Assembly: GCF_002896875.1 (NCBI RefSeq)
Contig: NZ_CP023278.1
Location: 4,078,501 to 4,142,500 of the forward strand
DNA length: 64,000 nt
Origin: Nostoc sp. CENA543
Lineage (GTDB): Bacteria > Cyanobacteriota > Cyanobacteriia > Cyanobacteriales > Nostocaceae
Reading direction: 5' to 3'
Part shown: piece after piece, positions 1-64,000 of the stretch
Numbering within the stretch: the first letter of the stretch is position 1
How the letters are laid out: every line of letters begins with the position of its first letter
Made by a program: the position numbers and the translations under genes
Notes under the pieces: model-generated
Database searches by the model: none
The model's input: the letters and a program-made list of their open reading frames with translations, nothing else
Told to the model about the DNA's origin: nothing

Positions 1-9
1 TCTAGTTAA

Positions 10-126
10 TTACTCTAAGTCCCGACGGCCGGGGTTACGAGCTGGGTCATTAGACAAAAATCCGAACACGAAAATAGCTACGAAGAAAGCTACAACAATA
101 TAAACAGCGATTTTTAAAGTTACCAT
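10..126 (-). CDS. psbI: Photosystem II reaction centre protein I (PsbI)
   Basis: A 38-residue protein, [10 protein letters not shown]...NPGRRDLE, recognisable as PsbI, the single-pass thylakoid subunit of photosystem II that lies near the D1/CP43 side and helps early PSII assembly. One hydrophobic helix spans about residues 6-24 ([17 protein letters not shown]). The C-terminal tail [14 protein letters not shown] is the family's conserved stromal/cytoplasmic end. Length equals the usual 38 aa. The ATG is preceded by a GGAGAG ribosome-binding sequence about 8 bases upstream. It stands alone, 270 bp downstream of the acyltransferase gene on the same strand. Identification is from memory of the family and is strong because the whole protein matches its expected pattern. 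Confidence 0.95.
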
Positions 127-395
127 CGGTGATCTCTCCAAGAAGTTATGACAAAAGGCTCTTCCTTAGTATCTGCCGTGCAGAAAAGATAGCTCCTTTA
201 TATTACCCACAGATCGCTCCCTTTGGAGAGGACTACGGTGATAGTTCAGCACTAAATCCTCTCTAAATAGCCTGTGGCGGTATTTGTCAAGATGGTAATC
301 AAAGTAGATGCTCCGAGATATATTGTGGATGCGATCGCATCATCGCTGTTTTTATCTGATTATGAGACGCTGGCTAAAGGCTAAGGTTTCCCAAA

Positions 396-1112
396 TCAAC
401 ACTCAACCATCCCCAATGGTTCATGACCATTCACAGACACTGGCGTGACTCTGCTTTTAATCACCCGCGCCGGAACACCTACAGCCACTGAGAAGGGGGG
501 AATATCTTTATTAACTACCGCACCAGCACCAATGACGCTCCCCTTACCAATAGTCACGCCATCTAATACCGTGACCCCATGTCCTAGCCAGCAGTCATCC
601 TCAATCACAATTCCTCGACAAGTCACACCTTGGTATTTAATAGGCTGTGTTGGGTCAGTAAAATTATGATTGTTAGCATAGATCCCTGAATGTGCTGCAA
701 TCATACAACGCTTGCCAATTTTAATGTTTCCTGGGCCAGCAATACAAACATCCGGCCCAATAAACGTTTCACTATCAATATCAATACAAGTGTCTGCTAA
801 ACAACCAATATCAACATAACGCTCAATCGCTACTCCGTCCCTGAGCCGAATTTTATTATTGATATGTCCTCTAGCATCGAGACGTACACCTTTAAACAGA
901 TGTACTCCATTGCCAACTTCAATACAAGAAGTGTTGATAAATTCCACTCCATCTTGAATGTAGACTGAACGCCCCATCTGAGCAAAAATCTTTCTATACA
1001 AGAGATTTCTTAATTTTGTGCCTAGAGCTAATGTCGGTAAATCTCCTAAGAATGTAATGAATAAAAGCTCTTGTAAACGCTGAAATTTCCCGTTGAATCG
1101 TTGATTATTCAT
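396..1112 (-). CDS. Left-handed beta-helix acyltransferase (WcaF/LacA-like)
   Basis: A 238-aa hexapeptide-repeat acyltransferase. From about residue 55 onward it shows the imperfect [LIV]-G-x4 repeats of a left-handed beta helix (for example VGNGVHLFKGV, IGPDVCIAGPGNIKIGKRCMI, IGKGSVIGAGAVV). It ends in the IPPFSVAVGVPARVIK motif of the acetyltransferase family. The likely catalytic His is in YANNHNF. The N-terminal 50 residues resemble the extension of colanic-acid type (WcaF) enzymes. The probable role is O-acetylation of a sugar in an exopolysaccharide or envelope glycan, using acetyl-CoA in the cytoplasm; the acceptor cannot be read from sequence. There are no glycan genes beside it, so its pathway stays open. 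Confidence 0.8.
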   Translation of the reverse strand: MNNQRFNGKFQRLQELLFITFLGDLPTLALGTKLRNLLYRKIFAQMGRSVYIQDGVEFINTSCIEVGNGVHLFKGVRLDARGHINNKIRLRDGVAIERYVDIGCLADTCIDIDSETFIGPDVCIAGPGNIKIGKRCMIAAHSGIYANNHNFTDPTQPIKYQGVTCRGIVIEDDCWLGHGVTVLDGVTIGKGSVIGAGAVVNKDIPPFSVAVGVPARVIKSRVTPVSVNGHEPLGMVEC

Positions 1113-2761
1113 GACCTAATTATCAGATGAATGGTGTTAACAATGCCAAGGTTGTACCGTAAATTAATCATGGTTTTGGGGAGTAACATTCCTGCTGATA
1201 CTTATAGATTGAACAAAGAGAATTATGTATAACTAAAAATACATTTCAATTATAAAAATCTCATTACTCTGTAGATTATTATCTATTTTTAACTATCAGC
1301 ATTTGTCAGAATCTACATCATGATATATGCAATATTACGCATATTGTCTGCACGAAATTAGACTGTTTATGACTATCTGTTATTACCCACAATTGCAAGA
1401 TTATTCAGTTATAAAATTGGGTATGCTCAACTAATCACATGAAAGGTTTATGTAGGTAACTATGGGTTTAACTACAAAGTAATTTATGAGTTGTTTGATT
1501 ATGTATACTTAACAGTTAAACACCACATAATTTAGTGTATGGAGTCTTTTAGCATATTCAGGGCTTTAAACTACCTAAAACGTCTGTAGCAGCAGCATAA
1601 GCTACAGATAATCTCTGTGCAGAATCCTCGAATATTTAACACTAAAACACTTACACCAACCTTTATTTATTAGTGGTTAAGCTATGTTTACAGCCCAATT
1701 TAACAAGATTTTTCAACGGCAATATATTTTGTACAGATTGAATTAATCAACCAGAAATTTTTATCTGTACAGCTAAATATAATTAGCGTTGCATTTATCT
1801 TGGTTATTCCTGAAGTTAAAATAACCAAGTTAGGGTGGAGTATCTCCCACTTCAGCCATCACATTAAAATTGACCATCGGTGCAAACAAGTAAGCTTTTC
1901 CCCGATTGCTATGACGGCTTTCTTGCAACGAATTTCTAGAGTAAATTGCTCTAATCATGTTGCACACAGATGATTTACAAACCAACCACCGAATCATGTT
2001 TTGAATTACATGAGTGGCTTTTGACAATAATTGTTTTCCAGCATAACACATTTTATTTTATAAATATCAACCCAAAGAAAGGAGTTTTATTTAATATTGC
2101 TGACATATGATTATCTAGCAAGATATAAATTTTTCTAATATAAAATCTTCATTACAATATTGTTTTTTGTAAACAAAAATACATTCAATTTTGTTGATAA
2201 AGATCTAGTTAATCAGTGGATAAATTTGTACAATTAGTAACTAATAAATTGAATATTTTTAAAAGATATAGAAATCCGCTTTGATTCCTGAAATCATTTG
2301 CTTAGTAAGGGAACAAGGAACAGGGAACGGGAAACAGTTAAGAAGGAATAAAAGTCCATTAGGGTGTGTTAGCGACAGCGTAACGCACCCACTACCAAGG
2401 CATTTGGTATGTTAGGCGTAAGCCGTAACGCACCTTACATATACTTAGATTTTTTTCCAAATCAATCGGATTCCTACAGGGGTACTAATTTCTTGCATAA
2501 ATCAAAGATGATTTTTCTAAAAATTGGGGTTAATCTTTATAATTTCTTGAAGATTAGTATAATAATTAGCAAAATAGAATCATAACTAAAGTGAGGTAAT
2601 CACTATATATATACAGGCTAAGGGCAATGTTTTCTGGAAAAATTTCCAGACATCACTATTTCATTTAAATCATCGAGTTTTTATTACTGAGGAGTGAGTA
2701 ATTTAGCAGACATGATGCGTTGTAGTATTTTGGAGTGATTCATTGAATACATAGAGTTTAA
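1113..2761. other. 1.65 kb AT-rich spacer without a recognisable gene
   Basis: No convincing gene was found here. A 73-codon frame at 1830-2051 (minus) lacks a ribosome-binding site and matches no family I know, so I do not call it. The stretch is AT-rich. At 2305-2440 it carries short repeats of the type GGGAACAGGGAA and two copies of a GTAACGCACC-containing unit that recurs between genes in this group. It could hold regulatory signals for the flanking minus-strand genes or a decayed gene. Confidence 0.5.
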
Positions 2762-3433
2762 CTACTGATTTTTAATTAAATGTTTTTGTAAAGCAACAAG
2801 TACAGCTTGAGTGCGATCGCTTACCTCTAACTTCTGTAAAATCGCATGAATATGCACTCGTACTGTCCCTGTGGCGATACATAATGTCTGGGCGATTTCT
2901 TGATTAGTTTTACCGGCGGCTAATAGTGAAAGAATTTCTTGCTCACGCCCAGTCAGTGGATTGGCAAGCTTAGTGATATTGTCTGACTCAGGTTGAGATA
3001 GTTCGTAGCTTAAGGAAGAACGAATTTCCTGTGTTGCTGTGGCATCCCACCACGAAGCACCCGCAGCCACAGAACGTAATGCCAAAACTAACTTTTCCGC
3101 AGCAATGCCTTTAAGACAGTAGCCCTGCGCGCCAGCTTCAATTAAGCGTGTAATTAAAGGTTTTTGGGAATGAGAAGTGAAAACTAAAATTGGCAGGAGG
3201 GGATTTTGCTGTTTAATTTGTCTGCAAGCTTCAATACCACCAATTCCCGGCAAACCTACATCTAATAGCACCACATCTAAAAGATTTTGCTTGACTAATT
3301 CAATAGCTGTTTCACCATCCTCAGCCTCAGCGACAATCTCTAAGCCCGGTTCTTGTTGCAATCGCACGCGTAAACCTAAGCGGAAGAGTTCATCGTCCTC
3401 AACAAGTAAAATTTTAATAGGGATAGAGGACAT
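2762..3433 (-). CDS. NarL/FixJ-type response regulator
   Basis: A 223-aa two-component response regulator. The receiver domain (about 1-125) has the acidic pair VEDD at 11-14, the phospho-acceptor Asp58 in LLDVGLPG, and TSH and K further on. The C-terminal LuxR/NarL helix-turn-helix (about 155-220) reads LTGREQEILSLLAAGKTNQEIA...VRVHIHAILQKL. It acts as a DNA-binding transcription regulator once phosphorylated. Its start codon lies one base after the stop of the kinase gene, so the two are translationally coupled and are cognate partners. The pair is divergent from kdpA, 0.55 kb away. It is not an OmpR-type regulator, so it should not be called KdpE on position alone. Confidence 0.9.
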   Translation of the reverse strand: MSSIPIKILLVEDDELFRLGLRVRLQQEPGLEIVAEAEDGETAIELVKQNLLDVVLLDVGLPGIGGIEACRQIKQQNPLLPILVFTSHSQKPLITRLIEAGAQGYCLKGIAAEKLVLALRSVAAGASWWDATATQEIRSSLSYELSQPESDNITKLANPLTGREQEILSLLAAGKTNQEIAQTLCIATGTVRVHIHAILQKLEVSDRTQAVLVALQKHLIKNQ

Positions 3434-3434
3434 T

Positions 3435-4547
3435 TCAGGCAGTTAGAGATTGAAAGGGATAAACGGGCAATTTGAATGCAAACATAGCACCAGTTGGTGT
3501 TCTGTTCTCTGCCCAAATTATACCGCCGTGGGCTTCAATAATTTGCCGAGATAGATAAAGTCCCAGTCCTGAACCTTTGGCTTGGCGTAGACCGAAAGTG
3601 TCACTATGTCCTTGATAAAATCGCTCAAATAAATGAGGTAACTGTTCTGGCTCAATACCTGCACCCGTATCCAGAATTTTTACCACCTGGTAAGAATCTT
3701 GTGGTTCTAAAACTACTTCTACCTTAGCACCGCGCCGCGAGTGATTAATGGCATTCACCAAGAGATTGTTAAACACACGTTGCAGTTGTAGGGTATCGCC
3801 TTGAACCCACAATGCACGTCGCCAATCGGAATCACCATAACTCACCGAGAGATGAACACGACGATTCGCTGCTAATGCAATCAAACTACTAGCCACCTCT
3901 TCTGCTAAGTTGCTTAAATCTAGAGGTGCTAAGTCCAGTTTTAAGCCTTCAATATCGTTACGATAGACATCTAGCAGAGTTTCTACGAGTTGCAGAGAAG
4001 TTTGGTGGCTACGTGCCATTGTGTCTAACACTTGTTGTTGAGTTGGTACAACGGGGCCAAATTTTTCTTGTTGAAAAGCTTTGATGGTTTCAATGGCTCC
4101 CAGCAAAGGTGTTTTTAAATCATGGGTGAGTGTAGAGGCGAAATCTTCTCGGAGTTTTACTAGTTCCTCTTGAGATTCTAGCTTGGCACGAGTAACAGCG
4201 ATCGCTTCTTGGGAACGACGCAGGCGATTGCTTAACACACCAGTGACAATCAAAGCCATAACAGCGATCGCGCGATTGGCAACTGTGGATACATTAATTA
4301 TTTCACCTCCCGGTAAAAAAAGATTCAAAATTGTTAAGCACACAGCTACAGTAGTGGCTTGAAAGTTTGCCATCTTGCCAAACCATGAGTTTGTTAACAA
4401 TATGGGGCCGGTGTAAAGATATCCAAACACATATTCAGTGGGTGTTTTAAACTCCATCACCATCACAGTCGCAAATAGTCCCAATATAACTGCCAATCTG
4501 CTCGATTGTGATTTTTTAGTTAGTAATCTTCTCAGATATAAAAACAT
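3435..4547 (-). CDS. Membrane-bound sensor histidine kinase
   Basis: A 370-aa histidine kinase. The N-terminal 110 residues hold about three hydrophobic helices (LAVILGLFATVMVM, VAVCLTILNLFL, AIAVMALIVTGVL). A short coiled coil (SQEAIAVTRAKLESQEELVKL) leads into the HisKA domain with phospho-His142 in LTHDLKTPL. The ATPase domain follows: N-box NNLLVNAINHS, G1 DTGAGI, F-box LFERFYQG, G2 GSGLGL. There is no separate PAS or GAF sensor domain, so the signal is probably sensed by the membrane region. It is co-transcribed with the NarL-type regulator just downstream. The location next to kdp suggests, but does not show, a link to potassium or osmotic control. Confidence 0.88.
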   Translation of the reverse strand: MFLYLRRLLTKKSQSSRLAVILGLFATVMVMEFKTPTEYVFGYLYTGPILLTNSWFGKMANFQATTVAVCLTILNLFLPGGEIINVSTVANRAIAVMALIVTGVLSNRLRRSQEAIAVTRAKLESQEELVKLREDFASTLTHDLKTPLLGAIETIKAFQQEKFGPVVPTQQQVLDTMARSHQTSLQLVETLLDVYRNDIEGLKLDLAPLDLSNLAEEVASSLIALAANRRVHLSVSYGDSDWRRALWVQGDTLQLQRVFNNLLVNAINHSRRGAKVEVVLEPQDSYQVVKILDTGAGIEPEQLPHLFERFYQGHSDTFGLRQAKGSGLGLYLSRQIIEAHGGIIWAENRTPTGAMFAFKLPVYPFQSLTA

Positions 4548-4809
4548 TTAGGATATATTTTTGTTCAGAATAACTATTGATTTTATAGTAATTAATAACT
4601 AAGGGAGTTACAGATTTATTATTTTTAAACATAGAGGAGCGCAGAGATTTTTACATAGTAATTCAATAGGTTAGGCAATGCTATATAACTTTAAATATTA
4701 TGATAAAACTCTAATTAACAACTTTTTACCATTTCCCTGTTCACTTGTCATCGTTTAGCAGATATATAGCAGTTCTATCTGATTTGTGAGAACTCGCGGT
4801 GTCCAGTTT

Positions 4810-4832
4810 CCCGACTTCTCGAAGAAGTCGGG
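4810..4832. repeat. Perfect hairpin upstream of kdpA (dispersed palindrome)
   Basis: Arms CCCGACTTCT and AGAAGTCGGG flank a 3-base loop; GGATCTTTT follows. It lies in the 550-bp divergent spacer between the sensor kinase and kdpA. A close relative (GATCCCGGACTTCT type) is the terminator at 48331, so this is a dispersed palindrome rather than an operator special to kdp. Confidence 0.6.
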
Positions 4833-5097
4833 GATCTTTTGTCTCATAAATGATTTAGGATTGCTATATAAACATAATAAACACCTGCATATAAATTATC
4901 TAAACGTTAGATATAGAAAAAATAAACGCTAGATCAATAAAAAATATACCCATTTTTATATCTTCTATATCTTGTATTTCTTACGAGATCAATAGATGAT
5001 TTAAATCAAATGATACAAATAATTGCCGCACAAATTACTATGTACAGCGATGCCTGAAATTATCGTCAAAATTACGAATTATTAATTGGGATAAATC

Positions 5098-6843
5098 ATG
5101 TTACAAGGATGGATACAAATAGCATTAACGCTATTAATTGTCGTGGCTATAACTCCCTTTTTTGGGCGATATATAGCGCGTGTCTACCAAGAGCAAATAA
5201 CTTTTCTTGACCCGATTTTGAATCCGATTGAGCGAATACTTTACTCTTTGGTGGGTGTTGCCACTAAAGAAAATATGACGGGTTGGCAGTATGCACGAGC
5301 CATTTTGTACAGCAACATAGTGATGGGGTTGCTGATTTTCTTGATTCTCATGAATCAAGGATGGTTGCCTTTTAACCCTACTAAAATAGGTGCGCCAACT
5401 TGGGATACAGCATTACACACAACCATATCGTTTATTACCAACACTAACCAACAACACTATTCTGGTGAAACCTACCTCAGCTATGCCAGTCAAATGTGGG
5501 GTTTAGGCTATCATATGTTCACCTCGGCGGCGACTGGGTTGGCGGTGGGGATTGCTTTTATTCGTGGGTTGACTGGTAGACCTTTGGGTAACTTTTATGT
5601 AGACTTGATTCGCTCAATTACGCGGGTTTTGTTACCTATTTGTATTGTGGGTGGAATTGCCCTAATGGCGGCTGGCGTTCCCGAAACCTTAGCCGGGCCA
5701 GTTGTCATTCCTACTTTAGAAGATCCTAATATAAGTCAGGCGATCGCACGCGGCCCTGTGGCTCATTTTGAAATCATCAAAGAACTAGGAGAAAACGGCG
5801 GCGGCTTTTTTGCCATCAACTCTGCACATCCTTTTGAAAATCCCAACGGCTTTTCTAACTTAATTGAGGTTGTGGCGATGCTGTCAATTCCCACAGCATT
5901 GATTTATGCTTACGGTTTATTTGCTCACAACACTAAACAAGCTTGGTTAGTCTACGGGATGGTAGGTGTGATTTATATCGCGTTTATCATCATCACCGCC
6001 ATTGGTGAATATAATGGCAATCCAGCAGTCAATACACTTTTGGGCAGTACACAACCAAACTTAGAAGGAAAGGAAGTCCGGTTTGGTTGGGCGCAGTCTG
6101 CCTTGTTTGCTGTCAGCACAACCGGCACTATGTGTGGTGCTGTTAATAGTTTGCATGACTCCTTCATGCCCAACGGCGGTTTTGTCACCCTCTCGAATAT
6201 GTTTTTGCAAATCATTTGGGGTGGACAGGGTACAGGTACAGCATACTTGTTTGCTTACTTGATTTTGGCAGTATTTGCTACAGGTTTAATGGTGGGACGC
6301 ACACCAGAATTTCTGGGACGCAAAATCGAAAAGCGGGAAGTTGTACTAGCAAGTTTTCTGATTCTCTTAGTTCACCCCATTGCGATTATGATACCGGCTG
6401 GCATCGCCCTAGCATTCCCCGATCAACTAGCAGGAATCAGCAACCCAGGCTTTCACGGTTTTGCTCAAGTTATCTATGAATACGCCTCAGCAGCAGCTAA
6501 CAACGGTTCAGGATTGGAAGGCTTAAGTGATTCTCAACCATCACCAATAGCCATTGCAGTCGGTGCCAAAACTACCGCAACTGCTTTATGGTGGAACCTC
6601 AGCACTTGTTTTAGTCTCCTCGCCGGACGCTACATTCCCATTATTGGGTTACTGTTACTAGCAGATAGTATGTCTCGCAAACAACAAGTTCCTTTCAACG
6701 TCGGTACATTACGCACTGACACCGGACTATTTACAGGTGTAACCGCAGGGGTAATTTTAATCCTCGGCGCGCTGACATTTTTCCCAGTCCTAGCATTCGG
6801 CCCCATCGGTGAAGCCTTTTGGATTGCTAGAGGTATTGGTTGA
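5098..6843 (+). CDS. kdpA: Potassium-transporting ATPase, subunit A (KdpA)
   Basis: A 581-aa, many-helix membrane protein, the K+-translocating, channel-like subunit of the high-affinity Kdp P-type ATPase. It carries the four selectivity-loop regions of the SKT superfamily: [11 protein letters not shown] near 115, [21 protein letters not shown] near 230, [12 protein letters not shown] near 345 and [11 protein letters not shown] near 490. Length fits the family, which is usually 550-580 aa. It opens the operon kdpA-kdpB-kdpG-kdpC-kdpD. The gap to kdpB is unusually long, at 326 bp, and full of repeats. Kdp is normally induced by K+ limitation, and in Anabaena by desiccation; no operator could be recognised here. 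Confidence 0.97.
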
Positions 6844-7169
6844 CACTCTAGTTTAAAGGCTTAACGTTCAAGAAACACAGGGGTATAGGGGTGTAATTTA
6901 ACGCTATGTGCAACTTATCATTGAAACCCCTCTCCAAACCTCTCCCCTGCAAGGAGAAGCCACTGCGTTGCGCGGGTTTCCCGCGTTGTAGCAAGTGGCG
7001 TTAGAGGCTTTAATTCTTGCTCCCCTTCCCTACAAGGGAAGGAGTTGGGGGTTAGGTTTGAAGAAAGTTTGCACACAGCGTAATTCACGAAAATCATGCA
7101 AAAAATCCAAATCCAGAAACCCCCTGCCAAACATAAATTTCTTAATTTTGAATTGGTATTCCATAATCT
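6844..7169. repeat. Repeat-filled spacer separating kdpA from kdpB
   Basis: This 326-bp stretch carries GGGGTATAGGGGTGTA (an STRR octamer type) and then a long imperfect inverted repeat. The left part is AACCCCTCTCC... and the right part is GGAGTTGGGGGTTAGGTTT, with a GTTGCGCGGGTTTCCCGCGTTGTAGC hairpin inside, part of a repeat seen in related form at 24975-25140. It interrupts an operon that is normally tightly packed, so the insert may lower or separate kdpB expression. Confidence 0.6.
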
Positions 7170-9317
7170 ATGACAACCAATATAGACTCATCACCTCGTC
7201 CTCCCCGTATTCCTCACGGAACGCGTGATTCACGCAGACATACACCCAAAGCAGATATGCGGGGGCTTTATCAAAGGGCAATCAAAGAATCTTTTGTCAA
7301 ACTTCATCCCCGTATTGCCGTCAAAAATCCCGTGATGTTTGTGGTTTGGGTGGGAACAATCGTCACTTTTCTGGTAACTCTTGACCCTAATTTATTCGGC
7401 ACTTTACAGGTAAATGTCAACCAACAACGGCTATTAAACGGTTTAATTACCTTAATTCTCTTTTTTACAGTCGTGTTTGCTAACTTTGCCGAAGCAGTCG
7501 CCGAAGGACGCGGTAAAGCACAAGCAGATTCCTTGAGGTCAACCCGTTCCGATACTACTGCCCGCAAAATACTACCCGATGGTACAATTGAGCAAATTAA
7601 CTCCACCGAATTACGCCGCAACGACTTAGTAAAAGTCATTGCCAATGATATGATTCCCGCCGATGGCGAAGTGATTCAAGGTATCGGTTCAGTTGATGAG
7701 TCGGCAATTACAGGGGAATCTGCGCCTGTACTCAAACAACCAGGTACAGATATTGCTAGTTCTGTGACTGGAGGTACACGCTTACTTTCAGATGAATTAA
7801 CGATTCGCATTACTGCCGACCCTGGTCAGGGTTTTATTGACCGGATGATTTCCCTTGTGGAAGGGGCAGAACGGACGAAAACACCTAATGAGATTGCCTT
7901 AACAGTATTGTTAGCCGTACTGACGCAAGTTTTCTTAATTGTGGTGGCTACTATGCCCCCCTTTGTTAACTATATTGCCAACTTTATCAGCATTGTGTTT
8001 GGGGCAGAAGCCGGAAACAGCTTGCGTGCAGGTGCTAGCGTCGCCATCTTAATTTCCCTATTGGTAGCTTTAATACCTACTACTATCGGTGGTTTACTCA
8101 GTGCGATCGGTATTGCTGGTATGGATAGAGTCGCCCAATTTAATGTCATTGCCACCTCTGGACGAGCTGTAGAAGCCTGCGGTGATATTAATACCTTGGT
8201 GCTAGATAAAACTGGTACAATTACCTTGGGCAACCGTATGGCTGATGAGTTTATCCCGGTCAACAGTTACTCAGTCACAGATGTAGCGCGAGTAGCTTTA
8301 GCTGCCAGTGTGTTTGATGAAACACCAGAAGGTAGGTCAATTATTAAACTAGCTGAAAGTTTGGGTGTCAAGGTTGATTTTGATTCCAAACAAGCCGAAG
8401 GTGTGGAATTTTCTGCAAAAACCCGGATGAGTGGGACTAATTTACCCAACGGGAAGGAAGTCCGTAAAGGCGCAGTAGACGCAATTAAAGGCTTTGTCCG
8501 TTCTCGTGGTGGTCGAATTGCTGACGATGTGGATGCAGCTTATGAGCGAGTTTCTCGTCTAGGTGGTACGCCCTTAGCAGTCTGTCAAGATGACCAAATT
8601 TTCGGGGTGATTTATCTCAAGGATATCGTCAAACCGGGCTTGCGGGAAAGATTTGACCAACTGCGGCGGATGGGTGTGAAGACTGTCATGCTAACGGGTG
8701 ACAACCGCATTACCGCCAGTGTCATTGCTCAAGAAGCCGGAGTAGATGATTTCATCGCCGAAGCCACACCAGAAGACAAAATTAGCGTGATTCGCTCCGA
8801 ACAATCTCAAGGTAAACTGGTGGCAATGACTGGTGATGGTACTAACGACGCACCTGCATTAGCTCAAGCTAACGTCGGGTTAGCCATGAACTCTGGAACC
8901 CAAGCCGCCAAAGAAGCTGCTAACATGGTGGACTTAGATTCTGACCCCACCAAGTTAATCGATTTGGTGACAATTGGGAAACAGTTACTCATCACCCGTG
9001 GGGCGTTAACAACATTCTCCATCGCCAACGATATTGCTAAGTATTTCGCCATTATCCCCACAATTTTTGCGGCGGCTGGGATTGGCGCACTCAACATTAT
9101 GGGCTTAAAAAGCGCGCAATCTGCGATTATTTCCGCCCTAATCTACAACGCTTTAATTATTCCCGTCTTGATTCCCCTAGCACTCAAAGGCGTGAAATTC
9201 CGTCCCCTAACGGCAGATCAACTATTAAAACGCAACATCTTCATTTATGGCGTAGGTGGAATTATTGCGCCTTTCATTGCAATCAAACTTATTGATGTGA
9301 TTTTACCTTTGAGTTGA
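7170..9317 (+). CDS. kdpB: Potassium-transporting ATPase, subunit B (KdpB)
   Basis: A 715-aa P-type ATPase catalytic subunit. It shows the TGES actuator motif ([10 protein letters not shown], near 186), the phosphorylation site DKTGT near residue 346, and the TGDN and [12 protein letters not shown] hinge motifs near 510 and 550. The membrane helices and the final helix pair are complete. KdpB hydrolyses ATP to drive K+ movement through KdpA. The N-terminal 50 residues are rich in Pro, Arg and Ser ([18 protein letters not shown]) and longer than in enterobacterial KdpB. The ATG used is the only sensible one, although no strong ribosome-binding site precedes it. It belongs to the kdp operon. 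Confidence 0.97.
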
Positions 9318-9353
9318 GGGGTGTAGGGGTGTAAGGGTGTGGGGGTGTGGGGG
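9317..9353. repeat. GGGGTGTA octamer tandem repeat
   Basis: Directly after the kdpB stop, about four tandem units of GGGGTGTA and variants occur. The same unit on the other strand (CCCCTACA) is found inside the nifJ coding sequence at 14451-14486. Related short runs are at 6885 and 59567. Confidence 0.75.
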
Positions 9354-9380
9354 AAAGACACTTTAATTCTTTGTGTCTTT

Positions 9381-9435
9381 GCGCCTTTGCGCCTACCGCA
9401 AGCGGAACGCCTAGCGGCGAATGCGTGAGACAAAA
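9381..9435. repeat. Dispersed GC-rich palindromic repeat, copy 1 of 3
   Basis: The unit reads GCGCCTACCGCAAGCGG... through GCGTGAGACAAA and can fold into a short stem. Close copies lie at 24061-24110 and 36253-36307, all between genes and all starting with CTTTGCGCCT. Confidence 0.7.
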
Positions 9436-9514
9436 ATCATCCCATTAACAGCAAAGCCTGAATTTTGAATTGGTATTACTTCTTTCTTGTCTTAATGTCT
9501 CATTTCTCAAAACT

Positions 9515-9802
9515 ATGATGAAACCTCCTCGTGTAAATATTTCTCCTCTACTGACACCGCAAGTATTCGCCCAAATACTTGTAGGAGTAAACGAAATTTG
9601 GTTGCAATGGCGTAAACAAAAACTACCTTTGTATTTGTTCTTAGCAATGTGTTTCAACCTTATAGTTGCGCCTGTTGTTTATGCTGCGACTGGGGAACAG
9701 TTTTCACATTTTCAAGCTTGGGCGTTAGGACTATTGGGACTAGTAACATTAAGCCTTTCTACATATTTGTTTTTTGTAATGTTTGTACCGGAGAAATTCT
9801 AA
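9515..9802 (+). CDS. kdpG: KdpF-like small subunit of the Kdp ATPase (KdpG of Anabaena)
   Basis: A 95-aa protein starting at the tandem ATG ATG of MMKPPRVN. A first hydrophobic segment (LPLYLFLAMCFNLIVAPVVYAA) is followed by a second at the C-terminus (ALGLLGLVTLSLSTYLFFVMFV) that resembles the single helix of KdpF, the lipid-like stabilising subunit of the complex. Between kdpB and kdpC, Anabaena operons carry a gene named kdpG in place of kdpF, and this fits in both position and length. Its stop overlaps the kdpC start by one base (TAATG), implying coupled translation. Its exact role is unproven; stabilising KdpABC is inferred from the KdpF-like tail. Confidence 0.8.
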   Translation: MMKPPRVNISPLLTPQVFAQILVGVNEIWLQWRKQKLPLYLFLAMCFNLIVAPVVYAATGEQFSHFQAWALGLLGLVTLSLSTYLFFVMFVPEKF

Positions 9803-10437
9803 TGAGTTTTGCAACAGAAGCCAGCCGAGCAATTCGTTCTACTATAGTCCTTTGGGTAATTGGCGCAATTATTTATCCGTTTGCCATGATTGCCTTTGGA
9901 CAACTTGTGTTTCCATCTCAAGCTAATGGTAGTTTGATTAAAGATAGTCGGGGTCAAGTTGTTGGTTCTAGTTTAATTGGTCAACCGTTTAGTAGCGATC
10001 GCTATTTTAACTCTCGTCCTAGCACCACCAGCTACAGCACCGCCGACCCAAAAAAAGATGATGCTAAAGTGTTACAAACAGGAGTTTCCGGCGCAAGTAA
10101 TTTAGCTCCTAGTAATTCAGCTTTAATAGAACGCATCAAAGGTAAAGACGATCCAGATCCCAGCAAACGGGTAGAAGGCGATTTAACCCGATTAAAAGCC
10201 ACAGGTGTACAACCTACCGCAGATTTAGTTTACACCTCTGGTTCTAGTCTTGACCCCCACATTACCCAAGAAGCTGCTAGAGCGCAAGTTGCCCGTGTCG
10301 CTAAAGCGCGAGGAATATCACCCCAACAACTAGAAACTCTAATTAATCAAAATACTGATGGTCGCTTTTTGGGAATCTTTGGTGAACCTGGGGTGAATGT
10401 CTTGAAATTAAATCTGGCTGTAGATGCCTTAAAATAA
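9802..10437 (+). CDS. kdpC: Potassium-transporting ATPase, subunit C (KdpC)
   Basis: A 211-aa protein, MSFATEASRAIRSTIVLWVI..., with one N-terminal membrane helix (about 13-34) and a periplasmic/lumenal domain. The domain carries the family motifs GSSLIGQPFSSDRYFNSRPS, SGSSLDPHIT and RVAKARG. The end FLGIFGEPGVNVLKLNLAVDALK is the usual KdpC terminus. KdpC is the assembly and affinity subunit that holds KdpA and KdpB together. The ATG at 9802 is chosen because it overlaps the kdpG stop; the longer open frame upstream is only the shadow of kdpG. A degenerate copy of its 3' end lies 130 bp downstream. Confidence 0.95.
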   Translation: MSFATEASRAIRSTIVLWVIGAIIYPFAMIAFGQLVFPSQANGSLIKDSRGQVVGSSLIGQPFSSDRYFNSRPSTTSYSTADPKKDDAKVLQTGVSGASNLAPSNSALIERIKGKDDPDPSKRVEGDLTRLKATGVQPTADLVYTSGSSLDPHITQEAARAQVARVAKARGISPQQLETLINQNTDGRFLGIFGEPGVNVLKLNLAVDALK

Positions 10438-10440
10438 TTC

Positions 10441-10527
10441 GTAGTTAAAGGTTTGTAGAGAGAACTAAAGTTCTCTCTTAAGAGACGCTCCGCGAACAAA
10501 TAAGGACTAAATTCCTTACTACGAACT
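10441..10527. repeat. GTAGT...ACTAC palindromic repeat, family of three
   Basis: Between kdpC and kdpD lie two inner hairpins, AGAGAACT/AGTTCTCT and AAGGACTAAATTCCTT, flanked by GTAGT and ACTAC. Similar arrangements occur at 27126-27172 and 62877-62922, both also between genes. Confidence 0.6.
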
Positions 10528-10569
10528 TAATTATAGTATTTTTGCATTGCTTAACATAGTTTGTTTTTT

Positions 10570-10638
10570 AACCAATATACTGATAGGAAATTCTTAGGTA
10601 TTTTTGGCAAAATTGAAATCAGCTTCCTCAAGCTAAAC
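10570..10638 (+). pseudogene. Relic of the kdpC 3' end, upstream of kdpD
   Basis: In the frame that runs into kdpD, the DNA reads NQYTDRKFLGIFGKIEISFLKLN. This lines up with NQNTDGRFLGIFGEPGVNVLKLN, the last part of kdpC 220 bp upstream. It is 14 of 23 identical with no gaps, too good for chance in this place. I read it as the remnant of a tandem duplication of kdpC, now untranslated leader or spurious N-terminus for kdpD. Confidence 0.7.
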
Positions 10639-10695
10639 CCAACACAAAATTCTTTTTGCAAGAAATCATTAAAAGCCTGGAAGAATAACCTATTC

Positions 10696-11817
10696 ATGTC
10701 CCATAACTCGACAATTTCTCCTGACAGTTCCTACATTCGTCCTTACCGACGTGGAAAGCATAAAATTTTCATCGGGATGGCTCCTGGTGTCGGCAAAACT
10801 TACAAAATGCTGGAAGAAGCACATCAGCTGAAACAAGACGGTATTGATGTTGTAATTGGCATTTTGGAAACTCATGGACGCAAAGAAACCGCAGAAAAAG
10901 CAACAGGGCTAGAGGTGATTCCTAGAAAAGTCACCATCCGCGAAAATATTACTTTGCAGGAAATGGACACAGATGCAATATTAGAGCGTTCCCCCCAACT
11001 TGTGTTAGTTGATGAACTTGCTCATACTAATGTGCCTGGTTCACGACGAGAAAAACGATACCAAGATGTAGAAGTGATTTTAGCCGCCGGCATTGATGTC
11101 TACTCCACTGTCAACATTCAGCATTTAGAAAGTTTGAACGACTTAGTTGCGAGAATTACAGGCATTGTAGTGCGAGAACGTATTCCAGACCGCCTCCTAG
11201 ATGAAGCTGATGCTGTCGTAGTCATTGATGTGACTCCAGAAACTCTAGAAGACCGCTTGCAAGAGGGTAAAATTTATGCACCTGAGAAAATCGAGCAGTC
11301 CCTGAAAAACTTTTTTCAACGTCGCAACCTAATTGCTTTGCGAGAGTTGGCTTTGCGGGAAGTAGCGGATACAGTTGAGGAGGAAGCAAATACTTCTACC
11401 TCACAAGGACAAAGCTGTAATATTCATGAACGAGTTTTAGTTTGTGTGTCTACCTACCCTAACTCGGTGCAATTGCTCCGTCGCGGCGCACGCATCGCCA
11501 ATTATATGAATGCGCGACTTTATGGCGTTTTTGTAGCAGATCCTGAGCGATTCCTCACCAAAAAAGAAAGTGTCCATATTGATACCTGTGAGAAGTTATG
11601 TAAAGAATTTGGTGGGGAATTTTTATACGTCAAGAGTCAAAATGTTGCTCAAGAAATTGCTCAAGTTGCAGCTAAGTATCACATCACTCAAATTGTTATT
11701 GGGGAAAGCCAACAGCCTCGATGGAAAAGATGGTTTAAAGGCTCTTTTACACAGAGATTAGTAGACCTAATTCGATATCAAAACATTGATTTACATATTA
11801 TCGCTACCGAACAATGA
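10696..11817 (+). CDS. kdpD: Truncated KdpD (N-terminal sensor part only)
   Basis: A 373-aa protein from the ATG of MSHNSTISPDSS. Residues about 20-230 form the KdpD domain with Walker A GMAPGVGKT and the segment LVLVDELAHTNVPGSRREKRYQDV. Residues about 245-370 form a universal-stress-like domain (ERVLVCVSTYPNSVQLLRRG...IVIGESQQPRWKRWFKGS). The four membrane helices, GAF, HisKA and ATPase domains of the roughly 890-aa enterobacterial KdpD are absent, so it cannot be a kinase by itself. Short KdpD proteins of this kind are known in Anabaena kdp operons. An upstream in-frame start would add 45 residues, 23 of which are a relic of kdpC, so I reject it. No kdpE is present. Confidence 0.9.
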   Translation: MSHNSTISPDSSYIRPYRRGKHKIFIGMAPGVGKTYKMLEEAHQLKQDGIDVVIGILETHGRKETAEKATGLEVIPRKVTIRENITLQEMDTDAILERSPQLVLVDELAHTNVPGSRREKRYQDVEVILAAGIDVYSTVNIQHLESLNDLVARITGIVVRERIPDRLLDEADAVVVIDVTPETLEDRLQEGKIYAPEKIEQSLKNFFQRRNLIALRELALREVADTVEEEANTSTSQGQSCNIHERVLVCVSTYPNSVQLLRRGARIANYMNARLYGVFVADPERFLTKKESVHIDTCEKLCKEFGGEFLYVKSQNVAQEIAQVAAKYHITQIVIGESQQPRWKRWFKGSFTQRLVDLIRYQNIDLHIIATEQ

Positions 11818-11824
11818 TAGGTAA

Positions 11825-11923
11825 TACCAATTTTGGATTTTGGATTTTGGATTTTGGATTAAAAGCCTGGATTCTTAGGCTATTCCAGAATCTCGAAACA
11901 ATACTACCTATCCCAATTTGGTA
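11825..11923. mobile_element. MITE-like element, family B copy 1
   Basis: The ends are inverted (GGTAATACCAA / TTGGTATTACC when 5 flanking bases are counted). The interior holds the run TTTTGGATTTTGGA and the core ATTCCAGAATCTCGAAACAA. Copy 2 at 44696-44770 shares the interior almost base for base. The element begins 7 bases after the kdpD stop. Flanking triplets are TAA and TTA, both of the TNA type but not identical. It encodes no protein. Confidence 0.75.
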
Positions 11924-11937
11924 TTACCTATTAACTA

Positions 11938-14900
11938 TTATTTACTTGCCAGATGTTGATACATTTGCCAACGGGCATCAACTTCAGCTTGTGCTTGTGC
12001 TAGGAGTTGTTTAGCTAACTCTGGTTTACTCTTGGTGAGCATTTTGAAGCGATTTTCTTGATACATGGATTGCTCTACTGTTTGCGTAGGCGATCGCATA
12101 TCTAACTGTAAGGGATTTTTGCCCTGTTCTCGCAACAATGGATTGTGGCGATACAGTAACCAGCGTCCTGAGTCTACTAGGGCTTTTTGATGATTCATCC
12201 CCGTAGTCATGTTAATACCGTGGGCGATGCAATGGCTATAAGCAATAATGAGCGATGGCCCGTCAAAAGCTTCGGCTTCTAAGAAGGCTTTGAGGGTTTG
12301 GTCATCTTTCGCGCCTAACGCCACACTCGCCACGTAAACATTACCGTAATTCATCGCCATTAAACCTAAGTCTTTTTTTGGTGCTGGCTTACCACTGGCG
12401 GCGAATTTGGCGACGGCGGCGCGGGGTGTGGCTTTGGAAGATTGTCCGCCGGTGTTGGAATACACTTCTGTATCCATAACTAAGATATTCACATTGCGAC
12501 CACTGGCTAAAACGTGGTCAATACCGTGAAAATCTATATCATAAGCCCAACCATCACCACCGATAATCCAAACGCTTTTCTTGACTAAGTAATCAGCTAA
12601 CGATTTGAGGATGTAGATTTTGGATTTGACGTTGGAGTCATGAGTCTGAATTTGGTCTAACTTTTGCTTTAACAAGCTTACCCGTTCCCGTTGTTCCCAA
12701 ATATCAGCTTCGGTTTTTTGTTCGGCAGTAAGGAGGGAATTAACTAAATTATCTCCTAACTCACTGCTGAACTGTTGTAATAGTTCCGCCGCAAATTCCG
12801 CTTGCTTATCGATGGAGAGACGATAACCAAAACCAAATTCGGCGTTATCTTCAAATAAACTATTTGACCATGCGGGGCCTCTACCATCGGCGTTTTTCGT
12901 CCAAGGTGTGGTGGGGAGATTTCCACCGTAAATTGAGGAACAACCTGTGGCGTTGGCAATAACTGCGCGATCGCCAAACAGTTGTGTTAATAATTTTAGA
13001 TATGGTGTCTCACCACAACCAGCACAAGCACCGGAAAATTCAAACAATGGTTCTTGCAGTTGTTGTTGACGAATTTGGTTGAGTTTGAGTTGTCGGCGGT
13101 CAGGGTTGGGTAAACTCAAGAAGAAATCCCAATTTGCTTTTTCTTGCTCCCTTAAAGGTAGTTGCTGCGCCATGTTAATCGCCTTTAAGGATGGCTCAGA
13201 TTTATTTTTGGCTGGGCAGACATTTACACAAATAGCGCAGCCTGTGCAGTCTTCTGGGGCTACCTGGATGGTAAATTTTTGGTTGGCGAAGTCCTTATCT
13301 TTGGCGTTGACTGATTTGAAAGTAGAGGGCGCATTGACTAATTCACTCGGTTGATAAACCTTAGAACGAATTGAGCCGTGGGGACAAACCATGACGCATT
13401 TACTACACTGAACGCAGACATCGGCATCCCATACGGGTATTTCTTGCGCCACGTTGCGTTTTTCCCATTTCGCTGTACCTGTGGGAAATGTCCCATCTGG
13501 TGGTAGTGTACTGACAGGTAAGTCATCACCTTGCCACACCATAATTTTACCCAGAACTTCCTGAACAAATGCCGGGACGCTGCTGGGAAAAGGGTTTTGG
13601 GTAGATGCTTCTACATCTATCCATTTGCCTTTTTCCTCTAGGGGAATTGTTACCTGATGTAAATTATCTAGGGTTTGGTCTACAGCTTGCAGGTTCATGC
13701 GGACAACTTCCGCACCTTTTTTACCGTAAGTCTTTTCAATTGCTTGTTTAATTTTGGCGATCGCTTGTTCTTGTGGCAATACCCCCGCCAAGGCAAAGAA
13801 GCACACCTGCATAATAGTATTGATTCTGCCACCCATGCCACTATTACGGGCGACTTGGTTGGCGTTGATGACGTAAAGTTGCAGTTGCTTGTCTAAAATT
13901 TGTTGCTTGACTTTCAGGGGGAGATGTTGCCAGACTTTATCTGCATCGTGGGGACTATTAATTAAAATTGTTGCCCCAGTCGCCGCCGCTTTTAATACAT
14001 CTATGCGTTCCAAAAATCCCCAGTGATGACAACCGATAAAGTTAGCTTGGTCGATGAGGTAGGTAGAACGTATGGGTTGAGAACCGAAACGCAAGTGAGA
14101 AACAGTCATTGAGCCGGATTTTTTGGAATCATAGACAAAATAGCCTTGGGCGTAGTTGTCTGTTCCTTCCCCGATAATCTTAATTGAGTTTTTGTTAGCC
14201 CCGACTGTCCCATCAGAACCCAACCCATAGAACATCGCCCGCACCACGTTATCAGGTTCGGTGGAGAAGTTGGGGTCAAAGTTTAAGGATGTGTGGGTAA
14301 CATCATCATTAATCCCGATAGTAAAGTGATTTTTCGGCGTAACTTGAGCTAAGTTATCAAATACAGCCTTTACCATCGCCGGAGTAAATTCTTTCGACGA
14401 AAGCCCATATCTTCCCCCAACAACTTTGGGAGTGGTGGTAGTATTTTCCTCCCCTACACCCCTACACCCCTGTACCCCTACACCCCATCCTTCATGAATA
14501 GCGGTGACGACATCTAAATATAACGGTTCGCCTGCGCTTCCTGGTTCTTTGCTGCGGTCGAGGACGGCGATCGCTTTTACACTATTAGGTAAAGCCTGGA
14601 TAAATCTCTCTACATCAAAGGGGCGATACAGTCTAACCTTAAGGACACCAACTTTTTCACCCCTGGCATTCAGATAATCTACGGTTTCATGGACTGTTTC
14701 ACAACCAGAACCCATAATGACAATCACACGCTCGGCATCACTCGCGCCGTGATACTCATAAAGCTTGTAAAATCTACCTGTGCGTTCCCCGAATTTATCC
14801 ATAATTCCTTGGACAATTTCAGGACAGGCGTTGTAATAGGGGTTTGCGCCTTCACGGGCTTGGAAGTAGACATCAGGGTTTTGGGCAGTACCTCGTAGTA

Positions 14901-15540
14901 ATGGACTTTCTGGAGTCAAGGCGCGGGCGCGATGGGCGAAAATTTTATCTTCATTAATGAGCGATCGCAAATCATTATCTGACAATAACTCCACTTTCTG
15001 CACTTCATGGGAGGTGCGGAAACCATCAAAGAAGTGTAAAAAGGAAACTCGTGCTTCTAAGGTAGCTGCATGGGCTATCAATGCAAAATCGTGACTTTCC
15101 TGCACGGAAGCTGAACAAAGCAATGCAAAACCAGTACCACGGGCTGCCATGACATCGCTATGATCACCGAAAATAGATAGTGCATGGGTAGCCAAAGACC
15201 TAGCCGCAACGTGAACTACAGTGCTAGTTAATTCCCCCGCAATTTTGTAGAGGTTGGGAATCATTAATAACAGTCCTTGGGAAGCGGTGAAGGTGGTACT
15301 CAAAGCACCTGTTTGCAGCGCGCCATGTACAGCAGCAGCCGCACCGCCTTCACTTTGCATCTGCACCACATTAGGAACAGTCCCCCATAAATTTGCACGA
15401 CCTTCCGCCATCCAAGCATCCGCCCATTCACCCATTGCCGAGGAGGGTGTAATGGGGTAAATTGCGACTACTTCATTTAATTTGTAGGCTACACGGGCAA
15501 CAGCTTCATTACCGTCAATCGTAGCAAAGGTTTTATTCAT
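11938..15540 (-). CDS. nifJ: Pyruvate:ferredoxin/flavodoxin oxidoreductase NifJ
   Basis: A 1200-aa single-chain pyruvate:flavodoxin oxidoreductase, which decarboxylates pyruvate to acetyl-CoA and passes electrons to flavodoxin or ferredoxin, feeding nitrogenase or fermentation. The N-terminal pyruvate domain reads ATIDGNEAVARVAYKLNEVVAIYPITPSS. Two 4Fe-4S motifs (CVQCSKCVMVCP near 712, CTGCAICVNVCP near 767) are followed by CAGCGETPY near 837 and the thiamine-PP motif GDGWAYDIDFHGIDH near 990. ATG 15540 is used rather than a start 7 codons upstream because MNKTFATIDGNEA is the family N-terminus. An odd insert near residues 352-363 (GVGVQGCRGVGE) is encoded by a tandem octamer repeat. Neighbours give no nif context. 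Confidence 0.96.
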   Translation of the reverse strand: MNKTFATIDGNEAVARVAYKLNEVVAIYPITPSSAMGEWADAWMAEGRANLWGTVPNVVQMQSEGGAAAAVHGALQTGALSTTFTASQGLLLMIPNLYKIAGELTSTVVHVAARSLATHALSIFGDHSDVMAARGTGFALLCSASVQESHDFALIAHAATLEARVSFLHFFDGFRTSHEVQKVELLSDNDLRSLINEDKIFAHRARALTPESPLLRGTAQNPDVYFQAREGANPYYNACPEIVQGIMDKFGERTGRFYKLYEYHGASDAERVIVIMGSGCETVHETVDYLNARGEKVGVLKVRLYRPFDVERFIQALPNSVKAIAVLDRSKEPGSAGEPLYLDVVTAIHEGWGVGVQGCRGVGEENTTTTPKVVGGRYGLSSKEFTPAMVKAVFDNLAQVTPKNHFTIGINDDVTHTSLNFDPNFSTEPDNVVRAMFYGLGSDGTVGANKNSIKIIGEGTDNYAQGYFVYDSKKSGSMTVSHLRFGSQPIRSTYLIDQANFIGCHHWGFLERIDVLKAAATGATILINSPHDADKVWQHLPLKVKQQILDKQLQLYVINANQVARNSGMGGRINTIMQVCFFALAGVLPQEQAIAKIKQAIEKTYGKKGAEVVRMNLQAVDQTLDNLHQVTIPLEEKGKWIDVEASTQNPFPSSVPAFVQEVLGKIMVWQGDDLPVSTLPPDGTFPTGTAKWEKRNVAQEIPVWDADVCVQCSKCVMVCPHGSIRSKVYQPSELVNAPSTFKSVNAKDKDFANQKFTIQVAPEDCTGCAICVNVCPAKNKSEPSLKAINMAQQLPLREQEKANWDFFLSLPNPDRRQLKLNQIRQQQLQEPLFEFSGACAGCGETPYLKLLTQLFGDRAVIANATGCSSIYGGNLPTTPWTKNADGRGPAWSNSLFEDNAEFGFGYRLSIDKQAEFAAELLQQFSSELGDNLVNSLLTAEQKTEADIWEQRERVSLLKQKLDQIQTHDSNVKSKIYILKSLADYLVKKSVWIIGGDGWAYDIDFHGIDHVLASGRNVNILVMDTEVYSNTGGQSSKATPRAAVAKFAASGKPAPKKDLGLMAMNYGNVYVASVALGAKDDQTLKAFLEAEAFDGPSLIIAYSHCIAHGINMTTGMNHQKALVDSGRWLLYRHNPLLREQGKNPLQLDMRSPTQTVEQSMYQENRFKMLTKSKPELAKQLLAQAQAEVDARWQMYQHLASK
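14451..14486. repeat. CCCCTACA octamer repeat inside nifJ
   Basis: About 4.5 tandem units of CCCCTACA, one varied to CCCCTGTA, keep the reading frame and add roughly 12 residues between EPLYLDVVTAIHEG and the VVGGRYGLSSKEF motif. The unit is the complement of the intergenic repeat at 9317-9353. Confidence 0.85.
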
Positions 15541-16242
15541 TAATCTGTCTCCCTGTCTCAACTTTTCTTGGTGGTTAATTTGGATGCAGAGAACCCATAA
15601 ATAGAAGCATCAAAAATAGCCAGAGCCAGGAAGCTAGCAATTTTATGTACGATTTGGCCGTAGAAAATTAAACATTGACCCTAAGAATTATGCTTAACTA
15701 TATAAATATGAGATGTGGCTAGTGGCTATTAATTTATTTGACAAAATACTTCGCAAACTATTATCTCATTTACAAAAATATATTTATTCACAAATATTAG
15801 TAGTGTACTCAACATCTAGAAATCAAGATTAATAAGGCTTTCAGGCTGATAATGATTGAGTGTAGGGTACAGGTTCGGGATAGCATCAAAAAAAGCTCAC
15901 ACTAAGACATCAATAAAAATCTGTTTTAGATATAGAAATATCTCAATATGAGAGGATATGTAATCAAGTCAGCAAACTCACAATAATGTATTCTGTGAGT
16001 AGCAAAAACGCTGATGTAGACAGCTTGACGAAAGCAATAAATTTATTTTAATCAAAGAATTTAACACTAGAATAATGATAAGTATGATCATGAATAATAT
16101 TACAGTATAGATAATGCACAGTAGAACGCCTCAGTTCATCTATTCTTGATATTATTTAACACCCAAAGTTGTTAGATTATTGATACATTTGGGCATTGTA
16201 ATAATAGAAATAATTCGCCCAAGTGTATCAGTCATCGAGCTT
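15541..16242. other. Divergent AT-rich spacer between nifJ and the HstK-type kinase
   Basis: This 0.7 kb has no open frame of note and no recognisable RNA gene. It must contain the promoters of two divergent genes, but I could not pick a clear -10/-35 pair or NtcA site with confidence. Confidence 0.5.
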
Positions 16243-19200
16243 ATGACACCACAAGCAGCAAAATTCCCGGAAATTTCTGGCTACACAATCACAGAACAAA
16301 TTTACCGGGGGTCACGTACTGCCGTGTATAGAGCCATACGAGAAAGTCAGAAATTGCCAGTCGTAATTAAGGTGCTGCAACAAGAATACCCCACATTTGG
16401 CGAATTAGTACAATTTCGCAACCAATACGCGATCGCCAAAAATCTACCAATCACAGGCATCATCCCACCCCTAAGTCTAGAACCCTATGGCAACAGCTAC
16501 GCCCTGATCATGGCAGACTGGGGAGGAATATCCCTAGAAACATACATCCAGCAACAATCCCTAGACCTCACAGACACTTTAGCCATCGCCATCCAACTAG
16601 CAGAGATTCTCCACCAACTACACCAACATCGAGTCATCCACAAAGACATTAAACCCGCCAACATCCTCATACATCCCCAATCAAAACAAATTAAACTCAT
16701 AGACTTAAGCATCGCCACCCTACTGCCCAAAGAAACCCCCCAAATCCAAAACCCCAGCACCCTAGAAGGCACCCTAGCCTACCTCGCCCCCGAACAAACC
16801 GGACGCATGAATCGCGGTATCGATTACCGCAGCGACTTTTATGCCCTAGGCATCACCCTGTATCAACTGCTCACAAGTCGCCTACCCTTCCTCGCAGACG
16901 ACCCCCTAGAATTAGTCCACTGTCACATCGCTAAAATTGCCACACCCGTCCATCAACTCAATCCCCACATCCCAGAAATCCTAGGGGCAATCGTCGCCAA
17001 ACTCATGGCTAAAAACGCCGAAGACCGTTACCAAAGTGCCTTGGGACTCCAGCATGACTTAGAGGTATGTTACAGCCAGTGGCAACAAACACGGTCAATT
17101 GCCCCATTCGACTTAGGACAAAGAGACTTATGCGATCGCTTCCTCATCCCCGAACAACTCTACGGCAGAGAAACCGAAGTCCAGTTACTACTGGAAGCTT
17201 TTGCACGAGTCGCCCAAGGCACATCAGAAATGATGCTAGTAGCGGGATTTTCCGGCATCGGTAAAACAGCCGTAGTCAACGAAGTACAGAAGCCGATTGT
17301 CAAACAACGGGGTTACTTCATCAAAGGCAAATTTGACCAATTTAATCGCAACATTCCCTTCTCAGCCTTTGTGCAAGGCTTCCGAGACTTAGTTGGGCAA
17401 CTGTTAAGCGAAAGCGATACCCAATTGCAACACTGGAAACATCAGATTCTCGCCGCACTGGGAGAAAATGCCCAAGTGATTGTAGAACTGATTCCCGAAC
17501 TAGAAAGAATTATTGGCAGACAACCCCCAGCACCAGAACTATCAGGCACCGCCGCCCAAAATCGGTTTAACTTGTTGTTTCACAGGTTTATGCAAGTCTT
17601 TACCGCCCCGGCACATCCGTTAGTGATGTTTGTCGATGATTTGCAATGGGCAGATTCCGCTTCCTTGAATTTGATTCAGGTATTAATGTCGGAGTCGCAA
17701 ACGGGCTGTTTATTACTGTTAGGGGCATATCGGGATAATGAGGTGTTTGCCGCCCATCCGTTGATGTTGACTCTAAGTGGGATGGAAAAGGCAGGGGCAA
17801 AAATCCACACCATGACTCTACAACCACTGAGTTTTAGCAGTCTCAATCACCTGATTGCCGATACTCTTCATGCTCCCACATCTGTGGTGCAACCACTGAC
17901 CCAACTGGTGATGCAGAAAACCCAGGGGAATCCCTTCTTTGCTACCCAATTTCTCCAGGCATTACATCAAGACCAGTTAATTCACTTTGACGCGAATGCC
18001 GGGTATTGGCAGTGTGATATTGTGCAGGTGCAAGATGCGGCTTTGACTGATGATGTGGTGGAATTGATGGCGCAGCAGTTGCAAAAGTTGCCAGCCACTA
18101 CTCAGGGGATTTTAAGATTGGCGGCTTGTATGGGCGCGCAGTTTGATTTAACTACATTGGCGATCGTTTCTCGGCAATCCCCGGCCGAGGTGGCGACACA
18201 ACTTTGGCAAGCCTTACAGGCGGGGTTGATTCTGCCCCATAGCGATTTGTACAAATTTTATTTATCTCCCACGCCAGCAACGTCCCATACTCTACAGGAA
18301 AACTGCAATTATCGCTTTCTCCATGACCGTGTCCAGCAGGCTGCTTATTCTTTGATTCCACAAGCTCTTAAACAGATTACTCACCTGAAAATCGGCAAAT
18401 TGTTATTAGAAAATAGTAATACATCTTTCCAAGATAGTCATTTATTTGAAATTGTTCATCAGTTAAATTGTGGTAGTTCACTGATTACGGAATTAGAACA
18501 ACGTTATCAATATGCCCAATTAAATTTACAAGCAGCTTGCAAGGCTAAAAACTCGACTGCATATAATGCAGCTTTAAATTATTTGGAGCAGGGAATGCAA
18601 TTTCTGCCGATGGATAGCTGGGATAAAAATTATTATTTGACACGTTGTATATACGAATCGGCAGCAGAAGTGGCATTACTTAGCTGTGATTTTGCAAAGA
18701 TGGAATCTTTAATTGCGATAGTTATAAAAAACACACATGACCTGTTGGAACAAGTCAAAGTTTATGAAATCAAGCTGCAAGCTTATCAATTGCAAAATCA
18801 GCAGATGCAGGCGATTAAAATTGGACGGGAAATCCTGCAAAAGCTAGGAGTGATACTGCCAGAATCTCTGACAATCTCAGATATCCAACAACGGGTACAA
18901 CACACACTAAATCAGCTATCAAACTACACTACAGAAGACTTAATTAATTTACCCACCATCCAGAATGCGACTGCGATGGCGGCAGCGCGAATCATGACGA
19001 GTTTAGTTCCCTCGATTCATCAGGCTCATCCCCTTTTATTTCCAATTGTTGCCTGCGAAGAAGTTAATCTATCCCTACAATACGGAAACTCGCTTTTCTC
19101 TGCACCGGGCTATGCAGATTTTGGTATTATTGTTAGCTCTGTCTTATATCAAATAGAAACAGGTTATCGTTTTGGACAGCTGGCACTCCGGTTGATGGAG

Positions 19201-21636
19201 AAATTTAATGACAGTTCTGTTCAGAGCATGGTTATGTTTAAAGTAGCCGCATTTAATCAATCCAACCAACAAAATATACGGAACGCCATTTCTTTATTAA
19301 ATAAATCCTACGAAGTTGCAATAGAAACAGGTGATTCTGTTCACGCGCTGGTTTCGACTTCATTTAGATTGTTCTACTCGTATTTGAGTGGAGAGAAACC
19401 CTTGCCAGATTTATTAGCAGAGGTTGAGGTTTATCAATCAAAATTTGCTCCGAGCCAACATTTCCTGAATTGGATATATATTATCCGCGCATCTATTCAT
19501 AATTTTACTGAATTGAGTAACAATCCAGACTGTCTGGAGTCAGTTGATGCTGAAAATGAAAAATTATCTATTCTACTTACAGAAAATGATGAGTTAGCTC
19601 TGCATCTATTTTATTTAAGTAAATTAATACTGAGTTATTCATTCGGTTGTTTTGAAACTGCGATTCAGATAGCAGATCGAGGAGTGCAATATCTGAAAGC
19701 CGGTATCAGTATGCCGTCAGCACCAGCTTACTATTACTACGATTCATTAACCCGGTTAAAATTATACTCCCATCTTCCACCTTCATCTCAGGAGGAGCTT
19801 TTATCGAAAGTTGATTCTAACCAGAAGCATCTCTTGGTTTACGTGAATGCTGCTCCTATGAATTATCAGCATAAATATCACTTAGTAGAAGCAGTGCGTT
19901 TTTATAAGTTGGGTAAACGAACGGAGGCTATAGAATTTTTTGACTGTGCTGTTGCGGGAGCAAAAGCCAACGGATTTATTCAAGATGAAGCTCTAGCGAA
20001 CGAACTAGCTGCTAAATTTTATCTCAATTGGGGCAAAGATAAATTTGCCGCAGGCTACATACAAGAAGCTTACTACTGTTACAGTCGTTGGGGTGCCAAA
20101 GCCAAAGTTGTCGATTTAGAAACCCGCTATTCCGAATTACTGCGCCCCATCCTACAACAAACAGTGACATCGTTTGATGTATTCACCACACTGATGACTA
20201 TTGCTGCACCTGCGGTATCGGTTCATTATGACACTGATAGGAGTTTCAGTAATACCAGTCTCTATCAGGCTCTCGATTTTGGAACTCTCTTGAAAGCTTC
20301 TCAAGTCCTCTCTAGAACCATTCAACTAGATGAGCTACTAGAGAAACTCACCCAAATTATTCTGCACAATTCAGGTGGCGATCGCTGTGCGTTGGTGTAC
20401 CCTGATGAAACCGGAGAATGGCAAGTGCGAGCGATCGCCACACCTGATTATGTACAACTGATTGCTGAACCTATCACCAACAATCCCAATATCCCGGTCA
20501 AATTAATTCAGTATGTTAAAAATACTCAAGAAACTGTGGTGATTAATGAACTCAAAACTGATTTACCTGTAATTGATGACTATCTCAGGGAACGTCAACC
20601 CAGGAGTATTTTGTGTCTACCACTGCTTAATCAAGGTAATCTGATTGGTATTTTATACCTGAAAAACCTGCTCACCAGTGGTGTTTTCACCCACGATCGC
20701 CTCTTGATTATCAACTTTCTCTGCACCCAAGCTGCCATCTCCCTAGAAAATGCCCGTCTCTATCAACAGGCGCAAACCTATACCCAACAGCTTGAGCAAT
20801 CCCAATTGCAGGTAGTACAAAGCGAAAAAATGGCATCCCTGGGAAATCTGGTGGCTGGGGTTGCCCATGAAATCAATAACCCTATCGGTTTTCTCAATGG
20901 CAGCATCAGTAACAGCAAAGAATATGTACAAGATTTACTTGGGCATTTAGCTCTTTATCAACAGCATTATCCCAAACCAGTTGAACCAATTCGAGAAAAT
21001 GCCGAAGCTATCGATCTGGAATTTCTTGCGGAAGACTTACCAAAGTTACTCAATTCGATGAAAGGAGCAACGGAGCGCATCACAGATATCAGTAATAGCC
21101 TCCGTACCTTCTCCCGTGCTGATACCGAATACAAAGTCTCTGCTAATCTCCATGAGGGACTCGATAGCACCTTATTAATTTTGAAATATCGCCTCAAAGC
21201 CAATGAACATCGCCCAGCGATTCAAATCATACAAGAGTTTGGAGATTTACCCCTAATTAAATGCTTCCCTGGACAGTTAAACCAAGTGTTTATGAATATC
21301 CTGGCCAATGCCATTGATATGTTCGACGAAATGGCACAAACTCAATCTTTTCAAGAACTGGAAGCCAATCCCCAAATAATTACCATTCGTACTGAAGTCA
21401 TTTCTAACCAAGTTTATATCTGTATACGCGATAATGGCAAAGGTATGAAACAAGAAGTACAAGAGAAAATCTTTGACCATTTATTTACTACCAAAGCGGT
21501 AGGAAAAGGTACAGGATTGGGATTGGCGATCGCCCGCCAAATTGTGGTCGAAAAACATGGTGGTAGTTTAAATGTATGGTCTGAGCCAGGTCAAGGAACT
21601 GAGTTTACTATACAAATTCCATGTAGATATAAATAA
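16243..21636 (+). CDS. HstK-type hybrid Ser/Thr kinase - AAA ATPase - GAF - histidine kinase
   Basis: A 1797-aa cytoplasmic signalling protein. Residues about 10-280 form a Ser/Thr kinase (catalytic loop HKDIKPANIL near 132, and GTLAYLAPEQTGR). From about 305 there is an AAA/AcyLF-type ATPase with Walker A GFSGIGKT near 335 and Walker B LVMFVDDLQWAD. A long helical, TPR-like middle (about 680-1300) follows. A GAF domain (about 1350-1510) precedes HisKA with phospho-His near 1540 (GVAHEINNP) and an ATPase with DNGKGM and GTGLGLAIA. This order is that of the HstK family first described in Anabaena PCC 7120. The start is ATG 16243 (MTPQAAKFPEISGYTI), since the kinase fold begins just after it. 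The signal and partner are unknown and no response regulator is adjacent. Confidence 0.93.
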   Translation: MTPQAAKFPEISGYTITEQIYRGSRTAVYRAIRESQKLPVVIKVLQQEYPTFGELVQFRNQYAIAKNLPITGIIPPLSLEPYGNSYALIMADWGGISLETYIQQQSLDLTDTLAIAIQLAEILHQLHQHRVIHKDIKPANILIHPQSKQIKLIDLSIATLLPKETPQIQNPSTLEGTLAYLAPEQTGRMNRGIDYRSDFYALGITLYQLLTSRLPFLADDPLELVHCHIAKIATPVHQLNPHIPEILGAIVAKLMAKNAEDRYQSALGLQHDLEVCYSQWQQTRSIAPFDLGQRDLCDRFLIPEQLYGRETEVQLLLEAFARVAQGTSEMMLVAGFSGIGKTAVVNEVQKPIVKQRGYFIKGKFDQFNRNIPFSAFVQGFRDLVGQLLSESDTQLQHWKHQILAALGENAQVIVELIPELERIIGRQPPAPELSGTAAQNRFNLLFHRFMQVFTAPAHPLVMFVDDLQWADSASLNLIQVLMSESQTGCLLLLGAYRDNEVFAAHPLMLTLSGMEKAGAKIHTMTLQPLSFSSLNHLIADTLHAPTSVVQPLTQLVMQKTQGNPFFATQFLQALHQDQLIHFDANAGYWQCDIVQVQDAALTDDVVELMAQQLQKLPATTQGILRLAACMGAQFDLTTLAIVSRQSPAEVATQLWQALQAGLILPHSDLYKFYLSPTPATSHTLQENCNYRFLHDRVQQAAYSLIPQALKQITHLKIGKLLLENSNTSFQDSHLFEIVHQLNCGSSLITELEQRYQYAQLNLQAACKAKNSTAYNAALNYLEQGMQFLPMDSWDKNYYLTRCIYESAAEVALLSCDFAKMESLIAIVIKNTHDLLEQVKVYEIKLQAYQLQNQQMQAIKIGREILQKLGVILPESLTISDIQQRVQHTLNQLSNYTTEDLINLPTIQNATAMAAARIMTSLVPSIHQAHPLLFPIVACEEVNLSLQYGNSLFSAPGYADFGIIVSSVLYQIETGYRFGQLALRLMEKFNDSSVQSMVMFKVAAFNQSNQQNIRNAISLLNKSYEVAIETGDSVHALVSTSFRLFYSYLSGEKPLPDLLAEVEVYQSKFAPSQHFLNWIYIIRASIHNFTELSNNPDCLESVDAENEKLSILLTENDELALHLFYLSKLILSYSFGCFETAIQIADRGVQYLKAGISMPSAPAYYYYDSLTRLKLYSHLPPSSQEELLSKVDSNQKHLLVYVNAAPMNYQHKYHLVEAVRFYKLGKRTEAIEFFDCAVAGAKANGFIQDEALANELAAKFYLNWGKDKFAAGYIQEAYYCYSRWGAKAKVVDLETRYSELLRPILQQTVTSFDVFTTLMTIAAPAVSVHYDTDRSFSNTSLYQALDFGTLLKASQVLSRTIQLDELLEKLTQIILHNSGGDRCALVYPDETGEWQVRAIATPDYVQLIAEPITNNPNIPVKLIQYVKNTQETVVINELKTDLPVIDDYLRERQPRSILCLPLLNQGNLIGILYLKNLLTSGVFTHDRLLIINFLCTQAAISLENARLYQQAQTYTQQLEQSQLQVVQSEKMASLGNLVAGVAHEINNPIGFLNGSISNSKEYVQDLLGHLALYQQHYPKPVEPIRENAEAIDLEFLAEDLPKLLNSMKGATERITDISNSLRTFSRADTEYKVSANLHEGLDSTLLILKYRLKANEHRPAIQIIQEFGDLPLIKCFPGQLNQVFMNILANAIDMFDEMAQTQSFQELEANPQIITIRTEVISNQVYICIRDNGKGMKQEVQEKIFDHLFTTKAVGKGTGLGLAIARQIVVEKHGGSLNVWSEPGQGTEFTIQIPCRYK

Positions 21637-21691
21637 AAAGAAATCAAGTCCATGATCATTACATATTCAACTGTGCGACGCAAAAATATCA

Positions 21692-21822
21692 TACCAATTC
21701 AAAATTCAAAATGACGCTCGCGGACTCGCTAACGCTGCGCTAACAAAATTCAAAATTAAGAAAGTGATACTCAGCATACCTTTTAGGGTTTGCATCTGTA
21801 TCGAATTTTCTGTGAATTGGTA
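21692..21822. mobile_element. MITE-like element, family A copy 1
   Basis: The ends are TACCAATTCA and TGAATTGGTA. It is flanked on both sides by TCA (21689-21691 and 21823-21825), a TNA-type target duplication. The inner end AGGGTTTGCATCTGTATC is shared with the copy in tnpB at 59922-60029. A GC-rich palindrome (GACGCTCGCGGACTCGCTAACGC) sits inside. It lies just past the HstK-type gene and encodes no protein. Confidence 0.8.
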
Positions 21823-21870
21823 TCACAGCAAGAATGATGGCGATCGCTACTTGAAAGCTGAGATTAATAA

Positions 21871-22299
21871 CTAGAATACCCGCCATTTTTCACGACTCAG
21901 AAAAAAGCCGTTTCCAGTGGTATTAGTGCAAGTTAAGCCAGTTCTGCGGGATACACAAGTAAAACCGCCATTACTCCAACTACTACCATAGGGAAGCACA
22001 TATTTATTGCGATCGCGGATAGTATCACTAATACATAAAATATTCGGTTTACCAAATTCAGATAATAATAACCCATCGCCCCAATCGAATTCACAAAATC
22101 CTCGATAGGGTTGAGGTGGTCTAGGTCTTAGTGAACTACCAATTTCACAACGCAATTTTTCCTGTTCTTCCCCGACTAACTCACATTGAATATTGCCTGT
22201 AGGGGTTTGAAAGCCTGTTGTTTGCGCTAAACTCGATGTTGGTGTGAGTATAGCACTCATGGAAGTTATAGCGAAAAATAGTAATATTTTTTTATACAT
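21871..22299 (-). CDS. Small exported Cys-rich protein
   Basis: A 142-aa protein with a clear signal peptide: MYKKILLFFAITSMSAILTPTSSLAQ, with cleavage expected after SLA-Q near 26. The mature part holds about seven Cys, spaced to suggest disulfides (IQCELV, LRCEIG, GFCEFDWGDG, ILCISD, GFTCVSR, LTCTN). It starts with FQTPTGNIQC and ends GFTCVSRRTGLTCTN. This pattern resembles the DUF6636-like exported proteins, a match made from memory and not certain. No function can be stated. It is transcribed alone, convergent with the HstK-type gene. Confidence 0.7.
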   Translation of the reverse strand: MYKKILLFFAITSMSAILTPTSSLAQTTGFQTPTGNIQCELVGEEQEKLRCEIGSSLRPRPPQPYRGFCEFDWGDGLLLSEFGKPNILCISDTIRDRNKYVLPYGSSWSNGGFTCVSRRTGLTCTNTTGNGFFLSREKWRVF

Positions 22300-22463
22300 A
22301 AATGACCCCTTTGTAGAGTTATGTAAAGAGAGCGATCGCCCTCAAATTAATTATTTGATGCAATACAGTATAATTAAATTTATTTATCTAGCATGAGCTA
22401 GAAGACTCCCGTTATACTGCGTAAGCAGTTAGCGGGAGATGAATAGCGGTCAAAAAGAAGACA

Positions 22464-22507
22464 CCCTGTTGAACAATATTTCGTATAACGAAATAAGTTC
22501 AACAGGG
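22464..22507. promoter_or_regulatory. Long hairpin in the tnpB leader
   Basis: Arms CCCTGTTGAAC and GTTCAACAGGG pair perfectly, with an inner TATTTCGT/ACGAAATA stem. It lies about 58 bases before the tnpB ATG. It may form part of the element's left end or limit tnpB expression. Confidence 0.6.
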
Positions 22508-22564
22508 TAGTTGAGTTTTTGACAGTAAATATAGTAGACTACTTGATAGTAATTCTTGCAAAAT

Positions 22565-23785
22565 ATGATAGTCTACGAAGCAAAAGCAGAAGCAACAAAA
22601 GAACAGTTACTCAAAGTAAATGAAGCTTTGAGAACTGCTCTTTTTGTTCGCAATTCTTGTTTGCGCTATTGGATAGATGGTCATGCAAAAACTGGTTACG
22701 ATTTGAATAAATATACGAAAGTTCTATCAGACAATCCTGGCTTTCCTTGGGTATCAAAATTGAACTCAACAGCAAGACAGGCAATGGCAGAACGTACCTG
22801 GGCGGCAATTAGCAGGTTTTTTGATAATTGCAAGAACAAGGTTTTAGGCAAGAAAGGTTTTCCTCGATTTCGCAAACTCCAGACAAGGGCATCTGTTGAA
22901 TATAAGCAAAGTGGTTGGTCACTATCCGAGTGTCGCAACTACATAACATTCACAGATAAATTTGGAATTGGAACGATGAGATTGAGGGGGACTCGTGACC
23001 TGAATTACTATCAAATAAACCAGATAAAACGAGTCAGAATTGTGCGTCGTTCAGATGGGATATACATCCAATTCTGCATCGACCACGAAAGAAAAGAACA
23101 ATTAGAGCCAACAGGTAAATCTCTGGCTCTGGATCTGGGATTAAACCATTTCTATACAGATAGTGATGGCAATAAAGTTGAGAATCCCAGATTTTTACGC
23201 AAATTCGAGAAAGCATTAAAAAAGGCACAACGTAGATTCTTTCGTTGTGCCAAAGGTTCTAAAAATCGTGCTAAAGCACGAAATAGATTAGGTAGAAAAC
23301 ACCTGAAATTGCAACGCCAGCGTCAAGATTGGTGCGTCAAGAAAGCACTAAGCGTAATCAAGTCGGCAGACTTTGTGGCATATGAACAATTACAGGTGCG
23401 GAACATGATCAAAAACCGCAAACTGGCGAAAAGTATCTCTGATGCCAGTTGGAGTATCTTCACTCAATGGTTGAAATATTTCGGCAAGGTATATGGGCGA
23501 GTGGTGGTTGCTGTCTCACCTGCATACACCACAATTGATTGCTCAAATTGTGGGCATCAAGTCTATAAAACTCTCAGCACTAGGACACACAGTTGTCCTA
23601 ATTGCTCCTACACTGCTTGCCGAGATTACAATGCTAGTCGCAATATCCTCAACAAAGGATTAGAACTGTTTAAAAATACTGCTGGGCAAGCAGGAATATA
23701 CGCCTTTGGAGAGTCTGACCTCTGCTTGGAGAAGGCAACTTCTCAGAGTAAGTCATCTCAGCGAAAGAGGAAAGTCTCACAGTGA
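22565..23785 (+). CDS. tnpB: RNA-guided transposon nuclease TnpB (intact)
   Basis: A 406-aa TnpB. The RuvC-like acidic residues are all present: Asp in LALDLGLNHFYTDSDG, Glu in VAYEQLQVRNM and Asp in ACRDYNASRNIL. The zinc finger CSNCG...HSCPNC is complete. The N-terminal part (helical/WED region) is full length. TnpB proteins of this type are programmable nucleases guided by an RNA made from the element's right end, and they promote retention of the element. With full catalytic residues and ends, this copy looks functional. ATG 22565 is chosen over a TTG three codons upstream. A second, broken relative is at 59674-60990. Confidence 0.92.
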   Translation: MIVYEAKAEATKEQLLKVNEALRTALFVRNSCLRYWIDGHAKTGYDLNKYTKVLSDNPGFPWVSKLNSTARQAMAERTWAAISRFFDNCKNKVLGKKGFPRFRKLQTRASVEYKQSGWSLSECRNYITFTDKFGIGTMRLRGTRDLNYYQINQIKRVRIVRRSDGIYIQFCIDHERKEQLEPTGKSLALDLGLNHFYTDSDGNKVENPRFLRKFEKALKKAQRRFFRCAKGSKNRAKARNRLGRKHLKLQRQRQDWCVKKALSVIKSADFVAYEQLQVRNMIKNRKLAKSISDASWSIFTQWLKYFGKVYGRVVVAVSPAYTTIDCSNCGHQVYKTLSTRTHSCPNCSYTACRDYNASRNILNKGLELFKNTAGQAGIYAFGESDLCLEKATSQSKSSQRKRKVSQ

Positions 23786-24060
23786 TGTGAGAATCCCCCG
23801 CTATACCTTGTAAGCGGTTAGCGGGGGAGAATGTCAAAGTTGTTAATATCTTCATGAATAAAAAAGAGGTAGGTTGAATTAACCTATCTCTTGTTAGCTT
23901 GCTATGGAATTAATCATCATTAGTTTGGTGAATCTAAACAATTCACAATTGTCGCCCACAAAATCATCGGTGAACCAACTCCTAAACAGAACAACCACTG
24001 TTGTAAATTCAAAGGTGTAGTTATTAGTCAATAGTCAATAGTCATGATTCTAGCGTCTTT

Positions 24061-24110
24061 CTTTGCGCCTACCGCAAGCGGTTCCGCGTTAGCGGTATGC
24101 GTGAGGCAAA
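24061..24110. repeat. Dispersed GC-rich palindromic repeat, copy 2 of 3
   Basis: CTTTGCGCCTACCGCAAGCG through GCGTGAGGCAAA, upstream of cobS. Directly before it lies a TCAATAG heptamer STRR (24029-24046). The whole 23831-24160 gap shows only such repeats. No cobalamin riboswitch-like fold was recognised ahead of cobS. Confidence 0.65.
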
Positions 24111-24160
24111 AAAGATTTATGCAAGAGGTGTATTAGTCATTCATCATATTAATTATCAAT

Positions 24161-24934
24161 ATGTTTAAGCTGTTGAAATGGGGGAAAAAAATCTTCTTGA
24201 AATTCGTGGCAAGTATGATTTTTTATACTAGTATTCCTTTGCCTTATATCAATGGCTTAGAATTTCAGGATGTATCCCGTTTTGCTCCGGTGGTGGGATT
24301 AATAATTGGGGGAATTCTGGGCTGTTTGGATGTGGGGATGAGTTATCTGGGTGTACCGATGTTGACTCGTAGTGCTTTGATAGTTGCTGTGTGGATGGGT
24401 ATCACTGGGGGACTACATTTAGATGGGGCGATGGATACGGCTGATGGTTTGGCTGTGGGGAATCCAGAACGTAGACTGGAAGTGATGGCGGATAGTGCTA
24501 CGGGTGCATTTGGGGCAATGGTAGCGATCGCCTTAATATTATTAAAAACCACCGCTTTAACTGATATCACAGATAACCGTTGGCTAATATTGATGGCTGC
24601 TTGTGGCTGGGGACGTTGGGGACAACAGCTAGCAATTTGCTGTTATCCTTACCTAAAACCCACAGGTAAAGGTGCATTTCACAAACAAGCCATCAGTTCC
24701 TACCAAGATTTACTCCCTGGATGGTTGTTAATGTTGGCGGTGAGTAGCTTATTTTACTTGCTAGATGGCAACAGGATAATTTTACCTCTAACAATAGTGA
24801 TAGCTGGGGGTGCGATCGCTGTTTGCACAGGTGCTTGGTTCAATCACAAATTAGGTGGACACACAGGCGACACCTACGGCGCAGTCGTAGAGTGGACAGA
24901 AGCGTTATTTCTGTGCGTACTCACCACCCTATAA
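24161..24934 (+). CDS. cobS: Adenosylcobinamide-GDP ribazoletransferase (cobalamin synthase)
   Basis: A 257-aa integral membrane enzyme that joins adenosylcobinamide-GDP with alpha-ribazole (or its phosphate) in the last steps of cobalamin (pseudocobalamin in cyanobacteria) assembly. The family signature [15 protein letters not shown] near 87-101 is intact, with the metal-binding Asp residues. YTSIPLP near the N-terminus and the [13 protein letters not shown] motif near the C-terminus are also typical. Several hydrophobic helices are present. It starts at an ATG after a repeat-rich spacer and stands alone, with no other cob genes in the window. Confidence 0.93.
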
Positions 24935-25198
24935 AACCAATTCGCAATTCGCAATTCGCAATTCGCAATTTATTCAGCCACCCACAAGGGGGAGCCAGTC
25001 TCGTGGGCGGGTTTCCCGACTTGAGAGAACTGGCGTTGGGGTTTTTACCTACCTTCTCTACGAGAGGCTACGCCAAGGGAAACAAGGATTTTTTCGCCCA
25101 CCAAGGGTTTTAGCGTAGCGGGACGCAAGTCCGGTTTTGAACCTAGCTTTCTCCGATAAATACTCAGCACTCAGCACTCAGCACTCACTACTCAGCAA
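24935..25198. repeat. STRR and palindrome cluster between cobS and the PPC protein
   Basis: It opens with an AATTCGC heptamer run (24939-24970). A long imperfect inverted repeat with CGGGTTTCCCGAC and TACGAGAGGCTACGCC follows, then a TCAGCAC heptamer run (25161-25198). The TCAGCAC unit is the same as that inside smc at 39937-39968. The AATTCGC unit recurs at 58137-58177 and 59930-59963. Confidence 0.75.
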
Positions 25199-25199
25199 T

Positions 25200-25661
25200 C
25201 TACTTCATAGGCTGTAATTTCGTCACCTTTAATTTAAAAGGCCCTACTCCAGTTTCGCCAAAAGAACGGACACGAATAATAAAAGTCCCTGTTTCGTTGA
25301 TGCGGGTAAACAGTAGAGAATTGCTAGTACCGTCGGGGCCATCGTCATTTTCAGCTAATGTTGAACCGTCGGGTGCTAATAATGTAATGATGCTATCAAA
25401 ACTTTCGGAACTTAAATCAACGGCTAAGTTATCACCCTTATTCAATTTAACAGCATAATCACGAGCAAACCCACCTTGACCTGTGGGGATATCTTTTTCG
25501 GAGAGGGTGTCACTGATTTCTTTAAAATCAGTCAACATAATTGGACTGTACAACTTACTGTTTTGAGCAAAAGTTGTGGTTGTCGTGATACCAATTACAA
25601 ATAATGTTGTGGGCAATACGATAAATTTACGGAAATTATTAATAATAAATCTACTGAGCAT
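25200..25661 (-). CDS. Exported protein with a pre-peptidase C-terminal (PPC) domain
   Basis: A 153-aa protein from ATG 25661; a GTG eight codons upstream is also open. The signal peptide is about residues 1-33 (KFIVLPTTLFVIGITTTTTFAQ). The rest is a beta-rich PPC domain: ...YAVKLNKGDNLAVDLSSESFDSIITLLAPDG, then LAENDDG and GTFIIRVRSFGETGVGPFKLKV. Such domains normally flank secreted peptidases or act as carbohydrate/protein-binding modules; here the domain is the whole protein. No catalytic domain is present. The role is unknown; export to the periplasm or outside is likely. Confidence 0.75.
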   Translation of the reverse strand: MLSRFIINNFRKFIVLPTTLFVIGITTTTTFAQNSKLYSPIMLTDFKEISDTLSEKDIPTGQGGFARDYAVKLNKGDNLAVDLSSESFDSIITLLAPDGSTLAENDDGPDGTSNSLLFTRINETGTFIIRVRSFGETGVGPFKLKVTKLQPMK

Positions 25662-25730
25662 AATAGGCAATGTTCCCAAAATCACAGGGCAATTTGGTTA
25701 ATTATAGATTTTTCACAGATAAAGTGACCA

Positions 25731-26402
25731 TTAATTTTTGCTGCTTTTGTCTTTGAGGGGAGTAGCCACGGCGGCTAATCCTAAGACGACAACTCCCGCT
25801 TGACGCAGGGTGGTGACAGCAGATTTAGCAGTTGCACCGGTAGTATAAATGTCATCTATTAGCAACACTGAGGCGTTTTTGTGGCGTTTGAGCAAATCTG
25901 ACTCAATCACAAAAGCTTCAGCCAAGTTTTTCTCTCGCTCAGATACTGATAAGCCAAACTGCGCTTGTGTTTCGCGGGTTCTGACCAAACCATTGAGTTT
26001 TAATTTTAAGCCCGTGGTTTGACAAAAGCTTTGAGCAATTAACGCCGCTTGGTTATAACCCCGTTGTTTTTGTTTGTTGGTGTGCATGGGAATGGGGATG
26101 ACTACGATTTGTTGCTCTTGATGAAGTGAATGTAATAACCAAGTTTCTCCTAACCATTGTCCTAAAGGTCGAGCGATTTGGGGCTGATTCTCATATTTCA
26201 TCACCGCGATCGCTCGTTTGACAAGCCCACCATATATTCCCCAACTCAAAACGGGTGTTGGCGGTTTCCACAAGGCTTGGGGTTGGGGATGATGACATTT
26301 TTGTAATTGTCTAGTGCAGTTTTCGCAAACTACACCAGATGTGGAACGCTGGCACAAAGGGCAGTTAGATTGTAAAAATAAATCCAGAAACCCTTTGAGC
26401 AT
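25731..26402 (-). CDS. ComF-family phosphoribosyltransferase-like protein
   Basis: A 223-aa ComF-type protein. The N-terminal zinc finger CPLCQRSTSGVVCENC is complete. The C-terminal phosphoribosyltransferase domain has the PRPP motif LLIDDIYTTGAT near 180. The segment VVIPIPMHTNKQKQRGYNQAALIA is typical. ComF proteins take part in DNA uptake during transformation in competent bacteria and are also found where competence is unproven. It sits 36 bp downstream of the GNAT gene on the same strand, with a CCCTATT heptamer run in between. The biochemical substrate is unknown. Confidence 0.88.
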   Translation of the reverse strand: MLKGFLDLFLQSNCPLCQRSTSGVVCENCTRQLQKCHHPQPQALWKPPTPVLSWGIYGGLVKRAIAVMKYENQPQIARPLGQWLGETWLLHSLHQEQQIVVIPIPMHTNKQKQRGYNQAALIAQSFCQTTGLKLKLNGLVRTRETQAQFGLSVSEREKNLAEAFVIESDLLKRHKNASVLLIDDIYTTGATAKSAVTTLRQAGVVVLGLAAVATPLKDKSSKN

Positions 26403-26416
26403 AATTTAATACCTTC

Positions 26417-26450
26417 CCCATTCCCTATTCCCTATTCCCTATTCCCCATT
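26417..26450. repeat. CCCTATT heptamer tandem repeat
   Basis: About four units of CCCTATT fill the gap between the GNAT and comF-like genes and touch the 3' end of the GNAT frame. Confidence 0.8.
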
Positions 26451-26927
26451 TAAATATTTCACATACACGCGATCGCAGCGTGCAGTTTCTAAACCCGTAG
26501 CTGGCTGATAACCGTGGTTTTCATATAATTTGACTGCTTCTACCAACACACTGGCGGTTTCAATCCAAATTTGCTTAAAACCACGGTCAGCGATCGCTGC
26601 TTCTAACTGTTGTAACAAATATTTCCCTAATCCTAAACCCCTTACACTTGGTAAAAGATACATTTTTCTAATTTCGACGGCATTTTCTCCGCGATGGGTG
26701 GGATAATATGCCCCCGTACCAACTATTTGGCTTTGGTGTTCAATTACCCAAAATTCGCCTCCTGTACTTAAGTAGCATTCCTCTACTTCCAGTACATCAC
26801 GGTCAGCTCCTTTGGGTTCCCAACCCAGCCCGTATTCTGATAACACGTAACTGATGATAGCGGCGGCTTTAGTGCGATCGCTTTTTTGCCAGTTACGAAT
26901 TAAGAAATCTTTATAGTAGCTGTGCAT
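26439..26927 (-). CDS. GNAT-family N-acetyltransferase
   Basis: A 162-aa GNAT enzyme. The acetyl-CoA pyrophosphate-binding loop is LLPSVRGLGLGKYLLQQL (R/Q-x-x-G-x-G/A pattern) near 92-109. EIRKMYL gives the preceding beta4 strand, and IWIETASVLVEAVKLYENHGYQPATG the C-terminal half. It transfers an acetyl group from acetyl-CoA to an amine; the substrate cannot be told. The last codons run into the heptamer repeat region. It probably shares a transcript with the comF-like gene. Confidence 0.85.
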   Translation of the reverse strand: MHSYYKDFLIRNWQKSDRTKAAAIISYVLSEYGLGWEPKGADRDVLEVEECYLSTGGEFWVIEHQSQIVGTGAYYPTHRGENAVEIRKMYLLPSVRGLGLGKYLLQQLEAAIADRGFKQIWIETASVLVEAVKLYENHGYQPATGLETARCDRVYVKYLNGE

Positions 26928-27125
26928 TACTGTGTGTGGGTCAGGTGTGTACAGAAAAGTCTTCTGGATTTATTCCCGAATTTTACCCAGCATATAGCTT
27001 CTCTAGCTGATTCTAACTCAGGTGAAGCCTCAAAGCATGAATTTTGCCTATGCTTAATAGTCAGCAAGCCAAGGTTTTGGGATGGAGTTGGAGGTTAGTA
27101 TGACTGTGTAAATAATTCAATGCTT

Positions 27126-27172
27126 GTAGTCAGGACTTTAGTCCTAAGAAAAGGGCTGAAGCACTCACTACT
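27126..27172. repeat. GTAGT...ACTAC palindromic repeat, second copy
   Basis: GTAGT, then AGGACTTTAGTCCT (perfect stem, 2-base loop), then a degenerate second stem, then CACTAC. It sits in the 370-bp gap between GNAT and the HigB-like toxin. See 10441 and 62877. Confidence 0.6.
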
Positions 27173-27297
27173 AGTTTGATTTATGCCCACCGACTGACTT
27201 AAATGCGATCAGATAAATCTTTTATGCTAATATTATATCTTATAATTACGAGTAACGTAACTCATAACAGGCACTGCCTTCTTATGACTAAGTATGT

Positions 27298-27597
27298 ATG
27301 TCTTCCTCAGATGAATACCCTAAATACAAGGATAAAAGAACGGAGAGATTTGCATTAGGAGAAAGAGTTAAAGAGTTTCAATCTTTTGAAAGACAAGCAC
27401 AAAAAAGACTGGATATTTTAGAAGCAGCCCCAAATAAAGAAGCTTTGATGCAATTACCAAGTAATCGCTTTGAGTCATTAGGAGGTGATAGAAAAGGTCA
27501 GTATAGTATCAGAATCAATGAACAATGGAGAATTTGTTTTAATTGGCCTGATGATTTTCTGAAGCCCTTCAATATAGAAATTACAGATTATCACTAA
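27298..27597 (+). CDS. higB: HigB-type toxin (RelE superfamily)
   Basis: A 99-aa protein that matches HigB/RelE-like mRNA interferases: KDKRTERFALGERVKEFQSF near the N-terminus, then LPSNRFESLGGDRKGQYSIRINEQWRICFNW and IEITDYH at the end. These toxins cut mRNA on the ribosome. The gene is followed 11 bases later by a HigA-type antitoxin, the toxin-first order usual for HigBA. The likely control is self-repression by the HigBA complex. The start could also be a few codons further in (the family often begins at about SFKDKRTE). Confidence 0.87.
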   Translation: MSSSDEYPKYKDKRTERFALGERVKEFQSFERQAQKRLDILEAAPNKEALMQLPSNRFESLGGDRKGQYSIRINEQWRICFNWPDDFLKPFNIEITDYH

Positions 27598-27608
27598 AGG
27601 AAAGTTAA

Positions 27609-27902
27609 ATGGCACGTCCACCAATTCACCCTGGCGAAATTCTTGCTGATGAAATTGCTGAACTAAATATGAGTGCGAGTGATTTAGCGCGTGTTCTTCA
27701 TGTTCCTAAAAACAGAATTACTGAAATTATTCATGGGAGACGAGGAATAACAGCCGATACAGCGTTGAGATTAGGACAATATTTTGGCACTGGCGGAGAA
27801 TTTTGGCTCAATCTCCAGAAAAACTATGAATTGAGGTTAGCTGAACAAAAAGTTGGCAAGGAAATTCAAGAAACTATCTGTCCTCGTGTCTTAGTATCTT
27901 AA
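27609..27902 (+). CDS. higA: HigA-type antitoxin (XRE-family HTH)
   Basis: A 97-aa antitoxin. It starts MARPPIHPGEILADEIAEL, the hallmark of the HigA family. A helix-turn-helix follows (MSASDLARVLHVPKNRITEIIHGRRGITADTALRLGQYFG), then the conserved GGEFWLNLQKNYELRLAE. It binds and neutralises the HigB-like toxin encoded just upstream and represses the shared promoter. AAAGGAAAG 5-10 bases before the ATG is a good ribosome-binding site. The length is usual for the family. Confidence 0.92.
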   Translation: MARPPIHPGEILADEIAELNMSASDLARVLHVPKNRITEIIHGRRGITADTALRLGQYFGTGGEFWLNLQKNYELRLAEQKVGKEIQETICPRVLVS

Positions 27903-28138
27903 AATTTATCAAACTTTTATTTGACATAAGGATTAATTATTATAAAAAATCCTATGGTTCAAGAAGGCGGGAAGCAGAGTTCAGGAAAGAATCCCTGAGC
28001 AAAAATTTGGATTAAGTGAGCAAAAACAGCATCTCCTGAATTCGCTACAAATTCTCTGCGTACCTCTGCGTTTACCCTTCTTTTTCCTCTGCTTTTAAAT
28101 CTTCACTGTGCATTCACAATAGAGCAAACAGCAGTATC

Positions 28139-28546
28139 TTAATTCAAACTACTCATATTGCTGAAGATTTCAATCAAATTGCCATCAGGGTCACGAAAAT
28201 GGGCTGTTCTTAAACCCCATTCTGGACGATCCATTGGCTGAGTCACAATAATGGCATTATTTTCTTTGAGATGATAATACAACTCATCAACATTATCTAC
28301 AGCAAACACCAAAGCCATTTTGTTTTGACAATCCATTGCTGACGGCTGATAAGCACTGGGAATAGCTTCCGCCATTAATTCTTTTCTAAACAAAGCCAAT
28401 TTAATATAGTCGCCTGTGTGTAACTCGGCGTAACCGCTATTTTCATCACCCCAATCTATAACAAATCCCAAGACATCCCGATAAAAAAGAAAGCAGTCTT
28501 TGTAATTGGAAACTAGCAGCCTGATATGTGTTAATTGTAGAAACAT
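28139..28546 (-). CDS. VOC-superfamily (glyoxalase/dioxygenase-fold) protein
   Basis: A 135-aa protein of the vicinal-oxygen-chelate fold, two beta-alpha-beta-beta-beta units. The first runs from LTHIRLLVSNYKDCFLFYRDVLGFVIDWGD, and the second ends FRDPDGNLIEIFSN. Possible metal ligands are His in LTHIRLLV, His in RTAHFRDPDG and Glu in LIEIF, as in glyoxalase I. The reaction is unknown. It lies 18 bp downstream of miaE on the same strand and is probably co-transcribed with it. Confidence 0.83.
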   Translation of the reverse strand: MFLQLTHIRLLVSNYKDCFLFYRDVLGFVIDWGDENSGYAELHTGDYIKLALFRKELMAEAIPSAYQPSAMDCQNKMALVFAVDNVDELYYHLKENNAIIVTQPMDRPEWGLRTAHFRDPDGNLIEIFSNMSSLN

Positions 28547-28564
28547 AAATAATGTGTGGTTCTA

Positions 28565-29164
28565 TTAACTATGAATTCTCGGTTCTGGATGTAAATTTGC
28601 CAGCAAATCGCTTTCAATTATTGATAATTCATCTAGCCGTTGATTGACAATCTCTCGGTCAAAGTAAGTGTCTGCTAAAACCCAATAAGTACCAAAGTGC
28701 CTTGCTTCAGATGCCATTAAACTTCTATAAAATTTAGCTAATTCTAAATCAGGACAGTGTACGGCTAATAGTCCTAACCGTTCATGGCTACGGGCTTCAA
28801 TTAACCCCGTTACCAGTAGGGAGTCTAAAAACCGTTCTGGTTCTTGAGAGCGGACAGCAGCTTTTAAACCTGCACCGTAGGGAGGCGGTGGTAAGGGTGC
28901 TAGAGGGATATTTCTTTTTTCTAGCCACTGATTGACTAATTCAAAATGTTCGAGTTCTTCACGGGCGATCGCTGTTAATTCTCTCACCATTTTAGTATTA
29001 GAAGGGTAGCGAAACATAAAGTTTAATGCCACACCAGCCGCTTTACGTTCACAATGGGAATGATCAAGCAAGATGATGTCTAAATTAGCGATCGCTTGTT
29101 TTATCCAAGCATCACTAGTAGGTTGCTTTAGGGCATTGATAGTTTTTAATGCAGAAATAGACAC
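28565..29164 (-). CDS. miaE: tRNA 2-methylthio-N6-isopentenyladenosine hydroxylase (MiaE-like)
   Basis: A 199-aa ferritin-like di-iron protein. The ligand motifs are EELEHFELV, EARSHERLG and ASEARHFGTYW, plus an early Glu/His segment (DHSHCERKAAG). This pattern and length fit MiaE, which hydroxylates the isopentenyl group of ms2i6A at position 37 of some tRNAs, using oxygen. It starts with GTG. No electron donor gene is nearby. A VOC-fold protein follows on the same transcript. Other ferritin-like oxygenases are possible, but the DHSHCERKAAG ... MFRYP pattern is characteristic. Confidence 0.85.
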   Translation of the reverse strand: MSISALKTINALKQPTSDAWIKQAIANLDIILLDHSHCERKAAGVALNFMFRYPSNTKMVRELTAIAREELEHFELVNQWLEKRNIPLAPLPPPPYGAGLKAAVRSQEPERFLDSLLVTGLIEARSHERLGLLAVHCPDLELAKFYRSLMASEARHFGTYWVLADTYFDREIVNQRLDELSIIESDLLANLHPEPRIHS

Positions 29165-29884
29165 AGGGAGATAAAACTTAATAACTTTAGTTTGATCTTG
29201 ATTTTAATGTGAGTAATGATATTTTGCGTTATCTGTGATTAAAAAGGTTAGGTGATCGCTGTTCGTAATATAATTCAAAGCATTGCAGACATGAGGTGTT
29301 AGTTACTTGACATCAATTATACCCACACTCACTGCAATATTCATGGCTAGCCGTCAATAAAAAAATTCTAGCCCAGCTCACCTTCGTATTTATCAGCAAT
29401 TGATAAGCAGCTACAAGTACCTGTACAAATAGATATTATACTCAGCTAGATTAAATTATTTTCTTCTAGCTGTTGCCTAAATTTAAGTAAATCACCAGAA
29501 TGTAAGAAAACGCTGACCTCATGCCACAATTGCTACTGTTGACTCAGATCCAATCGTACTAATAGAGACTAAATTCTCTGACATTCTGGTGCTATCTTAG
29601 CGGTATCTCCGCCATTAGGGTAAAAGTAAAGGGCTTTGAAAGCATATAACAGTTATCATGAACTTATTGTATCAAGACACACATTTTGCCTTTGGTTTTG
29701 TTGGGATAACAATTAATATGAAGAATCTTATATATTTTTATCTTTTATGAAATGGTTAAAACCTATAGATTGAGAAAATACTAGTTGCGTTAAGTTAGCT
29801 AAACAAGAGTTACTTGTAAACTAGGTTTACTTTAATTGCATATATTATTAAAATAACTTCAGCAAAAAATTCGCAGAACTTTAC
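29165..29884. other. 0.72 kb AT-rich divergent spacer
   Basis: No open frame, strong hairpin or tandem repeat was seen. It presumably holds the promoters of miaE (leftward) and the nuclease-like/TPR gene (rightward). Confidence 0.5.
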
Positions 29885-31504
29885 ATGGATTGGATTACAT
29901 TACTGCGATCGCTACAGTCTGATTTTATCAAAAGGTTATCATCTGGTTGTTTACTGCATTGCGAAACCGAAGGTCAATACAGTGAGTTAACAGTCATCTC
30001 TGGTGAGAGATTAAAGGCCTTGCGGAATTTCTGCTGGCAAATGGCAGAAAAATATAAACGAGTTTCCCCAGTACGGGATGTTTTTATTAGCTACCTCAAA
30101 GGGAAATTAGGTGAAGAAGTCGTTAAAGAACGTCTAGCTGATTTGATTACAGAAGTAGACTATGAAAAACGATTTGGCGGAGATGGTAAAATAGATTTTA
30201 CCCTGACATCTGATCCATCAATTGGCGTTGAAGTCAAATCTCGCCACGGTAGTATTGAGCGGGTAAGATGGTCAGTTAGTTCAGAAGAAGTAGAAAAAAA
30301 TGCAGTGGTAGTTTGCATTTTAATTCAAGAAGCTGTGCATGAGGCTCAATCAGAATATCACCTGTTTTTAGCTGGATTTCTCCCCACCAGAATGATTAAG
30401 TTAAAAACGGGTAGTATCTCTTTTGGAATTGAGCAGTTATTGTATGCGGGGGGATTGTATGCCTATTTAGAATATTTACAATCTCACAATCAGCATCATC
30501 CTATTACTCAAGCCTACTTACTAGAAAAACAGCAAATTAAAGCAGAGATACAGCAACCAATCATCGCTAGAAAGGCTGAAAATAACAACGTTTTTATTGA
30601 TAACCGCCAAGAATTGAATATAGACCACAAAAAATTAGGCGATGAATGTTTAGCCAAAGGGGAATATACAGAGTCTATCAATTATTATAGTCAGGCATTG
30701 AAATTAGATGCACGTAACGCAGAAATATACTATCAACGTGGAATTGCTTATCATCAACTAGAAGATTATGAAAGAGCGATCGCAGATTATTCTCAAGTTA
30801 TCAACCTCAATGCAAATGATGCCAAAGCCTACTATAAACGCGGTTCAGCACTATCACAAATAGGTAATTATGAGGCAGCAATTAATGATTATACCCAAGC
30901 GATTATCATCAATCCTCATGTTGCTATTACCTATAAAAACCGTGCCGAAGCCCGTTCCTTTTTAGGAGATAATCAAGGCGCAATTGAAGATTATACTCAA
31001 GCAATTAAAATTAATCCCATGTATGCAGATATATCCAAAAACCCTGATATTGCCCGTTATCTTGTTAAATACCAACCAGGATTTAATCAAGTAATTCCGA
31101 TTAAATCGCAGGATGCCAATGCTTATAAAAATCGGGGTAACGTGCGGGCTGATATTGGTGATTATCAAGGCGCGATCGCAGATTATACCCAAGCATTACA
31201 GATTAATCCCCATCTAGCTGATGTGTATTATAATCGGGGTAACGTGCGCTGTGATCTAGGTGATGAAGAAGGGGCGATCGCCGATTACACTCAAGCCATC
31301 CAAATTAATCCTAATTATGCCGATGCCTACTACAATCGTGGCAATGTTTACACTGATATGAAAAATCTGCAAGCAGCAATCACAGACTTTCAAAAAGCAG
31401 CAAATATTTATCATCAAGAAGGAAATTTAGCAGCCCTTAAAGACGCAAAAGATAGAATATTAGAATTAGAAATTATAGCATCGATAGATGTGTTAAATTT
31501 TTAA
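29885..31504 (+). CDS. PD-(D/E)xK nuclease-like domain fused to TPR repeats
   Basis: A 539-aa two-part protein. Residues about 60-200 resemble a restriction-endonuclease fold: helix with E77/E78 (GKLGEEVVKERL), D104 in GGDGKIDFTL and E116-x-K118 in IGVEVKSRHG, together a plausible E...D...ExK active site. From about 245 to 520 there are at least six tetratricopeptide units of the 'AxAYYNRGNVYxDxGDxxGAIADYTQAIQINP' kind. Cyanobacteria have many TPR proteins, but a nuclease-like N-terminus is uncommon. The TPR part is for protein binding. The nuclease assignment is inferred from motif spacing only. It stands alone, without restriction or defence genes beside it. Confidence 0.72.
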   Translation: MDWITLLRSLQSDFIKRLSSGCLLHCETEGQYSELTVISGERLKALRNFCWQMAEKYKRVSPVRDVFISYLKGKLGEEVVKERLADLITEVDYEKRFGGDGKIDFTLTSDPSIGVEVKSRHGSIERVRWSVSSEEVEKNAVVVCILIQEAVHEAQSEYHLFLAGFLPTRMIKLKTGSISFGIEQLLYAGGLYAYLEYLQSHNQHHPITQAYLLEKQQIKAEIQQPIIARKAENNNVFIDNRQELNIDHKKLGDECLAKGEYTESINYYSQALKLDARNAEIYYQRGIAYHQLEDYERAIADYSQVINLNANDAKAYYKRGSALSQIGNYEAAINDYTQAIIINPHVAITYKNRAEARSFLGDNQGAIEDYTQAIKINPMYADISKNPDIARYLVKYQPGFNQVIPIKSQDANAYKNRGNVRADIGDYQGAIADYTQALQINPHLADVYYNRGNVRCDLGDEEGAIADYTQAIQINPNYADAYYNRGNVYTDMKNLQAAITDFQKAANIYHQEGNLAALKDAKDRILELEIIASIDVLNF

Positions 31505-31618
31505 TGCTTATCTACTCAGATAAAATTATTTAATAGTAATTTTTCTCACTCATGCGTAATTGTCATTCAAAAATGGGAAATACAAAGTTAGTAGTCCCAT
31601 AAAACCAGAGTTGACAAC

Positions 31619-32188
31619 ATGATTCTACGTTTAAAAAAACTCACTCAAGTTTGTGCTGTTCTATTATTACTCAGTGCTAGTAGTATCCATCAATCAGCAA
31701 TAGCTAACACCAACAATCAAAGACAAACATTAGCAAAACAGCACATTATAGCTGTAAATTCTCAGTCACATTCAGTTTTTAACCCCATTCTGCCTAAATT
31801 AAAGCAAAAAAGCCGCATTAAAATTTTATTACCTAAATATATTCCTGAATCTGACGGCACAAACCCAATTTATGCCATTCTCGAAACATCCACACCCAAA
31901 AAATATGACATTCTCTTAGGATTCACCCCTGACTGCAATGGTGGGACAGCTTGTCGTTTAGGTGTAGTATCTGCTGAAGCCGTCACCCGCAAAACACCGC
32001 GCCTCACCGGTAAACGCGTCGTTTTAGCTAAAGGAATCACTGGTTACTTTGTAGATTCTCGTTGTGGTGCTAACTGCTCAGATGCCACCTTAACTTGGCG
32101 GCAACAAGGCGTACAGTATAGTCTAGGGTTAAAAGCTGGTAAGCGTGAATCTTTAATTAAAATGGCTAACTCTGCTATTAATCCATGA
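31619..32188 (+). CDS. Exported protein of unknown function
   Basis: A 189-aa protein with a signal peptide (LKKLTQVCAVLLLLSASSIHQSAIA, cleavage expected near 30). The mature part contains four Cys in two clusters (TPDCNGGTACRLG and DSRCGANCSD), probably two disulfides. There is a central stretch IKILLPKYIPESDGTNPIYAILE and WRQQGVQYSLGLKAGKRESL near the end. I do not recognise a named family. The LPKYIP...YSLGLK pattern looks like a conserved cyanobacterial periplasmic protein. It is followed by the cytochrome gene after 198 bp of repeat-bearing DNA. Confidence 0.7.
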   Translation: MILRLKKLTQVCAVLLLLSASSIHQSAIANTNNQRQTLAKQHIIAVNSQSHSVFNPILPKLKQKSRIKILLPKYIPESDGTNPIYAILETSTPKKYDILLGFTPDCNGGTACRLGVVSAEAVTRKTPRLTGKRVVLAKGITGYFVDSRCGANCSDATLTWRQQGVQYSLGLKAGKRESLIKMANSAINP

Positions 32189-32386
32189 GTTGAGGGAGTG
32201 GTGAGTGCTGATGGAGAAATAAATCCTACCTTGTTTGTCCACCTTGTCTCCAGTTCCCAGTTCCCAGTCCCCAATCTCCAGCCCCCAGTATCAAAAATAT
32301 TTACCCATATTCGCAACATCGTCAATGCAGCTTAAGTCTTATTATGAGCAATGAGGGATAAATCTAAGTATCTGGGAATGTGAGGA

Positions 32387-32920
32387 ATGTCAAATCTGGT
32401 AAAACGTAAGTCCCGTCAACCCAAACTCAAACGCCGTCCTCTAGGATTAATCTTGACCATTCTCCTTTGGAGTTTGGTTATGGGCTGGCTACTAGCCATA
32501 GCCACTAGCGCGCAAAGTGCCACACCTGCATCAGACATTGGTACAGTTGACGTAGTTCCTGCCAGATATCAACTAGGACAAGAACTATATCTAGAAAATT
32601 GCTCTAGTTGTCACATTGCATTACCACCGGCGGTTTTACCTACCCAAACTTGGAAAAACCTCTTAGAAGATTCACAGCACTACGGCGTAAATATCCAGCC
32701 TTTATTAGATCCCAACCGGAATCTAGTTTGGCGATATCTTTCCACATTCTCCCGTTCTCAGTTAAAAGACGAAGCAACACCTTATCGGGTGAATAATTCT
32801 CGCTACTTTAAAGCGTTACATCCCCAAGTCGAGTTACCGAAACCCGTGCAGATCAGTAGTTGTGTCAGTTGTCATCCCAGTGCGAAGGAGTATAATTTTC
32901 GCCGCTTGAGTTCGGAGTAG
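32387..32920 (+). CDS. Membrane-anchored dihaem cytochrome c
   Basis: A 177-aa protein with an N-terminal membrane helix (LGLILTILLWSLVMGWLLAIATSAQ, about 18-42), which may be a signal or an anchor. Two CxxCH haem-binding motifs follow, CSSCH near 71 and CVSCH near 163. The spacing and the LYLENCSSCHIALPPAVLPTQTWKNLL segment resemble the dihaem cytochrome c (DHC) family. It should act in electron transfer on the lumen or periplasm side. Partners are unknown and no oxidase genes are adjacent. Confidence 0.85.
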   Translation: MSNLVKRKSRQPKLKRRPLGLILTILLWSLVMGWLLAIATSAQSATPASDIGTVDVVPARYQLGQELYLENCSSCHIALPPAVLPTQTWKNLLEDSQHYGVNIQPLLDPNRNLVWRYLSTFSRSQLKDEATPYRVNNSRYFKALHPQVELPKPVQISSCVSCHPSAKEYNFRRLSSE

Positions 32921-33341
32921 GGATTGGGGATTGGGGACTGGGGATTGGAAGGTAGACAAGGTAGACAAGGTAGACAAGGTAGATTTTATTTCTTAACTCA
33001 TTACTCACTACTCTTACTCAGCATCGGCTAAACGCCGCGCTACCGCTAACAGCACGGGCTAACGCCCCGCTTCCGCTAACAGCACTCACCACTCACCACT
33101 CCTCATCTGTGGGCAAAATGATACTATTAAAGGAGTTTACAATTTGAACTGCGAAATCAAACGGATCATCTAAATAGAGATGGAATCCCAATTTTGCTAT
33201 TTTGCTGTTTTTGAGTTAATTTCCCTCTCATACCTATCCATTACTTACATACAATGGCTAGGTTGGGTTAAGTTCTTATAATCAATATAATAATCAAACC
33301 CTTTTAATTCCCATCCCCTCAATTTAGTTCCATAATCTGCC
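32921..33341. repeat. STRR and palindrome cluster before secA
   Basis: In order: GGGATTG heptamers (32925-32950), three to four AAGGTAGAC nonamers (32950-32982), ACTCATT-type units, then a GC-rich block (33022-33082) with CGCCGCGCTACCGCTAAC and CGCCCCGCTTCCGCTAAC, and finally CACTCAC units. The GC-rich block recurs in inverted orientation at 42898-42980. The last 220 bp hold the secA promoter region, in which nothing specific was recognised. Confidence 0.7.
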
Positions 33342-36131
33342 ATGCTAAAACTCCTGTTGGGCGATCCCAACGCTCGTAAGCTGAAAAAATACCAACCCTA
33401 CATTACAGAAATTGATCTTTTGGAAGAAGAGATACAAACTCTTTCTGATGAAGATTTGAAAGGCAAAACAGCAGAGTTTAAACAAAGGCTTGCCAAAGGC
33501 GAAACCCTTGATGATCTTCTGCCAGAAGCCTTTGCCGTGGTGAGAGAGGCAGGAAAACGAGTCTTAGGGTTGCGACACTTCGATGTCCAGTTATTGGGCG
33601 GTGCGATTCTGCACTCTGGGCAAATTGCGGAAATGAAAACCGGCGAAGGTAAAACCCTAGTGGCAACTTTACCGAGTTATCTGAATGCTCTTACAGGTAA
33701 GGGTGTACACGTAGTCACTGTTAACGATTACCTGGCTCGTCGGGACGCGGAATGGATGGGACAGGTGCATCGGTTTCTGGGTTTGAGTGTGGGGTTAATT
33801 CAATCAACCATGAATCCCAGTGAACGTAAAAAAAATTATGATTGTGATATAACTTACGTTACTAACAGCGAAGTCGGCTTTGACTATCTGCGGGATAACA
33901 TGGCGACATCGATGGCTGATGTGGTACAGCGTCCTTTTAATTACTGCGTAATTGACGAAGTAGACTCCATCTTAATTGATGAGGCGCGTACACCTTTAAT
34001 TATCTCTGGTCAGGTAGAAAGACCAACAGAAAAGTATCTCAAAGCGGCGGAAATTGCTTTGACGCTGAAAACTGAAGAACATTACGAGGTAGACGAAAAA
34101 GCTCGTAACGTTCTGTTAACAGATGAAGGTTTCGCACAAGCGGAAGAACTTTTGGGTGTAACAGATTTATTTGACCCTGAAGACCCTTGGGCGCACTTTG
34201 TCTTTAATGCGATTAAAGCAAAAGAACTGTTCCTCAAAGATGTGAATTACATTGTCCGTAATGGGGAAGTGGTAATTGTTGATGAATTTACCGGACGGGT
34301 GTTACCTGGAAGACGCTGGAGTGATGGCTTACACCAAGCCATTGAAGCTAAAGAACACGTAGAAATTCAGCCAGAAACCCAAACCTTGGCGACAATTACT
34401 TATCAAAACTTGTTCTTGTTGTATCCCAAATTGTCAGGGATGACGGGAACGGCGAAGACAGAGGAAGCCGAGTTTGAGAAGATTTACAAACTAGAAGTTA
34501 CAGTTATTCCCACCAATAGAATCAGAAAACGGGAAGACTTATCTGATTTGGTATTTAAGAAAGAAACAGGTAAGTGGCGGGCGATCGCTAATGAATGTGC
34601 CGAAATGCACGAACAAGGTAGACCCGTTCTCGTGGGAACTACTAGTGTAGAAAAATCGGAATATCTCAGCCAATTACTCAAAGCACAAGGCATTCCCCAC
34701 GAATTACTCAACGCTAGACCAGAAAACGTAGAACGGGAAGCGGAAATTGTCGCTCAGGCAGGACGCAGGGGTGCTGTTACTATCGCTACCAACATGGCGG
34801 GGCGTGGTACAGATATCATCCTTGGTGGTAACTCCGAATACATGGCGCGCTTGAAACTGCGGGAATATTTGATGCCCCGTATTGTCAGACCAGAGGACGA
34901 AGATGTATTTGGTGTACAAAGGGCATCTGGTTTACCTGGGGGACATGGCGGCGGTCAAGGTTTCACCCCTGGGAAGAAAGTCAAAACTTGGAAAGCTTCA
35001 CCAGAGATTTTCCCCACCCAACTTTCTCCAGAAGCCGAAAAATTATTAAAAGAAGCTGTAGATTTTGCGGTGCGTGAGTATGGCGATCGCGCTTTACCAG
35101 AACTCGAAGCAGAAGATAAAATCGCCGTAGCTGCCGAGAAAGCACCTACTGATGACCCCGTGATTCAGAAATTGCGGGATGCTTACAAGCGGGTGAAGCA
35201 CGAATACGAAGAATTTACCGAACGCGAACATAATGAAGTGATAGAACGGGGTGGACTGCACGTCATTGGTACAGAACGCCACGAATCACGCCGGATTGAT
35301 AACCAGTTGCGGGGACGCGCCGGACGACAAGGCGACCCTGGTTCAACAAGATTCTTTCTGAGTTTAGAGGATAACCTACTGCGGATTTTTGGAGGCGATC
35401 GCGTTGCCGGTTTAATGGAAGCCTTCAACGTAGAAGACGATATGCCCATTGAGTCGGGAATGTTAACCCGCAGTTTAGAAGGCGCGCAAAAGAAAGTTGA
35501 AACCTACTACTACGACATCCGTAAACAGGTGTTTGAGTATGACGAGGTAATGAACAACCAACGCCGCGCCATCTACGCCGAACGTCGCCGGGTTTTAGAA
35601 GGTCAAGACCTAAAAGAACAGGTGATTAAGTACGCCGAAAAAACGATGGACGACATCGTTGACTACTACATCAACCCTGATTTGCCCTCGGAAGAGTGGG
35701 AATTAGACAAATTGGTGGAGAAAGTTAAGGAGTTCGTCTATTTGCTATCTGATATGCAAGCTAGTCAATTAGAAGACATGGGAATGGGCGAGATCAAAGC
35801 CTTTCTGCATGAACAGGTACGCATTGCCTATGACCTCAAGGAAGCGCAAATTGACCAAATTCAGCCAGGATTGATGCGTCAAGCTGAACGTTTCTTCATC
35901 TTGCAGCGTATTGATACCCTCTGGCGGGAACACCTGCAACAAATGGATGCTTTGCGTGAGTCCGTTGGTTTGCGTGGTTACGGACAGAAAGACCCGCTTA
36001 TTGAGTATAAGAGCGAGGGTTATGAGTTGTTCTTGGATATGATGGTCAACATCCGCCGAGATGTGGTCTACTCGCTGTTCATGTTCCAGCCTCAGCCGCA
36101 GCCAATGGTGCAAACTTCTGAGATGGTGTAA
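33342..36131 (+). CDS. secA: Preprotein translocase ATPase SecA
   Basis: A 929-aa SecA, the motor that pushes unfolded proteins through SecYEG in the plasma and thylakoid membranes. The N-terminus is [19 protein letters not shown]. Walker A ([11 protein letters not shown] near 98), the DEVD box ([21 protein letters not shown]), the preprotein-binding region and the second helicase domain ([29 protein letters not shown]) are intact. A cyanobacterial insert near 515-600 ([23 protein letters not shown]) is typical. There is no C-terminal zinc-binding SEC-C tail, as is common in this phylum. It is a single-gene unit. Confidence 0.98.
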
Positions 36132-36252
36132 GGAAATAATTTCACGCAAAGACGCGGAGGCACAGAGAGTTTTATGAGTGCCTTTGCGTTTTTTTTGGCG
36201 TTGCATAAATGCGGGATGAATTGGGACTTTTATACACAGCAGAATATTGATT

Positions 36253-36307
36253 CTTTGCGCCTTTGCGCCTACCCTGCGGATTCCGCGCTAGCGGTATGCG
36301 TGAGACA
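36253..36307. repeat. Dispersed GC-rich palindromic repeat, copy 3 of 3
   Basis: GCGCCTTTGCGCCTACCCTGCGG through GCGTGAGACA, between secA and the antitoxin gene. The stem here uses TTCCGCGCTAGCGGTA. See 9381 and 24061. Confidence 0.65.
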
Positions 36308-36352
36308 ATTCATATTCTCAATCAGAAACGCCGGAGTTTTCAAAATTGAGAC

Positions 36353-36580
36353 TTACAACCGCTTTTCCATCAGAGCATCAAGTTTCGCTAGTATTGTTAA
36401 GCCTTCTTCTGGCTTGCCAATGGCAGCCATTGCTTTAAATCTTGTGTAGGCATCATATTCTGCCAAAGCAATAGTAGAAAGTTCTTCAATCAGTTTATTG
36501 ACACTGATACCTTTGGCTTGAGCAAGTTCTTTCAATCTATTATGCTTATCCTCTGGTAAACGGATAGTTAATGTTGACAT
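36353..36580 (-). CDS. Ribbon-helix-helix-type antitoxin
   Basis: A 75-aa protein. The N-terminus (MSTLTIRLPEDKHNRLKELAQAKGISVNKLIEELSTIAL) is a ribbon-helix-helix DNA-binding fold. The C-terminal third (FKAMAAIGKPEEGLTILAKLDAL) is likely the toxin-binding tail. It starts 5 bases after the PIN-domain gene and should be its antitoxin and autorepressor. The toxin-then-antitoxin order is the reverse of most PIN pairs but is known. Confidence 0.82.
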   Translation of the reverse strand: MSTLTIRLPEDKHNRLKELAQAKGISVNKLIEELSTIALAEYDAYTRFKAMAAIGKPEEGLTILAKLDALMEKRL

Positions 36581-36585
36581 TTTGT

Positions 36586-37008
36586 TTAGCTCCTAATAAT
36601 TTCTTCTGGTTTTAAGATTGATAAGTTCGGAAACAATAATTGAGCATTTTGGAAATCTTTAACATTGTAAGTTGCAATAATTTGAGCATTTCCCGCAACT
36701 GCTAACTCAATTAAATGATTATCTGCTTCATCTTTTAAATTAGGTCGCCATAAATAGTAAATAGAAATCCATTGACTTACGCTCATCAATGATGCCAGTA
36801 AAGCAGAAATTTCTTCACTATTTAAAGGGCATTTGGCAATAATTTCTTCTCTTTGAATTACCGATTCATACTCAGAAAATAAAGCATTACCCATTAAAGG
36901 TTGATATTCACCTGTCAAGCAGCGTCTAATCAATTCTCGACTTATACCTTGAGAGCTAATAAGCGCACTAATAAAAACACTGGTATCAACTACAATTTTA
37001 ATCGCCAT
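36586..37008 (-). CDS. PIN-domain toxin (putative ribonuclease)
   Basis: A 140-aa PIN-domain protein. The acidic metal-binding residues expected for an RNase are present: Asp8 in IKIVVDTSVFISAL, Glu in LFSEYESVIQREE and the pair in LKDEADNHLIELAVAGNAQIIAT. It is of the 'putative toxin component, PIN family' kind, which cuts RNA. The partner antitoxin gene follows 5 bases downstream. The module is inserted between secA and smc and is transcribed against both. Confidence 0.85.
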   Translation of the reverse strand: MAIKIVVDTSVFISALISSQGISRELIRRCLTGEYQPLMGNALFSEYESVIQREEIIAKCPLNSEEISALLASLMSVSQWISIYYLWRPNLKDEADNHLIELAVAGNAQIIATYNVKDFQNAQLLFPNLSILKPEEIIRS

Positions 37009-37231
37009 GTAATTATGATAGCATATACGCTATCATAAAACCTCCAGATCAAAGAACTAATCACTCGTCTCACCTTGTCAATCTGGTAGGATGCTGTAGT
37101 ATAAACATACTGATAAATCCTGGCTTGGGAGTCGCTGGGGTGAAAAAATCTGGATTATCTGGTATAAACTACTTGCTAATTTTTCATTAATTGATACACT
37201 TGTCCTTCATTATCCCTATGATTTAGCACCT

Positions 37232-40200
37232 ATGGTGCATATTAAGCGTGTCGAACTTACCAACTTTAAATCCTTCGGTGGGACTACCTCAGTTCCTTTG
37301 CTACCGGGGTTCACTGTCATTTCCGGGCCGAATGGTTCGGGGAAGTCGAATATTTTGGATGCGCTGCTGTTTTGTTTGGGATTGGCTAGTTCTAAGGGGA
37401 TGCGCGCCGATCGCTTACCGGATTTGGTGAATAATACTCAAACGGCGAAAAGTCGCGCGGCGGTGGAAGCTAGTGTCACTGTGACTTTTGATTTATCTGA
37501 TTTGGTAGATGCTGGCGATCAGTTAAGAGTAGTTAATAGTGATGAAGAATTATTACAAAATGAAGAACAAACAGAAGAACAGCCAACTGTAAATGGCAAT
37601 GGTAATGGTCATAAACCCACAGAATGGAGCGTGACTCGGAAGTTACGGGTAACTCATCAAGGGACTTACACGTCGAATTACTATATCAATGGTGCATCCT
37701 GCACATTGACTGAGTTACATGAACAGTTGGAGGATCTGCGGATTTACCCAGAAGGGTATAACGTGGTACTGCAAGGGGACGTAACTAGTATTATCTCGAT
37801 GAATGCTAAGGAACGTCGGGAAATTATTGATGAGTTGGCTGGGGTAGCGGCTTTTGACCGTAAGATTAATCAGGCTAAGGCGACTCTGGATGAGGTGAAG
37901 GAAAAGGAAGATAGTTGTCGGATTATTGAGAATGAGTTAACTTTACAGCGCGATCGCTTGTCTCAAGATAAGGCCAAGGCGGAGAAGTATCAAAAGTTAC
38001 GCACTGAATATTTGCATAAGCAATCTTGGGAAGCGGTGTTATCTTGGCGTTCTCTGCAAGCACAGCAGGAAAAGTTAGCTACGGAAATTCAAGCAGGCGA
38101 TCGCAATTATGCTGAATCTACCACTCAACTTACTAGTCTGAATGGGGAAATTGCCCAAAAAACGGCGGAATTAGAGCAACTCAATGCCCACGTCAAAGCT
38201 TTGGGTGAGGAGGAATTATTAGCAGTACAATCTACCCTGGCTACCCAAGAGGCGGAACGCAAGCAACTGGAACGTCAGCAAGCGGAGTTAAACAACGCTT
38301 CCCAAGAAACTACTAGGCGGCTAACGCAAACTCAGCAAGAAATTCAACAGCATCACCAGGGTTTGGCTGAAATCGCCCAAGCACAGGGGTTAGAACAGCA
38401 ATCTATTGTCTATTGTCAGCAGCAACGGGATGAGGCTCAACAAGCTTTAGAAAAGTCCCGTGAAGTAGCCGCAGCCATTGCCACAGCTTCGGAAGCTTGG
38501 GTACAGCAACAAACTGCACTCAATCGTCAAATTGAAACTTTGCTGCAAACTCTAGAACCACAGCGCACTGAACAAGCACAACTGAGGGAACGAAATAATC
38601 AGTTACAGGAGCTAATTGCAGAGGAAACGCAGTTAATTGCTAATTTAGAGCCGCAGTTGCTAGAAAAACAAGCGGAATGTTCTAAGTTAGAAGCTGAGTT
38701 TAATACTTCCAGTGAACCGATTCAAGATTTAGCGCAAAATCTCACCGCAACAGATCAGGAATTACAAATCCAACAGGAAACTCAAAAGCGACTGTTGCAA
38801 GAACAACGAGACAAGCAGCGTCAGTTAGATAAAATCGATGCACAAACCCAAGCACAGCAAGAAGTCCAGGGAACGCAAGCCAGTAAAGTGATTATTCAGT
38901 CAGGATTACCCGGCGTTTGCGGCTTGGTGGTGCATTTGGGACGGGTTGAACCCCGTTATCAATTGGCTTTGGAAATTGCGGCTGGGGCGCGTTTAGGGCA
39001 TATTGTAGTGGACGATGACGGGATAGCCGCCGCCGGAATTGAACTGTTAAAACAAAAACGGGCGGGGAGGGCGACTTTTTTACCTTTAAACAAAATTCAA
39101 GCCCCGAAATTTACCCAGGATGCAACATTACGGTTAGCTAACGGCTTTGTCAGCTATGCGGTGAATTTAGTAGAATGCGATCGCCGTTATCGGGATGTAT
39201 TTAATTATGTTTTCGGTAACACGGTAGTATTTAGCAACTTAGAACAGGCGCGGAAAAATCTCGGTTTATATCGCATCGTCACCTTAGATGGGGAATTACT
39301 AGAAACCAGTGGCGCGATGACTGGTGGTAGCATGAATCAGCGTTCGGCGTTGCGTTTCGGGAAGGGAGAAGCGGCGGAATCAGACGAGGCGGTAGCTTTA
39401 AAACAGCGTTTGCAAGATATTGATAGAATTTTAGACCGTTGTACGGAAGCGATCGCTACTTTATCATCTAGAAGTAAGCAATTATCCCAAGAACTCACAG
39501 AAGCGCGTCAAGCACGGCGAGAACAGCAGTTGCAATTGGAACAGTTGCAAAAAGACATTAAAAGTTTAACAGCCCAGTTAGAAGGGACGCGATCGCAACT
39601 CACCCAAAACACCGAAAAATTTCACACCGCCCAAACTCGTCTGGAAGTATTAGACAATGAACTCCCAGGACAAGAAACTCAGTTACAGCAATTACGCCAC
39701 ACCCTAGCCGATTTAGAAGCCTCCCAAACCCCCAGCGAATGGCAACAAATCCAAGGGACAATAAAAACTCAAGAACAGCAATTACAGCAACGGGAAACCG
39801 CCTTTAGGGAAGCCGAACAACGATTAAAAAATTTAGAGAATCAACAACAACGTCTGCAAGAACGCATCCAAGAAGCCGAACAACGTATCACCCAATATCA
39901 ACAAGAACAACAAACCCAACAAACCCAAATCGCCACCCTCAGCACTCAGCACTCAGCCCTCAGCACTCAAATCGCCGCTACCCGCGCCCAAATGAGTGAA
40001 ATGGAAAAGAATTTGGGTGAAGAGAAACAAAAACGGGACGCATTAGAACAACAAGTGCGATCGCATCTCCTGCGTCAGCAACAATTAGAATGGGAAATTC
40101 AAAAGCTAGAAGAAAGCCAACTGAAGCGGCGGGAAGATTTAGCAGCATTGCAAAGCCAATTACAGGAACTCGCCCCCGAATTACCCAACCCTTTGCCCGA

Positions 40201-40879
40201 AGTCCCAGATCAGGTAGACTTAGAAGAATTGCAGAAAGAATTGCGATCGCTAGCCAAACGCTTACAGGCGATGGAACCTGTGAATATGTTGGCGTTGGAA
40301 GAATACGAACGCACCCAAAACCGCCTCGAAGAACTCACTCAAAAATTGCAGACATTAGAAGCCGAACGCACCGAATTACTTTTAAGAATTGAAAACTTTA
40401 CCACCCTGCGACAGCAAGCCTTTAAAGAAGCCTTTGACGCTGTGAATGAAAACTTCCAATCAATTTTCGCTACCCTGTCCGACGGTGACGGCTACCTGCA
40501 ACTCGATAACCCCGAAGATCCCTTTGCTAGCGGCTTAAATTTAGTCGCCCACCCCAAAGGTAAACCAGTGCAAAGACTCGCTTCCATGTCTGGGGGTGAA
40601 AAATCCCTCACCGCTTTAAGCTTTATATTTGCGCTGCAACGCTACCGCCCTTCACCTTTTTACGCCTTTGATGAAGTAGATATGTTTCTGGATGGGGCAA
40701 ACGTTGAACGTTTATCAAGAATGATTAAAAAACAGGCACAACAAGCCCAGTTCATAGTTGTGAGTTTGCGTCGTCCGATGATAGAATCAGCCGAACGCAC
40801 CATTGGCGTTACTCAGGCAAGGGGAGCTTACACCCAAGTTTTGGGAATTAAATTACAATCTTCCCATACATCTGCTTGA
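37232..40879 (+). CDS. smc: Chromosome segregation protein SMC
   Basis: A 1215-aa SMC ATPase for chromosome compaction and segregation. The N-terminal Walker A is GPNGSGKSN near 35. A long coiled coil, a hinge (about 555-670; GVCGLVVHLGRVEPRYQLALEIAAG...GGSMNQRS) and a second coiled coil follow. The C-terminal signature SMSGGEKSLTALS and Walker B FYAFDEVDMFLD complete the head. There is an acidic/Asn insertion near 105-130 (EEQTEEQPTVNGNGNGHK) in the head. An in-frame tandem heptamer in the second coiled coil (near 902-912, STQHSALSTQ) comes from an STRR. ScpA/ScpB genes are not in the window. Confidence 0.96.
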   Translation: MVHIKRVELTNFKSFGGTTSVPLLPGFTVISGPNGSGKSNILDALLFCLGLASSKGMRADRLPDLVNNTQTAKSRAAVEASVTVTFDLSDLVDAGDQLRVVNSDEELLQNEEQTEEQPTVNGNGNGHKPTEWSVTRKLRVTHQGTYTSNYYINGASCTLTELHEQLEDLRIYPEGYNVVLQGDVTSIISMNAKERREIIDELAGVAAFDRKINQAKATLDEVKEKEDSCRIIENELTLQRDRLSQDKAKAEKYQKLRTEYLHKQSWEAVLSWRSLQAQQEKLATEIQAGDRNYAESTTQLTSLNGEIAQKTAELEQLNAHVKALGEEELLAVQSTLATQEAERKQLERQQAELNNASQETTRRLTQTQQEIQQHHQGLAEIAQAQGLEQQSIVYCQQQRDEAQQALEKSREVAAAIATASEAWVQQQTALNRQIETLLQTLEPQRTEQAQLRERNNQLQELIAEETQLIANLEPQLLEKQAECSKLEAEFNTSSEPIQDLAQNLTATDQELQIQQETQKRLLQEQRDKQRQLDKIDAQTQAQQEVQGTQASKVIIQSGLPGVCGLVVHLGRVEPRYQLALEIAAGARLGHIVVDDDGIAAAGIELLKQKRAGRATFLPLNKIQAPKFTQDATLRLANGFVSYAVNLVECDRRYRDVFNYVFGNTVVFSNLEQARKNLGLYRIVTLDGELLETSGAMTGGSMNQRSALRFGKGEAAESDEAVALKQRLQDIDRILDRCTEAIATLSSRSKQLSQELTEARQARREQQLQLEQLQKDIKSLTAQLEGTRSQLTQNTEKFHTAQTRLEVLDNELPGQETQLQQLRHTLADLEASQTPSEWQQIQGTIKTQEQQLQQRETAFREAEQRLKNLENQQQRLQERIQEAEQRITQYQQEQQTQQTQIATLSTQHSALSTQIAATRAQMSEMEKNLGEEKQKRDALEQQVRSHLLRQQQLEWEIQKLEESQLKRREDLAALQSQLQELAPELPNPLPEVPDQVDLEELQKELRSLAKRLQAMEPVNMLALEEYERTQNRLEELTQKLQTLEAERTELLLRIENFTTLRQQAFKEAFDAVNENFQSIFATLSDGDGYLQLDNPEDPFASGLNLVAHPKGKPVQRLASMSGGEKSLTALSFIFALQRYRPSPFYAFDEVDMFLDGANVERLSRMIKKQAQQAQFIVVSLRRPMIESAERTIGVTQARGAYTQVLGIKLQSSHTSA
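39937..39968. repeat. TCAGCAC heptamer repeat inside smc
   Basis: Four tandem units of TCAGCAC (one TCAGCCC) are translated as LSTQHSALSTQ within the second coiled coil. The same heptamer forms the intergenic repeat at 25161-25198. Confidence 0.85.
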
Positions 40880-40937
40880 GTTTTTGTTAATAATAGTGTA
40901 TAGATAAACCGGATTCGAGATCAGGACTCCGTATAGA

Positions 40938-41915
40938 ATGACCTCTGAACAAATAATTAGGCGTTCCGACATATTAAATACCCAGGTAATTACCCGCGAT
41001 AATGGCAAACGATTAGGTATAGTCAGCCAAGTTTGGGTAGATATTGATCAAAGAGAGGTTGTGGCTCTTGGTTTGCGAGACAGCCTGATCTCTATCTCTG
41101 GTCTACCGCGCTATATGTACCTGAGCAGCATCAACCAATTCGGTGATGTCATCCTGGTAGATAATGAAGATGTCATCGAAGACGTTGAAGTTGAAGCTTT
41201 CAGCAACTTGATGAACTGGGAAGTCATCACCGAGACAGGTGAAGTCTTAGGTAGAGTGCGGGGCTTTAAGTTTGAAGCTGAAACAGGTAAGTTAACCTCC
41301 ATTATTATCGCCTCCCTGGGAGTTCCACAAATTCCCGACCAGTTTTTGAGTACCTACGAGATATCAATCGAAGAAGTTGTCAGCACAGGCCCCAGTAGAT
41401 TGATTGTATTTGAAGGGGCTGAAGAACGAGTTAACCAATTAACAGTCGGCGTACTAGAAAGATTAGGTATCGGTAAAGCACCTTGGGAAAGAGGCGCAGA
41501 AGAAGAATACTACTCCGCACCCCGCGCTGTCGCACCCTCTAATCAACTCCCCAGTGGTGTACCCCTACAGCCACCCAAGCCCAAAGTCCGCACCCCTGAG
41601 CCTGTAGCCATAGAAGAAGAATGGAACGAGGACTACATTGAAGAAGAAAGACCACGGCGTGAAGTCATGAAGGCGCGGTCTTATGAGTCCATTCAATACG
41701 AAGAAGACGAAGAAGATAACTGGGGTAATGAAGCCGCAGACAAAGACAGATATAAAGAACCACCAGCTAAACCCTACAAGCCCTACAGCAACGATTACGA
41801 CGACTATGATGATGTAGAAGGCGACGCTTGGGAAGATACACCCCCACAACCTGTGAATATTCCCAAGAAAGTCAAAGAAAGACAGCCAGAATACGAAGAA
41901 GAAAGCGGATATTAA
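40938..41915 (+). CDS. Two-PRC-barrel protein with acidic C-terminal tail
   Basis: A 325-aa protein. Residues about 5-85 and 90-170 are two PRC-barrel domains (RRSDILNTQVITRDNGKRLGIVSQVWVDIDQREVVALGL; NWEVITETGEVLGRVRGFKFEAETGKLTSIII). From about 195 a Pro-rich linker gives way to a strongly acidic, Tyr-rich, probably unstructured tail (EEDEEDNW, YDDYDDVEGDAWED). PRC-barrels occur in RimM, in photosynthetic reaction-centre H subunits and in many uncharacterised cyanobacterial proteins. The function here is not known. It lies 58 bp after smc and ends in a strong terminator, so it is probably co-transcribed with smc. Confidence 0.85.
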   Translation: MTSEQIIRRSDILNTQVITRDNGKRLGIVSQVWVDIDQREVVALGLRDSLISISGLPRYMYLSSINQFGDVILVDNEDVIEDVEVEAFSNLMNWEVITETGEVLGRVRGFKFEAETGKLTSIIIASLGVPQIPDQFLSTYEISIEEVVSTGPSRLIVFEGAEERVNQLTVGVLERLGIGKAPWERGAEEEYYSAPRAVAPSNQLPSGVPLQPPKPKVRTPEPVAIEEEWNEDYIEEERPRREVMKARSYESIQYEEDEEDNWGNEAADKDRYKEPPAKPYKPYSNDYDDYDDVEGDAWEDTPPQPVNIPKKVKERQPEYEEESGY

Positions 41916-41928
41916 CAAGCTTTGTGGA

Positions 41929-41965
41929 AATAACCCCAGTTCTGTGAATCAGAACTGGGGTTATT
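41929..41965 (+). terminator. Strong rho-independent terminator after the PRC-barrel gene
   Basis: A perfect 16-bp stem (AATAACCCCAGTTCTG / CAGAACTGGGGTTATT) with a 5-base loop TGAAT, followed by TTATG. It begins 13 bases after the stop codon. Confidence 0.9.
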
Positions 41966-42039
41966 TTATGATATCTGTGTATTGTTTCTGTAGTGTATTG
42001 GTTACAAGTATCGTTTATATAGCAATACAGTTCAGTTAA

Positions 42040-42178
42040 TACCAATTCATGAAAAGAATGAAACAGATGCGTAGGTTGGGTTGAACGAAGTGAAACCCAA
42101 CAATCACAAGACTTTGAGGTGTTGTGTTTCGTTCCTCAACCCAACCTACATTTGCATCATATTTTTTGTGAAATGGTA
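42040..42178. mobile_element. MITE-like element, family A copy 2 (with nested inverted repeat)
   Basis: The ends are TACCAATTCA and TGAAATGGTA. It is flanked on both sides by TAA (42037-42039 and 42179-42181), a TNA-type target duplication. Its interior differs from copies 1 and 3: it holds a second inverted repeat, GTAGGTTGGGTT...AACCCAACCTAC, so one element may have inserted in another. It encodes no protein. Confidence 0.8.
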
Positions 42179-42300
42179 TAAGGGCTATTGAAAAGGCATT
42201 TAGCAAATGTTTTTTTATCCGTTTCTTACTCTATATTAAGCAAGAGCGATCGCCTTTACCAAATAAAAAGCGATCGCCCCTCGATGATTGCAATAGATAA

Positions 42301-42825
42301 TTACGCAGCCACTAACCGACGCAAAGATTCCGCACGACGTTTAGCTGTCGAATTATTGGGTTGAAATTTGAGTGCTTCTTCGTACATTTGTAACGCTTGA
42401 GCATTCAATTTTTTGCGCTCATAAGCATGACCCAGATTATTTAGTGCTACCACATAATCAGGCTTCAATTTCAGAGCTTCTTTGTACTGACGAATGGCTA
42501 AATCATACTGCTCTTGAGCAAAATAAGCATAACCTAGACCATTGTAGATAGGAGCAGTATTTTCTTCTCCCTCTTCCTCAGCAGACTTGAGTGCTTTTTG
42601 AAACAATGGTATCGCTTGAGTAAACACTTTTTTCTCAGAATAAATACAAGCTAGTTCGTAATATTCTTGAGTCGTACCTTTGTCTTTACTCAACTTGTTT
42701 CGCAACCGCGATAAAGAACTCTCCCGCTTACGAGTTTTGAACAGCTGGCGGAAAACACTCACAACTGCGAATGTCAGTAAACCCACCAAAACAGAGAGAT
42801 AAACAACCGCTAGACTGTTATCCAT
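42301..42825 (-). CDS. Membrane-anchored TPR protein
   Basis: A 174-aa protein from ATG 42825. One N-terminal membrane helix (about 4-24, LAVVYLSVLVGLLTFAVVSVF) is followed by a basic stretch. Three tetratricopeptide units follow from about 50 (TQEYYELACIYSEKKVFTQAIPLFQKALK; APIYNGLGYAYFAQEQYDLAIRQYKEALKLKP; VVALNNLGHAYERKKLNAQALQMYEEALKFQP). It probably acts as a scaffold at the plasma or thylakoid membrane, resembling cyanobacterial TPR proteins tied to photosystem assembly; that link is only inference. A TTG three codons upstream is an alternative start. Confidence 0.83.
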   Translation of the reverse strand: MDNSLAVVYLSVLVGLLTFAVVSVFRQLFKTRKRESSLSRLRNKLSKDKGTTQEYYELACIYSEKKVFTQAIPLFQKALKSAEEEGEENTAPIYNGLGYAYFAQEQYDLAIRQYKEALKLKPDYVVALNNLGHAYERKKLNAQALQMYEEALKFQPNNSTAKRRAESLRRLVAA

Positions 42826-42879
42826 TACCTTCAAATAAAAATATTAAACTTGCTTCTATATCTATTATCGGGCTTATTG

Positions 42880-43075
42880 GGAGTGATGAGTGCTGAGTTG
42901 GGAGTGCTGTTAGCGGTAGCGCGGCGTTTAGCCGGTGATGAGTGCTGTTAGCGGAAGCGGGGCGTTTAGCCCGTGCTGAGTGCTGAGTTGGGAGTGATAA
43001 GTGGGAAAGATGACTAATGACTAATGACTAATGACTAATGACTATTGACTATTGACTGTTGACTATTGACCAATC
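42880..43075. repeat. STRR and palindrome cluster reaching into a 3' coding end
   Basis: GAGTGCTGAG units and a GC-rich block (42898-42980; GCTGTTAGCGGTAGCGCGGCG and GCTGTTAGCGGAAGCGGGGCG) are followed by a run of TGACTAA / TGACTAT heptamers (43011-43070). The GC-rich block is the inverted counterpart of 33022-33082. The heptamers supply the last codons of the solute-binding protein. Confidence 0.8.
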
Positions 43076-43847
43076 CCCAATATTGAATGCGTTCTTTTAG
43101 CCAGCCTTTGGCGATGTAACTTGCGATCGCTTCGTTGACTGCTCTTCTCAATTCATCGTACTGTATACCTTTGGGCATGACTACAGATAAGGGTGCAGTC
43201 GATAATTTTGTTGGTAGAATCCGGTATTGGGGGTTTTTCTGTACCCATGCACTTAATACGCTGGCATCGGCGGCGAAGGCTACTACACTATTGTTTTCTA
43301 GCTGCTTTTGCGCTTCTGTGTAGGAATTTACTCCTACTAAATCGGCAGTAGGTATATAGTAACGGACTTCAGCGATGGTGATGGAGTGATTTAAAACGGC
43401 GATTTTGCGTTTTTGTAAATCGCTTAATTTCTCGATAGACGAGTCTTTGGTGATTAAAACTGTGCCATCAAAATAATAGGGGACGCTAAAACTCACTAGG
43501 CGTGAGCGTGATTCTGTGGCTGTTACCCTAGCGATCGCCATATCTACTTGATGATTGTAAACTGCGGCTAGGCGATCGCGATTCATTACGGGCTGAAATT
43601 TCACAGCGTCGGCTTTTCCTAACAAATCGGCTGCTAAACGCTGTGCTAAGTCAATTTCTAAACCTTGCAATTTCCCACTGGCATCTTTAAATCCTAAAGG
43701 CGGCGTATTATCTTTTACCGCCACGGTTATATAACCCCGTCGTTGCACTTCCTGAATGGGTGAGGCAGATGCAGATAAGCCTGTGGCAAAAAACACGCAA
43801 AAAATGCAAATAATGGTTGCGGATAATACCAGATGTAACTGCTTCAT
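43035..43847 (-). CDS. ABC-type amino-acid (PAAT) solute-binding protein
   Basis: A 270-aa family 3 periplasmic binding protein from ATG 43847. The signal peptide is about 1-28 (LHLVLSATIICIFCVFFATGLSASA). The domain reads VQRRGYITVAVKDNTPPLGFKDASGKLQGLEIDLAQRLAADLLG...VDMAIARVTATESRSRLVSFSVPYYFDGTVLI, typical of polar amino-acid binders. The C-terminus LVNSQQSIVNSH is encoded by the tandem TGACTAT heptamer and is not part of the fold. An upstream in-frame ATG would add 10 residues before the signal peptide. No permease or ATPase genes are adjacent. The ligand is unknown. Confidence 0.87.
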   Translation of the reverse strand: MKQLHLVLSATIICIFCVFFATGLSASASPIQEVQRRGYITVAVKDNTPPLGFKDASGKLQGLEIDLAQRLAADLLGKADAVKFQPVMNRDRLAAVYNHQVDMAIARVTATESRSRLVSFSVPYYFDGTVLITKDSSIEKLSDLQKRKIAVLNHSITIAEVRYYIPTADLVGVNSYTEAQKQLENNSVVAFAADASVLSAWVQKNPQYRILPTKLSTAPLSVVMPKGIQYDELRRAVNEAIASYIAKGWLKERIQYWGLVNSQQSIVNSH

Positions 43848-43889
43848 GATTTGCCTTTTGTTACATCTGTTATTCATCCGGTTTCACCT

Positions 43890-44246
43890 TTAACCTTGAA
43901 CTTGGCTGGCTATTTCCACTACTTTGCTGAAGCCAGCAGGGTCGAGGACTGCTAATTGTGCCAACATTTTGCGGTTGAGTTGGATGTTAGCTTTTTTCAG
44001 GTTGCCGATCAAGCGACTGTAGCTTAAGCCATGTACTCTTGCAGCAGCGTTGATACGGGTAATCCAGAGGCTACGGAAATCGCGCTTTTTCTTTTTGCGA
44101 TCGCGGTATGCACTGCGGAGTGCTTTCATTACCTGTTGGTTAGCGGTTCTAAACAAAGTGGAGTGAGAACCACGGAAGCCTTTAGCTAGTTTGAGGATTT
44201 TATTGCGGCGTTTACGAGCAACGTTACCGCGTTTTACACGGGTCAT
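43890..44246 (-). CDS. rplT: Ribosomal protein bL20
   Basis: A 118-aa large-subunit ribosomal protein L20: [29 protein letters not shown]..., then [43 protein letters not shown]. The length and highly basic N-terminal tail are those of the family. It binds 23S rRNA early in assembly. It follows rpmI by 27 bp on the same strand, the usual rpmI-rplT pair; infC is not upstream here. Confidence 0.98.
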
Positions 44247-44273
44247 ATTCTATTCCTAGATAATCTATCGAAT

Positions 44274-44471
44274 TTACAAATAAGGAAGCATTAAACGCAC
44301 GTTTTCTTCGTCGCGTTCGTTAACAATTGCCATTTTAGAGAAATTGCGCTTCTTATTGGTGGTTTTGTGTTCTAACAAGTGATTTTTGAAAGCTTTGCGG
44401 CGCACAATTTTACCGCTACCAGTGGCGCGGAATCGTTTTGCTGCGGCTTTGCGTGTTTTGAGTTTAGGCAT
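44274..44471 (-). CDS. rpmI: Ribosomal protein bL35
   Basis: A 65-aa large-subunit protein L35: [36 protein letters not shown], ending VRLMLPYL. Both the length and the conserved N-terminus are typical. It is the first gene of the rpmI-rplT pair. The 670-bp spacer upstream is AT-rich and holds a MITE copy. Confidence 0.98.
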
Positions 44472-44695
44472 GGTTTAGCTCTAATTCGACACAATCCCTC
44501 ATTATATATCATGTTGCTCCAATTCATCAAAGCTTGATACGAATTAGGTTTGTGTACTTCACACAGGACAAAAATTCCTATCTCTACCCATTCTCTAGAG
44601 CCAGAATGCCTCCCAATCTACAACAACAATGATGAAAACCAACTTAGAGGGGACATAAATGTTTTAGTTGGTTACTAGCATCTCATACCAATTTT

Positions 44696-44770
44696 GGATT
44701 TTGGATTAAAAGCCCAGATTCTTACCATATTCCAGAATCTCGAAACAAGACTACCTATCTCAATTCTGTA
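44696..44770. mobile_element. MITE-like element, family B copy 2
   Basis: TACCAATTTTGGATTTTGGA ... CAATTCTGTA, flanked on both sides by TCA (44693-44695 and 44771-44773). The core ATTCCAGAATCTCGAAACAA is identical to copy 1 at 11825-11923, which is longer because it has two more GGATTTT units. It lies in the 670-bp gap between rpmI and the RiPP locus, which is otherwise AT-rich and featureless. Confidence 0.78.
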
Positions 44771-45142
44771 TCAGCAATGTTTCCAGGTCGTTTTAGAGGT
44801 GAATAGTTAGCGAGACAACCCAAATTTCCCATGTAATTAAATTAAGAAGGTTATCAATTAATTTTAAAAAGGTTATCCTCATTTTATCTTTAGGAATTTA
44901 ATATTAATAAAATAAAGTAATTTTGTCACTCCTTTATTTATTAAAAATATTGTCTTTTTTTGTCTAAATCAGCGATGATGTCAACGTAAAGACAAGCTAA
45001 AACATATTTATTGGGGCAATGTACATTTAAGGCATGAAAACAAAAAACTAGAGTCTTAAATAGCATCATTCATATAAATATGTGTAGCCCAATTGGAATG
45101 TAACCCAAATAAAAAAGCTCACTGACGGAGGTTAATATCAAG

Positions 45143-45367
45143 ATGGCTAAAATCACAATTTCTGACCTCAACCCCTCTGATTACTCTCTGACTGAATTAT
45201 CTGCTGAAGAAATGGCTGCAATTCAGGGTGGTGGATTCCTTGGTAAACTCATCGGTGGGATTGTAGGCGGTGTTGCAGGATTTTTTATCGCTGGGCCAGC
45301 AGGAGTTTTTTCAGGTATTAGTGCAGGAAGCACATTAGGCGACGCTGTTGAAGAAGTATTCTTCTAA
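45143..45367 (+). CDS. GG-leader bacteriocin-like precursor (glycine-zipper core)
   Basis: A 74-aa peptide precursor. The leader (about 1-30) is MAKITISDLNPSDYSLTELSAEEMAAIQGG, ending in the Gly-Gly processing site. The core of about 44 aa is hydrophobic with GxxxG spacing (FLGKLIGGIVGGVAGFFIAG), as in glycine-zipper, pore-forming class II bacteriocins. It has no Cys and few Ser/Thr, so little modification is expected. The MAxIxISDLN start resembles that of the minus-strand precursor at 51083-51289. A good terminator follows, so it is a separate transcript. TGACGGAGGTTAATATC before the ATG is a fair ribosome-binding site. Target and immunity are unknown. Confidence 0.8.
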   Translation: MAKITISDLNPSDYSLTELSAEEMAAIQGGGFLGKLIGGIVGGVAGFFIAGPAGVFSGISAGSTLGDAVEEVFF

Positions 45368-45420
45368 ATAAGCGTTGAATAACTTAAAAAATATAAAATC
45401 TCATTCCCATTTTTATATGT

Positions 45421-45448
45421 ATCCTCTGATAACATCAGAGGATTTTTG
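45421..45448 (+). terminator. Terminator after the first peptide precursor
   Basis: Arms ATCCTCTGAT and ATCAGAGGAT with a 3-base loop, followed by TTTTGTTGT. It separates this precursor from the next gene. Confidence 0.85.
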
Positions 45449-45587
45449 TTGTATTTCTTATTTTAAAAACACTATTGTTGACCAATTAATTAAAGTAATG
45501 TTAAGAATCAAATGACGACAAAAGTAAACTATTTTTGTCACTCAAATAATTACAGATTTTGTATTATCGATTTTACTTTAAATTAAA

Positions 45588-45905
45588 ATGCAATCTATGA
45601 GAAATATATTTCTCATGAATAAATTTACCAGTGTAGACAAAAACATGGAAACCAATAACAGAAACTTCAAGAATCAAATCGAAATTAATGATTTGATTGA
45701 TGCTGCCGTTAGCGATGCGTTGGCACGTAGAAGCGGAAATGATGACAACTTATCGGACTTGTCTGGTGAAGATGCTGATCATGTAACAGGCGGTATTGCT
45801 TCACTCACAATTGCAGGTTATAAACCTATCCCCCCTATCATTAAACCTATCTGTCCCCCCATCACTGTCGGGATTATTGCACTACCAGGGAAAGAAATCA
45901 TGTAA
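45588..45905 (+). CDS. GG-leader peptide precursor with Pro/Ile-rich core
   Basis: A 105-aa reading frame; the true start may be METNNRNFKN at 45645 (86 aa). The leader is acidic (EINDLIDAAVSDALARRSG... LSDLSGEDADHVTGG) and ends in Gly-Gly. The core of about 37 aa is IASLTIAGYKPIPPIIKPIC then PPITVGIIALPGKEIM, with three PxxPxI units and a single Cys. I do not know this core type. It has Tyr-Lys rather than Tyr-Gly, so it is probably not a splicease substrate. It lies 43 bp before the Cys-rich 146-aa gene and seems to belong to that unit. Confidence 0.72.
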   Translation: MQSMRNIFLMNKFTSVDKNMETNNRNFKNQIEINDLIDAAVSDALARRSGNDDNLSDLSGEDADHVTGGIASLTIAGYKPIPPIIKPICPPITVGIIALPGKEIM

Positions 45906-45948
45906 TTCTACACTTTACTGAAAAATTACCTTACTGGAGTATTAATTC

Positions 45949-46389
45949 ATGGAAGAAATTCCTGCTGAAAAAACTACACTTTGCCCTAGTGCTAGACCCG
46001 AAATAGCAGGAAGCGTAGTCTTCGGTTTAATTAGTGGAACAGTCACAGAACCAAAAGTTACTTATCTCAAACAGCAATTACCTGTAACAGATGAACTATT
46101 AGCGAAAGCTGCTCCTGTGACTCCCACAGAAATCTTTCGGACAGCCGCCCCTTGTGCAGCTAAAAAATGTCAACATTTCGATGGTCAAGACTGTCGTTTA
46201 GCCACAAGAGTAGCAGAAAAATTACCTGCTGTAGTATCAGAACTCCCACCTTGTTCTATCCGCAGAGATTGCCGTTGGTGGCAACAAGAAGGTAAGGCGG
46301 CTTGTATGCGTTGCCCACAAATTATTACTGACAATTACAGCCCATCTCAGCTAATGCAAGAAGTTGCATTAACTGATGTAACTACTTAA
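45949..46389 (+). CDS. Cys-rich protein of the RiPP locus, function unknown
   Basis: A 146-aa soluble protein with nine Cys. After an N-terminal TLCPSARPEIAGSVVFGLISG stretch come CAAKKCQHFDGQDC and then CSIRRDCRWWQQEGKAACMRCPQI. The CX4C...CX5C...CX2C spacing suggests an Fe-S cluster or zinc site. I cannot name its family; similar Cys-rich proteins are sometimes labelled 'nitrogen fixation protein' without support. It has a good ribosome-binding site (ACTGGAG) and lies 17 bp before the Nif11-type precursor, so a role in peptide maturation, such as substrate delivery or electron supply to the radical-SAM enzyme, is plausible but unproven. Confidence 0.65.
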   Translation: MEEIPAEKTTLCPSARPEIAGSVVFGLISGTVTEPKVTYLKQQLPVTDELLAKAAPVTPTEIFRTAAPCAAKKCQHFDGQDCRLATRVAEKLPAVVSELPPCSIRRDCRWWQQEGKAACMRCPQIITDNYSPSQLMQEVALTDVTT

Positions 46390-46406
46390 TTGAAAAGGAG
46401 AAAAAC

Positions 46407-46760
46407 ATGGCTTTTGAAAATGTCAGAGCTTTTTATGAAAGATTGGCTAATGATGAAGCTTTCCGCTCTCAAATGCAACAAGTTGAAAGCAAAGATGAAT
46501 GTAGCCAAGTGGTGAAAGCTGCTGGTTTTGAATTTACCCAAACAGAGTTTGAAGAATATACGACTCAATTATTAGAGTCAGCAGCTGGCGAAGGCGAACT
46601 CAGAGATTTAGATGAACAAGAATTAGAGGCAGTCTTTGGTGGTGCTTCCTCTTTACTTGACAAAATTCGCATTCAACCTTTGTATGGCGTGATTGTTTGG
46701 CCTCCTAAGCCACCTTATGCTCAACCTTTGTATGGGGTTATAGTTAGCGAGGAATTTTAG
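46407..46760 (+). CDS. Nif11-leader RiPP precursor with twin Leu-Tyr-Gly core (spliceotide candidate)
   Basis: A 117-aa precursor. The leader (1-79) is of the Nif11-like type (MAFENVRAFYERLANDEAFR...) and ends LEAVFGG. The core (80-117) contains QPLYGVIV twice, at 90-97 and 106-113, separated by WPPKPPYA. In the Pleurocapsa PlpA/PlpX system a radical-SAM 'splicease' removes the tyramine part of Tyr from X-Tyr-Gly, leaving an alpha-keto-beta-amino acid. Here X would be Leu at both sites. The gene has a strong ribosome-binding site (AAGGAGAAAAAC). A hairpin separates it from the radical-SAM gene. The chemistry is inferred from motif and neighbour, not shown. Confidence 0.85.
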   Translation: MAFENVRAFYERLANDEAFRSQMQQVESKDECSQVVKAAGFEFTQTEFEEYTTQLLESAAGEGELRDLDEQELEAVFGGASSLLDKIRIQPLYGVIVWPPKPPYAQPLYGVIVSEEF

Positions 46761-46788
46761 GCACATTAAAACAGCTATTTCAGTGTTT

Positions 46789-46822
46789 AGGGACGGATAA
46801 ACACAAACCGTCCCTCTTTATA
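46789..46822 (+). terminator. Weak terminator/attenuator between precursor and radical-SAM gene
   Basis: Arms AGGGACGG and CCGTCCCT with an 11-base loop, then CTTTATAT. Such a partial terminator would make more precursor than enzyme mRNA, as is usual in RiPP operons. Confidence 0.65.
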
Positions 46823-46846
46823 TAAGTTGAATAGGGGTGATATTTT

Positions 46847-48097
46847 ATGAGCGATCGCAGAATTAGCTATGCTGTTTGGGAAATCACATTAAAATGTAAT
46901 CTGGCTTGTCAACATTGTGGTTCGCGTGCAGGCCATACCAGAGCCAAAGAACTTTCCACCGCAGAAGCCCTAGATTTAGTCAAACAAATGGCAGATGTGG
47001 GCATCACCGAAATTACACTAATTGGTGGTGAGGCTTTTTTGCGTCCAGATTGGTTGGAAATTGCCCACGCTATTAATCAAGCTGGCATTCACTGCGGAAT
47101 GACAACCGGCGGCTACGGTATTACTTTAGACACAGCACGCCGCATGAAAGATGCTGGCATTAGAGTAGTTTCCGTCTCAGTGGATGGCTTAGAAGCGACT
47201 CACGACAGACTACGGGGTAGACAAGGTTCATGGCAATGGGCATTTAAAACCATGAGTCACCTCAAGCAAGTAGGCATTCCTTTTGGTTGCAACACTCAAA
47301 TTAATCGTCTTTCCGCACCCGAATTCCCCAGTATTTATGAACACATCCGCGATGCAGGTGTATTTGCTTGGCAAATTCAAATGACTGTACCAATGGGCAA
47401 TGCTGCCGATAACAGTGAAATTCTGCTGCAACCTCATGAATTATTAGATGTCTACCCCATGATTGCACGGGTGGCGCAAAGAGCTAAACGTGAAGGTGTA
47501 CAGCTACAACCAGGCAATAACATTGGTTACTTCGGCCCCTACGAACGATTTTTGCGGGGTGGGAGTGCTTGGTCATTTTGGCAAGGTTGCAACGCCGGAC
47601 TTTCGACATTAGGTATTGAAGCGGATGGGGCAATTAAAGGTTGTCCTTCCTTACCGACATCTGCTTACACTGGTGGTAATATCCGTGACTATTCCCTCAA
47701 AACTATCATCGAAGAAACAGAAGAACTGCGCTTTAATTTAGGTGCAGACACACCAAAAGGTACAGCGCATTTGTGGGGTTTTTGCAAAACTTGTGAATTT
47801 GCTGAACTTTGTCGGGGTGGTTGTAGTTGGACTGCACACGTATTTTTTGATAAACGCGGTAATAATCCCTATTGTCATCATCGTGCTTTGACTCAAGCTA
47901 AAAACGGTATTCGGGAACGAGTTTTTCTGCAACGTCAAGCCGATGGTAAACCCTTTGATAATGGTGAGTTTGGTTTAATTGAAGAACCAATTAATGCACC
48001 TTGGCCAGAGAACGACCCCCTACATTTTACGGCTGATAAAATTCAGTGGTCAGCTAGTTGGCAAGAGTCAGAATCATTAGCATCTGTCAGTGTTTAG
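46847..48097 (+). CDS. SPASM-domain radical-SAM peptide maturase (PlpX-like splicease candidate)
   Basis: A 416-aa radical-SAM enzyme. The 4Fe-4S/SAM motif is Cys17-x3-Cys21-x2-Cys24 (KCNLACQHCGSRAG). GGEAFLRPDW and SVSVDGLEATHDRLRG are the usual barrel segments. The C-terminal SPASM region has CNAGLSTLGIEADGAIKGCP and CKTCEFAELCRGGC for auxiliary clusters. It matches the 'Nif11-class peptide radical SAM maturase' type. Lying 86 bp after a precursor with two X-Tyr-Gly motifs, it is likely to be a tyramine-excising splicease. Epimerase or thioether-forming SPASM enzymes are the alternatives, but the core has no Cys. It acts in the cytoplasm, reductant unknown. Confidence 0.85.
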   Translation: MSDRRISYAVWEITLKCNLACQHCGSRAGHTRAKELSTAEALDLVKQMADVGITEITLIGGEAFLRPDWLEIAHAINQAGIHCGMTTGGYGITLDTARRMKDAGIRVVSVSVDGLEATHDRLRGRQGSWQWAFKTMSHLKQVGIPFGCNTQINRLSAPEFPSIYEHIRDAGVFAWQIQMTVPMGNAADNSEILLQPHELLDVYPMIARVAQRAKREGVQLQPGNNIGYFGPYERFLRGGSAWSFWQGCNAGLSTLGIEADGAIKGCPSLPTSAYTGGNIRDYSLKTIIEETEELRFNLGADTPKGTAHLWGFCKTCEFAELCRGGCSWTAHVFFDKRGNNPYCHHRALTQAKNGIRERVFLQRQADGKPFDNGEFGLIEEPINAPWPENDPLHFTADKIQWSASWQESESLASVSV

Positions 48098-48133
48098 TTA
48101 AAAATAATTTGTTACCACAAGCGATAAATACAA

Positions 48134-48316
48134 ATGTCTACTAACATCACTAATTCAGAAACATCAGTACAAAATATTTCCCAAACTCAGGTTGAACCTA
48201 GCTTGCCTCGTTCAGCTTGGAATAGTCAGTTAGCTTATTTTAAAGTTATGTTTAGAGCCAAGAAAGCTTTAGACCGCATAGAAAAAGAAGCAGGAATCGA
48301 AAACAATTATTCTTAG
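48134..48316 (+). CDS. 60-aa protein at the end of the radical-SAM operon
   Basis: A 60-aa, soluble, mostly helical protein in its second half (SAWNSQLAYFKVMFRAKKALDRIEKEAGIE). It is on the same strand, 36 bp after the radical-SAM gene and followed by a strong terminator. Splicease systems need a small partner protein (PlpY in Pleurocapsa). This is the right place for one, but I see no definite sequence likeness. It is too short for a standard winged-helix peptide-recognition domain (RRE, about 80 aa). It could also be a second, unrecognised leader-like peptide; it has no Gly-Gly. Confidence 0.6.
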   Translation: MSTNITNSETSVQNISQTQVEPSLPRSAWNSQLAYFKVMFRAKKALDRIEKEAGIENNYS

Positions 48317-48330
48317 TCATTGTACCTTCT

Positions 48331-48368
48331 AGATCCCGGACTTCTTTGAGAAGTCCGGGATCTGGTTT
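48331..48368. terminator. Bidirectional terminator between the two converging RiPP arms
   Basis: A perfect 15-bp stem (AGATCCCGGACTTCT / AGAAGTCCGGGATCT) with a 3-base loop, then GGTTTTTG. It lies between the stop codons of two convergent genes at 48316 and 48378. It belongs to the palindrome type also seen at 4810. Confidence 0.88.
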
Positions 48369-48377
48369 TTGCTCTAT

Positions 48378-49490
48378 TTACAATGGGAGATAAATATCTG
48401 TAGAGTTGGGATTCAAATAAGGAAATTTTAAATCCACATTTAATCTAGCAAATTGCTCGATGATTGTAGCGAGTTTAGCTTCTGGCGATCGCTGATTATT
48501 TTGTTGAGCTATTATTAAGCCATTAGCAATAATTTGACAGCGATTTGTGCCGAAGCTTTCATATTGATCAAATTTAGCATCTGGTTCTTCTGCTAAACCC
48601 AAACCAGATGCTAATTTTTTGGTAAATAAAGGAATATCTTCCTGGAAATAAGCTGTATTTTCGCTGTAAATATTTTGCAGTATCGGATGTACTCTCAAAT
48701 AATCCTTCTGTCTAATATAGAGTACACCAGCATCATATCTATCATAGCCAGAGTAACTGTAAGGAACTTTAAAGGAAAAGTAGATTTGTTGTGCATTTAA
48801 TTGCTGCGTTACAGCCCGCATTAAAGGCACAGCACCATCTGAAGTAATATTAAAATAAATTCTGATGATTCTGTGATTTATATCTCCTTCATCTACAGGC
48901 ACAAGACCTGTATCACCGACAGCAATATAAAACCCTTCTTGGACACAGTTTTTAGGCATTTTAATTGCGACAACATCACCTACACTTACAGACTTTTCCT
49001 GAGTTTTTAAATGAATTTCAGGATGAATATGTACAGTTAATTGTCCTCTGGTGACTGCAATACTGTTGTCTTGTTCTAATTTTTTCACTACCCAATCAGG
49101 AGAAAAATAACCATCTCCCTGATTACCAGCGTGGAGTTGTTGGAAAAGACTGACATCTATACCAATCAAATTATCATTGTTCAGCCTTTGATTGTCTATT
49201 AATTCTGCTGTATTTGTTTGTAATTGCAAGGATTTAATCAGTGAGCCATTATAGTAAATGCCATATAAAAAGTTTCTGATATGTTTAACTACGTGCTTCT
49301 GTTGAACTTCTATAGGTAATTTATGAAAGCGATTTTTGATATCTGTAGAAGTTTCCCAAGGTCGATAATTTGGATGACGGACAGATAAATCACTATCTAA
49401 TTCTAAGTAAGTAGCAATATCCTCAAGCGTTGCTTGTAAGTTTTTTTCAGCCTGAGACAAAATCTGATTGGAATATTGAAGAGCCTTCAT
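48378..49490 (-). CDS. HopA1-family protein, probable phospho-Ser/Thr lyase of a RiPP dehydratase
   Basis: A 370-aa protein related to the HopA1 effector family: HIRNFLYGIYYNGSL near 80, YFSPDWVV, then VAIKMPKNCVQEGFYIAVGD, RIYFNITSDGAVPLMRAVTQQLN and FSFKVPYSYSGYDRYDAGVLYI. In class V lanthipeptide (LxmY) and thioamitide (TvaD) pathways a HopA1-like protein removes phosphate from phospho-Ser/Thr made by an APH-like kinase, giving dehydroamino acids. Here the kinase gene is the next upstream, 33 bp away. ATG 49490 is chosen for its good ribosome-binding site (CTGGAGATATAAAA). The lyase role is inferred from the pairing. Confidence 0.82.
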   Translation of the reverse strand: MKALQYSNQILSQAEKNLQATLEDIATYLELDSDLSVRHPNYRPWETSTDIKNRFHKLPIEVQQKHVVKHIRNFLYGIYYNGSLIKSLQLQTNTAELIDNQRLNNDNLIGIDVSLFQQLHAGNQGDGYFSPDWVVKKLEQDNSIAVTRGQLTVHIHPEIHLKTQEKSVSVGDVVAIKMPKNCVQEGFYIAVGDTGLVPVDEGDINHRIIRIYFNITSDGAVPLMRAVTQQLNAQQIYFSFKVPYSYSGYDRYDAGVLYIRQKDYLRVHPILQNIYSENTAYFQEDIPLFTKKLASGLGLAEEPDAKFDQYESFGTNRCQIIANGLIIAQQNNQRSPEAKLATIIEQFARLNVDLKFPYLNPNSTDIYLPL

Positions 49491-49523
49491 TTTTATATCT
49501 CCAGTAGAATTATGCAACCACTT

Positions 49524-50705
49524 TTACGCAGAAATCGCTACACTAGCTAGTTCTTTTTCTGTTACCCCCAGGATACTAACTAATGAAGCATCGGGACGAC
49601 ACAATAAACTTTTCGCTACTTGGAGAGAGTAAATATCACTATTAACTAACTGCTTATGATGTTCAATTTTAGCTTGTGTTTGAATAATCAAAGCCACACC
49701 CATAAACTGAATCAGCTTTTTAAAAAAGTCGGGGAAATGTTGGGTGATTTCTGGAAAATGCTGCAAATATTCTCGAACAATAACTAGAATAGATGGACGA
49801 ACATCTTCTAGTTTAAATTCTGCTGAATTAATTGACTCTTGCATACTCATTGAAGGGTCAATCACCATGCTAACTATCCATAAAATTACATAATTAGCAA
49901 TTAAGTTAGCTAAATCAAATATGGGGTCTCCCCAACTACTTCTTTCCCAATCAATGATTTTCACTACTGAGTGTTTCTGTGCGAGTGCAAAGGAAGTAAT
50001 ATTTTCCCAATCTTGATGGACTAAAATATTGGCAACATTCAAATCATTGTGAACCACACAACAAGCACGCCAAGAGTTAATAGCCTCTACTTTTGCTTGA
50101 TCTAAACTTTCATAACGCTGGTAAAGACCAATGAATTTGATATAGTCAGGAGGCATGACACTGAGAAGTTCTGGAGTGATTCTATGTTGTAATAAAATAA
50201 ATGCCGCACCTCTTTTTTGCCAAAAGCTATCAGGTTGTGTGACGTAATTATATGCCTCCTCGCAATTGAAAGTCGCGCGATGAATTTGCGCTAATATTGC
50301 CCCTATCCAACCAGGAATTGTGACAGGTAAAATTTGGCGCGATCGCAAAATTCCACTATATAATTCTTGATAATCATCTAGATATTGATAAATAGCAATG
50401 AAGTTTTCATGATCATAGGTAAGCATTTCTCTAATAAAACCCTGTAAAGGATTTAAATGAGAAATATTACCTATCATGCTTTGAAACTGCCATTCATTAA
50501 AAATTTCCTGAGAAAATATTCCTGAAAGTGTAGGGCGTTCCTGCTTAACAATAAATTTCCGCCCATCCTTAAGGGTGGCTATGATACTAAAATTCTTTGT
50601 ATTTAACTTACCTACATCTAAGGTTAAACCTGACAATTCCTGTTGTGTAAAAACACTAGATTTACTTAGATATTCTACTACATTGTGATGACTTAAAAAA
50701 AACAT
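49524..50705 (-). CDS. APH-family kinase, probable Ser/Thr kinase of a RiPP dehydratase
   Basis: A 393-aa aminoglycoside-phosphotransferase-fold kinase. The nucleotide-binding segment FSIIATLKDGRKFIVKQERP has the Lys. The catalytic loop VVHNDLNVANILVH is near 217-230 and the metal-binding Asp lies in VKIIDWERSSWGDPIFDLANLI. Beside a HopA1-like gene and GG-leader precursors, it parallels LxmK and TvaC, which phosphorylate Ser/Thr of the precursor core. A drug-resistance role is unlikely given this context. GTG 50708, one codon upstream, is an alternative start. Confidence 0.82.
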   Translation of the reverse strand: MFFLSHHNVVEYLSKSSVFTQQELSGLTLDVGKLNTKNFSIIATLKDGRKFIVKQERPTLSGIFSQEIFNEWQFQSMIGNISHLNPLQGFIREMLTYDHENFIAIYQYLDDYQELYSGILRSRQILPVTIPGWIGAILAQIHRATFNCEEAYNYVTQPDSFWQKRGAAFILLQHRITPELLSVMPPDYIKFIGLYQRYESLDQAKVEAINSWRACCVVHNDLNVANILVHQDWENITSFALAQKHSVVKIIDWERSSWGDPIFDLANLIANYVILWIVSMVIDPSMSMQESINSAEFKLEDVRPSILVIVREYLQHFPEITQHFPDFFKKLIQFMGVALIIQTQAKIEHHKQLVNSDIYSLQVAKSLLCRPDASLVSILGVTEKELASVAISA

Positions 50706-50781
50706 CACTCCCCCACACTGATTTATTAGTTAATTAACAGACAAATTACTAGTCAGCAAAATTTTACTGAGCCAATCAGAT

Positions 50782-51006
50782 TTATGTTCTACTTCTGGCA
50801 AAAAACAGTCGATAAATTAACAAGGAAGCAATAATCACAATCAGCCCAAATCTTAAGATAGTGGCCGAAGTACCTGCTGTGGTATTTAAATTAGGAAATG
50901 CCAGTTGAGCAACAGTAGTTATGAATAACACTGAAGCTAAAATATTTTCACCTTCTATCAACAATGCTAAACCAATCAAGCCGAATAAATATGGTGTGAT
51001 ATTCAT
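50782..51006 (-). CDS. Small two-to-three-helix membrane protein (possible immunity)
   Basis: A 74-aa protein that is almost wholly hydrophobic: ITPYLFGLIGLALLIEGENI, ASVLFITTVAQLAFP, and TILRFGLIVIIASLLIYRLFF with a basic end (ARSRT). It has no Gly-Gly leader, so it is not a precursor. Its position, right after two precursors and before the modification genes, is usual for an immunity protein, but I recognise no family, and a structural membrane role is equally possible. Confidence 0.6.
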   Translation of the reverse strand: MNITPYLFGLIGLALLIEGENILASVLFITTVAQLAFPNLNTTAGTSATILRFGLIVIIASLLIYRLFFARSRT

Positions 51007-51030
51007 GGATAACCCTCATTTATTAGGTAA

Positions 51031-51063
51031 AAGGTCAGGGTTAGATATCAACATCCTGACCTT
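51031..51063 (-). terminator. Attenuator-like hairpin after the two precursors
   Basis: Arms AAGGTCAGG and CCTGACCTT with a 15-base loop; on the minus strand TTTTACC follows. It lies between the second precursor and the small membrane protein. It would favour precursor over enzyme mRNA, as the hairpin at 46789 does in the other arm. Confidence 0.6.
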
Positions 51064-51082
51064 TGATATTAGAGAGAATTAA

Positions 51083-51289
51083 TTAGTGAGTCAGTTTATA
51101 GACTAACGCACCAAAAGCAGCACCAGAACCACCAATAACCAAAGTGGTTAAGAGATACGCCCCCCAGGTAGCAGGTGTAGCACCACCAACTGCACCACTG
51201 AGTTCAGCATCAGTTACTTCATTTAAATAGCTTTCGCTATCAAATAGAAGGTTGTACTCAGAATTGAGATCGCTAATTACAATTGCCAT
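51083..51289 (-). CDS. GG-leader RiPP precursor, Cys-free core (second of pair)
   Basis: A 68-aa precursor. The leader of 36 aa (MAIVISDLNSEYNLLFDSES...VTDAELSGAVGG) ends in Gly-Gly. The core of 32 aa (ATPATWGAYLLTTLVIGG then SGAAFGALVYKLTH) has five Thr/Ser dehydration candidates and no Cys. It is hydrophobic, probably membrane-active. The ribosome-binding site AAGGAGAAAAAA is strong. Its leader start resembles the peptide at 45143. With the APH-like kinase and HopA1-like protein downstream, Dha/Dhb residues are expected but lanthionine rings are not. Confidence 0.8.
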   Translation of the reverse strand: MAIVISDLNSEYNLLFDSESYLNEVTDAELSGAVGGATPATWGAYLLTTLVIGGSGAAFGALVYKLTH

Positions 51290-51328
51290 TTTTTTCTCCT
51301 TATTTATTGATGTAACAGGGTGAATTTA

Positions 51329-51574
51329 TTATCTAGAAGCAACGTAGCCAATTACGGCACCACCAGCAAAAGTTCCGAGAGCAAAGCCAGTACCGAAGCT
51401 AACACCCCAAACGCTAACACTACCAAGTGAAGCAGCAGTAAATGTCACGACAGGAGTGATACCTCCAATTGCTGCGGTTAACTCACGATCTTCTAAATCG
51501 TTGAGGAAGCTTTCAGAGTCAACTAATAAATCAGCACCGGCAAATTTTAATTCATTAATTGCAATAGATGCCAT
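51329..51574 (-). CDS. GG-leader RiPP precursor, Cys-free core (first of pair)
   Basis: An 81-aa precursor. The leader of 38 aa (MASIAINELKFAGADLLVDS... LEDRELTAAIGG) ends in Gly-Gly. The core of 43 aa (ITPVVTFTAASLGSVSVWG and onward to YVASR) is rich in Thr, Ser, Gly and Val, with no Cys. Its leader is clearly related to the next precursor (DLLVDSESFLNDLEDREL against NLLFDSESYLNEVTDAEL). CTGGGAGAATTCATC precedes the ATG. The pair may form a two-peptide product. Modification by the neighbouring kinase/HopA1 pair is inferred. Confidence 0.8.
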   Translation of the reverse strand: MASIAINELKFAGADLLVDSESFLNDLEDRELTAAIGGITPVVTFTAASLGSVSVWGVSFGTGFALGTFAGGAVIGYVASR

Positions 51575-51813
51575 GATGAATTCTCCCAGTATTCAATGAA
51601 TATTTATGGCTTATGCTCAGAAATTTCTGTCTTCTGGCACAACATAATAAATATCAGCAAATATTCTTGATATACAACACTTTTAAATCATGTTTTCGGA
51701 CTTAAAAAATTCATTTGTGGTCTGAGGATAGATTTCATTTAATTTAGATGTTTACGCTCAAGATTGCCAGATATAAATTATCGGAGTTTTGAACAGATAA
51801 ATCTGTATTAAAA

Positions 51814-51845
51814 ACTTTAGTGCTGAGTTACATCAGCACTAAAGT
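51814..51845 (-). terminator. Terminator of the exporter-parvulin transcript
   Basis: A perfect 13-bp stem (ACTTTAGTGCTGA / TCAGCACTAAAGT) with a 6-base loop; on the minus strand TTTTAAT follows. It lies in the 355-bp gap between the parvulin gene and the precursors, so the precursors should have their own promoter at about 51580-51800. That region is AT-rich and I could not choose a promoter. Confidence 0.8.
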
Positions 51846-51929
51846 GCTTACTACTAACAGGAGAATTTATTTTCCGATACTATGAGAGGGACATAATAAA
51901 TTTAATTGCTTCCCTGGTAATCTCATGAA

Positions 51930-52700
51930 TTAGAGTGATTGGCTATCTTGCAAATCAAATGTAACTGTGACTGATTCAACTTGGATCTTCAGCCAATGGG
52001 AAAATAACTCTAATGTCAATAAATTACGTAGCTTAGTATCTAGTTGCGGCACAATTATTTGCTCTACTAAAATTAGATGCGCGCCTTTAGAGGTAAAAAT
52101 TGGCTTAAGCAGTTGTGGTGGTTGGGAGGCGAAAATCGCCGCAGAAATTTCTGGTTTTAAATCCTGACGTTTTAAAACACCTTGATATCCGCCACGACGG
52201 CGTAATTCTTCATCTTGAATATATTTGTGGGCGACATCGTAAAAACTGATTTCCCCTTCTTGAATGGCATAGAAAAGTTCAATCGCTAAATCTTCATCAT
52301 CAAGGATAACTTCATAGGCGATCGCACTTGTATAATCATTCTGATGCTCAAAAAAGTAAGGCTCAACTTTATCTGCAAATAAATGCTCTGCTAACTTAGC
52401 TGAAAGTAGGGAAAGATGAGCAACTTTTTCAAAATCATCTAAAGAAAGTCCGTGTTTTTCTAACCAAGTCCATGTCTGAGCAGCACTACTTAATTTATTG
52501 GTTAATCTGATTTTGTCCGCAGTTTGTTGTAACTCTTCGGTATCAACTTGAATACCTAGTTTTGCGGCTGTATTTTCTACAATTTTACGGACAGTGATTT
52601 CTTCTACCAGACTGGGAACTTTGCATGATAGTTTGATTTGCTCGATGAAGTCTTCTTTGTTGAGATTTATCTGCTGTGGAATGGTAATAATTTGTGACAT
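51930..52700 (-). CDS. Parvulin-type (PpiC) peptidyl-prolyl isomerase of the export operon
   Basis: A 256-aa protein. The first 100 residues are helical (SurA-like: VPSLVEEITVRKIVENTAAKLGIQVDTEELQQTADKIRL). A parvulin domain follows (about 130-225): IAYEVILDDEDLAIELFYAIQEGEISFYDVAHKYIQDEELRRRGGYQGVLKRQDLKPEISAAIFA, then KGAHLILVEQIIVPQ. There is no signal peptide, so it should act in the cytoplasm or at the membrane. Such isomerase-like genes are common between HlyD-type and precursor genes in cyanobacterial bacteriocin clusters. A chaperone role on precursors is likely. It is 49 bp after the HlyD-type gene. Confidence 0.85.
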   Translation of the reverse strand: MSQIITIPQQINLNKEDFIEQIKLSCKVPSLVEEITVRKIVENTAAKLGIQVDTEELQQTADKIRLTNKLSSAAQTWTWLEKHGLSLDDFEKVAHLSLLSAKLAEHLFADKVEPYFFEHQNDYTSAIAYEVILDDEDLAIELFYAIQEGEISFYDVAHKYIQDEELRRRGGYQGVLKRQDLKPEISAAIFASQPPQLLKPIFTSKGAHLILVEQIIVPQLDTKLRNLLTLELFSHWLKIQVESVTVTFDLQDSQSL

Positions 52701-52749
52701 CTTTATCTACCAATAAATCAACTATTTCATGAACTTCTAAACTTAACTG

Positions 52750-54273
52750 CTATAGTTCCACTCCTCCCTGCTTTAATTTTTTAAATGGATCTAACAGAAA
52801 ATCGATGATGCGGCGTTGTCTAACTACTACTTCTGCTGTAGCGGTGTCTCCAGGACGCAGAGGAATACATTGATTAGCGGTAGGCATACAATGTTGATAT
52901 AATGCAATATCTAATTGATATGCTGCTACTTTGCCACTTGCTGTGTCTATCTCAAATGTAGTAGGAGAAATTTCGATTAATTTACCTTCTATGACTCCGT
53001 AATCTTGAAAAGGATAGGCATCAAATTTGAGTTTTACAGGCAATCCCGTTTGCAAAGAACCACTTTCAGTAGTTGCCATCTGCGCTCTAATGACTAAAGG
53101 TGAATTAATGGGTGAAATTTCTGCAATCATTGTTCCAGGTTGCACCACCGAACCTGCTCTTTGAATTGGCAGTTGGAAAACTGTACCATCCACAGGTGCT
53201 TTTAACTCTCTTTGGCTTAACTGGAATTTTAATGCCTCTATTTGACTTTTATTTTGAGCTATTTCTGCTTTGAGAGCAGTAATTTCTCTATCTAAGTTCT
53301 TGAGTTGTTCTTCACTTTTGAGAATAGCTAATTTTCCAGCATGATTTAAACTCTGAAAACTCCGTTCTTTTTCCTGAATGCGTAACTGTGATTGTTCAAT
53401 ATTAGCTTTGGCTTGCCTGATAGTTCTTTCATAACTATTTAGTTGTTCTGCTAGCCTGAGTTTTGATTGTTCAACATCTGATTTGGATTGTTCTAGTAAT
53501 TTGGTTCTTTCTTTAGCTATATCTTGCTTGTCTACTAGATTAATTTCTGGAACTATTCCTTCTTGCCAAGCTTGTTTGTAACGTTCTACTTCTCTGCTGG
53601 CACTGTTTAAGCTAATTTCGACTAAATTAGAAGTAATGCGACTATGTTCTAAAGCTTTTCTTGCCTGATTAACTTGAGCTAGTTTTTCTTCTTCTTGGAA
53701 ATTAAAGGAGTTAATAATAGCCTTAAGATTCTGTCTTTCTTGGTCAATTTGTGCTTGTTTTTCTAACTCTTGGGCTTGATTTTGCTGGCGTTGAACCGTC
53801 CAAGCTAGGGCTAGTTGATTTTTTAATAAATTGAGTTGTGATAGTTGGTTTAATTGTCCTTCTAATTTCGTTTGTGCCTGTCTTAACTCAGTATTAACTA
53901 ACTCAGATTCTAATACTAATAAAGCCTGCCCTGCCTTGACTGATTCCCCCTCTTTAACTAAGATTTTTTCCACAGTTCCTGATACAGCCGCATCTAATCT
54001 GACTGTTTTACCTTCAGGTTCTAATCTGCCTCTTGCTGTACCGGTTTCATCAACTTGAGAAAACATTGCCCAAGGTAAAGCTATCGAGATAAAAATCACT
54101 AAAAAATATAAAATTCCTCTTGTCCAAGTTTGCGGTAAGCTATCTAGTAATTCTTTGGTGACATTAGACCAATCATCATTAGCCCTAGTAGACTCTGACG
54201 ATGTAGTTAACTGTTCATGCACTTTTTCTTCATGCACTGGAGGTGGAACAAATCCATTCAAGGTGTTAGGCAT
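52750..54273 (-). CDS. HlyD-family membrane-fusion (adaptor) protein
   Basis: A 507-aa type I secretion adaptor. The cytoplasmic N-terminus (about 1-50) is followed by one membrane helix (about 54-74, GILYFLVIFISIALPWAMF). The split lipoyl domain (VSGTVEKILVKEGESVKAGQALLVLES; ELKAPVDGTVFQLPIQRAGSVVQPGTM) encloses a long coiled-coil hairpin (about 125-340). A C-terminal beta-barrel follows. It bridges the ABC exporter to an outer-membrane channel (TolC-like, not in the window). It lies 35 bp after the exporter gene, in the same operon. Confidence 0.93.
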   Translation of the reverse strand: MPNTLNGFVPPPVHEEKVHEQLTTSSESTRANDDWSNVTKELLDSLPQTWTRGILYFLVIFISIALPWAMFSQVDETGTARGRLEPEGKTVRLDAAVSGTVEKILVKEGESVKAGQALLVLESELVNTELRQAQTKLEGQLNQLSQLNLLKNQLALAWTVQRQQNQAQELEKQAQIDQERQNLKAIINSFNFQEEEKLAQVNQARKALEHSRITSNLVEISLNSASREVERYKQAWQEGIVPEINLVDKQDIAKERTKLLEQSKSDVEQSKLRLAEQLNSYERTIRQAKANIEQSQLRIQEKERSFQSLNHAGKLAILKSEEQLKNLDREITALKAEIAQNKSQIEALKFQLSQRELKAPVDGTVFQLPIQRAGSVVQPGTMIAEISPINSPLVIRAQMATTESGSLQTGLPVKLKFDAYPFQDYGVIEGKLIEISPTTFEIDTASGKVAAYQLDIALYQHCMPTANQCIPLRPGDTATAEVVVRQRRIIDFLLDPFKKLKQGGVEL

Positions 54274-54308
54274 GACTTTGATTAATTTGTAGACAATAAA
54301 TTTGGGGA

Positions 54309-57014
54309 TTAATTGACAGGGCTGAGTTGCTGTTGATTAAGATAGAAGTAATGACCCTTTTTATTCATTAATTCTTCGTGAGTTCCCTGTTCAATTAATA
54401 GTCCTTTGTCAAGAACTAGAATCAAATCTGCATTACGCACTGTGGATAAACGATGGGCAATTACTAGAGTAGTTCTACCCTTGAGAATTGTGTTGAAATT
54501 ACGCTGAATAATTCTTTCTGATTCTGCATCTAGATGGGAGGTTGCTTCATCTAAAATGAGTAATTTAGGATCACCTAATAATGCTCTGGCGATCGCAATT
54601 CTCTGACGTTGTCCTCCAGAGAGCATTCCACCACCTTCACCTATCTGTGTTTCGTAGCCTAGAGGTAGCTTTTTAATGAACTCATCCGCGCCGGCTAATT
54701 TAGCAGCTGCAATCACTGATTCTAAAGAGGCACTAGGAGAACCTAAACTAATATTGTCCCTAATCGTACCGCCAAACAAAAATGTATCTTGGTCAACTAC
54801 TCCCACCTGTTCCCGCAAGGAATGTAAGGAAATACTAGTAATATCCTGTCCATCAATCAATACTTTGCCATCTGTAGGAGGATACAAGCCTAAAACTAAC
54901 TTAGAAATTGTCGTTTTACCTGAGCCACTCCGCCCCACTAAAGCCACCATTTGACCTGGTTTAATTTCAAAAGTCAAATTTTCTAAAATATTCATATCGC
55001 TTTCTGGATGATAGCGAAAGGTCACACGATCAAAGCGAATATGTCCCTTGATTGGTGGTAAAGATTGACGAGATTGATATTGTAAGTCTTCTTCTGCTTC
55101 AGTGTCTAAAACATCATTAATCCGTTCCACAGCAATTGTGACTTCTTGCAATTCATTCCACAAAACTATGAGTCTTTGAAAGGGCGTAATAATGTTACCC
55201 AGTAGCATATTAAAGGCTACCAATTGACCAATAGTTAATTGATTGTTAATTACTTGATGTGCGCCGAACCAAAGTAAGGCTGTACTGACAACAGCTTGAA
55301 TAGTATTGCTGAAAATTTGGAGGCGATTGCCAATTACTTGCCCAGAAAAACTGGTTTTGATTTCTTTATTGAGTAAATCTTCCCAATGCCAACGGACTGT
55401 TTGTTCTACGGCTGTGGATTTAACTGTGCGTACACCAGATAAGACTTCAATTAGGTAACTACTTTCATTGGCATAGGCGTTAAATATTTCCCTAGATATT
55501 TTACGTAAAAACGGCGTAGCAACTAGTGCCAAAATGAAGAAAGGTGGCACAATTACCAATACTAATAATGCCATTTTCCAGCTATACCACAACATCAAAC
55601 CCACATAGATTACAACTGTGAGTAAATCTAGGAGAATTGATAAGGCTTCGCCGGAAAGGAAGCGTTGAATTTTGCGATTTTCTTGCACACGGGAGATAAT
55701 ATCCCCCACATAACGAGATTCAAAAAAGCTTAAAGGTAAGCGGAGAGTATGACGAATAAATGCCACAATCAAAGCCACATCTATTTTATTGGCTGTGTGG
55801 TCGAGCAAGTATTGTCTTAACCCTGTCATTGCTACGCGGAATAGGTTAAAGATAAGCAAGCCTAAACCGACGGCAAATAAAGTTAATTCGGAACGCTGTA
55901 CAACTACTCTATCTAAAATTAGCTGAGTAAATAGAGGTGTAATTAACCCAAATATTTGGATAAATACAGAGGCGATGAACACCTCAAACATTACTAAACC
56001 GTGCGGCTTAACTAATTCAAAAAATTGCCAAAAAGGTGTTGTTGCTTCTTGAGTATCTTTCAAGAAAACAGTTGGTTGCAGTAGTAATGTGTACCCAGTC
56101 CAATCGGCTTTAAATTCTTCATGGGTAAGGGTGCGTTGACCGATCGCCGGATCGGCAACAATAACGTGTTTAGATGTAATTTGATAGACAACTATATAAT
56201 GTTTGCCTTCCCAGTGTGCGATCGCAGGTAAGTTTTGTTTAGCTAGTTGGTCTAAGCTAGCTTTGACTGGTCGTGTTGAAAAGCCAATACTTTCTGCGGC
56301 GGCGGATAACCCACGCAAGGATGCACCGTTACGATCTACATTGGCGATATCTCGTAAGCGATTGACACTCACACGTTTTCCCCAGTAACGAGATACCATC
56401 ACTAAACAAGCTGCACCACAGTCTGACGCACTTTGTTGAGCAAAAAAAGGATAACGACGAGTTACTTTTTGTAAGAGATGACCTACGCGTTGACTGGGAT
56501 GTGGAAAGTAGGCTTTACTGATGGTCTTCGGTTTAGACTCAGCGACTGGTATGGATGGGGAATGATTTTGAGTTTCTGTTGGCTGTGAAGAATGATTTAA
56601 TAAACGATGACGCGATCTAGCTTTGGCTAAGAGATGTTCTTTGATAGCGGGATATTTTTGCATCCAAGCAGTAATCACATCACCAGGAATCAAGCACAAT
56701 TGCAAATTGACACTCGCCCTCGCCCCATAAGGCTGAAATTTCTGGTCTGGAAATAGGGTGAATTCTCCAAATGATTCTCCACTTTCCAGGGTGGTGATCA
56801 ATTCTCCGTCTTGATTGAGTAATCGGACTTTACCCGCGATCGCAATATACACTCCAGCCTCAACGTTTTCTCCTGTCCAAAACTTACCGATTTTGGGGTT
56901 GAGGAATTTAAATTTTGGGTAGCAGCGTTGAAATTCTACTAATGGTAGAGAATAACCCAAAACATTGTTTAACAGTTCTGGCGAAACCAACTGATCGGAT
57001 AGCTTCTGCACCAT
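54309..57014 (-). CDS. Peptidase-containing ABC exporter (C39 peptidase) with N-terminal cNMP-type domain
   Basis: A 901-aa exporter for Gly-Gly leader peptides. Residues about 20-140 form a cyclic-nucleotide-binding-like domain (VYIAIAGKVRLLNQDGELITTLESGESFGEFTLFP). The C39 peptidase domain (about 185-315) has the catalytic Cys in QQSASDCGAACLVMVSRYWG, His in GKHYIVVY and Asp in ADPAIG. Six membrane helices follow (about 335-600). The ATPase has Walker A VGRSGSGKTT, signature LSGGQRQR and Walker B LLILDEATSHLD. It cleaves leaders after Gly-Gly and pumps the core out. It is the only such exporter in the window. Its start overlaps the HTH gene by 107 bp. Confidence 0.95.
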   Translation of the reverse strand: MVQKLSDQLVSPELLNNVLGYSLPLVEFQRCYPKFKFLNPKIGKFWTGENVEAGVYIAIAGKVRLLNQDGELITTLESGESFGEFTLFPDQKFQPYGARASVNLQLCLIPGDVITAWMQKYPAIKEHLLAKARSRHRLLNHSSQPTETQNHSPSIPVAESKPKTISKAYFPHPSQRVGHLLQKVTRRYPFFAQQSASDCGAACLVMVSRYWGKRVSVNRLRDIANVDRNGASLRGLSAAAESIGFSTRPVKASLDQLAKQNLPAIAHWEGKHYIVVYQITSKHVIVADPAIGQRTLTHEEFKADWTGYTLLLQPTVFLKDTQEATTPFWQFFELVKPHGLVMFEVFIASVFIQIFGLITPLFTQLILDRVVVQRSELTLFAVGLGLLIFNLFRVAMTGLRQYLLDHTANKIDVALIVAFIRHTLRLPLSFFESRYVGDIISRVQENRKIQRFLSGEALSILLDLLTVVIYVGLMLWYSWKMALLVLVIVPPFFILALVATPFLRKISREIFNAYANESSYLIEVLSGVRTVKSTAVEQTVRWHWEDLLNKEIKTSFSGQVIGNRLQIFSNTIQAVVSTALLWFGAHQVINNQLTIGQLVAFNMLLGNIITPFQRLIVLWNELQEVTIAVERINDVLDTEAEEDLQYQSRQSLPPIKGHIRFDRVTFRYHPESDMNILENLTFEIKPGQMVALVGRSGSGKTTISKLVLGLYPPTDGKVLIDGQDITSISLHSLREQVGVVDQDTFLFGGTIRDNISLGSPSASLESVIAAAKLAGADEFIKKLPLGYETQIGEGGGMLSGGQRQRIAIARALLGDPKLLILDEATSHLDAESERIIQRNFNTILKGRTTLVIAHRLSTVRNADLILVLDKGLLIEQGTHEELMNKKGHYFYLNQQQLSPVN

Positions 57015-57633
57015 GAATTTCTGACTCCGTACCTAATTTTGCTAAATCTATGGGCATTAATCCTAGATTTTCTGGGGTATCTTCGGATTTCAGGTCGTGA
57101 ATCAATATGTGGGAATTTCCATGTTTTTTCACTGTGTTTTTTGACGCTTGATCGACCTGTGGACGAGTCGATAATCCCATTTGTTTGAGGAGTCTTTTAA
57201 TATGGCGATCGCTAATTTCAATTCCTAATTCTTTGGCCAAATGTTTTTGCAACCAACTAGCAGTCCAGCGTCGAAAAGCATAGCCATAATCACGGGGACT
57301 GTGACTGATTAATTCTCTTAAACGTGCTAAATATTGATCATTAATTGCTTTAGGACGACCCACAGGACAGTCTTGCCATTGGTGCGCCATCCCACTCCGC
57401 GCTATGTGCATCCAATATCTGGCTGTAGCTGGACAACAACCCAATTCCTGACAAATCGCAGTCTGAGATTTTCCCTGATCAGTTAACAGCATAATTTCAA
57501 TACGCTGACGGTAAGAAGCAGGTAAATCCTCTTGCAAACTTTTTTGCAGTAGCCTACGTTGGAAAGGCGTTAAAAATTTGCCCGTATAACTATCCGCAAT
57601 TTTTATTGGCGTGTTTACTGACGATTGAGACAT
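56908..57633 (-). CDS. IS630-like HTH protein, probable regulator of the export operon
   Basis: A 241-aa protein. Residues about 18-175 look like the DNA-binding half of an IS630-type transposase: LTPFQRRLLQKSLQEDLPASYRQRIEIMLL, TAICQELGCCPATARYWMHIA, and a second winged helix (WTASWLQKHLAKELGIEISDRHIKRLLKQMG). The DDE catalytic domain is absent. The last about 36 codons overlap the exporter gene in another frame, which suggests coupled expression. It is best read as a transposase-derived regulator, though a decayed transposase fused to junk is possible. It is the first gene of the minus-strand operon. Confidence 0.72.
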   Translation of the reverse strand: MSQSSVNTPIKIADSYTGKFLTPFQRRLLQKSLQEDLPASYRQRIEIMLLTDQGKSQTAICQELGCCPATARYWMHIARSGMAHQWQDCPVGRPKAINDQYLARLRELISHSPRDYGYAFRRWTASWLQKHLAKELGIEISDRHIKRLLKQMGLSTRPQVDQASKNTVKKHGNSHILIHDLKSEDTPENLGLMPIDLAKLGTESEIHGAEAIRSVGFARTVKQCFGLFSTISRISTLLPKI

Positions 57634-57984
57634 ATTAGGTTACTGAACACACTAAATTGTAAGCATCCCAACTAATAACTGTTTCTTAAACGAGTAACAG
57701 TTAGTATTTGCGGTATACAACGCGATAAAACTTTATGAGGTAAGCATTTGCAGAATTAGTTTAGTATTCTACACATCCCATAACTATCGACAGACAACAC
57801 CAATCAACATCTTTTAGCTTGTTGAATGTTTTTATGCAATGTAAAAACTTGCTTGCAAAATTTTTAATTTCAACATAATCAGAAATATATTTTAAATTCA
57901 CTTTTTATGTAGTAAATAAAAGGTTAAAATTAGACAAAAATTTAGTTAAGTAGTAAATACAGATACACCCTTATTTAAATAAAA

Positions 57985-58014
57985 AACCTTAAAAAATAAT
58001 TATTTTTTAAGGTT
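57985..58014 (-). terminator. 30-bp perfect palindrome, terminator-like
   Basis: The arms AACCTTAAAAAATAA and TTATTTTTTAAGGTT meet without a loop. On the minus strand TTTTATTTAAA follows. It is 173 bp beyond the stop of the four-repeat protein gene and could end its transcript. Confidence 0.65.
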
Positions 58015-58136
58015 GAGATTCAATTAAAGATATTTAATTCAGCAACAATCTGGCAATACCATCTTTAGCGCAGTCCTCAATTATTCCTGAAAAACCAGTT
58101 AGTCCATTGCGTTAGCGTAGCGGGGCGGGAACATCG

Positions 58137-58177
58137 TTGCGAATTGCGAATTGCGAATTGCGAATTGCGAATTGGTT
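58137..58177. repeat. GCGAATT heptamer tandem repeat
   Basis: Five units of GCGAATT just after the stop of the four-repeat protein gene. The same unit occurs at 24939-24970 and inside the MITE at 59922-60029. Confidence 0.85.
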
Positions 58178-58187
58178 TAACTCTATC

Positions 58188-59429
58188 TTAAACTCTGGGG
58201 TTTAGAATTACTTGTGAACCAGATTGATCTACATTGTAAGTCCAAAACTGATTCCTCACTCTCACAGTCACTTCCCAACCGTCGATGGGTTGATATTCTC
58301 TCGTGCAGATTTCGCCAAAACTAAATTCACAAAAGTTACCAAAAGTTTTTGGTGTAGCAGTGGTAATTTCTACTTGGCGTTGAGATAAACCAGAACGTTG
58401 AATAGCATCATCAATCACATGATTAGCGATCGCTGTTGGTAAGGTATTATTTCTGGTGACAATTGCTTTGGGGTCTAAAATAATTTCTGAACCAGACTGA
58501 TTTACATGATAAGTCCAAGACTGATTCCGTACCCTGACAATTACTTCCCAACCGTCAACAGGCCGATATTCGTCAGTGCAGATTTCCCCAAATTTAAACA
58601 CGCAAGAGTTACCAAAAACTTGGCGAGTAGCATTAGTAATTTGCAACTGTTGTGGAGAAACACCAAAACTTCTAGCTGCATTATCTAGAATATTATTGGC
58701 GATCGCTCTGGGTAATGTATTATTATTCGCCACAATCGCCTTTGGATCTAAAACCATATGCGAACCGAAGCGATCTACATGATAAGTCCAAGATTGATTT
58801 CGCACCTTGACAATCACTTCCCAACCTAAGATGGGGTTATATTGTTGTGGGCAAACTTCCCCAAAACCGAACTCGCAGGAATTGCCAAAAGTTTTAGGTT
58901 TGGCTTGAGTAATCGCTAAATCTTCTCTTGCTAGACCAGAACGTCTGCTGGCATCACCGAGAACATTGTAAGCGATCGCCTGGGGTAATCTATTGTTGCC
59001 CTCCACATTAACTTTAGGGTCTAACAGAATTTGTGAACCAGACCTGTTAACATGATATTTCCAAGGCTGATTCCGCACCATCACAATTACTTCCCAACCT
59101 TCAATGGGGCGATATTCCTTAGTACAAATCTCCCCAAAATTAAACACACAAGCGTTACCAAAAGTTTTGCGCGTAGAGTTAGAAATGTGAATACGGCGAA
59201 TAGGGACTCCCGAACGGTTTGAAGCATCCCGAATAATTGCATTCACAATATTTCGGGGTGGGCGATTCTGGAATGATTGAGATAATTGTATTGGTTGTGG
59301 AATAGGAGCTGCGATCGCTGTATGCTTGCTAACAATATCAAATCCCGAAGATAAAAGACCGGTTAAAGCCAAAGTCAAAACCCAGCTTCTATTACCAACA
59401 ACCCGAAATAAGTGATTCATTGATTTCAT
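58188..59429 (-). CDS. Exported protein made of four tandem 90-residue repeats
   Basis: A 413-aa protein. A signal peptide is near 1-40 (SWVLTLALTGLLSSGFDIVSKHTAIA). The rest is four copies of a unit of about 91 residues. Each has a helical half (LPxAIANxxLDDAxRRSG), then FGNxCxFxFGEICTxEYxPIDGWEV and VRVRNQxWTYHVxxSGSxxxLDPK. Each unit has two Cys eight residues apart, likely a disulfide. Units 2-4 are the most alike. I do not know a function. The unit alone is a frequent small exported domain in cyanobacteria, but four in a row is notable. It stands alone with a possible alternative start at codon 4. Confidence 0.8.
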   Translation of the reverse strand: MKSMNHLFRVVGNRSWVLTLALTGLLSSGFDIVSKHTAIAAPIPQPIQLSQSFQNRPPRNIVNAIIRDASNRSGVPIRRIHISNSTRKTFGNACVFNFGEICTKEYRPIEGWEVIVMVRNQPWKYHVNRSGSQILLDPKVNVEGNNRLPQAIAYNVLGDASRRSGLAREDLAITQAKPKTFGNSCEFGFGEVCPQQYNPILGWEVIVKVRNQSWTYHVDRFGSHMVLDPKAIVANNNTLPRAIANNILDNAARSFGVSPQQLQITNATRQVFGNSCVFKFGEICTDEYRPVDGWEVIVRVRNQSWTYHVNQSGSEIILDPKAIVTRNNTLPTAIANHVIDDAIQRSGLSQRQVEITTATPKTFGNFCEFSFGEICTREYQPIDGWEVTVRVRNQFWTYNVDQSGSQVILNPRV

Positions 59430-59673
59430 ATAACCTCCAGGCGAGGCTTGTACCTTATAGAATTGACGGAAAAATTCTCAACGAGTTGATCAAGAACCGT
59501 TAAGAACCTCATATATATAGAAATCAGTCATCGGAATATGTTTTACGCAATCAAGAAAGTAAGAGTATAGGGGTGAGGGGTGTAAGGGTAGGGCTAATTC
59601 ATGTTCTACAGAGAAAAATCAGACTCATATTCGTGCGTAGGCTACTTACTGAGACAAATTGACACTCCCCTGG

Positions 59674-60990
59674 CTAAAGCCGAGGGGATTCTACCTTCAC
59701 CCTAGCTACTTGCTCAACCAGGGTTTCCCCAAGTAGAGTAGAGGTTGCTAGTCCAGTAGCGTTACTTTGGGACTGCCCATCCCTAGCGATGCCGCGATTC
59801 AGAATATTTTTTGCAGCATTCACATCTCTTTGTAGCTCACATCCACAACTACATTTATGGGTACGAGTTGAAAGAGATTTTTTGACTATTGCACCACAAT
59901 CACTACATTTTTGAGATGTCATACCAATTCACAATTCGCAATTCGCAATTCGCAATTCGCAATTAAAAAACTTAGATGTAGCAAGGATTTTAGGGTTTAC
60001 ATCTGTATCAGATTTTTCGTGAAATGGTATCATTTTAGGATTGACAGCAACAAGTTTTGTCTGAAACTTGATTGCAAAATATTCTAACCAACGACGGAAC
60101 AAGCCCCAGCTAACATCATTAATTGATTTAGCAAGACAGTGATTTTTCACCATGTTATTCACCCTTAAATCTTCGTAGACGACTAAGGCGTTAACCTTGC
60201 ATACGTTACGCGCTATTCTCTTAGCGTGTTCACTCCGTTGTCTACTTACTTTTAAGTGCTTCCGAGCATATTTCTGCCTAGCTTTTCGTCGTTTGTTTTT
60301 ACCTTTCTCCTTTTTGTAAATCTGACGTTGAGCGTGTTTAATTGATTTTTCTGCTTTCCTTAAGAACCTGGGATTGGGTTCATGATATCCATCGGAATCA
60401 GAGTAGAAATATTCCAAACCAACATCTAAACCAATCTCACCATCAGCAATTCTGGATTCACTCAATGGTTCAGTTTTAATTGCAAACTGACAATAGTACC
60501 CATCTGCTTTTCTGACTAACCGAACCCGCTTAATTGACTTAACTGGGTAAGTGTGAATATCCCACTTACCGAGTAACTTAACTTCACCTATGCCTTTTTT
60601 ATCAGTGAAGGTAATACGTCGTTTAGTGGGATGTAGTGACCATCCAGAAGTCTTATATTCAACAGAACGATTGTCTCTCTGAAAACGCGGATATCCTTTC
60701 TTGCCTTGAACTTTAGATTTGCAATTACCGTAAAATCTATCAATAGCTGACCATGCTCTTTCGGTTGCAGATTGACAAGCCATTGAGTTAAGTTCTTCTA
60801 CAAATTTAAACTCTTTGCGTAGTGCTGTTGAGTAGTTATTAAGAGCGACTTTATTCATGAGCGCTTCTTTTGGTGCATCCATCCAGTAACAAATAGCTTT
60901 ATTTCTAATGAACTGCGTAGTTCTAATAGCTTCGTCTATAGATTGATACTGCGACTTTGTACCTTTGATTTTGTACTCTAACACCAGCAC
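59674..60990 (-). pseudogene. tnpB: tnpB split by a MITE insertion
   Basis: The N-terminal 330 or so codons (GTG start at 60990 after GGGGGTGATTAAGTA) carry RuvC Asp in LDVGLEYFYSDSDG and Glu in VVYEDLRVNNM, and run to KLVAVNPK. The MITE follows. After it, TSQKCSDCG...CSCGC and the last Asp in LQRDVNAAKNIL continue. Element plus one target copy is 111 bp, a multiple of three, so the frame is kept; the gene is stopped only by a TGA inside the element. Without it the product would be about 401 aa, as in the intact TnpB at 22565. The two pieces are probably inactive. Confidence 0.88.
59922..60029. mobile_element. MITE-like element, family A copy 3, inside tnpB
   Basis: 108 bp with ends TACCAATTCA and TGAAATGGTA, flanked by TCA on both sides (59919-59921 and 60030-60032). 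The left part is a run of AATTCGC heptamers. The right part, AGGGTTTACATCTGTATC, is shared with copy 1 (21692-21822). Insertion in a coding gene makes the element limits and the TNA target duplication easy to see. Confidence 0.9.
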
Positions 60991-61061
60991 TACTTAATCA
61001 CCCCCTTTAATTGCTTCGTCTTTAGTTATGATATCATGAACAGGTAGCCAATGGGGGACAA

Positions 61062-61217
61062 ATGAAGACGAAAAGATTAAACGTGAGGCTAACTGACCGC
61101 AGGTATCATAAACTAACTTTATTAGCTGCTCAGTTAGATAAAACTATCAGTAGTCTTGTTGATGAGTGGATAGATTCTTTGCCAGAACCTAAAAAACCAA
61201 ACGTCACTGAAGGCTAA
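61062..61217 (+). CDS. Small ribbon-helix-helix protein beside tnpB
   Basis: A 51-aa protein, MKTKRLNVRLTDRRYHKLTL then LAAQLDKTISSLVDEWIDSL, with the ribbon-helix-helix pattern of CopG/Arc-type DNA-binding proteins (strand LNVRLTD, helices RYHKLTLLAAQ and TISSLVDEWIDSL). It is preceded by AATGGGGGACAA, a fair ribosome-binding site. It is divergent from the tnpB start, 71 bp away, and may repress it. Genes of this kind often accompany TnpB elements in cyanobacteria. It is a short call but well supported by the fold pattern. Confidence 0.75.
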   Translation: MKTKRLNVRLTDRRYHKLTLLAAQLDKTISSLVDEWIDSLPEPKKPNVTEG

Positions 61218-61238
61218 AGCCTTTTAAGTTGTTTTCAT

Positions 61239-61289
61239 CCCCGGAGTAACAGCAACGTAATACGCAACTACGTTGCTGTTACTCCGGGG
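61239..61289 (+). terminator. Perfect 21-bp hairpin after the small RHH gene
   Basis: The left arm (61239-61259) and right arm (61269-61289) are exact complements around a 9-base loop; the arms begin CCCCGGAGTAAC and end GTTACTCCGGGG. TTTTCAACC follows. It could be the terminator of the RHH gene, or the folded left end of the tnpB element. The length of the perfect stem is unusual. Confidence 0.75.
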
Positions 61290-61430
61290 TTTTCAACCTA
61301 CCTTTTATAACCAAGGAACGAAAGTATCAAGTTCCTAACATTTTCTCTCGCCACAAAGAATCAGCCCTAGGGGTTGGGGGTTAGGTTTTGGGCTAACTTT
61401 TCCACATAACTTGAAAAGTCAGCTACACTC

Positions 61431-62777
61431 CTAGACTCCTTTCTTCCAGCCCGGTTTAACTACTTGACGACTACGGGCAATGACTAAGCAATCGTCGGGG
61501 ACATCTTCTGTTACAGTTGAACCTGCCGCCACGTATACATCATTGCCCAAGGTGACGGGGGCTACTAAGACGCTGTTAGAGCCGGTTTTAGTGCGATCGC
61601 CGATGTTGGTGCGGTGTTTTTTCACGCCGTCGTAGTTGGCGGTGATTGTTCCTGCACCTACGTTTACTTGACTACCTGCTGTTGTATCACCTAAATATGA
61701 TAAGTGGGCGACGTTGGTGCGATCGCCTAGTTGGGTGTTTTTCAATTCTACGAAGTTACCAATGCGGCAATTATTACCTACTTCCGCGTGACCTCGTAAA
61801 TGGGCATAGGGGCCGATTTTCGTCTGTGCTTGAATGATGCTATCAGTAATTACCGAATACAGCACAGTGACATTTTCACCTATTTGGCTATTTTCAATTA
61901 AACAACCAGGGCCGATGCGACTTCCCGAATGAATCACAGTGTTTCCCCGCAGGTGAGTTTGGGGTTCAATGACCACATCTGGCTGTAATTCTACGGTGTC
62001 ATCGATAGTAATGCTGTTGGGGTCGATTAATGTGACACCGGCTAACATCCATTTTTCTTTAACTCGCCGTTGTAAGATTTCGGAGGCTGTAGCTAATTGT
62101 AGGCGATCGTTAATTCCCAAAATTTCCTGCTCATCTTCCACATCCACCGCCATCACTTGACCAACTTGGGTCACAGCATCCGTGAGATAGTATTCTTTCT
62201 GGGCATTATTAGCTTGTAAATTTGGTAAAACCTTGGCTAAATTTTGCCAACGGAAGCAATAAATACCGGCGTTAATTCGTTGATTTTGTCTTTGTAAAGG
62301 AGTGCAGTCTTTATCCTCTACCATTTGTTGCACAAAGTTGTTACTATCACAAAAAACCCGTCCATAGCCCTTGGGATTGGCTAGGTTAGCGGTGAGAATC
62401 GTAGCAGCGTTGTTATTAGCTTGGTGGGTTTGTAATAATTTTTCTAGGGTTTCGGTGCGTAACAATGGCACATCCCCATTTAATATCAGTAAATCCCCCG
62501 TATAACCTTCAAGATGTGGTAACAATTGTTGGATAGCGTGACCTGTTCCTAACTGTACAGTTTGTTCCACAAATTCCAACTCAGGCGACTCAATAGCCGC
62601 TTTCACTTCTTCCGCCTGATATCCCACAATCACAATTCGCCGTGACGGTGCAAGCGGTTCTGCACAAGCTAAAACCCTTTCTACCATCGTGCGTCCACCC
62701 AAAGAATGTAACACCTTGGGTAAACTAGACTTCATTCTAGTGCCACGCCCTGCTGCTAATACTGCTACAACTACCAT
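61431..62777 (-). CDS. glmU: Bifunctional UDP-GlcNAc pyrophosphorylase / GlcN-1-P acetyltransferase
   Basis: A 448-aa GlmU, which makes UDP-N-acetylglucosamine for peptidoglycan and lipopolysaccharide. The N-terminal uridylyltransferase has [28 protein letters not shown] and NGDVPLL. From about 250 a left-handed beta-helix follows ([51 protein letters not shown]) with the acetyltransferase active-site Lys/His/Asn residues. The length is usual (about 450). It acts in the cytoplasm and is a single-gene unit. Confidence 0.97.
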
Positions 62778-62876
62778 AATTAGCTTTTATCTACGATTAA
62801 ATTTTACTGTTGTAAGTAAGTCGGTGCGAAAAAACCAAACTACATTAAGCAATGTGAAAATTGGGAAATTCGTTTT

Positions 62877-62922
62877 GTAGTAAGGACTTCAGTCCTTATT
62901 TGAGGACTAAAGTCCTCACTAC
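62877..62922. repeat. GTAGT...ACTAC double-hairpin repeat, third copy
   Basis: GTAGT, then AAGGACTTCAGTCCTT and GAGGACTAAAGTCCTC, then ACTAC, upstream of glmU. See 10441 and 27126. Confidence 0.7.
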
Positions 62923-63005
62923 CAACCTTTAATTATTTACACCGTTCTACTTATGTACTTGGTACTTTGTGAGTTAGGGTCAAATCATACCAGCTAATTC
63001 ATGCA

Positions 63006-63115
63006 GTATTACTAAATTTGGGAATGGGGAATGGGGAATGGGGACTGGGTGGACAAGGTAGACAAGGTAGATTTTACTCCAATGCCCGATGCCCAATGCC
63101 CAATGCCCAATGCCC
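63006..63115. repeat. STRR cluster after the dynamin-like gene
   Basis: GGGAATG heptamers, then GACAAGGTA nonamers (as at 32950), then CCCAATG heptamers. The first and last runs are each other's rough complement, so the block can fold. Confidence 0.75.
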
Positions 63116-63134
63116 CATTCCCAAAACATAGTTT

Positions 63135-64000
63135 TTAAGACAATGTTTGGTAAATTTGGTCAATTTGCTCTAGTTGTTGGTGAATGGCTGTGGTTACGGC
63201 TTCGAGACGTTGGGATTCTGTGGTGAGGTTGATTTCATGGGCTGTTTTTTGTTGGAGTAGGTTATCTAATTCGGTTCTTCTTTGGGTGATATCTTTGTTA
63301 ATTTGCTCAATTACTTCTTGTTCGTAGGTATTGAAGCATTCTTCCACACCTGTACGAACTTGGGGGATATATGCTTCAGCAGCTTCTGGAAGATATTTCA
63401 TTAATTCTTTTTGGGCTGTTTGCACTAATTTCTGTCTCGCTTGATCTGCTTGCAAAAATCCAATACCCATTCCCAAAACAGCTAATCCCACGGGGCCGAG
63501 AAAAACGCCGGTTAGGGTGCTGGTGATGCTGTTTACCCCGATCGCAGCTATATAGTTAAGTAGGATATTCTTCCAATCAAAGCCTGCTTGCGCCATTGCT
63601 ACGCCTGCAATGTTACCGCTAGACAATGATAATAATCCCATTGCCCATTTTGTCCAAATGGGTGAATTGTCTTCCTTGGTGGTTTTGGGATTAAATTTGA
63701 CTTCTTTTCCTGATAATTTATCGGTAATTTGGTCGATGACTTGGCTGTAGGAAGCACCGTATTTTGCTGCACTGGTGGAGAGTTTGACAAATGCGGTGTT
63801 CATGTCTTGTTCTACTGTCAATGTCCAAGCAGCTATTTTATCGGCGGTGTATCGTTCAAATGCTTCTTGGAGGGCGATATTAAAGCTTTCGCGTTTATCT
63901 TTATTTAGAAAGTCCAATAATTCTAAGTTCGGTTGGTAGGCTAAGAAGTCTTTTTCAAAGGTATTACCCAAATTGAGAATGTAAGCGCGTAAGGATTCAG
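63135..64000 (-). CDS. Dynamin-like GTPase family protein, C-terminal part (runs off the right edge)
   Basis: The frame stays open to the window edge (ESLRAYILNLGNTFEKDF upstream of the first possible TTG), so this is the last 288 or so residues of a longer protein. It contains helical segments, a central hydrophobic hairpin (NIAGVAMAQAGFDW; IGVNSITSTLTGVFLGPVGLAVLGMGIGF) and a long helical tail ending LEAVTTAIHQQLEQIDQIYQTLS. This helix - membrane hairpin (paddle) - helix layout is that of cyanobacterial bacterial-dynamin-like proteins, which remodel membranes. The GTPase domain would lie outside the window, so the call is inference. Confidence 0.65.
   Translation of the reverse strand, partial: ESLRAYILNLGNTFEKDFLAYQPNLELLDFLNKDKRESFNIALQEAFERYTADKIAAWTLTVEQDMNTAFVKLSTSAAKYGASYSQVIDQITDKLSGKEVKFNPKTTKEDNSPIWTKWAMGLLSLSSGNIAGVAMAQAGFDWKNILLNYIAAIGVNSITSTLTGVFLGPVGLAVLGMGIGFLQADQARQKLVQTAQKELMKYLPEAAEAYIPQVRTGVEECFNTYEQEVIEQINKDITQRRTELDNLLQQKTAHEINLTTESQRLEAVTTAIHQQLEQIDQIYQTLS

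Follow-up and report, generated by a model that had tools for sequence, protein, structure and literature searches.

A probable spliceotide operon with twin Leu-Tyr-Gly sites in Nostoc sp. CENA543, compared with the plp system of Pleurocapsa

The closest described system is that of Pleurocapsa, in which PlpA, PlpX and PlpY have been characterised and PlpXY acts naturally on LYG and MYG (excerpts of PMC10533398). Activity of PlpXY in TB medium has been reported (excerpt of PMC9484694). According to a review, more than one splicing event per precursor can be directed by XYG motifs, and at the level of the class the spliced residues confer potent protease inhibition (PMC10373908, section 10). A 2022 review states that spliceotides had yet to be isolated from nature and had no known role (excerpt of PMC8868522). 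Spliceotide calls of the antiSMASH type appear in Microcystis and in lake metagenomes (excerpts of PMC11264947 and PMC11837572), and in one lake survey spliceotides were among the commonest cluster types (excerpt of PMC11837572). Our literature search, whose coverage excluded most primary spliceotide papers, returned nothing recognised as the locus described here.

We analysed a stretch of 64,000 nucleotides from Nostoc sp. CENA543, hereafter the window. The precursor gene in the ORF list (46407-46760, +) encodes 117 aa, of which residues 1-79 form a Nif11-type leader (46407..46643, +) that matched TIGR03798 in an NCBI profile search (E 1e-13; 51.3 bits, cut-off 32.3) and PF07862 in a Pfam search (E 1.3e-13). 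Gly-Gly (residues 78-79) closes the leader, and the 38-aa core that follows (residues 80-117; 46644..46757, +) has the sequence ASSLLDKIRIQPLYGVIVWPPKPPYAQPLYGVIVSEEF, in which a WPPKPP linker separates two putative XYG splice motifs, both with Leu as X. Each motif sits in the octet QPLYGVIV, found at residues 90-97 (46674..46697, +; Tyr93) and again at residues 106-113 (46722..46745, +; Tyr109), with a spacing of 16 residues and WPPKPPYA between the copies. The first-pass annotation had described a Nif11-type leader with a terminal Gly-Gly, QPLYGVIV twice at a spacing of 16, and a WPPKPP linker between identical sites, and all of these features were borne out. At the DNA level the octets differ at three third-codon positions, all of them synonymous, leaving zero amino acid mismatches, so the twin octets are not a fresh DNA duplication. 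Both octets fall on one tryptic peptide, IQPLYGVIVWPPKPPYAQPLYGVIVSEEF, with calculated monoisotopic masses of 3298.768 unmodified, 3163.700 with one loss of C8H9NO (135.07 Da) and 3028.631 with two (270.14 Da). The formula C8H9NO corresponds to 135.0684, which differs from the value of 135.0757 given for it in PMC10533398. In the gap between the precursor and enzyme genes, an inverted repeat (AGGGACGG...CCGTCCCT; 46789-46815, +) followed by a T-rich stretch was seen by eye. This repeat was absent from the output of a scan for terminator-like sites, and is perhaps an attenuator that holds the level of the precursor above that of the enzyme.

The gene that follows (46847..48097, +) encodes a predicted radical-SAM/SPASM splicease of the PlpX type with 416 aa, assigned by TIGR04103 and by its identity to the enzyme of the comparison locus L126 described below. 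Against TIGR04103, an NCBI equivalog model, it scored 836 bits, which is 111 above the cut-off of 725, while the next-nearest NCBI family, TIGR03913, gave 402 bits against a cut-off of 591.75. The enzyme contains a CX3CX2C motif (C17-X3-C21-X2-C24), and a further seven cysteines are of the SPASM type (248, 266, 313, 316, 322, 326 and 343). All ten are kept in 115 of 115 aligned homologues, in agreement with the earlier description of an adjoining SPASM radical-SAM gene. The Pfam SPASM model scored 20.9 on this protein, 0.6 bit short of its cut-off of 21.5. Matches to StsB (87 bits) and SkfB (83 bits) were weak and far under the cut-offs of those models, and a search of solved structures found no close relative, the best match being SkfB (E 2e-21). 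The genome from which the window was taken contains one TIGR04103 gene.

In order to find a PlpX comparator, the splice tag of PlpA3 given in an excerpt of PMC10533398 was back-translated, with Met put back at the X position as in that paper's M5G name, and searched across 388 genomes of the order. One of the 388 genomes matched, and the stretch taken from it is L126. Its source is presumably Pleurocapsa sp. PCC 7319 or a nearly identical strain. A 485-aa ORF in L126 was labelled PlpD, an epimerase-like candidate, an assignment that we assume from its position. Both Nif11 precursors of L126 carry sequences as in the published tags: AVAAMYGVVFP in one of them and, at the end of the other, FPIRPLYGLPI, which corresponds to the PlpA2-type tag PIRPLYGLPI (table in an excerpt of PMC10533398). 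An alignment with PlpX, proposed in the first-pass annotation as a check, was made through the 419-aa PlpX-type enzyme of L126 (824 bits to TIGR04103, cut-off 725), which shares this family with the window enzyme and is 73% identical to it over 413 aa. The best blastp match of the window enzyme to the PlpD candidate covered 18 residues (E 0.40), and this candidate was absent among the family-HMM matches at E 1e-8. Judged by their sequences, the window enzyme and PlpX are members of one family in separate sub-clades: a rapidly built tree places the former in a group of 35 rows with 99% support that leaves PlpX outside, and the two are not placed in the same sub-clade because this branch splits them. 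In the same tree 21 of 55 inner branches were open and the PlpD candidate was misplaced among the spliceases with a branch length of 10, a long-branch artefact, which means that the tree alone does not exclude an epimerase and that the comparison rests on identity and profile scores.

Directly 3′ of the enzyme gene is a 60-aa ORF (48134..48316, +) encoding a putative PlpY-like partner, which in a phmmer search matched the 56-aa ORF found 3′ of PlpX in L126 (E 2.4e-5), although the match is short (27 aa, 37%). Of 119 loci in which the enzyme matched strongly, all 119 had a PlpY-like ORF 3′ of the enzyme gene, at a median gap of 21 bp. The first-pass annotation had placed the locus at 46407-48097; the ORFs in this span were confirmed, but the PlpY homologue at 48134-48316 had been left out. 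When predicted alone, the window protein consists of one helix (26-53) and no strands (mean pLDDT 69.2, about 92 over 31-50), and a search of solved structures with the PlpY-like profile gave no match. The title of a 2024 paper by Richter is reportedly in line with this single-helix prediction. The strandless model also fits the statement that PlpY is too small for an RRE fold (excerpt of PMC12710340), while PlpY is still termed a truncated RRE in PMC11002830 (excerpt). The operon likely ends at 48329..48365 (+), where a stem of 17 pairs is followed by a T-run. This stem is long, and with three terminator-like sites found against 3.0 expected, the number of such sites is not above chance.

The match to PlpA/PlpX/PlpY extends to the enzyme, its partner gene, the type of leader, the Gly-Gly site and the surroundings of X-Tyr-Gly. 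From this we infer, in support of the PlpX/PlpA-type reading of the first-pass annotation, that the window very probably contains a plp-type spliceotide operon like that of Pleurocapsa. In the proposed pathway, the precursor with its Nif11 leader would be made first, and the radical-SAM enzyme, together with its helical PlpY-like partner, would excise a tyramine equivalent (C8H9NO) from each Leu-Tyr-Gly. The chain ends would be rejoined to leave two alpha-keto-beta-leucine residues with a rigid Pro-rich linker between them, and the spliced product would read ...IQP-[k-beta-Leu]-GVIVWPPKPPYAQP-[k-beta-Leu]-GVIVSEEF. Cleavage of the leader behind Gly-Gly and export of the peptide would follow, possibly via a nearby C39-peptidase ABC exporter. 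Splicing would thus be expected at both LYG sites, and the product may function in protease inhibition. The operon represents a compact and testable case, in which a single tryptic peptide of the one precursor holds both identical sites and the enzyme pair is clear.

TIGR04103 genes above the cut-off occur in 61 of the 388 genomes of the order (the comparison below counts 63 splicease genomes), and in 14 of 40 relatives. In 12 of these 14 a QPLYG-type DNA pattern lay no more than 1.4 kb upstream of the enzyme, and two QPLYG[VI/M] matches within 60 bp were found in eight of the 14 compared to none of the 26 others. The background of the single QPLYG pattern consists of scattered matches in 8 of the 26 relatives without a splicease, and a reversed control matched in 18 of the 40 genomes. 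One genome, G112, is a copy-number outlier with four TIGR04103 genes above the cut-off.

A 146-aa Cys-rich protein that is unannotated (45949..46389, +) is encoded upstream of the precursor, with a gap of 17 bp to the precursor start. It pairs with a GG-leader peptide (45588..45905, +), here called the DLID peptide, that has an IEINDLIDAAV leader and a core with PPITVGII. Eight cysteines of the Cys-rich protein are invariant in 24 aligned sequences, but the members scanned matched no Pfam or NCBIfam family, except for one chance-level Pfam match (E 0.18). Its profile found nothing beyond E 0.64 among solved structures, the predicted fold was not usable (mean pLDDT 39.8), and no family was found for the DLID peptide in the libraries searched. 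One alternative, which we regard as doubtful, is that these two proteins belong to the spliceotide pathway, such that the precursor, enzyme and PlpY-like protein alone would be insufficient for the native product. Points in its favour are the 17-bp gap and the distribution of the Cys-rich protein, which was found in 44 of 63 genomes with a splicease against 31 of 325 without (Fisher p 5e-23, with kinship ignored) and, among the 40 relatives, in 12 of 14 with a splicease and 1 of 26 without. The protein is, however, missing from 19 of the 63 splicease genomes and from the plp stretch of L126, whose genome has a distant copy on another contig, and in places that have no splicease it adjoins DLID peptides, HopA1/APH genes and exporters. 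A dedicated role for the Cys-rich protein as partner of the splicease is likewise made less likely, because 31 of 75 carrier genomes contain no TIGR04103 gene and the copies in these lie next to DLID peptides, with HopA1/APH or exporter genes often present too.

A GG-leader peptide (IEINDLIDDAV-type, with a PPI..G[LI]I core) was found within 600 bp upstream of 52 of 70 distinct Cys-rich proteins, and 10 of the 18 cases without one had less than 600 bp of sequence. In 23 further stretches, mostly without a splicease, several of these pairs adjoin neighbours of HopA1/APH size or a C39/HlyD/PpiC exporter. The DLID peptide and the Cys-rich protein are therefore probably a separate, second peptide cassette that is often co-located with spliceases, and may merit a study of their own as a separate peptide system. 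It is quite unlikely that the operon is instead a composite in which the Cys-rich protein, as an undescribed partner, acts on both the spliceotide and the DLID peptide, yielding a further-modified spliceotide or a two-peptide pair.

An ABC exporter with a C39 peptidase domain (54309..57014, -; PF03412 E 8.5e-43, PF00664 and PF00005) and the HlyD-type adaptor of this exporter (52750..54273, -; PF13437 E 2.7e-20; TIGR01843 218 bits, cut-off 208.65) are present, and from its domain content the exporter is a candidate for leader cleavage and export. It lies 6 kb from the operon on the opposite strand, and an ABC-type homologue, counting any ABC protein of this type at E 1e-5 with or without a C39 domain, was found in 20 of 65 splicease loci of at least 9 kb. 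A HopA1-domain protein (48378-49517, -; PF17914 E 1.5e-54) and an APH-type kinase (49524-50708, -; PF01636 E 1.7e-8, with a weak LxmK match of 32.8 bits, cut-off 315) have homologues in 23 and 21 of the 65 loci, respectively. A PpiC-type protein (51930-52700, -) that matched TIGR04500 (putative peptide maturation) with 58.7 bits, below the cut-off of 180, has homologues in 37 of the 65. Three small Gly-Gly peptides resembling bacteriocin precursors are encoded at 51083-51289 (-), 51329-51574 (-) and 45143-45367 (+), the last of these giving weak bacteriocin-family matches, and all three are likely cargo of the nearby C39 exporter.

Differences in the use of the XYG sites were compared across splicease loci, comprising the best 80 of 218 by similarity to the window enzyme and the loci from the genome search. 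Nif11-type precursors on the same strand and within 3 kb of a splicease were collected, giving 193 in 114 of 119 loci, 154 of them distinct. Eight of the 154, seven with YG, were missed by the Gly-Gly rule and excluded, leaving 146 cores that differ in sequence but are not independent, as some loci repeat one genome. In these cores 243 of 357 Tyr residues precede Gly (shuffle mean 29.4, maximum 45 in 1000 shuffles), while the leaders of the same precursors contain 5 YG in 11,824 residues. The site consensus is Q-P-[LM]-Y-G-[VI]-[VI], where X is Leu in 124 of the 243 sites, followed by Met (60), Ile (20), Ala (11), Val (10), Pro (5) and others (13). All four Pro, four Gly and six Leu codons are in use in the 132 P[LM]YG tetrads, which indicates that the peptide sequence is what is kept, and comparison of the cores shows these candidate splice sites to be conserved under protein-level selection. 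Of 19 control Nif11 precursors away from a splicease, drawn from 30 of the listed Nif11 places given as loci, 15 had no YG, and YG as a general trait of Nif11 cores was rejected on this count. One of the four that do contain YG (in L206) has it near the C-terminal tail. Three of the 18 control ORFs counted as adjacent had no YG and were DLID-peptide-like, having been caught by the lenient leader HMM. Three cores have Pro at X in their sole XYG (QPPYG or QQPYG; L015:2698-2997, L025:5609-5908 and L028:5244-5555), and if spliced these would give an unusual beta-proline-type residue.

The number of XYG sites per core was none in 3, one in 56, two in 76, three in 9 and four in 2, so that 87 of the 146 have two or more. 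The twin layout of the window is thus the commonest form in the family, because 76 cores have exactly two sites, and the only unusual trait of the window core is exact octet identity, since 4 of 100 consecutive pairs had identical octets. Across the 87 multi-site cores, the segment from the first to the second site is 32% Pro compared to 10% outside the sites, WPP occurs in 56, and about eight residues typically follow the last YG. It could be argued that just one LYG site is spliced in nature and that the other is a spacer or relic, as a single site is present in 56 of the 146 cores, and degeneracy (for example with X = Ala or Pro) is seen in some neighbours of twin cores. We consider this very unlikely for the window, where the octets are identical in amino acids despite three synonymous mismatches, given that exactly two sites are kept in 76 cores and that the review cited above (PMC10373908) allows for several XYG splicings per precursor. 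Any functional model must account for the QP[LM]YG[VI][VI] grammar and the Pro-rich spacing seen across the 146 cores.

It is hardly credible that the enzyme catalyses a different radical-SAM reaction, for instance epimerisation or thioether synthesis. Maturases of sactipeptides and of other products do occur among the radical-SAM SPASM enzymes of RiPP clusters, and the StsB and SkfB models matched weakly at 87 and 83 bits. Those scores, however, are far under the cut-offs while that of TIGR04103 is exceeded by 111 bits, the window core contains no Cys and hence none for a thioether, the enzyme has no match to the PlpD candidate, and the conserved feature of the cores is XYG.

Among known systems, the window is most like Pleurocapsa plp (PlpA1-3, PlpX and PlpY), with which it shares a Nif11-type Gly-Gly leader, LYG in the core, a PlpX-family enzyme and, directly 3′ of that enzyme, a PlpY-type helix protein. 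Unlike plp, where one site per precursor was seen in two precursors, the window core has two identical sites, and no PlpD-like epimerase was seen among the window ORFs at 40000-56000. The GDL-motif radical-SAM/SPASM maturases of TIGR03913 are the next-nearest family, yet the window enzyme is 189 bits under their cut-off. The neighbouring HopA1 and APH genes resemble the lyase/kinase pairs proposed to form dehydro residues in class V lanthipeptides (excerpt of PMC9415263). With the wider spliceotide class from cyanobacterial genome mining, the window shares a cyanobacterial host, and it differs from that class only by the exact identity of its two octets.
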